Source of the DNA: Sinohyriopsis cumingii | Taxonomy: Eukaryota; Mollusca; Bivalvia; Unionida; Unionidae | NCBI GenBank assembly: GCA_028554795.2 | Contig: CM068835.1 | Coordinates: 54,400,219 to 54,464,218, forward strand | Direction of reading: 5' to 3' | DNA: 64,000 bases | Part shown: piece by piece, positions 1 to 64,000 of the stretch | Layout: each line of letters opens with the position of its first letter | Position numbering within the stretch: the first letter of the stretch is position 1 | Notes under the pieces: generated by a model | What the model saw: only the letters and a program-made list of their open reading frames with translations | Told to the model about the DNA's origin: nothing | The model's database searches: none | Translations under genes and position numbers: made by a program

Positions 1-1245
1 TCAATGGCAACCAATAGTTCTTCTAATTGTCATAGTTTTTTGGGAGGGCCAGGGGTCATGCTACCAGGCGAAATGTGGGTGACTAAGACGCCTAAAAAAT
101 GTAAACTTCGAAAGCGAAAACAACTTCACCCTATTATTTTTTAAGAGGTGCATTGACTGACCATACTTCTTTTTAGATGCCCCTCACCTTAGCCTGCTTA
201 GTTCTAGTGTTGTAGCGAAATGTATTCATCAAGACATCAGTAGCTAGGCCTAGTTTTGATATCAGTTACATTGACAAACAAACTCTTGCCCATTCACAAG
301 CATGTGTTTTGATAGCTGATTGACCATTAACCCTTTCCCAAGTAAGGTAGCAACTATCAATTTCCGCATCCTATCCTTTGATGATAAAAACATACAAACT
401 TGTGTTTCAAAACTTTAACAATAGTGTGTAAATAGCAATTTGTGTTTTAAGATCAGAATCGGTGATCTTTATATATATTATCTGCCTCATGTACACTATT
501 TTGTAATAAAATTAGTTTGAAACTGTAAGTGAACCGGTAGGCCTAACAGGAAATAATGGCGGACATCGCTAAGTCTGGGATGTACCAATTTATTAGATTA
601 TCTGTTTTCGTAAATCATCGGGCAGATATATTCAGAAAAAATTTACAAGTCATTGAAAGCAAAGCCTATGTATTATTTTATTAAAGATTTAACTTCAAGA
701 TGCAAATTATGTAGGTCAGAAACGTATGGGACAATGCTATGTTGTGGAATCCGCAAAATGTGTTGTAAGGTGTAAGTTGTTTTCTGATTTGACACATATT
801 TTTTACAATCAATATTAGGTGTCTACTCTGAGCCCCAATCTCAAAGAGTGATTTTTGGTTGGGTCCAAGAAAAGACTTCATCAGATATATGTTTGCAAGA
901 GATAATTAGTACAGTTAAGTTTGAATAGTATTTGGAAATAAAAAATTTATTAAACCAACAAAAAGAGTTTTCAGAAAAATTTGCAATCTCATAACTGGTT
1001 TCTTAACCACGCTAATAAAATGTCACCAGTGAGATGTCTTTTTACACTGCTTATTTGTAAAGGAAATTTAATTTTTTCCAATTGAAAGTTCAAATTAAGA
1101 CAATATTCATTGGATGCTTTTCTGCTATTAGATGGTTCTCCATTGACCTTGAGAACTATACTAAAATGTCAAGCACTAAAAGTATTTCTGAAGTGGTACT
1201 AGAAGTATTGAACAAGAAGGGCTGTATTTCGTATTTCATTTGCAG
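1..1245. other. Upstream or intronic stretch, no gene recognised
   Basis: AT-rich DNA before the first visible NUDC exon. The first coding exon of NUDC (family N-terminus with a conserved FDGML-like motif and FFIGG-like motif) was looked for and not seen, so it probably lies to the left of the window. An ATGGCGGAC start-like context at about 556 opens a frame of some 42 codons that resembles nothing I know. Confidence 0.6.
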
Positions 1246-1461
1246 ATGATCATGGATAGATTTAAGAAACATCAAAAGATAGCCCTGGAGAAACAGGCAA
1301 AGTTACAGGAGGAACGTGAAGAAGAGGAAAGGAAGAGGCTAGAGAAAATTGCCAAGAAGAAAGCTGAGGAAGAAAAAAGATTTGCAGAGGCCAGAGAGGA
1401 GCCAAAAATAAAAGAACTAACAGATGAAGAAGCTGAAAGATTGCAGAAAGAGTTAAATGAG
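1246..1461 (+). CDS. NUDC: NUDC coding exon (coiled-coil region); first visible exon of the gene
   Basis: NUDC is a cytosolic dynein-linked and Hsp90-linked chaperone needed for nuclear migration and mitosis. This exon starts after a TTTGCAG acceptor and ends GAG|gtttga. It encodes 72 residues of Lys/Glu-rich coiled coil closing with the hallmark KELTDEEAERLQ, nearly identical to vertebrate NUDC. The eight exons found here (1246-1461, 20472-20552, 23637-23750, 26535-26603, 33309-33434, 35034-35117, 36869-36987, 39171-39222) total 861 nt, or 286 residues plus stop, and stay in phase throughout. Human NUDC is 331 residues, so only about 50 N-terminal residues are missing, presumably upstream. 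The intron after this exon is 19 kb and holds a retrotransposon array. Identification rests on remembered family sequence. The match across the CS domain and C-terminus leaves little doubt. Confidence 0.93.
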
Positions 1462-2790
1462 GTTTGATTCATATTCTTAGTGCTTGGAGAATATAGGGAG
1501 ATAGTAGTGGGATTTTTGGAAAGGGTTAATTCCCCTTTTTCATTGTCTTGTGCATGGTCATTTTAATGGTTGCATAGGTACTTTGTCCTAGCTTCCCTTA
1601 AAGTGTATAAAGATTGAAACTAACACTTTTTTATTATAATTTGGGTTGGTTGTACATGTCATAATTTGACATTCCCGCAGATGGAGAAGCAGTAGGGATT
1701 TATGGAGAAGCTGTAGGGTTAAGGCAGATGGTATGATGGCTGGAGACATGGTTCTCATTTGCTTGGAATTTTATTATGTGGTACAAATACACATGTTTGC
1801 TAGACTTGAACCAAGGCTTTTTTAATTACTGAGAGAGGGTAGATAAAATGAGAATCGTTTTTTGTTTGTTTGTTTTTTAAAAAATAATTTATGGAAACAG
1901 ACGAAGAGTTTACTTAATTTTGTTGAATTTGAATGTGATAAATGAGGCATCTAAAATGACCTCACTGGAAATATCAAACAATAGAAACAAATATTTTCTC
2001 CATGAATTTCAAGAAGAGGATAGATGTTCTGTCTTATATAAGGTCATTGCAGTTTCCTGCAAGAGTTAAATAGTTTTTAGTAATGAAAAGTAGGTGACTG
2101 AGATATATTTTGAATCATAATTATGTGAGGTATTATTGATTTGATGAAATAGCATTGGTATCAGTGATATTATTTCTGAATGCCAAATGAATAAACATCA
2201 AGTATTTCTCATTCACAAACACCAAATGCAACAGTCAAAATATGTTGCTTTCTGCAGAGTTTAGGTTTAGTCTTGTAGTTTTTTGTGCAGAATGTCTGTG
2301 TGAAGTAAATGCATGATATTTGCACGTGAACAGGAAGTTAAGATCTTCAATGATCACAGTGATATGTTAGTAAAGTTTCCTGAAATTTTTTCCAGTCTTG
2401 ATGGTGTTTTGCGTGTGATTTCAGGCACTTTTTCATTTCATTGAATTTAATAATTTGTTGTAATACATCAGAAGTCCTTCAACAACCTCACAAATCCAGC
2501 CCTCCCAGAGGAAAAAAATGCTCATGTCATTTTGGCTCATTTTAGCACTTAGTGCTGAAATGTGATCTGCTTTCCAAGGAGGCTGTCAGATGAAAATGGT
2601 TTCCTTGTGCTCTTTCTCAAATCTGAGTGAATGCAGGAGTTTTCTCACTGAATTGTATTCCATCTTCCTCATATTTAAATATTATACATCAAAATTAATT
2701 TCATGATATGATATGCAATATTGCACTATCTTAATTCTCCATTTTAATACTGATTAGTATTTGCATTCCACTTTAGTACCTGACCTTGTT
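1462..2790 (+). other. NUDC intron, left part
   Basis: AT-rich intron sequence between the donor at 1462 and the retrotransposon array. I see no further exon, RNA gene or recognisable repeat. Confidence 0.7.
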
Positions 2791-2795
2791 ACGAC

Positions 2796-4152
2796 TGTAA
2801 CAAGATAACTGGGTGGGATATTTCGGATTAACAACAGAACACGTTTTGACGACACAGATATATGGTTTAATGTGGCGATTTATATGAGTAGTGGATTATG
2901 AAGATGTGTGCGTATTTATAATCCAAATATTGGATCTATTTAACAAAAAAACGCACAGTTTCAAAGATGGGAAAAATATACAAATAAATTTAGTTCAGTA
3001 ACCCTAAAACACAGGATAAATGATTTCACAAATGATTCAATAATGGAAAGATGAATATAGTTCACTCAAATAGTAAACGATGTAAGTCTTTACACATAGT
3101 AAAAAATGTATTCACTCATGTAGCGAAATTATGTCACTAAACAAGAACGGATATACAATCTATCCTTCCAGTCCTGAATAATACACTGGGTCTTACTAAC
3201 CCAAAATTAGCATACAGCTAAAAATACATGTGTGGAGATGCACTCCGTCACCCGTGCACCATATTCGCTCCACAGCTCCTCCGAATCAATTTCACAATCA
3301 ATATAGACTCCGGACCCTCGGAATACTATGATCACTTGAAATATTAGACCCTCCGGACACTTGAAATATTAGACCCTCCGGACCCCCTGTCCTTTGACGG
3401 CTCTACAGCTGGGTCACCTTAGTCACTCTTGACATTCCGGACGCTAGACATTAGACGCTCCGGCACCTTAAACGCTCCGGACACACGGACGTTTCTACAC
3501 TCTGACAACACCGGACACCCCGGATATTCCTACCATCAAAAACACAGCTGAAAATATACCCGATACAGTGTACTAAACTTGATACAGACATAACGTAAGG
3601 ACGTTATACATGGTAAGTTATAAAGATTATATTATTATGGCAATTACAAAACAGAGGTTCAATAGTAAACCTAACCCTGCTCGATAAGACAATAGTAAAC
3701 AACTTTTTTTTTAAAAAAATGTAACTTTACATTACCAATACAAATCCTGCACTACGTCGCAACAAGAATAAAAAATGCACGCATTATGGTATGTAAAGAA
3801 AACTATAACAAACATGCAAAGGTAAATATGGTACTACACTAGTTATCACTTAAAACCCCAAAATTACCTACCCCTACAGCTGGAGTTGTGCGAATCCTTT
3901 TAGCAGGCCGCTTGCTGACAAAACCATTAGTATTGTAAAGGTCCTTTACATGTAGTAACGTATTTATACCTTTAGAATTTTCGTTATTCTTTATCAAAGG
4001 CACCTTGCACGTGTGGCACAGGACGAATCGTACTCACGATTTCGAAATACATAGACCATATTATAATCACCCTCGGGTATCGTTGTACAGAGAAAAGAAA
4101 CGAAACCCGAGTACATGTATTTAATTAACAACATTTACACCATTCCGTGACA
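2796..4152 (-). repeat. LTR 1 (3' end of the array in element orientation)
   Basis: Runs TGTAAC to GTGACA, 1357 bp. The next bases (4153 on) read, on the minus strand, as a purine-rich AGGGGGGAGGTAT polypurine tract, which marks this as the 3' LTR of the left internal copy. An internal stretch at about 3270-3520 repeats short CTCCGGAC motifs. Confidence 0.93.
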
Positions 4153-7100
4153 ATACCTCCCCCCTAAAAAAAAAGTGGTATCACTTTTAGAACAATCACG
4201 GAATGTGAACAATGAATCATTATTAAAACTTCCAATTTTCAGACCGAACAAAATGATTTGCTAATTACACCCTACTTAAAAAATCAGCTCCCACATTTTC
4301 TGACCCTCGAATTGCCTCGATTCGAAAACTGTATGGTTGCAAAGACAACGCCCAACGCATCAGTCTTGCATTGGTGACCTTTGCTTTATTCAAATATAAA
4401 AGCGGCTGATGGTCCATTTGCAAGGTAAACTCCCTCCCAAAAAGGTATGTATGGAATTTTCCTATTCCCCATACTAAACCCAGGCACTCCTTTTCAATCA
4501 CGGAGTACTTTTCCTCTCTAGGGAGCAATTTCCTACTTGCATAAGCAATGGGCAATTTCATCCCCCCTTGCTCCTGTAGCAAAACAGCCCCAAGACCCGT
4601 ATCGGACGCATCAGTCCTCAGTACAAAAGGTTTATCTATTTCCGGCAACATTAAAATTGGTGCACTTACCAGTTTGTGTTTTAGAGTGTTAAACGCTTTT
4701 TCCTGGCATACACCCCATGAAACTTTATTCGGTTGCCCCTTCCTAGTCAAATCCGTTAATGGGCTGGCAATAGCCGAAAAGTTGGGGACGAATTTCCTGT
4801 AGAACCCGATTAGACCTAGGAAAGACCTTACTTGTTTTTTTGTCTCTGGTCTAGGGGCATCCCTGATTGCTCCTATTTTATCTGGATGAGGCTGCAACTG
4901 GCCTAGTCCACTTACCAGATGTCCCAAACATTCCAGACTGGAATACCCTATGCTACACTTAGTAGGCCTAACTGAAAGGTTTGCAATGTGAAGTCTATCG
5001 AACAGATCCCGTAATACCTTAACATGTTCATCCCATGTATGCGTGTAAACAAAGATGTCGTCTACGAAGCTGTCGACGTTTTCCGTTCCGTTTAATAATT
5101 TGCGCATGAGACGAACGCACGACGCACCGGTGTTGACTAAACTGAAAGGCATAACTTTAACTTGAAACAGTCCTTTGGGAGTTGCGAATGCCGTCAACTC
5201 GCGGGCATTATCGGCGATGGGTATCTGCCAATATCCCTTGCTTAGATCTAATTTGGAAATGTATTTATGACCTGCCAATTTTGAAAATACACTTTCCATA
5301 TCTGGCATTGGTTCTGTGTCAAATACGGTGATCTTGTTTAATTGCCGAAAGTCGATGCAAAATCGGTTGGTCCCGTCTTTCTTTCTAACACCACGGGGAA
5401 CGAGTATGGGGAGTTTGAAGGTTCGATCACTCCCTGGTCTAACATTTTCATCACTTCTTCGCTGATTGTCTCCCGTGCATTAAAGGGTATCGGATATCCT
5501 TTAATCCTGATAGGCTCAGTGGTATTCAATTTGATCTCGTGTCGAATTAGACCCGTACAGCCTGGTCTGTCCGTGAACACATCTGGATATTTGGACAAAA
5601 CCTCCATAATCTGTGTACGTTGACCCTCCGATAACTCAGGGCATACATTTATCTGGTCAATACTTTCTTTACCAACGTCCATGGGGTATTCAAGGGGTAT
5701 TTCTGTGCTGGAGACGAATTCCGCTTCGTCACCAGACCTATCCTCTATCACCGCAACGCATACTACATTCAAAATCCCTTTATCAATCGTTTGTCCAGGT
5801 CTCGCTACGTAGAGTTTAAGCATATTGGCATGAAATGTCTTGGACTTCCCCTCCATATCAATGATATAATCCATTTCGCCTTTCACCTGTCTGACTTCAT
5901 ATGGCCCTTTCCATTGGACTAGCAGCTTGTTGTTATTCGTTGGGAGAAGCACCAACACTTGATCGCCTACATCAAATTTTTTACTCCGAGTTCCTCGGTT
6001 GTAGTACTTGGCGTACCTACGACTAGATTTCGCGAGTTCGTCTTGCGCCATTTGACAAGTACTTTCTAATCTTTCGCGCAAATCAACTACGTAATGGTAT
6101 GTGGTCATAACTTCTTCGTCCGCGAACGCGTCTGTCCACAGTTCACGAAGTATGCGCATAGGACCACGAACTGTCCTACCGTACAATAGTTCAAACGGGG
6201 AGAAACCCAAGCTTTCCTGAGGAACCTCACGATATGCGAACAGAAGGGCGTTCATATATCTATCCCAATCCTTCGGTCTTTCCGCACACATTCTCTGTAA
6301 CATTTGCTTCAATGTGCCGTTGAATTTCTCGACCAATCCATTGCACATAGGATGGTAAGGTGTTGTGCGTAACTGTTTAAGGGACAACAACCTACTAATT
6401 TCTGCCATAAGATCTGAGGTGAATTGCGCTCCACAATCCGTAAGAACCTCTTCGGGCACTCCGACCCTGCTGAACATGTCTACGAGCGCTTCGACTACAC
6501 GTTCGGTTTCAATTGATGGCAAAGCTATGGCTTCTGGATATCTGGTAGCGTAATCTACCAGTGTCAAGATGTATCGGTTTTTCCGATCTTTATGCGGAAA
6601 TATTGGTCCTACAATGTCGATGGCTACTCGTTTGAACGGAGTATCTATCAAGGGCATCTGACCTAATGGTACTCTAGTTACCCTGCCCTTAGAGATCGTC
6701 TTCTGGCAAACGTCGCACGAGCGACAGAACCGCGCTATGTCGCAATTGACGCCAGGCCAATAAAATTCTCTTAATACCCTATCCGTTGTTTTCTTTACGC
6801 CTAAATGACCTGCCATACTCGACTCGTGCGCAACCTTTAGTACATGTGCCCTAAATTTCTGGGGAACCACTAATTGCAAGAACTTCCTATCCGATGTAGA
6901 GTATTCCCTGTACATTAAACCCTTTTGAACAAGGAATTTAGAGGTACCCCCGTTCTTACACTTTCTCACGGTACCCGTTAATGCCTTCTCAGAGGTTGCA
7001 CGTAAAGACGCGTCACGTTTTTGCTCATTTTGGAATTCTTTGCGGGATATATCAGTAATGGCTTCCGGTACTTTTAACTTACGCAAAGGTTTATTTTCCT

Positions 7101-8931
7101 CCTTTACCTGAGCCCTAGTTTGCACTGCCTGGATGATAGGGAATCGGAAATCTGCTATGGTTGGGAGTCTAGAACCCGGTACGTTGCCAATCGTCAATTC
7201 ATAGATCGGGTTGGCTACGCATAAAGCTTCCACAGTCCCGGTCAAAAAAGGTGTATCTATCATTATCCTTGCAACTGGAACATGGTCGATTGTCTGGTCA
7301 AGCAACATGCAAGGTGATTTAACCCCAAGCAATTGATCATCGCGGACTAAGCTCTGTTTCACGACTACAGTAGTGCATCCCGTGTCTCGTAGAACAGTGA
7401 CTTCTTGTCCGTTAACAGTGCCGTTTGCAGTCGGTACTCGTGCCTCTGGAAAAATACACGTGCTGATTGATTGGATCACATCGCGACTGATCTCTGAACG
7501 CACCACCGGTTCACGCACCGCTTTCCGCTTAACTTGCTGGGAAACATTAAGTTTTCCATTTACCGATCTTCTGCCTCTAATGGCTACCGCTACTTTCTGG
7601 ACTGGTCCCTTCCGCTTAGGACAATAGTGGGAGATATGACCCACTTCCTTGCAAATGAAACATTGCATGTCACTCCGCTTCCCCTGGTTACTCCTACCAG
7701 ATTTTTCAGGTTCCCTGGGTTTTCTGTCATTGACCTGATTCCCACCTTTGACATCTCGCGTGATGACATTCTGCGAACCTCCCCGAGCTTCGGCGAACAA
7801 ATCCGCCTGTGTGGCCATTTCATGTACATTTGTGAAGGATCTTTCCTTCAAGAATAAATATAACTCCTTGCCACAAGTTGTTAACAATTGGTCATGAAGC
7901 AAGAAATCGACAAGACCCTCAAATGTCTTGACGACTTTACCACATTCCACCCATCGCTGCAAATAATTGCAAGTCCTACTGACGAACTGGGTGAATGTTT
8001 CGCCTCTCACTGGTTTACTATACTTAAACTTCTTGCGAAACCCTTGCTCGGTTAGTTCATATTTCTTGAGAAGTGCCTCTTTCAACACGAGGTAATTGAG
8101 CGAATCGGCCGTGGATAAACGCGAATACACGTCTAACGCTTTACCTTTCAATAACGCGCTAAGATGGAGCGGCCAATCGTCTTTCTTCCATTTTTGTACC
8201 GTAGCATACCTCTCGAACCTATTTAGATAACTATCCATATTATCTTTATCGTCTTCAAATGGGGGCAATTTTGGACCTCTCAGTTTAACATCATGTTCCC
8301 CCTCTTTTTTAGCTTGCAATAGCTCAGAATTTCTTAGATATTCCTTCTGCCGATTTCTATCTTCCCCTTCTACCTTCTCCCTCTCTGCTTCCCTTTCCCA
8401 TTCTATCCTTTCCCTCTCAGCCTGTTTCTCTAGTTCAATCTTACCCTTCTCTAATTCTATCATTTCCTTCTGGGTTTCCCTTTTTTCCCTTTCTATTTGT
8501 TGTTCCCTTTCAAATTTTTCCCTTTCTATTTGTTGTTCCCTTTCAAATTTTTCCCTCTCTAATTCCCTCTCCTTTAATCTTTGGTCCCTCTCCCGGGCTT
8601 GTTCTTCACGAACGAAATTTCTAAGGGACTCCCCCTCATAACCAAACTGTTTCCCCAGTTCTACCAGTTCTTTCATAGAAGACATATCAAAAGTTTGGTG
8701 GTGACCAACCTTAAAGTGCAGTTTTATACAAAACACGTAATTACCACAAACCGTATTTTCTTTCACGAAATGCAACAAAAATATTAAATACAAAAAATAA
8801 AGTAATATTAGGTATCTACCTAACCTTGGTGCTTTGTCAAACGCATCTGAAACACACAAAAAGCATACAAATATAATAAAACAATTTCAGTGCTCTGTTA
8901 TATCCGAAATGATCCCACTTCTGACACCATT
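4153..8931 (-). pseudogene. Internal region, left copy of the Gmr1-like element (broken)
   Basis: Same layout as the right copy: long coiled-coil Gag with zinc knuckle, aspartic protease, integrase, reverse transcriptase and RNase H, in that order. It looks broken about once. It is otherwise almost identical to the right copy, so the damage is recent. A tRNA-Leu-type primer site lies at 8913-8929 next to the central LTR, and the polypurine tract lies next to LTR 1. Confidence 0.9.
8913..8929 (-). other. Primer-binding site, tRNA-Leu type (left copy)
   Basis: The plus strand reads TCCCACTTCTGACACCA, which equals the 3' end of animal tRNA-Leu(CAG) including the added CCA. It sits two bases from the start of the central LTR at 8932. 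The tRNA comparison is from memory. Confidence 0.85.
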
Positions 8932-10287
8932 TGTAACAAGATAACCGGGTGGGATATTTCGGATTAACAACAGAACACGTTTTGACGACACAGATATATG
9001 GTTTAATGTGGCGATTTATATGAGTAGTGGATTATGAAGATGTGTGCGTATTTATAATCCAAATATTGGATCTATTTAACAAAAAAACGCACAGTTTCAA
9101 AGATGGGAAAAATATACAAATAAATTTAGTTCAGTAACCCTAAAACACAGGATAAATGATTTCACAAATGATTCAATAATGGAAAGATGAATATAGTTCA
9201 CTCAAATAGTAAACGATGTAAGTCTTTACACATAGTAAAAAATGTATTCACTCATGTAGCGAAATTATGTCACTAAACAAGAACGGATATACAATCTATC
9301 CTTCCAGTCCTGAATAATACACTGGGTCTTACTAACCCAAAATTAGCATACAGCTAAAAATACATGTGTGGAGATGCACTCCGTCACCCGTGCACCATAT
9401 TCGCTCCACAGCTCCTCCGAATCAATTTCACAACCAATATAGACTCCGGACCCTCGGAATACTATGATCACTTGAAATATTAGACCCTCCGGACACTTGA
9501 AATATTAGACCCTCCGGACCCCCTGTCCTTTGACAGCTCTACAGCTGGGTCACCTTAGTCACTCTTGACATTCCGGACGCTAGACATTAGACGCTCCGGC
9601 ACCTTAAACGCTCCGGACACACGGACGTTTCTACACTCTGACAACACCGGACACCCCGGATATTCCTACCATCAAAAACACAGCTGAAAATATACCCGAT
9701 ACAGTGTACTAAACTTGATACAGACATAACGTAAGGACGTTATACATGGTAAGTTATAAAGATTATATTATTATGGCAATTACAAAACAGAGGTTCAATA
9801 GTAAACCTAACCCTGCTCGATAAGACAATAGTAAACAACTTTTTTTAAAAAAAATGTAACTTTACATTACCAATACAAATCCTGCACTACGTCGCAACAA
9901 GAATAAAAAATGCACGCATTATGGTATGTAAAGAAAACTATAACAAACATGCAAAGGTAAATATAGTACTACACTAGTTATCACTTAAAACCCCAAAATT
10001 ACCTACCCCTACAGCTGGAGTTGTGCGAATCCTTTTAGCAGGCCGCTTGCTGACAAAACCATTAGTATTGTAAAGGTCCTTTACATGTAGTAACGTATTT
10101 ATACCTTTAGAATTTTCGTTATTCTTTATCAAAGGCACCTTGCACGTGTGGCACAGGACGAATCGTACTCACGATTTCGAAATACATAGACCATATTATA
10201 ATCACCCTCGGGTATCGTTGTACAGAGAAAAGAAACGAAACCCGAGTACATGTATTTAATTAACAACATTTACACCATTCCGTGACA
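8932..10287 (-). repeat. LTR 2 (shared central LTR)
   Basis: 1356 bp from TGTAAC to GTGACA. It serves as the 5' LTR of the left copy and the 3' LTR of the right copy. It is bordered by a primer site on the left and by a polypurine tract on the right (10,288 on), with no target duplication. Confidence 0.93.
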
Positions 10288-10399
10288 ATACCTCCCCCCT
10301 AAAAAAAAAGTGGTATCACTTTTAGAACAATCACGGAATGTGAACAATGAATCATTATTAAAACTTCCAATTTTCAAACCGAACAAAATGATTTGCTAA

Positions 10400-13300
10400 T
10401 TACACCCTACTTAAAAAATCAGCTCCCACATTTTCTGACCCTCGAATTGCCTCGATTTGAAAACTGTATGGTTGCAAAGACAACGCCCAACGCATCAATC
10501 TTGCATTGGTGACCTTTGCTTTATTCAAATATAAAAGCGGCTGATGGTCCATTTGCAAGGTAAACTCCCTCCCAAAAAGATATGTATGGAATTTTCCTAT
10601 TCCCCATACTAAACCTAGGCACTCCTTTTCAATCACGGAGTACTTTTCCTCTCTAGGGAGCAATTTCCTACTTGCATAAGCAATGGGCAATTTCATCCCC
10701 CCTTGCTCCTGTAGCAAAACAGCCCCAAGACCCGTATCGGACGCATCAGTCCTCAGTACAAAAGGTTTATCTATTTCCGGCAACATTAAAATTGGTGCAC
10801 TTACCAGTTTGTGTTTTAGAGTGTTAAACGCTTTTTCCTGGCATACACCCCATGAAACTTTATTCGGTTGCCCCTTCCTAGTCAAATCCGTTAATGGGCT
10901 GGCAATAGCCGAAAAGTTGGGGACGAATTTCCTGTAGAACCCGATTAGACCTAGGAAAGACCTTACTTGTTTTTTTGTCTCTGGTCTAGGGGCATCCCTG
11001 ATTGCTCCTATTTTATCTGGATGAGGCTGCAACTGGCCTAGTCCACTTACCAGATGTCCCAAACATTCCAGACTGGAATACCCTATGCTACACTTAGTAG
11101 GCCTAACTGAAAGGTTTGCAATGTGAAGTCTATCGAACAGATCCCGTAATACCTTAACATGTTCATCCCATGTATGCGTGTAAACAAAGATGTCGTCTAC
11201 GAAGCTGTCGACGTTTTCCGTTCCGTTTAATAATTTGCGCATGAGACGAACGCACGACGCACCGGCGTTGACTAAACTGAAAGGCATAACTTTAACTTGA
11301 AACAGTCCTTTGGGAGTTGCGAATGCCGTCAACTCGCGGGCATTATCGGCGATGGGTATCTGCCAATATCCCTTGCTTAGATCTAATTTGGAAATGTATT
11401 TATGACCTGCCAATTTTGAAAATACACTTTCCATATCTGGCATTGGTTCTGCGTCAAATACGGTGATCTTGTTTAATTGCCGAAAGTCGATGCAAAATCG
11501 GTTGGTCCCGTCTTTCTTTCTGACTAACACCACGGGGAACGAGTATGGGGAGTTTGAAGGTTCGATCACTCCCTGGTCTAACATTTTCATCACTTCTTCG
11601 CTGATTGTCTCCCGTGCATTAAAGGGTATCGGATATCCTTTAATCCTGATAGGCTCAGTGGTATTCAATTTGATCTCGTGTCGAATTAGACCCGTACAGC
11701 CTGGTCTGTCCGTGAACACATCTGGATATTTGGACAAAACCTCCATAATCTGTGTACGTTGACCCTCCGATAACTCAGGGCATACATTTATCTGGTCAAT
11801 ACTTTCTTTACCAACGTCCATGGGGTATTCAAGGGGTATTTCTGTGCTGGAGACGAATTCCGCTTCGTCACCAGACCTATCCTCTATCACCGCAATGCAT
11901 ACTACATTCAAAATCCCTTTATCAATCGTTTGTCCAGGTCTCGCTACGTAGAGTTTAAGCATATTGGCATGAAATGTCTTGGACTTCCCCTCCATATCAA
12001 TGATATAATCCATTTCGCCTTTCACCTGTCTGACTTCATATGGCCCTTTCCATTGGACTAGCAGCTTGTTGTTATTCGTTGGGAGAAGCACCAACACTTG
12101 ATCGCCTACATCAAATTTTTTACTCCGAGTTCCTCGGTTGTAGTACTTGGCGTACCTATGACTAGATTTCGCGAGTTCGTCTTGCGCCATTTGACAAGTA
12201 CTTTCTAATCTTTCGCGCAAATCAACTACGTAATGGTATGTGGTCATAACTTCTTCGTCCGCGAACGCGTCTGTCCACAGTTCACGAAGTATGCGCATAG
12301 GACCACGAACTGTCCTACCGTACAATAGTTCAAACGGGGAGAAACCCAAGCTTTCCTGAGGAACCTCACGATATGCGAACAGAAGGGCGTTCATATATCT
12401 ATCCCAATCCTTCGGTCTTTCCGCACACATTCTCCACAACATTTGCTTCAATGTGCCGTTGAATTTCTCGACCAATCCATTGCACATAGGATGGTAAGGT
12501 GTTGTGCGTAACTGTTTAAGGGACAACAACCTACTAATTCCTGCCATAAGATCTGAGGTGAATTGCGCTCCACAATCCGTAAGAACCTCTTCGGGCACTC
12601 CGACCCTGCTGAACATGTCTACGAGCGCTTCGACTACACATTCGGTTTCAATTGATGGCAAAGCTATGGCTTCTGGATATCTGGTAGCGTAATCTACCAG
12701 TGTCAAGATGTATCGGTTTTTCCGATCTGTATGCGGAAATATTGGTCCTACAATGTCGATGGCTACTCGTTTGAACGGAGTATCTATCAAGGGCATCTGA
12801 CCTAATGGTACTCTAGTTACCCTGCCCTTAGAGATCGTCTTCTGGCAAACGTCGCACGAGCGACAGAACCGCGCTATGTCGCAATTGACGCCAGGCCAAT
12901 AAAATTCTCTTAATACCCTATCCGTTGTTTTCTTTACGCCTAAATGACCTGCCATACTCGACTCGTGCGCAACCTTTAGTACATGTGCCCTAAATTTCTG
13001 GGGAACCACTAATTGCAAGAACTTCCTATCTGATGTAGAGTATTCCCTGTACATTAAACCCTTTTGAACAAGGAATTTAGAGGAACCCCCGTTCTTACAC
13101 TTTCTCATGGTACCCGTTAATGCCTTCTCAGAGGTTGCACGTAAAGACGCGTCACGTTTTTGCTCATTTTGGAATTCTTCGCGGGATATATCAGTAATGG
13201 CTTCCGGTACTTTTAACTTACGCAAAGGTTTATTTTCCTCCTTTACCTGAGCCCTAGTTTGCACTGCCTGGATGATAGGGAATCGGAAATCTGCTATGGT

Positions 13301-14824
13301 TGGGAGTCTAGAACCCGGTACGTTGCCAATCGTCAATTCATAGATCGGGTTGGCTACGCATAAAGCTTCCACAGTCCCGGTCAAAAAAGGTGTATCTATC
13401 ATTATCCTTGCAACTGGAACATGGTCGATTGTCTGGTCAAGCAACATGCAAGGTGATTTAACCCCAAGCAATTGATCATCGCGGACTAAGCTCTGTTTCA
13501 CGACTACAGTAGTGCATCCCGTGTCTCGTAGAACAGTGACTTCTTGTCCGTTAACAGTGCCGTTTGCGGTCGGTACTCGTGCCTCTGGAAAAATACACGT
13601 GCTGATTGATTGGATCACATCGCGACTGATCTCTGAACGCACCACCGGTTCACGCACCGCTTTCCGCTTAACTTGCTGGGAAACATTAAGTTTTCCATTT
13701 ACCGATCTTCTGCCTCTAATGGCTACCGCTACTTTCTGGACTGGTCCCTTCCGCTTAGGACAATAGTGGGAGATATGACCCACTTCCTTGCAAATGAAAC
13801 ATTGCATGTCACTCCGCTTCCCCTGGTTACTCCTACCAGATTTTTCAGGTTCCCTGGGTTTTCTGTCATTGACCTGATTCCCACCTTTGACATCTCGCGT
13901 GATGACATTCTGCGAACCTCCCCGAGCTTCGGCGAACAAATCCGCCTGTGTGGCCATTTCATGTACATTTGTGAAGGATCTTTCCTTCAAGAATAAATAT
14001 AACTCCTTGCCACAAGTTGTTAACAATTGGTCATGAAGCAAGAAATCGACAAGACCCTCAAATGTCTTGACGACTTTACCACATTCCACCCATCGCTGCA
14101 AATAATTGCAAGTCCTACTGACGAACTGGGTGAATGTTTCGCCTCTCTCTGGTTTACTATACTTAAACTTCTTGCGAAACCCTTGCTCGGTTAGTTCATA
14201 TTTCTTGAGAAGTGCCTCTTTCAACACGAGGTAATTGAGCGAATCGGCCGTGGATAAACGCGAATACACGTCTAACGCTTTACCTTTCAATAACGCGCTA
14301 AGATGGAGCGGCCAATCGTCTTTCTTCCATTTTTGTACCGTAGCATACCTCTCGAACCTATTTAGATAACTATCCATATTATCTTTATCGTCTTCAAATG
14401 GGGGCAGTTTTGGACCTCTCAGTTTAACATCATGTTCCCCCTCTTTTTTAGCTTGCAATAGCTCAGAATTTCTTAGATATTCCTTCTGCCGATTTCTATC
14501 TTCCCCTTCTACCTTCTCCCTCTCTGCTTCCCTTTCCCATTCTATCCTTTCCCTCTCAGCCTGTTTCTCTAGTTCAATCTTACCCTTCTCTAATTCTATC
14601 ATTTCCTTCTGGGTTTCCCTTTTTTCCCTTTCTATTTGTTGTTCCCTTTCAAATTTTTCCCTTTCTATTTGTTGTTCCCTTTCAAATTTTTCCCTCTCTA
14701 ATTCCCTCTCCTTTAATCTTTGGTCCCTCTCCCGGGCTTGTTCTTCACGAACGAAATTTCTAAGGGACTCCCCCTCATAACCAAACTGTTTCCCCAGTTC
14801 TACCAGTTCTTTCATAGAAGACAT
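10400..14824 (-). CDS. Gag-Pol polyprotein of the Gmr1-like retrotransposon
   Basis: About 1474 residues from the first ATG followed by a Gag-like sequence (MSSMKEL). An in-frame ATG 58 codons upstream would add a hydrophobic leader that looks non-Gag. Order: Glu/Arg/Lys-rich coiled coil (about 20-140) with a repeated EREKFEREQQ block; a SCAN-like Gag helical segment (about 225-310); a CCHC zinc knuckle (CFICKEVGHISHYC, about 340); an aspartic protease with DTG (about 433); the integrase HHCC finger (about 620-660) and D,D-35-E core (about 690-785) with a GPY/F-like tail; then reverse transcriptase with FVDD (about 1211) and RNase H with TDAS (about 1360). Ty3/gypsy elements normally place integrase last. 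Integrase before reverse transcriptase is the hallmark of the Gmr1 group. The frame looks whole. Gag and Pol are in one frame. Confidence 0.93.
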   Translation of the reverse strand: MSSMKELVELGKQFGYEGESLRNFVREEQARERDQRLKERELEREKFEREQQIEREKFEREQQIEREKRETQKEMIELEKGKIELEKQAERERIEWEREAEREKVEGEDRNRQKEYLRNSELLQAKKEGEHDVKLRGPKLPPFEDDKDNMDSYLNRFERYATVQKWKKDDWPLHLSALLKGKALDVYSRLSTADSLNYLVLKEALLKKYELTEQGFRKKFKYSKPERGETFTQFVSRTCNYLQRWVECGKVVKTFEGLVDFLLHDQLLTTCGKELYLFLKERSFTNVHEMATQADLFAEARGGSQNVITRDVKGGNQVNDRKPREPEKSGRSNQGKRSDMQCFICKEVGHISHYCPKRKGPVQKVAVAIRGRRSVNGKLNVSQQVKRKAVREPVVRSEISRDVIQSISTCIFPEARVPTANGTVNGQEVTVLRDTGCTTVVVKQSLVRDDQLLGVKSPCMLLDQTIDHVPVARIMIDTPFLTGTVEALCVANPIYELTIGNVPGSRLPTIADFRFPIIQAVQTRAQVKEENKPLRKLKVPEAITDISREEFQNEQKRDASLRATSEKALTGTMRKCKNGGSSKFLVQKGLMYREYSTSDRKFLQLVVPQKFRAHVLKVAHESSMAGHLGVKKTTDRVLREFYWPGVNCDIARFCRSCDVCQKTISKGRVTRVPLGQMPLIDTPFKRVAIDIVGPIFPHTDRKNRYILTLVDYATRYPEAIALPSIETECVVEALVDMFSRVGVPEEVLTDCGAQFTSDLMAGISRLLSLKQLRTTPYHPMCNGLVEKFNGTLKQMLWRMCAERPKDWDRYMNALLFAYREVPQESLGFSPFELLYGRTVRGPMRILRELWTDAFADEEVMTTYHYVVDLRERLESTCQMAQDELAKSSHRYAKYYNRGTRSKKFDVGDQVLVLLPTNNNKLLVQWKGPYEVRQVKGEMDYIIDMEGKSKTFHANMLKLYVARPGQTIDKGILNVVCIAVIEDRSGDEAEFVSSTEIPLEYPMDVGKESIDQINVCPELSEGQRTQIMEVLSKYPDVFTDRPGCTGLIRHEIKLNTTEPIRIKGYPIPFNARETISEEVMKMLDQGVIEPSNSPYSFPVVLVRKKDGTNRFCIDFRQLNKITVFDAEPMPDMESVFSKLAGHKYISKLDLSKGYWQIPIADNARELTAFATPKGLFQVKVMPFSLVNAGASCVRLMRKLLNGTENVDSFVDDIFVYTHTWDEHVKVLRDLFDRLHIANLSVRPTKCSIGYSSLECLGHLVSGLGQLQPHPDKIGAIRDAPRPETKKQVRSFLGLIGFYRKFVPNFSAIASPLTDLTRKGQPNKVSWGVCQEKAFNTLKHKLVSAPILMLPEIDKPFVLRTDASDTGLGAVLLQEQGGMKLPIAYASRKLLPREEKYSVIEKECLGLVWGIGKFHTYLFGREFTLQMDHQPLLYLNKAKVTNARLMRWALSLQPYSFQIEAIRGSENVGADFLSRV

Positions 14825-15051
14825 ATCAAAAGTTTGGTGGTGACCAACCTTAAAGTGCAGTTTTATACAAAACACGTAATTACCACAAACCGTATTTTCT
14901 TTCACGAAATGCAACAAAAATATTAAATACAAAAAATAAAGTAATATTAGGTATCTACCTAACCTTGGTGCTTTGTCAAACGCATCTGAAACACACAAAA
15001 AGCATACAAATATAATAAAACAATTTCAGTGCTCTGTTATATCCGAAATGA

Positions 15052-15068
15052 TCCCACTTCTGACACCA
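15052..15068 (-). other. Primer-binding site, tRNA-Leu type (right copy)
   Basis: The same TCCCACTTCTGACACCA as at 8913, two bases from the start of LTR 3. Confidence 0.85.
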
Positions 15069-15070
15069 TT

Positions 15071-16427
15071 TGTAACAAGATAACCGGGTGGGATATTTCG
15101 GATTAACAACAGAACACGTTTTGACGACACAGATGTATGGTTTAATGTGGCGATTTATATGAGTAGTGGATTATGAAGATGTGTGCGTATTTATAATCCA
15201 AATATTGGATCTATTTAACAAAAAAACGCACAGTTTCAAAGATGGGAAAAATATACAAATAAATTTAGTTCAGTAACCCTAAAACACAGGATAAATGATT
15301 TCACAAATGATTCAATAATGGAAAGATGAATATAGTTCACTCAAATAGTAAACGATGTAAGTCTTTACACATAGTAAAAAATGTATTCGCTCAGGTAGCG
15401 AAATTATGTCACTAAACAAGAACGGATATACAATCTATCCTTCCAGTCCTGAATAATACACTGGGTCTTACTAACCCAAAATTAGCATACAGCTAAAAAT
15501 ACATGTGTGGAGATGCACTCCGTCACCCGTGCACCATATTCGCTCCACAGCTCCTCCGAATCAATTTCACAATCAATATAGACTCCGGACCCTCGGAATA
15601 CTATGATCACTTGAAATATTAGACCCTCCGGACACTTGAAATATTAGACCCTCCGGACCCCCTGTCCTTTGACGGCTCTACAGCTGGGTCACCTTAGTCA
15701 CTCTTGACATTCCGGACGCTAGACATTAGACGCTCCGGCACCTTAAACGCTCCGGACACACAGACGTTTCTACACTCTGACAACACCGGACACCCCGGAT
15801 ATTCCTACCATCAAAAACACAGCTGAAAATATACCCGATACAGTGTACTAAACTTGATACAGACATAACGTAAGGACGTTATACATGGTAAGTTATAAAG
15901 ATTATATTATTATGGCAATTACAAAACAGAGGTTCAATAGTAAACCTAACCCTGCTCGATAAGACAATAGTAAACAACTTTTTTTTAAAAAAAATGTAAC
16001 TTTACATTACCAATACAAATCTTGCACTATGTCGCAACAAGAATAAAAAATGCACGCATTATGGTATGTAAAGAAAACTATAACAAACATGCAAAGGTAA
16101 ATATGGTACTACACTAGTTATCACTTAAAACCCCAAAATTACCTACCCCTACAGCTGGAGTTGTGCGAATCCTTTTAGCAGGCCGCTTGCTGACAAAACC
16201 ATTAGTATTGTAAAGGTCCTTTACATGTAGTAACGTATTTATACCTTTAGAATTTTCGTTATTCTTTATCAAAGGCACCTTGCACGTGTGGCACAGGACG
16301 AATCGTACTCACGATTTCGAAATACATAGACCATATTATAATCACCCTCGGGTATCGTTGTACAGAGAAAAGAAACGAAACCCGAGTACATGTATTTAAT
16401 TAACAACATTTACACCATTCCGTGACA
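15071..16427 (-). repeat. LTR 3 (5' end of the array in element orientation)
   Basis: 1357 bp, TGTAAC to GTGACA, followed by the right-hand ACGAC target duplication (16,428-16,432). It differs from LTRs 1 and 2 at only a handful of positions. Confidence 0.93.
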
Positions 16428-16432
16428 ACGAC

Positions 16433-17780
16433 TTACTTCAGTTAAAAGCTTCAGGACTGAGTTCATTTCAGTAACCATCTCCAGCATTTATTTCATTTCC
16501 CATGCCTAACTGAACTTAGGGTGGACTCATAGGTCATTGCTTTAGAGATGCCGCCAGGATGCCTGATTGAATGAATCATGCAGAGTTTGTATGAATTCAC
16601 ACAGTTGGAGACTAGTGATGCTCAAGAAGTCCCAATAATTAGTTTAAAGTCACACATATAACTGTTTACTCTGTACAGTGTATAATTTTTATTCACCCAT
16701 TCACCCTTAAAGTGCTTGTTGCAATAGAGGTATCATAGTGCTTGTCACAACACATCACATGTCTTTTCTTTTAACTGTTTGCACATCTCGTTTCTTTGGC
16801 CTGACATGACTGGTTGTTAAAATAAATTTCATTCACACATTTGGCTGTGGAACAAGCATTTTGTTGCAATTTGAGCCTTGTATCAAGGAAGTTTTACAAA
16901 TGCATTGTTTAAAATACAGGCTACCTTAAAAATAACCTAAACAGTTTGCACGCCAGTTACCTCCCCCCCCCCTTCAGCATTATATCCAAACAAATGTGGA
17001 CAAAGCAAAATAGCAAGCTGAATTAAAATACAGACAATTTGAAAGTAAAGTGCAATTTTCATTTCTTGTCTCAGAAAATTTACCCCAGTGGGATCTTGTG
17101 CTACAAAACCATATGACCCTATATGGGTAAAGATACTTATGTAATAGAAGTACATCAGTTTAAACAAGCAGATTATGGTGTTGATGAACTTCACAGCATT
17201 ATGGAACAGATAGGAAATATGGCATAGTGTTACATGTATTTAATTTAATTGTTTGTTAAATTGTTTTTATTCCATTACATGTTTTTGTAACATTGTATGC
17301 TGGACTTGACCTTGTCCAAAACTGAGTAAATTTCTGCTTGACCTGATTGTCTTTTTTAATATTTTTATTTATTTCATTTATGTATATAAAAAAAACTTCA
17401 TTATTCTTTAAGTGTTGGAGCTTATTATCAGGATTATTATTCAAGTAAACAAAGAAGGAGTAAATATGTTGATTAGGGTCAGGATTTTGTAGATTCCTAA
17501 GTGAATTTTGTAGGCTATTGTGTTGTAAATAACAGACATGATTTTTTTCTCTGTTTTAAAGCTGAATTCCGCTCTTCTCCTGAATCAGATTGTTCTTGAT
17601 AGAGTCCATTTTTTATGTCATCTCCGATCTTTTCTTTAAAAATGATCTGTTCGGTCCCATTCCACAACCACCCTTATAAATTATTCTTTCCTGACATTAG
17701 TTAGAACACGACTCTTGTAAAGAGTATTCTGATTGGTCAAAAGTTTACATTTAGCCATTGAGTCTTTGTGTAATGAAAAC
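16433..17780 (+). other. NUDC intron, no gene recognised
   Basis: AT-rich intron. A C-run of about ten bases lies near 16,963. No frame, exon or RNA gene here can be supported. Confidence 0.6.
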
Positions 17781-17789
17781 TGATGGCAA

Positions 17790-18300
17790 TGGAAAGAAGA
17801 AGCATGCTTGCAAAACATGGCATCCTGAGTTGCTGAGAGGGACCATGACACGAAAGTTAGATAAAAGTTTAAAAAATGTATGGAATGGGAATGTCTGGAG
17901 TGAAAAGTTGATGGAAATTTAGTTGGTCAGTTTTTAAGAAAACTGCATGCTAGAGGACTGGCATTTTGTGACCTCTGCAAGAAAGATCTGAATTAAGGTA
18001 ATCACTATTGGAAGAGTTTGGAACAGCACCTACAAAAGCAGCTGCATACAGAAAAAAATGAAGCTCAGAGGGCATCTGGAAAAAGTGCAGTTAAGATTTC
18101 TTGCATGAGAGAACAGATGTCTCCCTCTGTCAGAAGATGTGCACTGCATGTTGCCAATACAAGTACCAGCTTGAAAGGAAAAAGGCTCTCATTGAGATGG
18201 AAAAGAAATGATTGCATATTGAGCCAAACAAGTCAGTGGTGACAAAATGGAAGGCTAAAGAAATCTTTGCCAAAGCCGCAAAAAGAGCTCACCTGGCATA
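17790..18300 (+). pseudogene. Possible remnant of a BED-finger/hAT-like transposase N-terminus
   Basis: Broken frames on the plus strand contain a stretch reading like FCDLCKKDL followed about 20 residues later by SLEQHLQKQLHTEK. This spacing of C-x2-C and H-x5-H resembles the BED-type or TTF-type zinc finger at the N-terminus of hAT-like transposases. It is short, frame-shifted and contains stops, so it is at best a fossil. The identification is weak. Confidence 0.3.
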
Positions 18301-18879
18301 TCAGCAGGTTGTTTCCATGGAGAAAAAGACGACTGAACATATGGGATTATTTGTACATAGTTGATGTACTTGGGTGTTTATTTTACAGATTTCTTATGAA
18401 AAGAGAGAAGTATAATATATTTTCTGCAAAAATTGACAAATTATTGTGTCTTAATTACGATGTGAACACTGACATGCACATGAAATAACTTCAGCGTCAA
18501 TAGTATTGGAGACCAAATTCATGTGACAATAAAATATTTTGAAATTATTGGAGTCAGGTTAAACATTTTTAGTAATTAGTTTTTCAGTGATTATTTTGGT
18601 TTATTTTATGATCATAAGTTGCACCAGGAGCATTTTTTAATGTGTAAAATGCATTTTTGGCTGGGGTCTTTTGACTCCCTGGAACCACAGATCGGGGTGC
18701 TGCCCTGCGAGACCCCTTTGAGCTAGGGCCCCCAAAGCCCCCCTTAAAAATATTCAGCTTTTTTATGAAAGATCATGTCTGAAATAAACAAGGCTCATTA
18801 GAGCATGGTTTTTTTCCGTTAGGTAATGGTTGTTTTTAGAAAATGCTAATTGTAACCTGAGGTCAAGCAGAAAACTAGA

Positions 18880-19270
18880 ATATCTTGTGACTGAGGATTT
18901 TGCCATTTGTGCTTTAACATCTAGCACTTTACATTGTATTATGTTGTGATCAGTTTGGGCTGAATTTTATTTTCTTAAAATTATTGAATTCAAGTGATAA
19001 TTTTCTCTGGAAATACAAAAGTGCTCTGGCAAAATTCTTAGATAAAGGCATTCATTGGAATTTATACTAAATTCAAACCTGGAATATTATTGCTGTGATT
19101 CAACAAGAGACTGTTGATGCATCAGCACTTCATAGGCCATAACAGACACATCATCATCTCCAATTTTGGATTTCTTGTGGACTTGAACTGAGTTTTATTC
19201 AGGATTTTTTATTACTATGACTTGTGTCTTTAATTCTTGGATTATTTTTGGATTTATTTCACAATACTAT
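18880..19270 (+). repeat. Unnamed interspersed repeat, copy in + orientation
   Basis: Reverse-complementary to 32,130-32,470. Shared blocks include the region around GTTGTGATCAGTTT, the ATTCAACAAGAGACTGTTGA block and the AAGTCCACAAGAAATCC block. Divergence is substantial and no coding frame is visible. The family is unknown to me. Confidence 0.6.
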
Positions 19271-20471
19271 AAGTTCTTATTTCTCATTTTTCACTTTGTA
19301 TTCTAGGGAAATACATTATTTCTTAAATTTTACAAAGCTTGTTGTCTTCACTCTTTTCTGTTACTTATTTTAATAGCATAGACTTGTAACAATAGTAGTT
19401 AGGAAAGTACTGATTCAAGAAAGTGAAACCTTTATGTTAGGCAAAAGTCTTATTTTGGAGCAGAAGCATCCAAAGACAATACCTATGAGTTGTGGAAAAT
19501 TGAATGTAATAACCATAAATAGCAGCTAGCAGCTTCCAAACTTGTTCCATCGCTAAGCTAGCTATGTATATGCCCCTTTGGATAGGTGACTGTGAGAGGG
19601 GCTTCTCGGCACTGTATATGCTAATATTCATACACAGGTAAGGAACAGTTTAAGCTCAGAAATAATCAGCAAATTAATGCTTGATAAATGGATATTGAAG
19701 TATAGGTAAATATTCAACTATGGTTGTTTCCATCTCCCCCTACTATCCATAATTATTTATCATGTCTTCTTGATTGGCTAAAAGTAAATTAGGATAATAA
19801 TAATTAATGAAAGTGATCATTCTGTGCTTCTATGTCGATGAGCACAGGGTATTCAGTAAGCTGGCATGTTTTGCGTTCAGTGCTAGAATGAACAGTAATA
19901 ATTTTTGTATCTTTATTTTCGGGGGTATTTTACACCCCCTATGGGGTACCAAATATGAAATATAATAATCAGTTGGTACATTGGTGCAACCTGAAATAAG
20001 CATTATTTTAAAAATACCTTGAACATTTGAATGATCCAAGAGGAATACTTTGTGTTTGTGTGTGTATATAAATATATAAAGCAATTATTGATTTAACCAA
20101 ACTTTACATGTTTATCGCTGTTGTGTCCGAGTCAAGTCGAATTATCTATTCGATGGTATCAGGTTCAGGGTCTAAATACATGAGAGAAAATTTAGAACAA
20201 CAATTATCTTGAGAATCAAATAACTCTGGCATAAAAGAAAATACTGTTGTTACCAAATTTAGAATTTTGGAATTTTTCGAGAACATCTGAGATCATAGTT
20301 TTAGTACTTGGCAGTTGGAAAAGAAGAAAGGAGAGGAAATAAAGAGACTTGTCAAAGATTCTTTCATATACTTTTCAGCCAGTAAAGGATCAGTCGACTT
20401 TTTCTTTTCTTATAGCAAGTATCATAAAAAATGAATTTACCAAAAAAAATTCTTATTTTATTTACCTGTAG
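19271..20471 (+). other. NUDC intron, no gene recognised
   Basis: AT-rich sequence up to the acceptor TTTACCTGTAG of the next exon. No feature could be supported. Confidence 0.6.
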
Positions 20472-20552
20472 AAAAAAGAGCAGATAGATGTCAAAGGAGA
20501 CAGTAATGGTGCAAATGAAAACAAGCCTGATTCTGGTGAAGAGGTAGCTAAG
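20472..20552 (+). CDS. NUDC: NUDC coding exon (acidic/variable linker)
   Basis: 81 nt, phase 0 at both ends, acceptor CTGTAG and donor GTAAGC. It encodes KKEQIDVKGDSNGANENKP and on to EEVAK, matching the poorly conserved charged linker between the coiled coil and the CS domain in NUDC. Conservation is low, so the call rests on phase, splice sites and position between two firm exons. Confidence 0.75.
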
Positions 20553-23500
20553 GTAAGCTGTTACCATGAAGACAGACTGGAAAACAGCCAAAAGTATGAA
20601 AGTACAATATGACAGATTAACCAGGACTGTGTATCTCAACCATTTGTAAAAACCAAACTAATAATTGTGGACTTTAAAGAACGTCTGCAGTATTTATGCA
20701 TCATCGGGCAGGAAGACAAAACCATTTTTTAATGCTAGGCTGTGGATTACTGGATTTGCCAAGTGAAATATTTGTGATAATTCACTGGAGTGAAATACAA
20801 TAAATATTTACACTGCTACATCATTAACTTTATACCCATGAAATTTGAGCAATTTTTAGATGCTTGCATAGTTTAGTTGTAAGTATGGATGCTTAGTGAA
20901 CAGACGAACCAAGTTGAAGTCCATTAGTATGCATCTTTTTATAAAATTTATATGCTGTTTTCTCTTAAGCTAGGAAGGTGAATCATGTTACCATTGATAT
21001 TGCCTGTGTGAATATACACATAAAACAGCGGAACATAAATGGTGTGTGTGATTTGGATTTTTTACGTAGCTTTAACAATTTTTCAGCACTGTAGTGTGGT
21101 AGTTTATAGTGATGTCTAGCACTGGGGCATCATCCAGCAGACATGTAGCAAGATGTCCAACCCAGTCACATTATCCTGACACCAGGCTGACCAGTCCTAA
21201 CACTAACATCTTAATGCTGAGCGCCAAGTGAGGCAGCTGTTCATACCATTTTTATGTCTTTGGTATGACTCGGCCGGGGATTGAACCCAGGCCTCCCACA
21301 TCCGGGGAGGATGCTCTAACCACTAGGCCACCAGAGCAGTCAAACATAAATGGTAAACTGTTGACATTATTGCAAGGGGTACAGCAAGAAATCTATTGAT
21401 TTGTTATACATATTGCTATCCAATACATTTGAGGATAAAATAAAAACAAAATTTACTTGCTTCAAGTGAGTCATAGATATAATTCATCTTGTGGGTTTAA
21501 AACTTAAGTATTTTCACCCATTAGATGAAATAGACCTGTTATTCACTCTTTTCAAGCAAATATCCACTCTACTTGTAATGTAACATTAATTGTTGCAACT
21601 GAAACCTTAGGTGATGTCATTATTATACATTACTGCTTCATAGTCCTTGGGCAATTCACTTTATTCTAATTGCTCTGGCATTAAATCGACCTGAACTAAA
21701 ACCAAAACTACTTCAGTATAGCACCCAGGTATGCAAATGGTTTGTGGTAATTGACTGTTCGCTGTCAGATTGTCATGAGTTAGCATGAATGGAAGCCAAT
21801 AATGAAAGTTAAATTTTGCATTTTATGTTGTTTTTTCTGGCAATGATTGGCTGCATCTCTATTTGTATCAAAGTCTTGCAACAAAAGGAGGTCACTTTGA
21901 CCAACATATAATAGTTTATTGATTTAGGTTACGTTTTTGGCATTGATCTCATATCTGCATTGGTTTTTTGAACACTGTATGTTATACATGGATTCATGAA
22001 ATTTGGTGTGGGATGCATCTTGATAAATGCTACACTCTTATAAAATAAGGTCATTGAGACCAATGTCTCATTTGTCTCTGACTTGAGTGAGCAGTGTGTG
22101 TTTAAGTATATTTCTCAAGTACTGTTCATGCTAGAATCATTAAACTAGATGATTGTATGCACATCCGTTACTCCCACACCATTGTGACCTCGTACATCTT
22201 TCTAAATCGTGTACATCCGAGCCTACAAAGAAGCCCTTTCTTACCAGTACGCTTCAAATCCTGAATACATCCAGTGTAAAATTTCCATATCAATGACTGT
22301 ACATTGTACATATTGTATGATAGGCTACCTTCAGTAGGTTAGCTGTGTACTATACATGTGATTGAGTGTAGGGATTAGAAAAGTGGACAGCATGCATTTC
22401 ATGTGATTCTTAGCTGCAGTGCCTGATCAAGGTAAATACTGATGCATGAACTATGAAATAGATTTCTAATATAATTCCAGTATAACATGGGCTGTTACTC
22501 CAAGGTTATTCAAAGCCTGTGTCTTTCATCCAGTCAAGTCTGGTATCTGGGAGTGGACCGCACATACTCATGTATAAGTTTAGTCCAGCTGCAGATTCAT
22601 AGGCCCTGCGTTGTTTGTTTTATTGATTACTCCTTAATGAACTGCATCAATGCAGTTGTACTGGAGCATTATGCAACAGCTGATCTGGGTTTGTGCAGAG
22701 TGCAGTTTGACTTGTAAGCATATATATATGGTAATATTTTCTGATGCAGTTTTTAACAATAATTTGTTTAAAAAAATTTTTATTCTCTTAGCTTGCATAC
22801 TGTCACACAATATTCTTGTTATAATTCTTTGATACTTTAGAAAAGAATGTTCTTTTTTTATTGTGCTTTTTATTCCATTTTGTGGGAGCCAGTATTTTGA
22901 TATCAAGATCACTTTAGTCTCAATTTATTTACTGCTTGAAAACAAATCTGTGCAATACCTTTCCATTCCATTGTTGATGTTCCAACCAAAAAAGTTTTAA
23001 GCTTTTTAAAAGATTACAATTTACATCAAACATTTGACTTTGTATTTGAAGGATTTATTTGTCATTAGCTTTTTTCTGTATCCCATAATTTGGGATATTC
23101 AGACTTGCTGGGAACTATATAGCCAGGGTTGTGCTGGTGTACCAGTATATTCTAGATATGCATGTAATGTCTGCTTGAGACTACTATAAGCTTAGTAGAT
23201 ATGAGCTATGTAATCATTGATTATGTTCTGGTTTCTAACAACATTGTAAAAGTGACTTATATGATCTGTTCTTGAGGGTAACCTTATCACCAAAAATTAT
23301 TTTACTAATAATAGAAAAACATATCAGCAGAGAATTTTACCAACCTGGACAATGTCTTGGCATTGAGGCCTTTCAGTATTGGACAAATGATGCTGACTTA
23401 CCATCAGATGTGAAGGATGAAAGCAAATATAGAGATGGTTTGGAATGGTTGTTTTCATTACATGCAGTCAACAGCTTTGGAGGAAGTTTATATAGCAAAG

Positions 23501-23636
23501 TATTGTCTAGACGCAGATTTCTTGACCAACTTCTCTTACATGTAGCTGTTAGACATGTCAGCCATGTATTGCACTATATAATGTCTTGCCAACAATTTAA
23601 TGTGTATTTGACAATGTTGAATTTTTGTATTTACAG
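20553..23636 (+). other. NUDC intron
   Basis: About 3.1 kb. It contains one minus-strand SINE (21,044-21,342). The rest is AT-rich with no supported gene. Confidence 0.65.
21044..21342 (-). mobile_element. tRNA-derived SINE, second head type
   Basis: The minus strand starts with a tRNA-like head: GCCTAGTGGTTAGAGCAT (A-box region) and GGGTTCAATCCC (B box). A body containing CTTGGCGCTCAGCAT follows, then a tail with GTGCTGAAAAATTGTTAAA. A 12-bp target duplication AACATAAATGGT flanks it at 21,032-21,043 and 21,343-21,354. The tail matches that of the three plus-strand SINEs in this gene although the head differs. Confidence 0.85.
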
Positions 23637-23750
23637 TCAGCTGAAGACGAAGAAGAGGACGAGAAAGACAAAGGAAAATTGAAGCCTAATGCTGGCAATG
23701 GAGCTGATCTGCCAAACTACTCATGGACACAGACATTAAACGAGACAGAA
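23637..23750 (+). CDS. NUDC: NUDC coding exon (linker and start of CS domain)
   Basis: 114 nt, phase 0, acceptor TTTACAG and donor GTAAGG. It encodes [18 protein letters not shown] followed by [19 protein letters not shown]. The [11 protein letters not shown] and [13 protein letters not shown] strings are signature NUDC sequence at the entry to the CS (p23-like) domain, which forms the Hsp90-cochaperone-type beta sandwich. Confidence 0.95.
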
Positions 23751-24239
23751 GTAAGGGGAAAAGTTTTCTCAATGACTTAAGCCTAATTAATACATTTAAT
23801 ATCAAGATTCCCATAGTATTAATAGTATATTGTGATAGCCTTCATCTGTCTATCCATATATTCTAAACAGCTGGAATGTAACAATTGGCAAGCAGGGTAC
23901 AGTTTTTATGGTCCCCTTCACTTGGGCTTCCCAAATGGGGATAGAAGGACAAGTAGACAGAAATTGCTGTTATGGTGACATTTTTGGATATTTAGTTGCC
24001 AAGCTTCAGCACAAGGATTGGGGAGAGGAATGTATGTAATAAATAGGAACAAAACTTAGAGGGGCTTTTATGGATTTCCATATGGTAGACACTGAATTAG
24101 ATGGGTTAGTACTGTAATGACCCTCATGTAAATCTATTCAGAGCTCGAAATAAAAATTTAATTAGGATATTTTTATTTCTTATGAAAATATTCAGTGGGA
24201 TTGTGTGAACAGGAATTTTTTCTTCTTCAAAATGATACC

Positions 24240-24482
24240 GGGGGGCCCCCGAGTGGCCTAAAGCGCTCACCGTTACAGATCACTGCCATCTCACCTCTGT
24301 CTGTGCGGGTTCGAGTCTCGGATTCAGCCAATGTGGGTATGTGAGAAAGCTTGCCAGCAGCTTCTTGTGGTCGGTGGTTCTTTCCGGGGTTTTCCCGGGT
24401 TCTTCCTCCACCATTAATACTGGCCGCCATGTATAGCCTATCGTGTGCTGAAAAATGGCGTTAAACCCCACAACAACAACAA
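24240..24482 (+). mobile_element. tRNA-derived SINE, first head type
   Basis: 243 bp with a tRNA-like head (GAGTGGCCTAAAGCGCTC and GGGTTCGAGTC), a body and the tail GTGCTGAAAAATGGCGTTAAA followed by an ACA-rich end. A perfect 13-bp target duplication TCAAAATGATACC lies at 24,227-24,239 and 24,483-24,495, so this is a fairly recent insertion. Confidence 0.9.
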
Positions 24483-24495
24483 TCAAAATGATACC

Positions 24496-26534
24496 TGACA
24501 GAGTCTTGGTCATCAGAATGGTAATCGTGTATTTAAAATAGCATCATGTGGATCAGTGGCAAATAATTCAGGGTGAGTTTGATTATTTAGCCCATGGTGA
24601 CTTTGTCTTCTCGTAGTGTTATTTCACTCATCCAAAACTTGTCCTAATAGAATATTTGTACTGGTTGAATTCACCATTATAATATATGGACAGTATACAT
24701 ATATGACCTAATATCAATGGCATGTTAGAAAAAACATCTGCATCATTAGTAGTTATCAAATGGCATTGCAACAAAAGTAATGTTGTTTGTCAAACATTTG
24801 CTTTTCTATAAATGCACTGACAGACATTTAATAGTTCTTTTTACATGGGCTTCTGTAATTGTATATTTTGTTTTTCTTTGTTAATGTGGACACTGCATTC
24901 CATTCACCCTCAAAAGTTCAAAAAGTTTTCATTATATACAAGTTTGGTCCCCAGGAAGAGTAGCCAGGAGTTGGTATAACTCTTAACTCCTTTGGGCAAT
25001 TACATGCTGCCATTGTCAATGTTGTAATTATAAATCTTTTATTTCTGTGATAATAATATAAGAATTCTTCAGAGGAAACTTTTTATAAAGTTGAATGCAA
25101 TGTTCAGGCCAAATTAATGAAATAGTTATTGAGCAGAACTGAAGATGGGAGAATGAAGCCTGTGCACCCCCGCACGAAAGAACCATTTGATGACATGGCA
25201 ACAGTTTTCAAATTATGATGACTTTGACCCTTTGAGGGTCAGTTGAATGCATGCTGTTTGTATTAATGGGGGAAAATGGCATGTAATTATTAAAAACTTG
25301 TGTAAATGTACTCTGCCAGGGAAGCCATTTTGGATTGTGATGCATGTAGTTGATCAGCAATAGTAAACTTGTATAAGCATCATTGAAAATTTCAGTGTTC
25401 CCTCCTTTGGATGCATCCACACAACCAGTAACCACTTACTTTTTATAGCCATAGTCCCATGGCACTGATGAATTTTTGTTTAAAAGTAACCATCTGGAAC
25501 ATCCATCACTCCAGTGGGCCAGCACCCAACAATTGGTGCATAACATTTCAAAATTATCCCTCACATGTAGTCACATAATGGGATTTACAGATGGAAATCT
25601 CACTCATTTCTGGGGATTTGTAAATTCAGCACATTGACATTAGGTGTAAAAGAGCTATAAAGTACTTAACTTTAATCTATACAAAGAGGTAAATTATCCA
25701 ATTATCTTTTCTGCTGTGTGTTAGATATCTAGTTTAGACATTTTGATAATTACTGGCTATTTTTAACATCAGTAATTATGAAAATGAAAAGCACAGTCTC
25801 TCTCTCTCTCTCATTATGAAACGAATTTGAAGGTTACCAGACTAGAACCAGTCAATCTCATGACAAGCACACTTCCTTCTTAACCAGACTAGAACCAGTC
25901 AATCTCATGACAAGCACACTTCCTTCTTAACCATGGGGGATTTCGAGTAACAGCTGCTTATTAATTTGACTGTGGCTTTTGAAGAACTAAGTTGTTGCAA
26001 AAAAAGGGCAAAATGTCATTAGACGTTATCAGTTTTGATGTAAAAGTAAACACAATTCAATTAAACAAAGGAGACCTGTATGATCATTGCATAGAAATTT
26101 GACATCAAAAGGATTAGAATAATCATATTCATCTGTACATTTTACAGTCATTGGAATGGATGAAGAATGATAACTGAGTGTATTGTTTGTACCCTGATTT
26201 TATTGACGAGGTTTTCAGATGGTTTTTCATCATGATTGATGATATTCATTATTAATTTTAATAACATTAATATTTTTTATCACATTGATTTCATAACACT
26301 GATAAGACATTTAAATTGAAAGATTGAATAAATTATTAAAATATTAGTTACTCCTTTCTTACTTTATATGTAATTTATTTTCACATCTATCTGATCCTCT
26401 TCTTGAAAGACCATCCCTCTTACAAGGTGACATTCCTGCTGCAGAAGTGTGACCTGGTAGGGGGATGGAATCTCTGTCCTGTAATAGCACTTAAAAATTT
26501 GAATGTCAATTTTCATAATTTTCTATTTTTACAG
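24496..26534 (+). other. NUDC intron
   Basis: About 2 kb, AT-rich. It holds a (TC)n run at about 25,796-25,812 and a 47-bp tandem duplication (listed separately). No gene seen. Confidence 0.65.
25836..25929 (+). repeat. 47-bp exact tandem duplication
   Basis: Two back-to-back identical 47-bp copies beginning ACCAGACTAGAACCAG (25,836-25,882 and 25,883-25,929). They follow a (TC)n microsatellite. Identity between copies points to a recent slippage or duplication event. Confidence 0.9.
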
Positions 26535-26603
26535 GTTAGAATTCCATTTAAGATTCCCTTCGCATTGAAAGCAAAGGACGTGGTTGTGCAGATAGATAAA
26601 AGG
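26535..26603 (+). CDS. NUDC: NUDC coding exon (CS domain)
   Basis: 69 nt, phase 0, acceptor TTTTTACAG. It encodes VRIPFKIPFALKAKDVVVQI plus DKR, which aligns without gaps to the vertebrate segment containing VPF...LKGKDMVVDIQRR. The donor is GTGCGG, a weak match to the GTRAGT consensus, but length and phase leave no alternative. Confidence 0.9.
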
Positions 26604-28487
26604 GTGCGGTTTTCATCTTACGGTGACATTTTATTTTGCTATTTATAAATTTACCACTACTGCATCAAACACAAAGAACACTGCATCTGCTTCATTGGTT
26701 TTGACATAACAAATCATTTCTGTATCCACTTATCATAAGGTGGAGTTGTGTTATGTGTGAAGTCCATCCATCTCTGTTATTCCCCCCCACCACCACAGTA
26801 AATCAAATAGTTTACCATCAACAGTTACAAAACTTAATGGATGGCTTGCACTTGGAATGAAGTAAACCTTATCCATTGTGGGGTCATAAGCTCAGAGGTC
26901 AAGGTTACTGAAGAAGAAAAATGGTATGTACACAATAACTCAAGTTCATCATCTGCATTTACTCGCTTGAGACAAGGAAGAAGGTTACAGAATTTGGTGT
27001 CAGAAAGTCAAATATCAGGTTCGCTAAGCAGAAGAAGAAAAACGGTTTCCACACAGTAAATTGTTCATCATTTATGGTTACCTAACTTTATGGATGGCTT
27101 GCACTTTTAATTTCTGAGGCAAAAGGTCAAAACTCATTGTGACTGAAAGAAAAATGGTTTTTGCATAATAATATTAGTTCTACATCATAAACATGGACCA
27201 ATCTTTCTTGATGTCTTGCACTTCTTGTAAGGGGAAACGTCTTTTGATTTTGAGGTCAGAGGTCAATATCACTATGACTTTGAAAGAAGTCAGATTTTTC
27301 TGCTCAAGAACATTAATTCTGCATCACAAAACAAGACCAAGCTGTGGATGGCATAACTTATGGAGTAAGGAAGAAGTCTATTGATGTTTTAGTGAAAAGG
27401 TAAAAGGTCTAAGTCGTTGTGACTAAAGAAAGGAACATGATCTCTGCAGACAAATTTTCAGTTGTCTATATAGACGACTATTAAACAGGACGTAGACATG
27501 TGACGTGACATTACTATACTGATCTTCACATGTTGCATATTACAGTAGGCACTTAGATAAAAGATATAAATATATTTCAGCTTCCGTGTTTAAAAAAAAC
27601 AACTCAACTGATTAATGAAATGTTTCTTTTGTTGTCATAAATCCAAACACTATAAAAGTTAAGCTAATTTGTAAAAAATGAATTCTGACTTGTAATATTG
27701 ACTGAGAAACAGATGGAAATTATCTTGTGATATTTAAAAATAAAATTGGTTTCTAGTGGTATGTATTGCAAATTATATATAAAGAAGTATTTTGCCAATG
27801 CATATAGCTATGACATGTTTAACAAAAGCCGTAACCTATGTGGCTTTTTTGTGGGTACAAATATATCTTCTGTATCTTTGTATAAACAAGTTTTTTATAT
27901 GCAGAATTGAGATAATAAACTAATGCATACTGACAGAAACACTTGTTGGTTTCCAAATTTGAGTTTAATCATCAGCCAAGAAATCCGATAAATATTGTCA
28001 GTAATAATCTTTATATAAATTTGGAAATAACTTGATAGATGATTCTTTTAGGAAATGTGGTGAAACTGGACAAGATTTTACTAGAGATTGACCAGCTTGT
28101 CACTGGTCATGTCCGAAAGACCTTATATGATATCCTTTTGTCCTTTGTCAATCATCTGATGTCTATCCATCTGTTAGCTTAAATAAGTTTGTTATCAGTA
28201 GCCTCTTAAACTACTTGGAGGACTACATTTAATCTTTACACTTCCATTCATCTCAAGGTGTGGTTGTTCCTCAATGAAAATGGTCCTTCTTAGACATCCA
28301 ATATGGCCTGACACTACAGCCATTATGGAAATCTTGTTATCTTCCTCTAGAATGGATGGTCATATCAATATGGTTTTCTCTGAAAGACTTTTGATTGGTC
28401 CTAAATGAAGATGGTGTCAATCTGATATTCAGTATGCCACCCAGGTAATCATCTTGAAAATCTTATTGCTACTCCCACCCACACACA
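26604..28487 (+). other. NUDC intron with diverged repeats
   Basis: From about 26,830 to 27,430 the sequence repeats, very loosely, a module with 'atggatggcttgcact' and 'aggtcaaggttactg' elements spaced about 120 bp. It looks like an old tandem or interspersed repeat. No gene seen. Confidence 0.5.
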
Positions 28488-28732
28488 GAGGGGGCCCCGA
28501 GTGGTCTAAAGCGCTCACCGTTCCGGATCACTGCCATCTCACCTCTGTCTGCGTGGGTTCGAGTCCAATGTTTGGCTAGCGTGGGTACATGGGAAAGCCT
28601 GCCAGTAGCTTCTCATGGGTCGGTGGTTCTTCCCTGGGTTTTCCAGGGTTCTTCCTCCACCAGTTATACTGGCCGCCATGTATAGCCTATCTTGTGCTGA
28701 AAAATGGCGTTAAACCCTAGAACAACAAAAAA
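28488..28732 (+). mobile_element. tRNA-derived SINE, first head type
   Basis: Close relative of the copy at 24,240: head GAGTGGTCTAAAGCGCTC and GGGTTCGAGTCC, tail GTGCTGAAAAATGGCGTTAAA. It sits in a CA-rich microsatellite (C-run then (CA)n at about 28,734-28,760), so the target duplication cannot be resolved. Confidence 0.85.
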
Positions 28733-28899
28733 TCCCCCCCCCACACACACACACACACTCTCTTTGGGTGGATATATAAATATGGGTTTTTTTACTAATA
28801 GACATCATGTGAAGCCTGGTTAGTCTTAAATGAAAATGGTGCTGATCTGATGTCTCATATGGCCACTGACATCCATCTTGAAAGTTTTGTTATCAAGTA

Positions 28900-30200
28900 T
28901 TCTAGGTCAAGGTCATTTCCATCAACTTTTCTCACTGGTTCTATAACTTTAAAGCCCTTGGAGATAAGGTAATAGAGCTATGTATTGGATAACACCATCA
29001 CTGTTGAGGGTCCTATCTTTACGGTTAAGGTCCCAGCTCAGTATTTTATTATTTCCATGACACTTTCCCTTTCAACATTGTAACTGTCAGGTCATTTAAG
29101 ATTAAGGCATAAAACTTTGAGTAATTGTACATCATCACAATAACAAGGTCAGGTCATGGTTAAGTATTTTACATCACACTTTCCTTTCTGCTCTGTGACT
29201 TTAAAACCATTTGAAAATAATTATGAAACTGTATATTTGTACATCAGTGCATGTTTTTTTACATGTCACATTAGGTGGCCTATCATCAAGGTCAGGACTA
29301 ATATTTTGAGTTTACTTTTTCACTTTCCTTTTTTTAGGATATCACAAATTGTATTTTTGTGTGTGTGTTTCTTTTAACCAGCGCTTGTAACACACTGTTG
29401 AAATGAAAGCTAAGTGTTTTTCCCATAGACACACCAAGTTAACCTGCCAGGTCTGGCCTGGGGAGGTAATGAATGAATAACCCTTGAATTATGATTGCAA
29501 CAACACCGACTGGACTACCAATGCTCACATTTACAATTAATGGATGGAATGTCGTATACTTACGCTAAAAGGTTTGTTGTATGGCACAGTAGGATTCCTC
29601 TCTTGAAGATCAGGGTCACAGTTCAGTTTAATTTTCCATCACACTTTCCTTTCAGCTTTTTATTTTCAGAGCCATTTGTGATAACAAAAATTATTTTATC
29701 TTCTGTTCATCATGGATAAAAATGGTTTGTCATCTTGCCAGTTGGCATTCTATCTTGCAGGCCAAGGTTAAGGCTTAGTATTTTACATTTTCTTTTATAC
29801 TTTCCTGTCCACTTTATTATTTTAGTGCCTTTTAAAATTAAGGGATAGAACATATACTTGAATATGACATCTTAAGATGGTGTGATGTGAACTGTCTTGG
29901 GGTTCATATCATCAGGGTAATGGCTCAGTGTTTTAAGTTTTCCATCATACTTTCTGTTCAACTCTGTAACTAAAGAGCTGTTAGAGATTATAGGATGTAA
30001 CTTGATACGTTTAGTCGTCATTCCTGTGTGTGTTATTTACTACGTTGCAGTCTTATCTCCAAGGCCAACATCATGGTTGTGATGTGTTGTCATTACATAA
30101 TCTTTTCCACTCTATATTTTTAGAGCCATCGGAGATGAAACTTGCTTTAGCTGTATATAATCATGAAAAGGTGTTGCATACCACATACTGTTTGATATAA
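28900..30200 (+). repeat. Degenerate tandem repeat, unit about 150 bp
   Basis: A module containing CACTTTCCTTTC, then a 'ctctgtaactttaaagcc' type segment, then an AAGGTCA-rich segment, recurs about eight times (near 28,930, 29,060, 29,173, 29,320, 29,641, 29,800, 29,950 and 30,105). Units are strongly diverged. A related piece occurs at about 32,900-33,060. Not coding as far as can be seen. Confidence 0.55.
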
Positions 30201-30899
30201 GTAATCGACATGCCAGCATCTCACATTCCCCCGTTTTCATTGATTTCAGGGTTTTGTACACAAGATCGTGGGTCAATACTTTTTTTTTTTAATTTGGTCA
30301 AGTTATATAAATAAATAGGTATAAATAAAAGTTTGATTTGTTCTATGCAAGCCACAAAACTTGCAATGAAATTTTTAATTCTACAAGTATATGTGTACTT
30401 ATATCAGAATCAAGCATACTTTGATGATCTCCAATTCCTGTGGTTATCTAATTCCAGATAATATGGTATCTTTCGTTAAATCTAACTCAGTATGACATTT
30501 GACCCTCAGAAGCGACCTAAAATTTCTGAATACTGTTTTCACAAAAGGACATAAAAAATGAATAAAGCATTGTCTCTTCAGCTTCAGCTTTATCACAAAA
30601 AGTAAATAATGATGATTCCGAGGTTTTCATTTTAAACAATCTTCAGCTTCATTACAAGAAGTACACGATTCAGAAATTTTCATTTTAAACACTCTACTAT
30701 CAGTATAGAGAATTCTGTGGAGAACTTTGTGTTGAAAACTCTGTGGACCTGTATCCTCAATAGTTGAGAAGAGAAGGAAAATAATGATTCCCGACTTTCT
30801 TGTGAGTAATTTTGATTTATAACAGAGTTCTATTTAGTTTCCATTTGAACAGAAATCTTTTGTTTTTCCTCATATATAATGTATAAAATGATTTTACAG

Positions 30900-31930
30900 T
30901 TTTGTCCAGATGATTTATATTTATGTTTTTCCATGATTTCCGGTATTACTTCAAGAACTCCATAGAAATCTACAAAAGTGATATTGATCTTAAATTTTTG
31001 TATGAACTCGTATGGAAGGAACTTGCCAACTTCCTTAAGTATGTCATTATTAAGAAATACAGACTCTTAACACCATTTCTTCAGAAAGAATGCATTATGA
31101 TTTGTCATGATATACTTGTTATACCATAGTGGCATTGATAAAATTTGTTTAGGTGTTGAGATAGTCATCTCATTCCAGCTGTGCCAAATACACTTGAAAA
31201 AAAAACCTGCTAAAGCTATGTGAATCTATGTGGAGTCCTTCTTTCTTTAAAAAGTAAATATGTTCTCTCTCCACTCTTCAAGTTTGTCTATAAGAAGTTT
31301 CCGTGGTGAATGGTTCGGTAGATCAAATTAATTGTTTTTTATCCATATGATCTTAACTCAATGAGAAAAAGATTGTGTGGGATCTTCAGCCAACCATCTT
31401 GATAGTCACTGATTAGAAATAATTCCATGAGGTGTGAAATAGCCAGGGTGATTCCAGGTTATATGTTTTGTTCTTCTTAATTCTTTACCACAACTCCTTT
31501 TTACACCAAACCATATGACCTAGGTTTTGTCAAAATTCACCCCCAATTTAGAGCAACAGAAGAAGCTATATTGAATATTCAAAGCACTGTTGATGGAAAT
31601 GGCATCATCAGCTAATAAGAGAGTCGAATCATCAGCATATTGACATATTAGATATTCAGAGCTGTTTATATTTATGCTGGATTGTTTTTAGCGCAGCACC
31701 AAATAACTCTAGAACTATTATGAATGTATATGGGAAAGGGGGTCACTGCCTGACCCCATGCTGTATGTAGAAAAACTGAGATCATTGTCCTTTTTTTTAG
31801 CACGCATACATTATGGTAAAAGGTTTTAAATCCTTGGACCAACACAGAAAAATTCCTAAGACTTTGTAAATGACCTTTATATCGAATCACAAACTTTTGA
31901 AACCAGAAAGAACTAAAAGGACTGGAATGT
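30900..31930 (-). mobile_element. Decayed LINE reverse-transcriptase fragment
   Basis: The minus-strand frames, broken by several stops, show a non-LTR reverse transcriptase. Segments are a palm-region stretch reading GHLQSLRNF...FKTFYHNV, then a GQAVTPFPIYIHNS block corresponding to the RQGxPLSPYLF motif, then QYADDSTLLLADDAIS, the YADD catalytic box, then LGVNFDKT. This motif order is that of CR1/L2/Jockey-like LINEs. It sits antisense in the large NUDC intron. Ends are ill-defined. Confidence 0.75.
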
Positions 31931-32129
31931 CATCTTCCTTTTCTTTTTTTCCTAATAATAAAAAAATGAGGCATGTTTATTACAAAAGTAACAAGAAAAA
32001 AGGGAAGACAACAAGCTTTGTAAAATTTAACATTATTTTCCTATAAAAGCAAGTTAAAAATGAGAAAAAGAACTTAGGTTTTATGAATCAAATCCAAAAT
32101 TAAACCAAGAATTAAAAATTACAAGTCCT

Positions 32130-32470
32130 ATTAGTAAAAAGTCCTAAATGAATCTGAGTTCAAGTCTCGATTGGATCCAAAATGGAAGACGATGACGTCA
32201 GTTGTAACCAGTGAAGTGTTGCAATGTCAACAGTCTCTTGTTGAATCACAAAAAATAATATTTCAGTTTGAATTCTGTATAAATTTCGATAAATGTCTTT
32301 GCACAAGAATTAATTTAGGGTACTAGTATTTCCAGGGGGGAAAAAATCATTTTTCTTTAAAATTATGTAAAATAGTTAGCCCCAAAACTGGTCACAACAT
32401 AAAACACCTGGATGTCTCCATTGTTAAGGCAAGTATGACTATTATTTCTCAAAATATCAACAATAAATAT
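32130..32470 (-). repeat. Unnamed interspersed repeat, copy in - orientation
   Basis: Reverse complement of the repeat at 18,880-19,270, with shared blocks around the 'caacagtctcttgttgaatcac' and 'ctggtcacaacataa' segments. About 13 kb of intron separates the two inverted copies. Confidence 0.6.
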
Positions 32471-33308
32471 AGTTGCAATGCAAAACAGATGCCTGGACGT
32501 GGGTCAATCCTCTGGAAAAGCCTAATTAATACATATTATCTAACATGTAGTCCAAGTATGGCCTTGATTCTACTTTATGAATCTTACTGTGAGAAAGAAA
32601 AAAAATAATTTAAAAAGTTGTTTACTACAAACTATCTCTGTTTCTAAATTAAGGTCAGCATTAGGTACAAAGTTTTTAAAAAGTCAGAAATATTTAAAAA
32701 ATCAGTCAGAACTGAACTTTAATCCAGTAAGTAAAGTTACATTACAATAGCATTTGATGGAATAAAAAAATTAAAACTTACAAACAAACAAATCAAATAT
32801 AAATTAAATCAGATATATACAATAATGTACAGACACCAGTTATATGTCAGTATTAGAGTTCAGTTGCCTTTCTGCTTTCTAACTTGAGGGCTGTTGAAGA
32901 TTAGTGGATTTAGTTCATTACACTTTTATATTGTCACAGGATGTTGAGGTTAGTGGTCAACATTTATGGACTTTGTGTTTCCATTGTACATTATAGAAAC
33001 TGTCTGAGATAAAGGAATAAACATTGGTACACTTTATGTCATCTCCTGTATTACACTGATGCTTTTATCTTCATGGTCAAGGTCCTTATAGATTTGTATA
33101 TATCCCTTTTCTGTACTATTCCTCTGATGCCCTTTGGGATAGGCTGATGATGTTTGGTCACTTTCTATGTCTGTCCAGTAATTTTACAGCTCTGTCTTAA
33201 TGTTCATAATTTAATTATTGTTTACCTTTGTCTTCATGATATGTAAAAAAAATTTTTTACAACATTTCTACCATTGCAACTAAACTTCATTTGAAATTCT
33301 TTTACCAG
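32471..33308 (+). other. NUDC intron
   Basis: AT-rich. Part of it (about 32,900-33,060) resembles the 150-bp tandem repeat. It ends at acceptor TTTACCAG. Confidence 0.55.
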
Positions 33309-33434
33309 CACATAAAGGCAGGATTAAAAGGACATCCTCTTGTGTTAGATGGGGAACTCCATAATGATATAAAGGTGGAGGACTCTACATGGTGTATCCA
33401 AGAAAAGAAAGACTTAATCATCTCACTGGAAAAG
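33309..33434 (+). CDS. NUDC: NUDC coding exon (CS domain core)
   Basis: 126 nt, phase 0, donor GTAAGA. It encodes HIKAGLKGHPLVLDGELHND followed by IKVEDSTWCI and ISLEK. The G-L-KG-P---DGEL---KVE-S-W pattern is the conserved centre of the CS domain in NUDC proteins. Confidence 0.95.
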
Positions 33435-33812
33435 GTAAGAGAACTGGGTTTTAGGATTTTATGCTGGGCTAGTAAAACAGTTGTTGATCATGTTGAATAC
33501 AGGCAATAATTAATATCTCAACATAGGTAAGATAGACAAGTTAATGTTATAAGTGTTTTGAACAATTCCAGATTTATGTATTTGTTGCCTTGCTTGTTTC
33601 TTTGATTAAAGCAAAACAAGAACTTGAATAGACGGAATTCATCCTCTGCCCTCCAACAAGTCTTTGTAATCACTTTAGCGGCAAATAAACGTAGAGAATA
33701 ACTGAATTAAAAAAAGAAAAGGAAAATAGCATTTAGATCTTCATATAAAAATATATTGTTTAGAATTATTTTTATACAAGGTTAATTTCAGGAATACTTC
33801 TCACTTAAGTCA

Positions 33813-34042
33813 GGGGCCCTGGGTAGCTGGGTTGTCTAAGACTCTGACCTTTACAGATCACAGACATCTCACCTATGACCATGTGGTTTTGAGTCTCGAC
33901 TCAGTCAACATGGGTGTGTGAGAAAGTTTGCTAGTACCTTCCCATGGATCGGTGGTTCTTCCCAGTGTCTTCTTCACCAAATATACTGGCCTCCATGTAT
34001 AGCATATCATATGCTAAAAAATGGCATTAAACCAACAAGACA
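33813..34042 (+). mobile_element. Old tRNA-derived SINE copy
   Basis: Recognisably the same family as 24,240 and 28,488 (GGGCCCTGGGTAG head, 'tcggtggttcttccc' body, tail ATGCTAAAAAATGGCATTAAA) but much more diverged. No clear target duplication. Confidence 0.75.
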
Positions 34043-35033
34043 CAATTACTCCTGAATGAAAAAACTGATGATTTTGCTTGTCTTTTCATTTCATATGACA
34101 ATGTTTAAAAGAAGTTGTGTAATTGTAACAGTTTAGGTATATGTGGTCACTTAATGGATCTTTTTGTCAAGTACTGTGTGTGCCTGAGACTGATGAACCT
34201 AGCTTGGTTCCTGACCACCAAAGTTAAACTTTATGTCCCCTTCTGTTACATTTGGAAGATTGTCTCATTCTCACTAGCTGGTAGCCCTGTTGTTGAGAAA
34301 GGGTTTCAGCTGCATTCAGAGGTGGATTTTGGTGACATTTGAGGATAGATATTGAGGCAGTTTACTCCAAGCTTAGTGATATTTATGCTTTATGCTTGTC
34401 TTTGTAATTATTTCATTTGAAATACAAAAGAGACATCTTTTATTGCTAGTGGTTTATATATATGAGGCCACTCACTAACCAACCTGGCTGATCTGGACTA
34501 AATTTAGAGATATGTAGTATCCATGGTTGAGTCAGATAAACAGAGTTTGGTTTTTGATGATGATAGTTTGACTTTGTATCCCCTCCCATTACAAAATAAT
34601 TCACCAACTTTACCTTCGCAATAAACTAGAAACGAATGAGGTAATTTTTTATGCTTTGCTGAGTTGTTGGATGTCATAGTCAATTTTTATACTTGGTTTG
34701 AGTTGTAATTTGCTTGTTGTAAATAATATGATTATAAAAAACCATGCCATTGCCATTTAATGTGTCAAATCTGGGACAGAGGTATATGCACATTCAGATG
34801 TGTCTTGGTCCACATTTTAGAAGGATCATGACAGGTCTGTGTGTCTTTTAACCTGTTAAAATGTGAGTGGATTTCTTTGTGCGGGTAACTTATTATGCAT
34901 GTAAGAAATATTGCTGATGGAATTGACAGCTATAAAATTCCTAATGTGTTTCACAGACTTTCAAGCCTTTGGAAAAAAAGTATGTGAAAAAGTTTATAAA
35001 ATTAATGGTCTTATTCTTTATGCTACACTGCAG
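34043..35033 (+). other. NUDC intron
   Basis: AT-rich intron ending at acceptor CACTGCAG. Nothing recognised. Confidence 0.6.
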
Positions 35034-35117
35034 GTAAACAAGATGGAGTGGTGGTCCAGACTTGTTACAACCGATCCAGAAATCAACACCAAGAAAGTCG
35101 AACCAGAGAATTCAAAG
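35034..35117 (+). CDS. NUDC: NUDC coding exon (end of CS domain)
   Basis: 84 nt, phase 0, donor GTATGG. It encodes [20 protein letters not shown] followed by KVEPENSK. The [17 protein letters not shown] string is almost invariant in NUDC from animals to fungi. Confidence 0.97.
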
Positions 35118-36604
35118 GTATGGATCATATACTTACATACCCACAAAGTTTTTTTTTTTGTTGGACGTTTGATTTTTGATGGCAGCAGGATGTGAAGCTT
35201 TGTGATGGAGTTGGGGTGGGAGGTAGGACTAGCCTCACCATATTAAAGTTAACAGCAACTGTTTAGTCTTATATGCTTAGTCATTTTAATCCATAATGAA
35301 ACTAAAAATTATTTTAAAAAGTTCATAAACAACTAAGACCATATTTGGACCGGAAAAGCAATGAAAAGTTAAGAACAAGACAAATTAACTGAATCTATAC
35401 TTAAAAGTATTTCATATGTATTTATGTATAGATACAAGTATTTCTTTTGTTTTCTATTAGGTTTTTTTCTCCTTAACTTTTCATTATTTCTTTATGTATA
35501 ATAAAAAAAGAAACTTCAAAATCTTGTGCTGTATCTGTGTGGTATGGCTTTTTTCTTTGCTATAATGTTGATCCTCTATTGCCTGATCTATTTCTGGTTT
35601 TAGAACTAGCATTTGATGTGGGAAAGATACATCATACATTTGACTGTAACAGGACATCAAATCAGTAGATTGAAAAATTGTATCAGTAGTTTGGCTTCAA
35701 AATCAGTTTGATTTGTAAATTTTGTGCCTTTTAAATGGGGCGGAAAATAAAACATGTATTTTTGGTCATAATATGCATTTTATTCGCAGTATAATAAAAC
35801 AGCAAGTTTTTAACATGAATCAGTCTCTGATGACAACTGTTACAGTTTTCTTTCATCTGTGTTAAGCAAACATGATGGCAGTTGTTTTATCTGAACCAAA
35901 AGTTGCTGAACCAGCATCATCTGATCTTATTAACATACAAACAGTTCTCACAATAGTAGTGGAGAATCCCTGAAGGGAGGTGGCCATCCACCATAGAGGC
36001 ATACAAAGGCAATGAAATATATTCTCAGTGGAGCACATAAAAGCACTTGATACCAATGTAGGCATTCATACTGCAATAGCTAACTTCCGATGAGAAACAG
36101 TTAGCACAATTAGACCTACCATCCCAGATTCACAGCCGCTGTTGGATTTGCAGGAGGGGAAATATTTCCCATTTGAAGCTGCTCCTGACCTGTGGGATCT
36201 GTTTTCCAGTCACATTATCTAGAAGCTGTCTTGCACACCTTAGGGGAATGGAGATGGTCTTTCTGGGGTAAGGGGATTTATTCAGCTCCAGTAGTAACTG
36301 ACCAATCCTGGTATCAAGGAGAGATCATTCTGCCATCGAGGTGGGCAGATTACTTTTAGCTATTTAGTTAACACATTTTGACCTGGAAGGGCTGGATTTG
36401 TGAGGTAGTAGTTCTCCTAAGGTATTATGGGTGGGTAAGTATTATCGAAGAAACATTTTACTAGAAAAAATTGTTGATTTTTTTTTGCTCCTACTGTTTA
36501 GTCAATTACTTTGACAACATATGAGTATTCTCACATTTAACGATTGAAACTCAAGATTCTATTGTGATATCAAAGTTTCAGGACCTTGTTTATGCTTTTA
36601 AAAT
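35118..36604 (+). other. NUDC intron
   Basis: No gene or RNA recognised. Confidence 0.6.
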
Positions 36605-36790
36605 GTAAAATGGTTTGGTTTGGTGTTTTACAGTTGGTAATTTAGGTGTCATGGCAGTTGGAGTGAAGTACCTTGCTCAAGTATCAACTGAAATGGCTGA
36701 ACTGGGTTGATCCAGTGGAAGAACTCGAACTTGTACTGTTTCAGTTGCCAGTCCTGCATACTTACCATTGAGCTTCTGTGGTTCCTAAAA
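36605..36790 (-). mobile_element. Possible SINE remnant
   Basis: The minus strand carries a tRNA-like segment (GCTCAATGGTAAGTATGCAG ... AAGTTCGAGTTCT) and ends in a TAAAACACCAAACC-like tail, reminiscent of a decayed tRNA-derived SINE. It is too diverged to assign. Confidence 0.4.
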
Positions 36791-36868
36791 TACCAAAATA
36801 GAATGTATACTAAACTATTAAGTTATGAAAATCTCCAAATTAGACTGATATTCATATATTTTTGCCAG

Positions 36869-36987
36869 CTATCTGACCTGGATGGAGAAACCAGATCGAT
36901 GGTGGAAAAGATGATGTATGATCAGAGACAAAGAGAGATGGGGCTTCCTACATCAGAAGAACAGAAAAAGAGAGATATTCTCAAAAA
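36869..36987 (+). CDS. NUDC: NUDC coding exon (C-terminal region)
   Basis: 119 nt (39 codons plus two bases), acceptor TTGCCAG, donor GTGAGT. It encodes [20 protein letters not shown] then [19 protein letters not shown]. This is the conserved NUDC C-terminal helical segment ([28 protein letters not shown]). The split codon is completed by the first base of the last exon to give Asn. Confidence 0.97.
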
Positions 36988-39170
36988 GTGAGTGATCACT
37001 TATTATGTACAAGTTTGTGAATACATGTGTTCATAGAAGTGTAATAAACATTTTTGTATGCCCTGGTATGTAACACCGGGTAATATAGTTATCCATTTGT
37101 ACATATGTCTTTCTGCAAGCATGTTCATTCCCAGAGCATAGATCCAAAACCATTTAGGATATCTCTATAAAACTAGGTACATACATTAGACTAGTTGTCT
37201 TTTCATTTCCATCGCAAAACTAAAAACTGTTGAAGAGATACACTAATTAGGTCAATCAACTGTTAATGCAACCTAAATTGGTCTTAAAGAAAATAATTTT
37301 AATAATTTTTTTCCTGATTTTGCTTTTAGACTCACTAATTGGTAGACTGATTTACTTTCACGAAAAAGCAGTGTTAAAGCATTAAAGTCTAAACAGCAAA
37401 TAAAAATGCCTGAGTATTTTATTGAATTTGGCTTTTGTTAAGGATGATAAAGATACTGGTGGGATTTAACCAGTTTTAGAATGGTCACTTGGGCTTTAAA
37501 TTTCTGTCTTTTTATTCTGTTGCAACTGTTTCCAGAGAATGCAGCATAGCCTTTGCTAATTTCATAGACCTGCCACAGAGATGGCACTGGCATTAATAAA
37601 GTGTTGCCAAAAAATTGCCAGCCTCTTTATTTTGTCACCATTTCATAATATTGTACCACCCATTTATCTCGATATCCCTGTGACCAAGGTAATTTTTTCT
37701 ACTTAAGCAGATGTTGAGATAAGTTTTGGGGGTGGAGGTACCAAAAAAAATCAAATTTCACATACAAGTGAAATTTATACAAGGTACCTGTTGTCAGTGA
37801 GTAGGATTTACACTGAAAGAAAATAAACGATAGAAATTTTGATTAATCAAACACAAAACTAGTCTGAGCTACATGTGTGTATTGACAACTTACCATTGTG
37901 TAAAAGAATCCATAATAGATCATGTACTGTACTTGCATTTGAAAAATCCACGAATTCGAGTATGAATCACATGTTAGAAAATGTATACATTATTCACATC
38001 CATTTAGAAAACAAATAACTAATTATTTTTTTTTAAATGTTAGTCTTATGATTTATATCCCATTGTCAACAAACGTGTCACTAAACAATTCATGAAGGTA
38101 TTCGTTGTTACCAGTAGGACATAGCTTTATAGTTGTTTACATGATACATTTACATGGCCTAGAGTTTGGTCAACTGGAGACAACTATCTTCATGTTGAGG
38201 CTACCAAGGGGATGAGGCTGTTAATAGGGAAACGAAAATGTGAACAAATTAAAAAGTTTTACAAGCATATTTGTGACGGCTATCGCTTCAAAAGATTTTA
38301 AATTTAGTTTGCATTTTATGCCACCTTTGGTAGCGATCATAAGCATAAACGTTTTTCCCAGCTAAGTAGAAACTTTCATAGCACAATAAAAGTTTTCCAA
38401 TCACTTTGGAAAATACAAAAATTGATGAGATTCTATTACTTTTATTTAAGTTTGGTATTGACTTCCTTCAATGAAAGGTGCTGTGTTTTAATCAAAGATT
38501 GTAGTCAGCTTACCTTGATGAAGGGTGCATGTGTTACTGAAGTCACCGCTAAATGCAAACTTTCGAAGACCAAACAGATGCGGGTTTGTTATTTGTGGCA
38601 ATAACATAAAATAGTTGATGAACATTGAGACCGATTTTTTATGTATCATTAGTATTTATACAGAACAATCGGTGATTTAAAGGTAATCAGTTTTCTTAGA
38701 ATATTCAGCAAAACTGTGTATAGGGTACTAAGAAAAAGGAAAAGATCATTTGGCTGATTCTATCCATTCTTGTTCCTGCCTTCAGTGGTTGATCGATTGT
38801 AGCTAACTTGGATGCATGACTGAGTGTATCACAGCATACAGTACCTGAACCATGTGTCTGCATGAGCAGATTATGATGTAAAAATGCACTGTTACGATGC
38901 ATTTGTCAATATGAATGGAGGATTAGTTTATTTAACTATAGATGTATTCCAGCGCATTTTATATCGAAGTTTGTGGCTTCCTCTCATGATGCTTTTGAAT
39001 TTCTCCACCCTAAACCCAAGACTGTATATACAACTTTAAATAGCCAAACATTTTGTCACAAAAATTCACTAGATGGTATATTTTGTTGCCTATAAGTAAA
39101 AAAAATTAGCAAGTTGCACTTACCAAGCTTTACCAAAATATACTCATCCTTTATTATTTCATCTTTTCAG
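36988..39170 (+). other. Last NUDC intron
   Basis: 2.2 kb of AT-rich sequence. No gene, RNA or repeat recognised. Confidence 0.65.
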
Positions 39171-39222
39171 TTTCATGGCTGCACATCCAGAGATGGATTT
39201 CTCAAAGGCAAAGTTCTCATAG
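39171..39222 (+). CDS. NUDC: NUDC last coding exon
   Basis: 52 nt after acceptor TTTTCAG. With the carried-over bases it encodes NFMAAHPEMDFSKAKFS followed by TAG at 39,220-39,222. FM--HPEMDFSKAKF is the terminal signature of NUDC. Confidence 0.96.
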
Positions 39223-40443
39223 ACAAAGCAGCATTCTGGACTTGTGCTTTCACACCTGTATTAAGTGGAATCCTTTAAAAGGTTTCTTGAACAAGACATT
39301 TGTTGGAGATTTAATTTTTTTGTTTTATGAATTTTAATAAATCCATAAAATTAAAACCTGCATTGAAATCGAGGAACAGTCAAAGAAGAACTAACCATGC
39401 TTACTCATTAGCATATCATTGTGTAAAATCATATTTTTGTTGACTTGTATTACTACTTTATTAGAGAATATTTTTTTGTAAATATTGGAACTTTTACTGA
39501 AATGGATTGATCATATAGCTCTGCCTTTTTATCAATTGATATAAAGCAAAGTCTTTATATGGTTTGAACTTTAATTGAAAGTTAAAATTTATATCTTGGT
39601 ATAAAATGAAAATTTTAAGTAAAATAGTTGAAAAATTGATGAAGTTAATACAGTTAGAAATTGTACATGTTGCACAGTGGTCATCAAGAATGTGTCAGAG
39701 CTGCACCAACTATCTGTGTGGTAGAAATTGAGCCTTGCTTTAATCATGTAACACTCAGCAAGCCAGCAATAACATTGGTCAAGAATCCAATATTAGATGC
39801 ATACTGCTGATGGAGTTGTATAAACTTAAATCAATACAATTTGAATTTGTGAATACTACAGTAGGTAGTAAAAATGCTACTAAGTCTCTGACCATAAGGC
39901 AGTGTACCTTGTAACTTCATGTTCAGACAACCTTGGCAACCAAGGCATCATTATGTAATGATTTACACATTAAGGTCACTGGTCAGTTTGATTAAGGAAT
40001 AAACATTTGACTTGCAGCTGGTGGCGCTTGGAAAATTACTAGTTGAGACACTTGATTGACTTTATATTCAGCACATTTTGTTCTGCAAATTCTGCTTCTG
40101 TAGAGTTAGACTGTCAATTAAGTTTATAAATCCTGTTCATTTGTCAAAACAGTGTTATGGAAGAGGACTTGTTTCAATTGACAAATGATGGGTGTTGATC
40201 TGTATAGAAGATATTGAGAACATTTCACTTTGAATTTGTTCTTGCATGCAATAGACTAGATAACATTAACTTCAAGTTTTTGAAGTCCAGCTGTTTGAAA
40301 TGCTTATTTACAAGCTGTATGTATATCGGATGCTTTTTATTACTTGATCATCATTTTCATTGTATGTTTGCATGTTTGATTATGTAACCTTTGCTTCCAG
40401 AACATTCATATTATTTTCAGACTCTTAAGTTGCAATGAATAAA
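39223..40443 (+). other. NUDC 3' UTR and candidate poly(A) signals
   Basis: The first AATAAA after the stop is at 39,336-39,341, about 115 nt downstream. A second clear one is at 40,438-40,443. Either could end the transcript, and nothing in the sequence decides between them. Confidence 0.5.
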
Positions 40444-43400
40444 ACTACTTTGTAGATGACATATTCAACATGCACAGTATTGATTCAAGTCAGATTTCAA
40501 GTGCAGGCGATGTGGCTTTATAAGATGGGAGCCATTATGATTATGTTTGATTTTCAAGTCCAGCAGTCAATAGTTTCATACATGTCAACCATAATGCTTT
40601 TGTCATAATTGTCACACATTTTTTTCCACCAAATTGTTTTACTTTTGTCAGTATGGATTATGCTTTTGTGGTTCATTAAAAAATTTAATATACATAAAGT
40701 AATAGGAACTTGTTTTTGTCATTTTTATTATCATCTCTTTAATTCCACTTAAATAAATTTGAGAATATTCTTAAAATGATGACTGTTGCTTAAGAATAGC
40801 TTAAGAGTACTTTTCTTATTTGCTATTTATAACAACTGTATATGACCCATTTCCAAGAAAACAGAAGCTTATTAGTTAGTGGACTAGTCTATACTTTTAA
40901 ACAAAATTGTACCATATGTTAAGGGAAACACTTTTACAGAGTAAGTTGTGGACATTATGATGGAAAATTTGAGAGCAGATGGATCATTTGAAACTTCAAA
41001 ACATGTCAGGTCCGAAAATAAGAACAAATCATCACTGCTTTACAAACTCTAAAGAATGAGAGTTAAGTAATAATACAGCACTTTGAGCACATGATCATGC
41101 TTTTTCCAGAATTCCAGTTTGCAATCATTCAGCAGAAGTTACACATGCAGACTAGTTAAAATGTGTAAATAATTGTCTGTTATGTTTTGTGTTTGTATTC
41201 TGGTTGTAATCCATAAGGAATTTGCAATTTTTGACTAATAGCAGAACCAGGTTAGTATGTGCTGTAATTCTGGCATGTAATATATAGATTACACTTTTTC
41301 ATGCCCAAATTACACTTTTTTGCCACCTATAATAGCAATAATTACTTATACCTCTCAGGGGGTTGGCATGTATGCAGTTTGGTAGCAAGCCTGGTATTTT
41401 CTTCCCAGAAATATAAAGGTCTCCTAACAAAACAAGATCTCCCAACAACTTGGTTTATCAACCAACTTTAAAATCATGATTTGAGACTGGTTTCACTATA
41501 GAAAAATGTCGGATGCAAATGATCTAATGTTCCAGTTCACAATAGACCATCGTGTAACTACACTGAACCATTTTCAATTCAGATCGAGCAGCTGTACATT
41601 TACTGACATTCTGTTGTACTATTCACTGTAAACCAGTGGCAGTTTTGCAGCAGTTGAGTCAAAACTAGTGATTTCACGCTGATTTAAAAACAGTAACACT
41701 TCAGCCAGCAATGTCTATTTTCATACTGAACCAAACAGATTTCTATCATTTTGTATTAACCCACCCTTATTATTTCCACCTTGACCCACTAGACCCCCTT
41801 GCTCAGTTTAATGAGATATGTATGCTTAAGTCCTATGTGCATTTAATTAAAAAGTTCCCAGAAGTATGAGCTAGGGTATATATAGCATGTTTTTGAAATA
41901 ATAATCTACAAATATGAATGTTGGATATGAAAATTCTGCCGATATACATGTATAGTGTTTTCTCCAGGCAGTTGCCTTGCTCCCTTTAGCACAGTAAAGG
42001 GCACACATAGACATCAGCAACATATAATAAAAGACACAAAAGAAACTAATATCTGTAATGCTTTTAAGCTAATTCTCTGTGTTAGTGATAAAGCAAGTTT
42101 GCTAAGTTATCCTTAGGCTTGACCATAACACTTGGACTGTGTGGCAAGTTTCTCAATGAGTCAGATTATTGTGCTTTGAAAGACGTGAAAATCATCAATT
42201 ATGAAAGAATAACCGACTGTCATGTTGAATATTCAAAGATAGTGATGAAAACTGATGGCCTGATATAAATACAATTACTCTGTTTATAGAAAATTACTGA
42301 ACTGAAATTTTTGAAGATGACTGAGGGCATTTTCTCAATATCAGATATTGGTACTGTGAGTATTGGCTTAGTAAGGCATCCAGAATGCTTGACAAGAAAT
42401 ACTGCTACTAATCCGAAGCATAAAGATTGTTTCAAACTATATTTCTTTCCAGCAGTGCTGCAGTTTGAAAGAAGCGACCCATATGGAGTTAATGTGGGCA
42501 CCAAGTGATTTAAATTTTATCTGTAGCCATTCTTACATTGAATAAGAACATGAGAGAATTTCACAATGATTTAGAATGCTTGCATGAAACTGACATATTT
42601 GAAAACAATATAATTGTGTTGCTGAAAGAACCAAGTAATAATCACATTAAATGATGAAGATATACAATGTCCATTAAAGTGAGAAGGCCACTATACATTT
42701 GACCCATAGGAAAAGGAGAGGAAGTCATATCTTGGAAAGCTGGAGAAAACTTTTAATGCTGAATGTATGTCAGTTTAGATGCAACCATGAATTAGTTGCA
42801 CGGGATATTCTGAATGTGTTGCATATGTTTTTAAAAAAAGAGAAATTTCATGAAAAGATGTCATTAGATGATAATTTTTTGTAGTAACTAATCCCATGAA
42901 GGATATTCAAAAAGTTCTGGATATTTTTGTTGTAATAGTCACATGGAAAAAGATATACAAACATGAAAGGGATATTGCCATCGATTGAGTCAGTGTCTAA
43001 AGGCTTGTATGGTTTTATTTCATTGTATCAATAATTATCATATTCACTGTAGAATAAAATTACTCCAAAATAGAGGAATCATATTAAATATTAATTAGAT
43101 ACAGTTTAAAACTCTTCTATAACAATTTTTTGGTCCTCAGAGTGACATCATATTTTGTACTGTATTATGCTTAAAACTTTTCGCATATTTGATATTTAAG
43201 TTTTTGTAGAGAACCATGAATTAGTATGTACACGAGAACTGGCAGATCATTAGTGTAAATATTTAGAATACTTGTGTACTAACAGACTGATCTCATAGTA
43301 TCCATTATAGTAATGCTATTGAAAATATGAACACACAAAGCAACAATTTGAGAAATTTTTCAGCTGAAATCTGTTTTGAACCTGCATACTTTTTTTCTTG

Positions 43401-45900
43401 CTAATAAACTAGGACAGACTTGGAAACACTAGCATATTTTTAGGAAATTTTCATGCTGACTGTCCACTTGGAAAAAAAATTCACCAACAATAAAATGACC
43501 GAATTGGACATTGCCAGTGTCAAAGAACTTGTAAACCCATAAGATACTTGAGATAAACATAAGAACAGGTGAAGAAATCCCTCAGTCTCTGCAAATACAT
43601 TTAGTATGATGTGGTATCTAACCAAGTTTGGTAGTAATTATTCAGTTTTACAAGTAAAAAGTGATCTTCAACAAACACCCCAAAAGACAAAAGTAAACAG
43701 AAATGAAGTACACCCTATTAGGTTTGAAACACAATAATGATTGCACTACTTCACAGCAAAACTTTCAGAATAGCAATCATTGTTAATTATAAAACAACCA
43801 TGTCATGCTAAAAACCAGAGTTTTTACTCCATAACCTACTGATAAATATATTTGTGGACTTTGCGTTCAGAGGTACGAGGAAGGGATGGGATGGGGGTGA
43901 GGGCACGTATATGTCCAGTATGCCATGCTTAGAGTGTCTGTGTTTTTCAAGAAGATAATAATATTACCCATAGATAACAAAAAAGGAGAGTAAATATTGG
44001 CATCATGGCTCAATCTTTGGTATGTTCAGTCCTCTGTGTGCTAAACCAGAAGAATGTTTTCCTTCAGGTATATGTGTTTGGACTATATAGTGACACATTT
44101 GACGGTTTTGCCATTCATTGTTGACCAGACAGCAACCACAAGTTTAAGAGTTAGTGGTGAATTAAGTGTGGCACTTGTCTGTTCAGGATATATCAGGCAC
44201 TACCTATACCATTTAGAGGAAGTGGAGCTATTTCCAGTAAAAAAAATAGCAAACCCCACCCCTGCCCGCTAATAATGAATGTCAGAAATGATGACAAGGA
44301 AAGGCAAAATTGAATCTGGAGAGGGAGCATCTTTGGACCATGCTTATTACGGGCTTTATTTGGTCCAGATTATGGGTTGATTCTGACAAATTGCTGGGCT
44401 GATTCTGACCATTTTGAAATATTATTAACTTGTCCAGGATTTAAACGTGACATTTTCATTTGTTAAAAAAAAAAATAATTTCTCATTGTTTTCCAGCTAC
44501 ATTAAGTAGTTCAAATATGCATTTAAAAAAAGAAAACACAGAGAATGGGATTGTTATATATAATGAAAAGAAATAACATAAGACTGTTTATGTTGTATCG
44601 GCAGGTTAACAGTGAAAAATTTTTAAAGCAGCTCAATGACCTTTGTGGAAAATTTAAATAGTTTATCTTATTGATAAATAATAAAATTACTAACACTGAC
44701 AAAAATCGTGAAATCAGGTCTCATGCAGCAAATATTTGTCCATATATAATTTCTTTATACTAAATAAATCCTTTATACAAAAGCAATAAGCACCATAAGT
44801 GATTCTTTTTAGCTGAATTTATAATGTATTATTTAAATGTTTGCATATTATTGTTGCAAATGGATACTTTACAAGAGCAGCAAAACCAAATAACATTATT
44901 TTTTTTAAATAATTTTATGTAAATATTTCTTCCAGTGCCATCAGTAATTCCTGGCACTTCCTCATCTGTTGATGTTGGTATCTCTTGAGTTTGGCTTCAG
45001 ATACTATCTTAACTTAAATAGATAGTTTGTTTATTACTTGTTCATCATTGCGCCCTTAATTCATTCCACTGCAAGTACTTAAAGGGTGGGATCATCTGAC
45101 CATAATTTGGCCGAACCCATTTGACCAACACCATTATAATTAAAGCACTTTCAATGTCATTTGCCAGTTTACTGAATTTAATATCATTATAGAAAACAAT
45201 ATAATGCTGACTTAAAATTACTTTGCGATAATTGCTTACATGGAAGTGTTATTATATGTATTAATATAAAATGTATATTCAGAAATCAGTAATTAATGGA
45301 TTTAATATGTGCTTGAAATTAAATTTTTCAAAGGTTAAAATGAAAATAAGTTGGTTTACAGGTATGAGATTTTACTGAAAAGACAACAATCCAGCAATAA
45401 CATTAGATAATACTTATCAATAACTCTTTGTATAAGAAAGCAAGATTTGCACAAGATATCCTTAAATACATTGGGTCATTTTATATGCATTACTGTTTGA
45501 AAGTGTTGATAATGGCCTGATTTATGAAAAGTTAAGTTTTATATTTTTATTGAAACAATGGAAAGTTAAATTTGGTTATTAAATCTGAAAATGTGATAGT
45601 TTTATTTGTTCTGAATTCAGAAAGAAATTTGCTAAAAATTACCAAATATAAATGGAAAAAAAACTGAAGTCAACTTTTTACATTATATTTCTATGCTTGC
45701 GAAAAACAGGTATGTGTGTTCCATTGTTTTTTTTTATTTTAATGTTTCACGTGGCCTTAATCATCTTTGCATTTGAGCCAAATCAGGCACGGTCCGAATC
45801 AGCCAGCAATCTGGGTACGAAATATAACGGACCGGAAGCTGTACTCATTAACTCGGAACGTTATTTTGAGGTACAATAGCAACTCATTTCTGAATGCTAT
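40444..45900. other. Gene-poor intergenic stretch
   Basis: Very AT-rich. Scattered short open frames have no recognisable family or codon pattern. No tRNA, SINE or transposon that I can name. Confidence 0.5.
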
Positions 45901-45949
45901 TATACCTGTTATATTAGTACAGTTATAGTTCGCCTATTTTCATTCATCA

Positions 45950-46413
45950 GTGTCTTGCAGTGCATATCCGCAAGTCCACAGCTAGAACCACTGCCAAACA
46001 TCCCCACGCTGGGAACATATTCAAGAGTAATTTCCTTTTATTAACAATTGTACGAAGAAGAAGAACTAGAACAAAAGAGATAAATATGTTACCTCTGTCT
46101 CTTCAAGTAAAGTGAAACAACAGTATTTCTTCGTGCACGGAGTACTGTAATATAAAGCATTTTTTCTTCTTTTTTTCTCACGGTTAAAGCGAAGGCATAT
46201 GACCCCCCCCCCCACCTCATATTTGATATTTGAATACAACATGACAAAATCATCACATGTTTCTTACGTTTACAGAGAAGCTTTGTTTGCAAAATATTAA
46301 ACCTCAATTTGGAGCTATCATTGTTCATGTTAAAAGTTCCATTAGTAAGTAAAAACTTGTACTACTAAATATGACATCAACATTAACTTACTACTAAATA
46401 TGACATCAACATT

Positions 46414-46461
<48 letters not shown>

Positions 46462-48720
46462 GACACACATACGTCGCACAGAGCAACAGTGAATCTCAAA
46501 CCCCTCTCTCTCTCTCTCTCATTTAGATACACCCGCGACAGGAATTAAATAAGCGCACGAGCTACTGCACCTTACGGAGCGTATTGTGCCTGCACAAAAT
46601 TCAGGTGAAATTAAGGGACCTTTTGGAATCCTCGATTAATATGGGTAAACTCGGACAACGAACAAACAACTCAGTACAATGGACGTAATTATGTATCGTA
46701 CTGCCTTACACCATCCTCACCTGGAACTAACCCCACTGGTTTCAGAATGTTTAAAAATTTTGATAAGTCTCGCATACAGATCTCGGAAGAAATGTTAACG
46801 TATCAGATCCCTATAGCACTATACAAATTCACGACTGTTTTTTTTAATAAATTTTTTGTTTTAAATTTTAATCCTTTACCCATAATATGTGGATGTGGAA
46901 TGCGAGCATTTACATCGGCGATCATAACATTCTCACCAGGAACCAAAACAGATTTTCTAAGTTTTTGTCAAATTCTGTGTCCAAAAACAATCTATGAACT
47001 TCACGAAGCGCTTTCACTCTGTCACATAATATCTACTAAAATGGGGTATGTAATACCACTCGAATATTTGCATCCGTACTGTAAACCAGCCTCTAGATTC
47101 GTGCTTCTCTACAACATAATAATAAATAGTCTAGTCTGCAAATGTACAAAAATCAACGAATATCATGGAATTCTATTGTTTCGTGTTCCTTAGAAGATAT
47201 ATGGACATGTGCTTTGAAGTACTGTATGAATTCTAGAGCACCCGTATAAACAACTAACTGTGTATGTTCCTAAGTAAAATGTGTTGGGCTTCTTTTAATC
47301 AACCTACCGTTACAATTTTAGCATCCTTGCTCAGAACCAACTTGTATATTTCTCTAGGAAAATGACTAATATATACTGGGTTTTCTTCTCCTTTGTAGAC
47401 GCTAAGTTATCTCCATGTAGAATAGGGACATTCACATCATGAATCATAAAATCCCCGCTTCACGTATATTTTATCATACTATAGTTAGCATATCTGAAAT
47501 TCTGTGTGCTGTATAAATCAAAAAATTTCATAATGTTCGTGCTTTTCATGATTTTTCACTTACATCAAAAATTCGTGCACCTGAGCTAAGAAGCGACGTA
47601 TAAATTTTTGCATCCGTGCTCAGAACCAATTTATATATTTCTCTTTGCAAAAGTCTGAGTCATGTATACTTCGTTTCTTACACATCTGTAAACGTCACAT
47701 TATCTCTGTGTATATCATTTCGCATTTCTTCATCTTTAGGTATTCCAATTTAGCAGCTATATTCTTAAATCGTTGCTCACAAGACCAATTTCTTATACAA
47801 GGCACCAGAACTCGTTTCTTTTAGGCGATGCATCTGCGCTCAGAACCACGACCTTCTTACCACTGCCTGTCACAGCATAAGTTGATGCCAAAATAAAAAT
47901 CTGTATTATTATTTTCTAAAATAACCATCTGATACTAACCACCAGTAAATTAATGGACTATTCCATTTTTGTAGACAAAAACCGTATCACGAGGATATAT
48001 AGTATATCAGTCGACCATAGTCTAGTACCAATTTTTGCATCCGTGCTCAGAACCAATTTATATACTTCTCTTTGTAAAAGCCTGAGTCATATATATTTCG
48101 TCTCCTACACATCTGTACACGTCACATCATCTGCATGTATGTCATGTATCATCTCTTCATCTTTAGGTATTGCAGTTTAGCAGCTTTATTCTTAAATCAT
48201 TGACCACAAGAAGCGATTCCTATTGCAAGGTACCTACACATGTTTCTTTGAAGCGATACATATGCGCTTAGAACCACGTATTACCACTGCCTGTCACAGC
48301 ACAAGTTGGTGCCTGAATAAACATCAGTAATACTATTTTTTACATAACCATCTGATACTAATCACCAGTAAATGAAAGGACTATTCCTTATTTTGGACAC
48401 AAATCGTACCACGAGGGTATATAGGGTATCAATCGACCAAAGTCTGTTTTTTACTGCATGTTCCATTATAACATCCGTGCCTAGAACCAACAGTTCCTGG
48501 TAAAAAGAAAATTACACAAAAGTAGAGTTCTGATATTCACACATCATTCAGAACAAATGATCTTTACTGTCGCATTTAAATTCACGTCCTTTTCCCACTT
48601 GTGTGCCGATTGCATGTAGAATACGGACATTTACTTCGTCGATGATAACATCCCCGCTGGGAACCAAAACAACTTCATATATGAAATACCATACTTAGGT
48701 AACATATTTAACAGTGTATT
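45950..48720 (-). repeat. Old tandem array, unit about 215 bp, with a protein-like motif on the minus strand
   Basis: The core CATCCGTGCTCAGAACC or close variants recurs near 47,322, 47,611, 47,831, 48,039, 48,258 and 48,471, spaced about 210-290 bp, with a higher-order period of about 428 bp (47,611 and 48,039 are closest). More diverged relatives lie near 45,995, 46,890, 47,440 and 48,640. On the minus strand these cores translate as V-L/P-S-x-D-x-x-I, and two copies give longer alignable peptides (VLVPSGDVIIDEVNVRI near 48,640 and VLVPGENVMIADVNARI near 46,890, both followed by GKG and FK). No intact gene is visible. It could be decayed repeated exons or a satellite with chance coding capacity. 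Confidence 0.6.
46380..46525 (+). repeat. 27-bp duplication with (CT)n and (CA)n microsatellites
   Basis: Two copies of a unit with ACTACTAAATATGACATC lead into (CT)n, then (CA)n, then a second (CT)n near 46,505-46,520. Simple-sequence DNA. Confidence 0.85.
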
Positions 48721-49917
48721 CTCCTTTCTTGTACTTTGGATACACTATTTTATATATGGCTCTCCCATCCTTAGTGCATGCTTGCTCTCTTTGGTTGTTT
48801 TCATTAAAATGCAACTAGTTAAAGCCTGTTTCAAAGTAAATAAAGATGCAAAATATATAATTCTATCAAAAACCAGATAATTTATTTGTATAGATACTTT
48901 ATTTGCAAACATTTCAAAACACTAAAAACTGCTATACAATTTTACATTATAGGATATCAAAAGATCAGATCTTGATATCTATGATTTAATTTGAAGATGA
49001 ATATACTGGACTATAGATAAAACACTGAAAAACCTGAATCAGTATTTTTTGTGTGCAATAATTTAAGATTGACATTGAAAACATTCCATGATAGGAGAAA
49101 CCAATCATCTTTGGTGCAAAATGATTGATCACAGAGTGGTATCTCTCCAGTGTTCAAGTTTGTTGTCCAGATGACAGCATTGGTACATCTTTTCTCATTT
49201 GTCTGCTGGTCACAATCTCTTCAAGCTTGTCAAATACTTTATATCCTATAAGTTATAGAATATTTTCATCAAAGCTTTGTTTTATGCTGTCTTGCATGAA
49301 AATTAAAGTGTGCACTAACAAAAATGTATCTAAATTCAATAAATTACTTGACCAATACAGTTAAGTCAAAGTCACATACCTATGTGACATGCACTCCATA
49401 AGATGCTTTTGCATACCAAATATTATTGATCAGTAAGAAATAGATCTACTAACTGAACAAACTCGATGGACCTGAACAATTGTTGCCAAGTTATGACTTA
49501 AAAATTACTGAAGATGATAACACCAATACCACCGAAAAATCATAAAACAATATTGTAAAATTTCTACTACATTTTGTTTTTAGAGATTATTATTGATTGG
49601 GGATATGAATAAACCTCATGTTTGTAAATATCTATATGTAATCTGATTCATACATTAGGCCGACAATGACATATATATGTAGGCCTTCTAAATCTAGCAG
49701 CAGAAAGATTTTTCTATTTACATGGTCAAACAAACTTGAAGACAACATGAAAATTTTGACAATATTTATCAAATGTTTATATCTCAGTTCTTTATTGATT
49801 AGATATTTACTGCATTTGTTTTGAAAACTATGAAAGAGCGCTCTAGAGGGTACAAATGGAAATGATGTGGTGACTGGTATGTTGAATATCATAGATATAA
49901 TAATATGGTACTTGTCA
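48721..49917. other. Intergenic stretch, nothing recognised
   Basis: AT-rich, no supported coding or RNA feature up to the end of the THAP gene. Confidence 0.55.
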
Positions 49918-50416
49918 TTAAAACCTCACCCTTGCTGCTTTTCTTTTTGAATAGCCCCTTCTTAGTTTCTTTGGCGATGACACTTGACAAGTTACTTCCT
50001 CTGATGGTGACAACATTTCAAACCTACACAGCTGATGCATTGGTGTTGAAGGTTCTGATACATTTGCAGTTACCTTGGCTTGGTTGTCAGTTTCCTTCAC
50101 GCAGTGGATAGATGGGACAGCATCATCAATGAGTTTGATTTTCTTTGGTGCCCTACTCATATGTTCAACCTCAAATCTATACCTAAATGGGAAGCATTCT
50201 GGTGTGAAATGAAAGGAGCAAAGGGCACAACACTCATTCGAACCATCCCAGTTTTGCTCATTTGATTTTTACAAAATCTGTCCACTTACTACAAAGTGCC
50301 TGGTCTTTCGGGAAGGAATGCATGGAAAACCCATCAGCATTTGTATTCCCACAATTTTCTGCAACACACCTTACCCCGCTGCCCTTGCTTGTACCTCCAC
50401 TATCTCCTCTTGGCAT
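49918..50416 (-). pseudogene. One-exon THAP-domain gene, frame-shifted
   Basis: THAP domains are C2CH zinc fingers that bind DNA and occur in host regulators and P-element-like transposases. From MPRGDSGG at 50,416 the minus strand encodes CVAENC, the conserved MHSFPKD (the FP motif) and CSKWTDFVKI. After a one-base frame shift at about 50,240-50,260 it continues NWDGSNECCALCSFHFTPEC (the second half of the C2CH finger, C-x2-H) and a Lys-rich tail of about 90 residues ending at 49,918. All zinc ligands and the FP and W landmarks are present, so only the frame is damaged. It lacks introns, so it may be a processed copy, a young single-exon gene with a sequencing error, or the N-terminus of a lost THAP transposon. 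No transposase domain follows. Confidence 0.75.
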
Positions 50417-50815
50417 GATTATGATGATGAAACTTTTCAAACTAACTAATATGGAACGGAACACGTGTTTTGTTTATGTTTCGATAGAAATAGAAGCAAT
50501 GTGCATGTTCAAAATATGACGTCAGGCGATCTACACACTCCGGTGGTATGGCACTTTAAGACTGGTATTAATCTAAGTAACAGAAAAGTGTGAAAACCAG
50601 CAAGTTTAGTAAATTTCAACAAATCATTTTTTTCTCCGTAAGACATAAAGTGAACATTCAAAAAGAATTTTTTCTGGAAATGAAATGAGTCTAAGCTCTC
50701 TTACAATAAAGCGTAGAGACTACCCATTGTTCATCGACTTATTGACAGAAGATTGCAAGGAAAGAGTCAGTTGTAAACGTATCATTACCTGAATTTAAAA
50801 AAAGAATAAAGGCTG
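50417..50815. other. Short intergenic stretch
   Basis: Lies between the THAP start and the solo LTR. No promoter motif can be named with confidence. Confidence 0.5.
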
Positions 50816-52206
50816 TGTAACAAGATAATTGGGTGGGATTTCAGATTTACAACAGAACACTTTTGTTGGTGATATAAATACAATGTATAATAACGAACGA
50901 CGTGAATGAGCAATTAATTATGATTAATATGTGCGTGTGTGTGATCCAAATATTGGATCAATTAACATAAAACGCACGGACGTAATAAGGAAAATATAAA
51001 AAAATGACCTTACACAGTACAAGGACAAGGGGTGAATGATTCACAGCGATTTCACAACGAAAAGATTAATGTGTTTTACTCAGATAGTAAAACAAATGTG
51101 GTATTTTACTCGTATCGTAAAATGTATTCACTCAAATAGTGAAATTATGTAAATAAAAGGGACAGATATACAAATTATCCTTACAGTACCAAAACCACAC
51201 CGGGTTTTACAAACCCCCAAAGTTAGCTCACGGCTAAAATATTACATGTATGGAATTACACACTCCGTCACCAGCACACTCACCTACCAGTCACACTGGC
51301 CAATCAAGCCGTCAGTATTCCAGGTTGGTCAATCAAGCAATCAGCGCTCACCAATCTCGGTCAGCTATGCCCAATCACCTGCTACTCGATCAGTAACATT
51401 GTTTATTCAGCTCTACGGATGGTAAGGTTCAGCTTCACAGCTGCCATTGTCAACTTATATGGTTAGCTCTGCAGCTGGCACCACGTCGACTCCGATCACT
51501 CCAATAATTCTGTGTGATCACTCGGATCACCACTCCAATCACTCTGGTCAGCTGAAAATACATCTAACACCATGTAATATGCATGACACAGGCATATACA
51601 ATAAAAAGTAATGACGTTAAATACGGTAAGTTATACAGATTACATTATCAGCACAATAATTACAAAACAACAAACAGGTTCAAAAGTAAACCTAACCATG
51701 CCCGACAAGAACCCTACAGTACTAAACGTTTCTTAAAAATGCAGCTTTATATTGCTAATATAAATCCCTTGCTAAGTCACAAACCAGAATAAAAAATATT
51801 TGCATTGCACTACGTACACCGAAACTACATAGCAAGCCTACAAAAATAAAGGTGGTAGTAAAATATTTATAACTAATACACAAGAACTTAATAATTCACA
51901 TACCTCTACAGCTGAAGATGTGCAAGTCCTTAAAGTAGACTGCTCACTAACAAGACATTCCTTAATGTGAAGATTTGATCTTACGGTGAGGCATTTATAC
52001 ACAGACGAAGTCATACATTGTCTGTGTGCTGGAAGCAATCGGTTTTTCCGATTGAAAGCACTTCGCACGTGCGGCATAGGATGAATCGAACTATTTTGAA
52101 ATATTGTACAATATACATAAATCACCCTCGGGTATCGTTGTACACAAAAAATGAAACCCGAGTACATGTGTTTAATAAATAAAAGGATTTATGCAATTCC
52201 GTGACA
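50816..52206 (-). repeat. Old solo LTR related to the NUDC-intron element
   Basis: It begins TGTAACAAGATAATTGGGTG and ends AATTCCGTGACA, and shares long blocks with the Gmr1-like LTRs (for example the CACCCTCGGGTATCGTTGTA block), but with many substitutions and indels. No internal region and no matching 5-bp target duplication were found, so it is an aged or rearranged relic of a sister subfamily. Confidence 0.88.
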
Positions 52207-53185
52207 GCTTATATGAGAACTTCCTTAACTTTTTACTCACATTATATACACAGCGTCTTGGAATCCTGTGGTGGGTGCTAAAGATGAACTTCCCAACAGA
52301 AAACCTAAAGATGTTTAAACCTAAGGGTATCAGTATAGAAAACAGTCATTGCCAAGAAACCCGTTGGGTAGCCGTCTACGTTCTAACCAACCACAATATG
52401 GAATCACTGAATATACATCATTGACTTTATGAGAAGAAATGATGTATATACTAAATTCAATCAGGATCAGATTGCATTATGTGCAGACAATATAGTGTAC
52501 AGTTTCTTCATCGACGCAGTCATGGGTTTCCCTTGGAACAATAAGTAACTTGTTTTGATCATGGATACATGTACTCTAGAAATGATGATAAATTATGAAG
52601 TTTTTGTGAAGATTATCATTATCTATATTTAGCTCAGAAATGTGTGTGCATCGATGGCAAAATGTGATGCCTTAGATCATTAGAAGTCAAGTTTGACTCC
52701 ATAACGTTGTCAAGCTTTTAAACAGTTTATATTTAAACGATTGTCTGCTTCTATTCCATTTTGAGTTAGAGAAGTGTCTTCTTGCCACACATATTGTTTT
52801 TGAAAACAAACTGGTGTTATTTTATTTTCTTTGTTGAAACTAATCTGCAATGATCTTCTCTTTGACCCTCTTTCTGTCGAACTTGATAATGTTTTCCTTC
52901 ACACACATGCTTCTCCTATTTTTTTTTTAAAAAACGGCGTGTTCATCAGTCTTGCCACCTTCCATTCAGATTTTTCTCATTCACATTCAGATTCGAGACA
53001 CGACACTCGTAAGAAGTAGACGTGCCTACATACAAACATAAAGTTGTAGTTTTGGTTTGAAGCGTTTGCTCAGAGGCAACCCAGCCATCAATAACAATAC
53101 ATAGAGCAAGGAATAGCTGAAGCAGCCCGCCAAGCCATTCGACCTGCAGAGGAGTCCTAGCAGCCCACCAAGCTGTAGGAGTTCC
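52207..53185. other. Intergenic stretch, nothing recognised
   Basis: AT-rich with no gene. The last 100 bases contain a loose repeat of CAGCCCRCCAAGC. Confidence 0.5.
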
Positions 53186-53193
53186 AGCCCGCC

Positions 53194-53397
53194 CAGAGGC
53201 GTAGCTATGATATTTTGCGTCCGGGGACGAACTATAAAATTGGCGCCCCAGCCCCCTCCCCGTTTAATCACATTTTTGAATATTACCCTTGTTTACTTAT
53301 TATAATCTAACGTTGTAAGCCTCATTTTGGCGCCCCTGTACCTTGGCGCCCGGGGACATATGTACCCCCTGCCCCCCCCCCCCCAGCTACGCCTCTG
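53194..53397. mobile_element. Non-autonomous hAT MITE
   Basis: 204 bp with terminal inverted repeats CAGAGGCGTAGCT (13 bp) and a perfect 8-bp target duplication AGCCCGCC at 53,186-53,193 and 53,398-53,405. The 8-bp duplication and CAGNGGCGTAGCT termini are typical of hAT transposons. No transposase inside. It contains a C-run of about 14 bases. Confidence 0.92.
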
Positions 53398-53405
53398 AGC
53401 CCGCC

Positions 53406-53770
53406 CAACATAAAGTCCATACAATTGACTCCAAATTAATTAGGAACCTTTTGGAAAGGAGGCCAAAAATTTGTGTGAGGTAAGGAGAACACTGATTTAT
53501 TAAACATTCGAGTATTGTACTATGTGCTGTTGATAATTTTATTCTATCCCATTTCTAATCTACATGCTCTTTCATCTATCTACTTAACTGTTACTACTGA
53601 TCTAACAATTAAATTATACAGTATATTCTAATTCCTAGTACTTATTCGAAGTATTAGAATTCACTCAAAATGACTTAGCCCCAATCCAGTATGGTACATG
53701 AATTACTAAATAAATTGTTCCAAAAATACTTCTCAATATAAAACTCAATTATTATCAGTATAATAGTATA
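53406..53770. other. Spacer before LINE fragments
   Basis: AT-rich, nothing recognised. It may include the 5' UTR of the LINE. Confidence 0.45.
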
Positions 53771-53787
53771 AATATATATCTTTCTAA

Positions 53788-54965
53788 ATGAATAATACAA
53801 CCAAAAAAGGTTTAATTATATGGCAATGGAATTGCCGTGGGCTCATAGCCAACATCACGGAACTAAAAATCAGAATCAATAACACGACCCAAAAACCAGG
53901 CATAATCTGTATACAAGAAACAAAATTGTCAAACAAAACCAGGTTCACGCAAAACATATCAGGGTACTCAACATAATAGTTTAAGAACAGAGTAAATGGA
54001 AAACAGGGGGCGGACTGGCCATATATGTCCACGACTTCCTACCTAGTTCCTCTTTTGTAAACCCAATCCTATCCCCAGAATACCCAGATGCATTTGAAAC
54101 CCATACTATCCTATTTAATACAGGAAAAACTCATTTCGCACTATGTTATGTATACGATCCAGGCGGAAACAACCCTGTCGCTATGGAGGCGTACAAAATC
54201 CTGATAAGGAACCAACCCGGAAACATCATAATCTGTGGAGATTTTAAAGCACACAGCGAACTGTGGGGCGTTAACAAACTGGACAAAAGAGGTGGACTTA
54301 CAGAGAAGTGGATTGCTGAAAATAATGCCGTAAAATTGAATGATGGAAATCGAACAAGAATCTACCCACTGGAGCACTGTCCACAATTGATTTAACAATA
54401 TGCTCCCCTAATCTAGCACAGCTATCCAACGGGGAAGTAGACCATACCAGTACGCTTGGAGGTGACCACTTTCCAATAAGCATCAAACTCAATACTAATA
54501 CCCATACAATATCCACTACCAATATAGCCAGATGGAGATTTGACAAGGCTGACAAGGCAGTATTATATCCCTAAAGTGAAAGGACATCAAAGATGACAAT
54601 ATCGACGTCTATAGCGATAATGTCAAAAAAGCACAAACTGAAGAGGCAGCTCGAAGTATAGCCAAAGCAGGGGGCGGGACACAAAAAATTCAGTCCCTTG
54701 ATGGAATATCGAATGTAAGGAAGTCCTCAAAGCCAAAAAGAAACCGCTCAACAAATTACAACACACTGGTCGATCGAATGGCTCACTAATATACAAAAGA
54801 AAAGAAAAGGAACCCAAGAAAAGTATTAGGAATGCCAAGGAAACATCCTGGCAAAACGTCTGCTCAAACCTCACCATCAAATGTGATGCAAAAAATGTAT
54901 GGAATAAGATTAAGGCAAGTAAAGGCAAGCCAAAACCAAGCATCCCAAAACTATCAGGAATAACC
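53788..54965 (+). mobile_element. LINE fragment A: APE endonuclease and linker, I/Jockey-like
   Basis: The reading frame starts MNNTTKKGLIIWQWNCRGL. The WNCRG block, IICIQETKL, IICGDFKAHSELWG and the later DHTSTLGGDHFPI block are the ordered motifs of an apurinic-type LINE endonuclease. They are spread over at least three frames, so several frameshifts have accumulated. The segment then runs through a basic linker with KKVWNKI-like sequence (VWNKIKASKGKPKPSIPKL). The reverse transcriptase of this LINE does not follow directly. Confidence 0.8.
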
Positions 54966-54969
54966 ACCA

Positions 54970-55431
54970 TCAGAGAATATAAAGATAAGAAGAGAGACTT
55001 TAGAAACGTTCAAAAACTGGCTGTGGAAAAATATATGGGGGAGGTGTATGAAGAAATTGAAAAAGCACATGAATGCGATGTAAGACACTTTTGGAAAATC
55101 ATCAACATTAAGAGAGGGAACAATATAAATTTTTGTCAGGAACTATCAACTGATGGAGTTTGTGTCCGTGATGATGATTCCATCGCAAATCGCTTTGCCA
55201 GATACTATGAGGACATTCACACGCCGAATTTAAACCATAGTTTTGACGGAAACTTTTATGAATTTATAGAGAGAGAATTAAATCGGGGTCTACAGGACGA
55301 AGTAAGCCATATCGAGGCCTTACAGACCAGTATCAGTTTAAACGAAGTAGGAGAAATCATTAAAGGTCTAAAGAAACCAAAAGCATCGGGCCATGATCAA
55401 ATTTGCAATGAACATTTGATCTATGGCAAGT
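54970..55431 (+). mobile_element. LINE fragment B: pre-RT region and first RT motif, truncated
   Basis: One open frame ending at 55,431 contains ECDVRHFWKIINIKRG, then DGVCVRDDDSIANRFARYYE, then LKKPKASGHDQICNEHLIYG, the first conserved RT block (K-P-KA-G-D-I-NE-L). The RT stops there abruptly, exactly where a new repetitive sequence begins, which is read as the Polinton insertion point. The style differs from fragment A, so A and B may come from two different LINEs joined near 54,965. Confidence 0.7.
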
Positions 55432-55740
55432 AGTAAATGGGGATACCCTAGCCTCAATGGGAATTAGCATTACAGAGACCCCTGGGACACTCTAGCCTCA
55501 ATGGAAATTTAACATGGAGATAATTGCTGGGCCACTCTAGGGACAAGGGGAATTGAACATGGGGAATAGAGTTTGGGCTTGTCTATGGACAAGGGGAATT
55601 GAACATGGGGAATAGAGTTTGGGCTTGTCTAGGGACAAGGGGAATTAACATGGGGAATAAATTGTGGGGTCTGCATAGGGACAATGGGAATAGAGTTTGG
55701 GTTTGTCTAGGGACAAGGGGAATTGAATATGGGATTTTTT
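55432..55740 (-). repeat. 46-bp minisatellite at the presumed Polinton left terminus
   Basis: Imperfect units around CTAGGGACAAGGGGAATTG recur at about 55,537, 55,582, 55,629, 55,674 and 55,707, and more diverged units fill 55,440-55,536. Polinton terminal inverted repeats often carry such arrays, so this may be the left inverted repeat, but its partner is outside the window. It is followed by an A/T homopolymer block (about 55,733-55,780). Confidence 0.7.
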
Positions 55741-55825
55741 TTAAAAAAAAGTTTTTTTAAATTTAAATTTAAATTTAAAAAAGGGTAGGCAATGGAAAGG
55801 CTATCTCTTTTCGAGAAATATGGCT

Positions 55826-55841
55826 GGCCCTGAAAAGGGCC
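55826..55841 (-). terminator. Histone-type 3' stem-loop of small gene A
   Basis: The minus strand reads CCCAAA-GGCCCTTTTCAGGGCC-AGCCA: a 6-bp stem with a TTTC loop and a CCAAA 5' flank, the canonical metazoan histone mRNA 3' stem-loop. It lies 25 nt past the stop codon of gene A. Fourteen nt further is AAAAGAG (plus 55,805-55,811), complementary to the CUCUUUU of U7 snRNA, in the position of the histone downstream element. Confidence 0.88.
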
Positions 55842-55866
55842 TTTGGGTTTTCTTCTTCTTCTGCTT

Positions 55867-56256
55867 CTAATTTCTTCTTTTTCTCCACCAACTTCTTATT
55901 TTATCTCCAACACTCTTTCTCTTCTTTTCTTTCTTTTTTCTCTCCTCCTCTTCTTTCTTCTTCTCTTCCTCCTCTTCTTTCTTCCTCTTTTCATTTTCTT
56001 CTTCTTTCTCAATTTTTTCATTCCATGCTCTCATCCTTATCCTTTCCTCTTCATCCTCCTTCTCCTCCTTTATCTCTTTCATTACACCACTTATCTTGTC
56101 CTTTACCTTTCTCAAGTTATTAATTTCCATCTTTACACGATGGGGACTATAGGAATAGTGGTCTTCAACGAGTCTTATTAACATCTGCTCCATCATTCCT
56201 AAATTGTCTAAAACGTCTTGCAATGTTTGCATCTTGTCCATTTGGTTCGAAGCCAT
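55867..56256 (-). CDS. Small charged coiled-coil protein A of the Polinton
   Basis: 129 residues from ATG at 56,256. The N-terminal 50 residues form an amphipathic helix (TLQDVLDNLGMMEQMLIRLV), followed by a long Glu/Lys/Arg-rich coiled coil (about 65-125) ending in WWRKRRN, a possible nuclear-localisation or DNA-contact tail. I know no family for it. It is the leftmost of three genes sharing cassette structure: promoter element plus TATA-like box, short leader, ORF, histone-type stem-loop 25 nt after the stop. Low-complexity Glu/Lys sequence makes homology searching unreliable, so the N-terminal helix is the better query. The function is unknown. The S-phase-type 3' end suggests expression during host DNA replication. 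Confidence 0.7.
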   Translation of the reverse strand: MASNQMDKMQTLQDVLDNLGMMEQMLIRLVEDHYSYSPHRVKMEINNLRKVKDKISGVMKEIKEEKEDEEERIRMRAWNEKIEKEEENEKRKKEEEEEKKKEEEERKKKEKKRKSVGDKIRSWWRKRRN

Positions 56257-56295
56257 CTTCTTGTAGAATGGTTTGAACGACGAATACTGTGGGTT

Positions 56296-56412
56296 CTTAT
56301 AGTGAAAGCGCGGACGTGATGGAAAACATCCCCCTTAAAACATAAAATTGATCTTACCTAGATCATGACCAAAGAAACAGCAACGCGCGGACGTGAAGGA
56401 AAACATCCCCCT
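56296..56412 (-). promoter_or_regulatory. Promoter of small gene A: TATA-like box and two copies of a shared upstream element
   Basis: Read on the minus strand, a TATA-like CTATAAG (56,296-56,302) is preceded by the element at 56,306-56,334 (GGGGATGTTTTCC, TCACGTCCGCGC). A second copy lies at 56,385-56,412. The same element with a TATA-like box lies in front of genes B and C. The TATA-like box is about 40 nt from the start codon, so the leader must be very short. Confidence 0.75.
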
Positions 56413-56433
56413 ACTTTTCTCATTTCATATAAT

Positions 56434-56789
56434 AAAACCCAAACTATACTCTCCACATACGCTAAGAAACAATAAACAAAATCCATAATCTACTATCCAC
56501 ACAATCGTACGTGAGCGGTTACAAAACCCAAACTATACTCTCCACATACGCTAAGAAACAATAAACAAAATCCTTAATCTACTATCCACACAATCGTACG
56601 TGAGCGGTTACAAAACCCAAACTATACTCTCCACATACGCTAAGAAACAATAAACAAAATCCATAATCTACTATCCACACAATCGTACGTAAGCGGTTAC
56701 AAAACCCAAACTATACTCTCCACATACGCTAAGAAACAATAAACAAAATCCATAATCTACTATCCACACAATCGTACGTGAGCAGTTAC
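56434..56789 (-). repeat. Four tandem copies of an 89-bp unit
   Basis: Units beginning AAAACCCAAACTATACTC start at about 56,435, 56,523, 56,612 and 56,701 and are nearly identical (a few substitutions), so the expansion is recent. A single diverged unit-like sequence occurs in the matching spacer upstream of gene B (about 57,480-57,610), which shows that the array grew inside one cassette. Confidence 0.9.
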
Positions 56790-56863
56790 AAACACAAACA
56801 CACAAACACATACCCTCGCACTATGAAAAAAGAGTTAGTGTTTATAATCACACTACTCTACCT

Positions 56864-56865
<2 letters not shown>

Positions 56866-56898
<33 letters not shown>

Positions 56899-56906
56899 CA
56901 CACACA
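56866..56906. repeat. (CA)n microsatellite
   Basis: About 20 CA dinucleotides between the 89-bp array and the downstream element of gene B. Confidence 0.9.
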
Positions 56907-56946
56907 TTGGCAAATCGATAGTTATTTCTTTTCTAGAGTATTGGGT

Positions 56947-56962
56947 AGCCCTTAAAAGGGCT
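56947..56962 (-). terminator. Histone-type 3' stem-loop of small gene B
   Basis: The minus strand reads AAAAACA-GCCCTTTTAAGGGC-TACCCA, with a 6-bp stem counting the outer A-T pair and a TTTA loop (fits the UYUN loop rule), followed by the canonical ACCCA. It lies 28 nt past the stop of gene B. The purine element GAAAAGAAA follows 13 nt later (plus 56,925-56,933). Confidence 0.87.
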
Positions 56963-56990
56963 GTTTTTTTTTAACTCCAGATGCACCTAT

Positions 56991-57299
56991 CTAATGGTTG
57001 CACCTTCCTGGCCTGGCGCCACACACGCATCTTCTTCCCCAGTCTCCTTTCACCTTTCTTCTGGGGAGCGCAGAGGGAGGATGATTCGCTTCAACACCCC
57101 AATCCTCTGTCTCGGGAATATTGTACGACATCCTCTCTTCTAGTTTCTTTTCCTCCTCTTCCCTCTGTCTTCTCTCCTCCTCTTCGTTCTTCATTCTTTC
57201 CTCTTCTACTATAGCCTCCGCGGCCAGTTCATTTAACAGGCGCCTGACATATTCCAGATGTATCTGGAGTTCAAGAAGTTTGCTTATTCTGCTATTCAT
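56991..57299 (-). CDS. Small charged coiled-coil protein B of the Polinton
   Basis: 102 residues from the first ATG at 57,299 (MNSRISKLLELQIHLEYVRR). The N-terminal helix has the same plan as proteins A and C (SKL-EL---LE-VR--L), followed by a Glu/Arg-rich coiled coil (about 35-60). The C-terminal 40 residues are different: Pro-rich, basic and with two or three Cys (RRCVCGARPGRCNH), which could hold a metal. No known family. Flanked by the shared promoter upstream and a histone-type stem-loop 28 nt after the stop. Confidence 0.65.
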   Translation of the reverse strand: MNSRISKLLELQIHLEYVRRLLNELAAEAIVEEERMKNEEEERRQREEEEKKLEERMSYNIPETEDWGVEANHPPSALPRRKVKGDWGRRCVCGARPGRCNH

Positions 57300-57350
57300 T
57301 CTTGTGTTGATCAATCAACAAGGGTAGCTAGACTGACCAGCGAGTTTCAA

Positions 57351-57452
57351 TTTATAGTGAAAGCGCGGACCTGATGGAAAACATCCCCCTAAAACATAAA
57401 ATTGATCATAACCAAAAAACAACAACGCGCGGACCTAAAAGAAACACTCACT
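57351..57452 (-). promoter_or_regulatory. Promoter of small gene B: TATA box and two copies of the shared element
   Basis: The TATA sequence CTATAAA (minus strand of 57,351-57,357) is preceded by the element at 57,361-57,390. A second, more diverged copy lies at about 57,426-57,450. The arrangement and spacing equal those of gene A. The TATA box is about 50 nt from the ATG. Confidence 0.75.
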
Positions 57453-57735
57453 CACTTTTTTATGCTACCCATCACTATTTTAAAATTTTTTTATAAATCA
57501 CTTCAATAGACTATCCACATACGCAAAGCAATCCAATCTAACCCCAAATTTACACCTCAAACACCAAAAAAAAAGACATCATTTTAATCTACTATCCATA
57601 CCAACTTACTTAACCACTTACAAACACAAACACATACCCTCACATTTTTTTTAAAAGAGTTAGTGTTTATTTTCACACTACTCTACCTACACACATTGGC
57701 AAATGGATTGTTATTTCTTTTCTAGAGTATTGGGT

Positions 57736-57751
57736 AGCCCTGAAAAGGGCT
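57736..57751 (-). terminator. Histone-type 3' stem-loop of small gene C
   Basis: The minus strand reads AAAAACA-GCCCTTTTCAGGGC-TACCCA. Stem, TTTC loop and ACCCA flank match the canonical histone element except that the outermost pair is A-T. It lies 28 nt past the stop of gene C. GAAAAGAAA follows 13 nt downstream (plus 57,714-57,722). Confidence 0.9.
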
Positions 57752-57779
57752 GTTTTTCTGTTTGCTATGGCATTCTTTT

Positions 57780-58139
57780 TTAATTTCTAAGAATGCGATG
57801 TCCTCTGAGGATAGACTTTCTGGCGATAGGTCTGCTTCTTCGAAAAGAGAAGAAGAACTCTTTGGTGTCGATACGACAATCGACAAAGCCTCTGTCAACT
57901 TCAGGTTGCTGCTGCTGTTGTTGTTGTTGCTGCTGTTGCTGCTGTCTCTGAAGTCTGTACTTCTCTGTCCATTCTTCTTTTTCCCTGTTCATTTCTTCTC
58001 TGAAGAGCTCTTCTATCAGGTCTTCAGTGATTTTTAACATTCTCACATTCTCTATTTCTTCTGGCTTCGGTATCAGACTGTGTCTGACCCTATGCAAATT
58101 CACGTAGGCTTCGTTGAGCTTAGCTAGTTTGGAGCACAT
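57780..58139 (-). CDS. Small charged protein C of the Polinton, with polyglutamine tract
   Basis: 119 residues from ATG at 58,139 (MCSKLAKLNEAYVNLHRVRH). The N-terminal helix resembles A and B. The middle is acidic/basic helix (about 30-65), then a run of about 14 Gln encoded by mixed CAG/CAA codons, then a basic tail (FRRSRPIARKSILRGHRILR). No family recognised. It sits between the major capsid gene and gene B but in its own cassette with a separate promoter and a histone-type 3' end. The Gln tract is coded by interrupted repeats, so it may be selected rather than simple slippage. Confidence 0.68.
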   Translation of the reverse strand: MCSKLAKLNEAYVNLHRVRHSLIPKPEEIENVRMLKITEDLIEELFREEMNREKEEWTEKYRLQRQQQQQQQQQQQQQPEVDRGFVDCRIDTKEFFFSFRRSRPIARKSILRGHRILRN

Positions 58140-58193
58140 CTTCGTAGGAGGATGAGTCGACAATGGATGGTTAGACTGGAAACAACCCCTGTT

Positions 58194-58232
58194 CTTAAAG
58201 TCAAAGCGCGGACGTGAAGGAAAACATCCCCC
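58194..58232 (-). promoter_or_regulatory. Promoter of small gene C: TATA-like box and the shared element
   Basis: TATA-like CTTTAAG (minus strand of 58,194-58,200) is preceded by the shared element at 58,204-58,232 (GGGGGATGTTTTCC, TTCACGTCCGCGC). Only one element copy is seen here. It lies about 55 nt before the ATG. Confidence 0.7.
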
Positions 58233-58337
58233 ACACGGTTTTTGAGTCGCAACGTTTAGTGAGTGTCATGAGAGGGATAGTAAGAAATGAAAGAGCATCA
58301 ATCCAACATTCTTATAGCTAAACAAACCACAAAGGCA

Positions 58338-58525
58338 TTTTTTTCAAAACACAACATTTTTTATTCAAAAATCACTTAACACTAAACAACAACTCTAACA
58401 TTTTTAACAATAATCCAACAATATAACATCAAACAATTTTTTCAAAACACAACATTTTTTATTCAAAAATCACTTAACACTAAACAACAACAACTCTAAC
58501 ATTTTTTAACAATAATCCAACACTA
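58338..58525 (-). repeat. Duplicated poly(A)-signal region after the major capsid gene
   Basis: Two copies of a unit of about 97 bp, AT-rich, each with AATAAA on the minus strand (plus 58,360-58,365 and 58,458-58,463). They lie 100-210 nt past the stop of the capsid gene and would end its mRNA in the ordinary way. Confidence 0.75.
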
Positions 58526-58571
58526 AAAGTTTCTCCACTAGGTAAAGAGGGATAACAGTCTTCCATGGTTT

Positions 58572-59871
58572 CTAGCAATCCAGGATGACTTCTCTCAAAC
58601 TGTTGATTTCTATGGTATTATCGAATTCAGCATACAGGATGACGTTCACCGTTTCATCAGGGTCTCGGTCTTTAAACTGGATTTCCACACGAATCTGGCC
58701 AGATTTTATAGGGTGGAAATGTCCCTCGTCGCTGCCTTGGTCTGGAGTGAAATCGAAAGCCCACAAAGCGTAGCCTCCTGCATAATCCTCGTACGTAATA
58801 CCGTGACTGGTATTGGTTCCTAACTGTCCGGTGGCTTCGTACAGGGACAAGTACGATCTCAAGTAATTCTTCTTGGTAAAGTCAGGTTCAAAAGGTTTTG
58901 CCATCGCGACTGACTTCGATTTTGGACACGCCAAAGTGTTGAAAGTAGAAAGGATTTTTTTCGGCAGCTCCGTTGAAGGCTGTATTCTCGACGATACCAA
59001 CGATCAAACGTTTGGGTAACTGTCCTTGGAACAGATGATCTTCGATCATGGATCGCTGTCCCTTGGGAATGGTGAAGGTTTTCACTTCCACGCGTTGTAT
59101 GGGATACTTGGCGGTTGTTCTGCTCAACGTCTGACTGATGTCGTTTCCCACTTTAGGTAACACTTCCACACGGCGTACGTAGAGTCTGGCTTCTTGGATT
59201 TTGATTTTGTAACCGTCACTATCAGCCATCAAATGGAAAGCGGCACTGCTACGATTCAGTCTCAGGCGGACATCCACCCCGTTCAGCAAATACTTTTCTT
59301 GCAACCACATGTCCAAATGCAAACGATCCATCAGTTCTAAACTTGTGTCGGCTCCCGTGATTCTCTTTCTTCGTTCTACAAATTCATCATTGTTGTCTTT
59401 CTTTTCATCAGTTTCCAATATTTCAAACTTGGTAGGTTCGTCAGCTTCCCATACCACACAGGCATTGAGATGAGTGTTCTTGGCATCTATTCCGTACGTC
59501 AAGAGATTTTCCAGGTAGGCACGATAAGGGTAAGTATCCATGCTGCTACTGACCAGTTTGTTATTCAAGTACAAGTCCACTCCACTGAACAAGGAATGCA
59601 TGAAATTGTTGACGGGAGCTACTGCTTCATCGTCTATAGGACCTCCAGTCTTATCTAGAATTTTGACTTTCAGGTACAAGTAACTGCTATTCAGATCGAT
59701 GTAATCTTCGGGCTGTCCTTTGATTTCAAACTCGATGGGAGCGGAATCGGTCAGTGAGGAGACGGGGTGAAATTCCACCCATTGGGATTCTTGCATCGTC
59801 ATCATCGTGGGGGGCATGGCAAACAGCTCCAGTTCCGTCTTGGAACAAGCGCAAGATTCTCGGTGCATCAT
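58572..59871 (-). pseudogene. Polinton major capsid protein (double jelly-roll, F54H12.2-like), broken
   Basis: The N-terminus MMHRESCACSKTELELFAMP, the WVEFHPVSSLTDSAPIEFEI block, YIDLNSSYLYLKVKI and GVDLYLNNKLVSSSMDTYPY are the landmarks of the family widely annotated as 'F54H12.2-like' in invertebrate genomes. From the Polinton literature I take this family to be the double jelly-roll major capsid protein. The later RSMIEDHLFQGQLPKRLIVG block also matches. It looks broken about once. It is last in the capsid block, followed by duplicated AATAAA signals. Confidence 0.8.
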
Positions 59872-59890
59872 TTTTTTTTTGTCTCTTTTC

Positions 59891-60308
59891 TCAATAATCG
59901 AAAACGTCTAAGTCTCGAACGGTTCTTCTTTTCTTGGCCTTTCTCGCTTGAAGTCTGGTGAAAGGGTGTTTTCTTCGTCGTCTCTTTCTGCCTTGTCCTT
60001 GCTGAATGCCTGACTCGGTAGCGTGCAGGGCATTTATAGGTGTCTCTCGTTGGCCTAAAATGTCTTTGCCCGTTTGCAGCAAGACATTTTTGCCTGCCCT
60101 CATGAAGGCTTCTTTAGGGTTTTGTTTGTCGATGATGACATTTTGGAGAAATTCTTTGCCTTGCGTCAGTGCCGCATCTTTCAAGGCGTGCAATCCGCGT
60201 GTCACCATCGGTTTCAAGACTGGGGCCACCTAACGAAAGGCCGATTTTAACATGTCTCCTAAGCCGTGTCCTCGCTGTCGAGCAACCCCTCGGTACACTG
60301 GATACATG
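59891..60308 (-). pseudogene. Basic core-like protein of the Polinton, broken
   Basis: The protein has a Gly/Arg start (MYPVYRGVARQRGHGLGDML), a helical middle with several short repeats and a very basic tail (GQGRKRRRRKHPFTRLQARK) that could bind DNA in the virion, in the manner of adenovirus-like core proteins. It looks broken about once. It lies between the penton-like and major capsid genes, a usual place for such a protein. The functional assignment is by analogy only. Confidence 0.55.
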
Positions 60309-60314
60309 ACTTAC

Positions 60315-61237
60315 TTACGAGTCGTGAGAGAACCGTTTTCGAAAATGGAGTTTCACCGTGACTTTTCCTTTGATGAATGGAATATTTTGTCCCAAATCTC
60401 CTTTTAGAGCAATGTTGACCGTGTCCAAATACGACTTGCTGACAGGCAAATAGTGAGGATGGACAAATTCGCGGTGGACGTGGTAAGTGTTTCCACCTTC
60501 CTCGTCAGCGCCCGTGGCAGAATCTACTTTGAAAGGAATGACACGCAGTAACGGTACGGAGGTGTGTCCCACCACGTTGTACTCCACCACATCGGAATAC
60601 ACGAACATCAAATTCAGTGCTTGGTTCAGTTCTACCGGGGCACGAAATAACTTGCTAAAAGACTCGTTGTCGTAAACGATGGGTAATTCGTTTTTCTTGA
60701 GCATGGCCTTTCTCATGTCTATGTCTCCGCCCAACATGTCAAACAATTCGGACAAAATAAAATGGACACGATTTTACTCCGTTCAAATTTCATCAAGAAG
60801 CGACGAGCTGCTTTGTGGTACTCCATGGTGACATTTTTGTTGACATGCTCCAAAGCTTTCAGAAACACGACATTAAACCTGGAGGTTATGGTGCTGACCA
60901 AATGTTGACCACTAAAATAATAGCCTGGGGGAATGAACAAGTGATAGGTGGTGTACTTTTGTGTACGGGTTTTCTTGTCATATTTGACATTGCTATCCAT
61001 CCACTGTTGCATTTGCTTGTCATGAACTTCCACATCAAAAAAATTTTGATTGGGAAGGACATTGAGGACTTGGGTCGGGTGAATCATTTCTACTAAAGCC
61101 ACTTCCCAATGGGCTTCGTGATTTAAATGGATGGCCTGAGGTAATTTGGCCGTGTAACAGCACAACGTGTTCTTGGGAAACACCTCCATGGAACTGTCAC
61201 TGGGTAAAGTTAAGTAAAATTGGTTTTGGTGACTCAT
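60315..61237 (-). pseudogene. Polinton penton-like minor capsid protein, broken
   Basis: The start MSHQNQFYLTLPSDSSMEVF, then LPQAIHLNHEAHWEVALVEM (the family's 'L-G-WEVAL-EI-YP' block) and, later, the PLLRVIPF and YLPVSKSYLDTVNI blocks mark the single jelly-roll minor capsid protein that accompanies the F54H12.2-like capsid protein in Polintons and adintoviruses. It looks broken about once. Its start overlaps the end of the membrane-protein gene in an ATGA arrangement. Confidence 0.75.
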
Positions 61238-61740
61238 AATTCCAGAGTTCTGTGGCTGTCCGAGGGGTTAGTGGACGTCAGAGGCGTGTCTCTGTCTAAA
61301 ATGGGGTTCTGGTTGTGATTGAAGTGGTGACTGGCACTGGCACTGGACAGAAGGTTCCCGGGGTTCCCGTTCGAGGTGAATTTCAGGGAGGGATTAGGAA
61401 GCAGGTAACCGATGCAACTGCTCAATAAAATGGTCCACAATTGTTTGTCTCCTTGTTGCAAACTCAAATTGGCGATGGCTGCCCCGATGACACAATACAC
61501 CACGAAGATTTGACAGAAAAAGACGATTTGCGTTTTAGGCACACGTTCTCCACACCACACCCACAAGGGTTGTTTTTGTAAATCTTGCACAGAAGAACTA
61601 GGTGAAGGAGGAGTGGTCGACGTAGCTGCGTCTGCTGTGTGATGGTCACTTCTTTTTATAGTCGATGACTTGCGAAGCGTCGATCCAAGAATCAAAACTG
61701 GGTGGATATCCTTTCCAACGTACTTTGACTTCTTTGACAC
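61234..61740 (-). CDS. Polinton membrane protein with two transmembrane helices
   Basis: The conserved part reads CGERVPKTQIVFFCQIFVVY then CVIGAAIANLSL, and LWTILLSSCIGYLLPNPSLK: two hydrophobic helices separated by a short Gln/Lys loop. This pattern is typical of a small protein found next to the penton and capsid genes in animal Polintons. The true start is unclear. The open frame has no ATG and overlaps the 3' end of the integrase gene, so only the conserved core (about 61,300-61,600) is certain. The Ser/Asn-rich C-terminal tail is about 45 residues. The role is unknown (envelope, egress or capsid-associated membrane factor). Confidence 0.6.
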   Translation of the reverse strand: MSKKSKYVGKDIHPVLILGSTLRKSSTIKRSDHHTADAATSTTPPSPSSSVQDLQKQPLWVWCGERVPKTQIVFFCQIFVVYCVIGAAIANLSLQQGDKQLWTILLSSCIGYLLPNPSLKFTSNGNPGNLLSSASASHHFNHNQNPILDRDTPLTSTNPSDSHRTLEL

Positions 61741-62755
61741 GTCGTTTGCCCACTTTACGGGTTCTGCGTTCGAGAATCATTTCGATGTCGTACACGTCGT
61801 CTTCTTTTTTGGTGACACGTTGTAACTCGGGCAAATAAAACGTTCCTTTGAGCACTTCTCCGTTCATGTCTTCCAATTTGTAGACGGCAGGATGACGGCC
61901 ATGCACTCGTCCAGTGACGCGAAACAATTCGGTCGTCCAGTTAGGTAAGTAACCTTTGTCGAAAGTGCGTTTGGTTTTGCCAATCCTCACCCAATCTCCT
62001 ACGGCCAACTCTCCACTTTTCTTGGGGACAGCCCTCGTCGGGGACGTACCAAACAGGCGCTCAAACACCAACACTTCGTTCTCGGGAGTCACGTCTTGCG
62101 GGGCACGTCCAATGCTTCGATGGTAAGATTGGTTGTACGCTTGCACCAGGTGCGGTAAGATGTCGATGTACTTCAGAGTGTGGTGATGCGTAAAATGTTT
62201 CCACATGCGTTCTTTCAAAGTGCGTTGAAAACGTTCCACGATGCTGGCTTTGGTTTCGGGATTCTCGGTGGTAAAAAAATGAATGTCACGTTTCTTTAAT
62301 TCTTTTTGGAAAGCTTGGTTCAGAAATTCGGTACCTTTGTCCGTTTGCCATCGAAGAGGGTGACGACCGCTTTGTTTCAACACCCGTTGCAGGGCTCGCA
62401 CTAACTCGCTGCTCGATTTGGAAGTCAAGGGTACGACCCAGGCAAATTTGGAAAAGACGTCGATGACACAAAACAAATATTTGTAGCCACGATTGTAGCT
62501 GGCCAAATGAGAGACATCGGCTAAATCGGCTTGCCATTGATGATCGATGCCTTCCACTCGGGTGCGACTTCTGGCAAACTTGCGTCGAATGGATCTGTGT
62601 AAAGTGTAGGTAGCTTGTTCTTGTAACCATCGTTGCACTTGAGGTAAACGGAGACTTTTCAGTCGAGTTTTGGCAGCACGATACAATTTTTGAACTCCTG
62701 CGTAACCTGCAGGATGGGAGGGATCGTAGTAAATGCTGGCTAAGACTTTTTCCAT
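61646..62755 (-). CDS. Polinton retroviral-type integrase with chromodomain
   Basis: 369 residues from ATG at 62,755. The start MEKVLASIYYDPSHPAGYAG is the usual beginning of Polinton integrases. Order: N-terminal helical/HHCC-like region (about 1-65), catalytic core with D77 (WQADLAD), D139 (WQTDKGTEF) and E174 (SIVERFQRTL), a C-terminal SH3-like segment with VGDWVRI, and a chromodomain (about 322-365, ending VRWKGYPPSFDSWI). It inserts the element's DNA. The chromodomain may guide it to chromatin marks. The frame is open from end to end. It lies 22 nt after the preceding gene in a compact minus-strand block. Confidence 0.92.
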   Translation of the reverse strand: MEKVLASIYYDPSHPAGYAGVQKLYRAAKTRLKSLRLPQVQRWLQEQATYTLHRSIRRKFARSRTRVEGIDHQWQADLADVSHLASYNRGYKYLFCVIDVFSKFAWVVPLTSKSSSELVRALQRVLKQSGRHPLRWQTDKGTEFLNQAFQKELKKRDIHFFTTENPETKASIVERFQRTLKERMWKHFTHHHTLKYIDILPHLVQAYNQSYHRSIGRAPQDVTPENEVLVFERLFGTSPTRAVPKKSGELAVGDWVRIGKTKRTFDKGYLPNWTTELFRVTGRVHGRHPAVYKLEDMNGEVLKGTFYLPELQRVTKKEDDVYDIEMILERRTRKVGKRRVKEVKVRWKGYPPSFDSWIDASQVIDYKKK

Positions 62756-62777
62756 TTTTTTTGTGTTGGTTGGTGTG

Positions 62778-63419
62778 TTAATAAGACACCCACTCTTGGA
62801 GGATGCTACTCTTTTTCTCTTGGGGTACTTTCTTGGATTGCAATGCTTTGCGTGTGCGGCCGGCAATAGGTGTTGAAGAGGAGGATGTCTGAGCGGGGGA
62901 TATCGGTTCTTGTTTCACTTCTGTCTTCACTTCTGTCTTCACTTTCTTTTTCTCTTGTGATGAAGAAGGGGTGGCCATCATCTTTTTAATCCATCCAATT
63001 CTGGAGGTAGGTGGTGTTGTTAACTTGCGTACTTTTTCTGGTGGAGTTTGAAACCCTTCTTCTTCTTCTCCTTTTTCTGTCTTGGTCACTGGTACTGGTG
63101 GTACTGGTACTGGTACTGGTACTGGTGATGGTGCTGGACTTTTCATCAAGGTCTTAAAATCTTTTAGAGTGGGTAGAGCTGTTTCGTCTAAAGCTTTCTG
63201 GTGAAAGAGTTGCAGTCGTTGCAAGAGTTGACCGTACTTTTGCGATTTTTCTGTTTCGGACAAATCTTGGCGATCCATCAAGGACTGCAATTCGTGTTGT
63301 AACTGGGACATTTCGCTCAAATTGGGATTGGGAGGTAAATGCGGGGTGCGTTGTTCTTGCCACCGATGGTATTCCATCCATCGTTTGTAAGACACTAAAG
63401 CTAGTTTTCGTCCTTCCAT
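62778..63419 (-). CDS. Polinton accessory protein, Pro- and Lys-rich
   Basis: 213 residues from ATG at 63,419 (MEGRKLALVSYKRWMEYHRW). The N-terminal KLALVSYKRWM-like block, a Gln/Leu-rich helical region (30-85), a Pro-Val repeat (PVPVPVPVPPVPV, about 96-112) and a Lys/Glu-rich tail recur in Polinton proteins usually placed beside the integrase. Its role is unknown, with scaffold or DNA-packaging help as guesses. The frame is open. The stop is 22 nt before the integrase start. Confidence 0.6.
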   Translation of the reverse strand: MEGRKLALVSYKRWMEYHRWQEQRTPHLPPNPNLSEMSQLQHELQSLMDRQDLSETEKSQKYGQLLQRLQLFHQKALDETALPTLKDFKTLMKSPAPSPVPVPVPVPPVPVTKTEKGEEEEGFQTPPEKVRKLTTPPTSRIGWIKKMMATPSSSQEKKKVKTEVKTEVKQEPISPAQTSSSSTPIAGRTRKALQSKKVPQEKKSSILQEWVSY

Positions 63420-63467
63420 GGGGTTGTCAGGGGTCGATTCTGAGATCTTGTGACTTCCGAAGGCCTT

Positions 63468-63854
63468 TTATCTTGCTCCCACTAGTCCTCCCAACATGGT
63501 TCCCAAGACTCCTTTCAGTATGGGGCCTAACAAGAGAGGCAAAATGCCTCCACGTTGGACCAACATCTTCTTTTTTTGACGAATGGGAATTTTCTTTTGA
63601 ACCATTTGGCGAAGAACGTGACGATGTTTGCCTAAGCATTGTTTCTGGTGTTTGGACAAAGGGATCGTGCCTTTCAAAACGTTCAAACAACATTCGCACA
63701 CGGTATCGATGACCTCTTTGGAGGCCGTTTGAATGAGTTTTTTTCGTAGGGGTGGAGAAGCTTTGGACAGGACAGATAACATGTCCCCATGTTTGGCTAA
63801 ACGTGGTGGCAGTCCTTTCCTTTTCTTTCCTTGGGGTTTTCTGGAGGGTGACAT
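63468..63854 (-). CDS. Polinton basic protein with hydrophobic C-terminal tail
   Basis: 128 residues from the first ATG at 63,854 (MSPSRKPQGKKRKGLPPRLA). It contains TVCECCLNVLKGTIPLSKHQ, then a basic helix, and ends with a Gly/Leu hydrophobic stretch (GGILPLLLGPILKGVLGTML). This plan (C-x-C cysteines, KG--PLSK, basic helix, then a hydrophobic tail) is common to small Polinton proteins compared with the adenovirus core/membrane-active peptides. The open frame continues upstream of the ATG to 63,935, so a longer start or a spliced leader cannot be excluded. Confidence 0.6.
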   Translation of the reverse strand: MSPSRKPQGKKRKGLPPRLAKHGDMLSVLSKASPPLRKKLIQTASKEVIDTVCECCLNVLKGTIPLSKHQKQCLGKHRHVLRQMVQKKIPIRQKKKMLVQRGGILPLLLGPILKGVLGTMLGGLVGAR

Positions 63855-64000
63855 CTTTGAATCTTCAGGAGCACCAAAAAAACACTGATACCCTACTCGG
63901 TCACAGGCCTTTTTTATACTGGAACGCGTCGCCACTGATTGTCTTTACGTCGTATCAGTTTGAGGACAGGCATGACACGTCGTGCAGGGGTACGTAACGG

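Follow-up and report, generated by a model that had tools for sequence, protein, structure and literature searches.

Histone-type 3′ hairpins, downstream elements and promoter elements at accessory genes of a multi-copy Polinton in Sinohyriopsis cumingii

The window analysed here, a 64,000-nt stretch of the Sinohyriopsis cumingii genome (GCA_028554795.2, CM068835.1, positions 54,400,219–54,464,218, forward strand), contains part of a multi-copy Polinton of the Maverick/adintovirus type (Table 1). The element shares with its type a PolB, an integrase with rve and chromo domains, an A32-like ATPase, an F54H12.2-like capsid protein and terminal inverted repeats (TIRs), and differs from it in that its accessory genes end in the manner of histone genes. 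Further parts of the element, among them the ATPase, PolB and two small genes, X and Y, lie to the right of the window. PolB belongs to family B, viral/organellar type, and is matched by PF03175 in two pieces (E values of 1.1e-24 and 7.3e-13), and the packaging ATPase matches Pox_A32 above the Pfam cut-off. The capsid protein has 504 relatives, of which several among the 120 listed are named F54H12.2-like; its profile gave no match when compared with solved structures. A cysteine protease was assigned to none of the ORFs. The left and right TIRs (the right one in contig L078) are 96% identical over at least 409 aligned positions.

Table 1 Features of the Polinton in the window (positions are those of the window)
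Feature	Position	Strand	Details
Left terminal inverted repeat	55448..55850 (at least)	.	Aligned to right TIR
Purine element, gene A	55805..55811	−	AAAAGAG; 14 nt past hairpin
Hairpin, gene A	55826..55841	−	GGCCCTTTTCAGGGCC; RF00032 35.6 bits; left TIR inner edge
Gene A	55867..56256	−	ORF; 129 aa, charged protein, function unknown
Promoter element, gene A	56307..56330	−	24/24 versus host H2B promoter
Second promoter element copy upstream of A	56384..56407	−	22/24
Purine element, gene B	56925..56932	−	AAAAGAAA; 14 nt past hairpin (to AAAAG)
Hairpin, gene B	56947..56962	−	AGCCCTTTTAAGGGCT; RF00032 31.1 bits, E 7.9e-6, below gathering score
Gene B	56991..57299	−	ORF; 102 aa, function unknown
Promoter element, gene B	57362..57385	−	23/24
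Purine element, gene C	57714..57721	−	AAAAGAAA; 14 nt past hairpin (to AAAAG)
Hairpin, gene C	57736..57751	−	AGCCCTTTTCAGGGCT; RF00032 31.0 bits, E 9e-6, below gathering score
Gene C	57780..58139	−	ORF; 119 aa, glutamine run, function unknown
Promoter element, gene C	58205..58228	−	23/24
Major capsid protein gene	58572..59871	−	Two frame pieces, 58888–59871 (by homology) and 58572–58907
Integrase, rve and chromo domains	61646..62866	−	Pfam PF00665 and PF00385

A Pfam scan of the products of A, B, C and X matched no histone family, and by this measure the four are not histone genes. For gene Y, no open frame of 60 aa or more is listed in the window's own copy of the element; the predicted fold of a Y relative is poor (mean pLDDT of 39.7).

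In animals, histone genes are closed by a special RNA hairpin signal. The first-pass annotation had located hairpins of this kind 25–28 nt after the stop codons of three minus-strand genes, and both their positions and their letters are confirmed: the distance is 25 nt at A and 28 nt at B and C, with A, B, C and X together spanning 25–28 nt. Each hairpin has the form described by the Rfam histone 3′ UTR stem-loop model (RF00032), with a 6-bp stem, a 4-nt loop, an A-rich 5′ flank and an ACCCA-type 3′ flank, the last reading AGCCA, not ACCCA, at A and Y. Allowing up to two mismatches, the hairpin pattern occurs four times in the 64-kb window, the matches corresponding to the three sites with one of them read on both strands, far above the mean of 0.06 matches in 100 shuffles. 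The earlier count of three such genes holds within the window, but the element has five, since the hairpins of X (41.2 bits) and Y (33.2 bits) lie just to the right of it. Scoring against host histone genes, which the annotation had proposed as a check, gave a divided result: with a gathering score of 34 bits, A and X lie above the threshold and B, C and Y below it (2 of 5 sites pass), and the element's range of 31.0–41.2 bits lies near the 35.0–39.4 bits of the host H3, H4, H2B, H2A and H1 hairpins. The core genes examined, including integrase and capsid, carry no such hairpin.

The purine-rich element that had been placed 13–14 nt past the hairpins is found at 14 nt in all three genes, counting from the hairpin to AAAAG; X and all 59 of the other sites measured show the same distance. 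The corresponding distance in the host is 14 nt at H3 and H2B and 15 nt at H2A and H1, and the GAAAAG core is common to the element and the host histone genes. Upstream of A, B and C lies a further feature, absent from the first-pass annotation, a 24-bp element that also occurs in host histone promoters, at H2B (24/24), at H1 (23/24) and, inverted, near H2A (20/24); in 60 simulated sequences no site came closer than 7 mismatches. Host H3 and H4 gave no match to this element, which is also absent upstream of X and Y, where the longest word common to the X/Y promoter and the host histone unit is 9 bases and shuffles reach 14. The small genes of the element resemble the replication-dependent histone genes of animals in being short, in having a 16-nt hairpin 25–38 nt after the stop and a purine element 14–15 nt further on, and, at A, B and C, in a promoter element common to host H2B, H1 and H2A; they differ in sitting within a Polinton and, for A, B, C and X, in lacking a histone Pfam match.

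The combination of hairpin and purine element occurs at 54,920 sites in the 2.9-Gb genome and at none in the reversed control. Five-hairpin arrays of 16–21 kb are a frequent arrangement; among the first 100 listed sites, 55 belong to 11 complete arrays. All 75 of the sites scored with RF00032, which are the best-scoring ones only, stand behind A-, X- or Y-type genes and pass the gathering score. Comparison of the copies gave dN/dS values of 0.10 for A (mean dS of 0.71), 0.18 for B (1.03) and 0.13 for Y (0.76), indicating that these three proteins are under purifying selection; constraint on X is weaker (0.53, at low dS). Hairpin and spacing are kept across copies at mean dS of 0.7–1.0 while linker lengths vary, although for A and Y this conservation is partly a selection of matches, because their copies were found via the hairpins. 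Among 22 hairpins (20 distinct), 97.5% of the cells in the stem alignment are paired and two pairs have changed on both sides. At 65 gene ends in other copies, recognised by their last residues, the hairpin lies 15–27 nt after the stop, and at 12 further recognised ends 60–472 nt away. P0122, a relative of Y from a different source (75% identity), extends beyond the point where Y normally stops, and the residues KPFSGP in it agree with an in-frame reading of the hairpin.

Relatives outside this genome were sought in several collections. The capsid query and alignment found none in the viral contig collection. The search of other Polintons for the same hairpin, suggested by the first-pass annotation, came back empty: at E values up to 1, RF00032 matched none of three Polinton contigs of different origin that are binned with bacteria (L079 and L081 in an Escarpia endosymbiont bin, L080 in a Breoghania bin), of which L079 and L081 test little because only 1.3–1.5 kb is present past the capsid gene. 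In IMG/VR, the hairpin pattern with ACCCA had 0 matches; a looser pattern picked out five contigs, none of them at the RF00032 gathering score, and these were taken as chance.

The accompanying claim of novelty stands in part. Among the titles and abstracts listed, all of open-licence papers, none describes gene ends of histone type in Polintons or in any other virus, and in PMC5799277 'histone' occurs in a reference only. However, six histone 3′ UTR stem-loop Rfam matches have been tallied, without comment, in polinton-like viruses and virophages (PMC12220804); the section on non-coding RNA there gives the count alone, with no host, gene, downstream element, promoter or function. Adomaviruses and their 'Histoid'-bearing relatives (PMC11071296, a preprint) are likewise animal DNA viruses with a link to histones, but they encode a histone-like protein, whereas here genes that are not histone genes are regulated in the histone manner; the main text of the preprint does not use the term 'stem-loop'.

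The reading that best accommodates these features, to which we assign a probability of about 0.8 on sequence grounds, is that a lineage of Polintons has appropriated the way in which the host expresses its histone genes and applies it to accessory genes A, B, C, X and Y. The hairpin of each pre-mRNA would be bound by the host stem-loop binding protein (SLBP) and the purine element by the U7 snRNP, and the transcript would be cleaved a few nucleotides downstream of the hairpin and receive no poly(A) tail. Genes A, B and C would be driven by the promoter element of host H2B, H1 and H2A genes, and with promoter and 3′ end combined they would be expressed most strongly in S phase, the most favourable time for the element to replicate its DNA; the integrase, capsid, ATPase and PolB genes would remain outside this programme. 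The signals themselves were probably captured from the host. The first-pass proposal that a virus-like element uses borrowed histone 3′ signals on part of its gene set is for the most part supported by the sequence tests, namely the hairpin scores, the spacing of the purine element, the restriction to accessory genes and the conservation in diverged copies, and is further supported because the host-histone promoter element sits at A, B and C. For U7 pairing, the agreement of the purine element with those of host histone genes would be indirect support. Neither a host U7 snRNA (sought with RF00066 and one pattern) nor the RNA-binding domain of host SLBP was found, negatives that say little because the control genomes were silent too.

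It is unlikely that the transcripts are mostly polyadenylated through a downstream AATAAA, with the hairpin serving as a secondary or conditional site as in some histone genes. AATAAA does follow the stop by 108 nt at C and 93 nt at X, so polyadenylation could act there as a fallback, and human H2AC18 pre-mRNA is described in PMC9756948 as capturing both histone and canonical processing complexes. Yet neither AATAAA nor ATTAAA occurs within 300 nt of A or B, and polyadenylation would not require the conserved spacing between hairpin and purine element. The major capsid protein gene, which lacks a hairpin, has AATAAA 108 and 206 nt after its stop. That the hairpins have their function at the DNA level, perhaps by forming cruciforms during replication or packaging, is very improbable: the A and Y sites do mark the inner edges of the two TIRs, but those of B, C and X are internal, on the coding strand the hairpin stands close behind the stop in A, B, C and X and at the 65 other ends, and its loop and flanks, like the downstream element, agree with those of histone mRNA, an agreement that a cruciform would not need.

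Passive spread of signals captured once, by copying and gene conversion and with no present function, would fit the 98–99% identity of many copies and the damaged hairpins in some (L004 gene B and L042 gene C); we give it hardly any credence, as hairpin and spacing have persisted through the divergence noted above despite varying linkers, and stem changes are partly compensated. Equally remote is a main role in titrating SLBP or U7 snRNP, which would disturb the host histone supply rather than serve viral protein expression. A first look at the host gave 662 candidate histone-fold genes, far fewer than the 54,920 genomic sites, but the attached A, B and Y genes are under purifying selection as proteins.

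Rather probably, an animal DNA virus lineage has captured the complete programme by which the host expresses its replication-dependent histone genes, comprising the promoter element and the poly(A)-independent 3′ end, as the code of its accessory regulon; viral copies, in this host many-fold more numerous than the host's own signals, would then have to be kept silent or else compete for SLBP and U7. Annotation of this genome calls for caution in any case, given that the best-scoring RF00032 matches all mark Polinton-family genes. If the reading is correct, the histone code would extend, with the five genes of this element, to a class of genes that encode no histones; these would serve as natural reporters of the features that confer S-phase specificity, and the tie between accessory gene expression and host DNA replication would be explained. 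With so many copies, the question can be addressed in ordinary RNA-seq data of Sinohyriopsis cumingii.

The left part of the Polinton occupies the minus strand from approximately 55.4 kb to the window's right edge, and the next 8.5 kb to the right contains an A32-like ATPase, PolB and the divergently oriented genes X and Y. The order of the element is repeat, A, B, C, capsid, integrase, ATPase, PolB, X, Y, repeat, and the inverted repeats at its left and right ends match at 96% over 409 aligned positions. Among the ORFs listed for the window's copy, Y has no open frame of ≥60 residues; this gene was identified by the letters preceding its hairpin and by intact copies elsewhere. The capsid frame is interrupted near its end in the window's copy, and is longer and uninterrupted in many of the 122 copies scored; of the 120 capsid relatives listed, 16 bear an organism name, and 12 of these are from bivalves.

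Features of the Polinton within the window
Feature	Position	Strand	Remark
Gene A	55867–56256	minus	Polinton, left part
Gene B	56991–57299	minus	Polinton, left part
Gene C	57780–58139	minus	Polinton, left part
Capsid gene	58572–59871	minus	two frame pieces
Integrase		minus	rve and chromo domains; window part of Polinton

Between the 3′ end of B and the promoter of A (56450–56800) lie tandem copies of a unit of, by eye, very roughly 100 bp. Elsewhere in the window, two very similar, consecutive Gypsy-type retrotransposon frames (4265–8859 and 10400–14998), one a single 1532-residue frame and the other split, were observed, as was a tRNA-like match at 21266–21337 (30.6 bits, barely over the Rfam cut-off).

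A histone-type hairpin lies 3′ of all five accessory genes, scoring 35.6 (A), 31.1 (B), 31.0 (C), 41.2 (X) and 33.2 bits (Y) with the Rfam histone 3′ stem-loop model (RF00032; gathering score, 34 bits). The three hairpin genes of the first-pass annotation, A, B and C, were borne out, but its count was too low, as X and Y also possess the structure. Its proposal that only a subset of the genes is so equipped holds: RF00032 gave no match beyond the accessory-gene sites at E ≤ 1 in window 55000–64000 or in L071 and L078, the rightward continuation of the element, so the core genes there lack the hairpin, and inspection of core ORFs one by one found none downstream of their stops. The capsid gene has AATAAA at 108 and 206 nt past its stop and no hairpin, and no AATAAA or ATTAAA was present within 300 nt (260 nt for one) of the stops of the remaining core ORFs checked. 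Both AATAAA copies sit in a repeat of roughly 100 bp (58300–58480). The A and Y hairpins are located at the inner border of the terminal repeat, so that both outermost genes terminate within it.

A host tandem histone unit (L082) contains H3, H4, H2B, H2A and H1, whose hairpins all score 35.0–39.4 bits. The host purine element has the core GAAAAG; its distance downstream of the hairpin is 14 nt for H3 and H2B, 15 nt for H2A and H1, and by eye 14 nt for H4, the automatic measure having met an earlier AAAAG there. In A, B, C and X, AAAAG is found 14 nt past the hairpin, inside GAAAAGA, in agreement for A, B and C with the 13–14 nt claimed previously. Judged by score and by purine core and spacing, the 3′ signals of the element are comparable to those of the host, B and C scoring somewhat lower and X higher.

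A 24-bp promoter element, GATGTTTTCCATCACGTCCGCGCT, is located upstream of A, B and C with 0, 1 and 1 mismatches, respectively. In the host it occurs in the H2B promoter with 0 mismatches, at H1 with 1 and, inverted, near H2A with 4, and was not found at H3 or H4; the next-best site in the histone unit has 8 mismatches, and the best match in 60 simulated sequences, matched in length and neighbour composition, has 7. It was not found in L071 or L078, so X and Y lack it; these genes have a common divergent promoter of a different kind. The 23-base core of the element occurs 6,101 times in the genome, compared with 0 for the reversed control.

Seven diverged copies located via their A-type hairpins (L001, L004, L005, L006, L008, L073 and L075) retain the promoter element with ≤3 mismatches. 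Linker lengths vary among copies, while the hairpin and its spacing are retained. Across 22 hairpins, 20 of them distinct and some from the host, stem pairing is present in 97.5% of cells; one stem pair alternates between G–C and A–U, with 3 rows unpaired at that position, and another between C–G and U–A, the latter only in host H1. The C hairpin is intact in 26 of 30 loci located by the capsid gene rather than via the hairpin, the exceptions being L042 (one stem base changed), L050 (region missing) and L063 and L066 (stretches that stop short of the hairpin); these loci are weak evidence, as their capsid proteins are 98% alike. A second hairpin is intact in 28 of 30 loci located through gene C. 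Mean dN/dS was 0.10 for A (mean dS 0.71; dN < dS in 5 of 5 usable pairs), 0.18 for B (1.03; 6 of 6), 0.13 for Y (0.76; 20 of 20) and 0.53 for X (0.075; 14 of 15), one A pair and one Y pair with dS ≤ 0.02 having been left out. One relative of Y (75% identity), of different origin, reads beyond the usual stop and contains KPFSGP, which, from the protein letters alone, would be the in-frame translation of the hairpin.

Variants of the accessory genes were also observed. L004 and L073 contain a second A-gene type (MDVEYVVGRIEKEW... in L004), which has the promoter element, hairpin and a C-terminal motif in common with gene A; the remainder of its protein looks unlike that of A, as though the coding sequence had been swapped. 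Otherwise close copies (L014, L018 and others versus the window's B) carry one or the other of two B types, which differ in their 3′ leaders (TAGATAGGTGC and TAACCAGGTGTCC). X (L078, 3077–3628) combines an acidic, aromatic N terminus with a glutamine-rich central region, a possible activation domain; its 20 relatives (53–87% identity) come from metagenomes and other sources.

In the RF00032 search of the 2.9-Gb genome, 75 of 589,472 first-look candidates were scored and all 75 exceeded the cut-off; one of 14 control genomes gave a signal, under the cut-off. All 75 sites sit behind genes of the window's Polinton family (23 A-family, 29 Y and 23 X by manual tally; 20 A, 29 Y, 24 X and 2 unassigned by automatic recount with loose markers). 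At the DNA level the two unassigned sites belong to the A family, and so does L008, which had no open frame; 59 of the loci (L083–L141) were covered over about 400 bases each, their Polinton location being taken from the gene. Neither the window's site A nor the host histone hairpins (35.0–39.4 bits) are among these best 75 of 589,472; the set is incomplete, and its lack of histones reflects ranking and truncation, not absence from the genome. For host histone-fold genes there were 662 first-look candidates, of which 150 were scored. The combined hairpin and purine pattern is present at 54,920 sites, against 0 for the reversed control; in the host histone unit it fits H2B only, out of five genes. 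The first 100 of these sites listed include 11 groups (55 sites) forming complete five-hairpin arrays of 16.3–20.9 kb, and 17 X/Y pairs spaced 1.0–1.2 kb apart. At five sites each, the 54,920 sites extrapolate very roughly to ten thousand elements.

The nearest precedent found is the non-coding RNA section of PMC12220804, which counts six histone 3′ UTR stem-loops in polinton-like viruses and virophages without further comment, so that isolated Rfam matches there are already on record. The earlier statement was that no description of this in Polintons was known; of the accessory-gene link, the purine and promoter elements and the genome-wide array, none was found in the literature examined. 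Three of three Polinton contigs from other sources (L079, L080 and L081) gave no signal, and the hairpin signal is therefore not claimed as general to Polintons.

In histone mRNA, the hairpin is bound by SLBP, and U7 snRNP recognizes the purine element by base pairing; CPSF73 cleaves the pre-mRNA a few bases beyond the hairpin, coupling the mRNA to S phase. Passages of PMC9756948 and PMC5011920 agree on the main points of this processing. Searches of the host genome found neither U7 snRNA nor SLBP, and the control genomes were silent too. From their 3′ signals, all five accessory genes would use the histone 3′-end route through SLBP, U7 and CPSF73. The promoter element common to host histones and A, B and C suggests that the timing of these three genes is set at transcription too, and its presence at three different host histone genes makes capture from host to element the likely direction.
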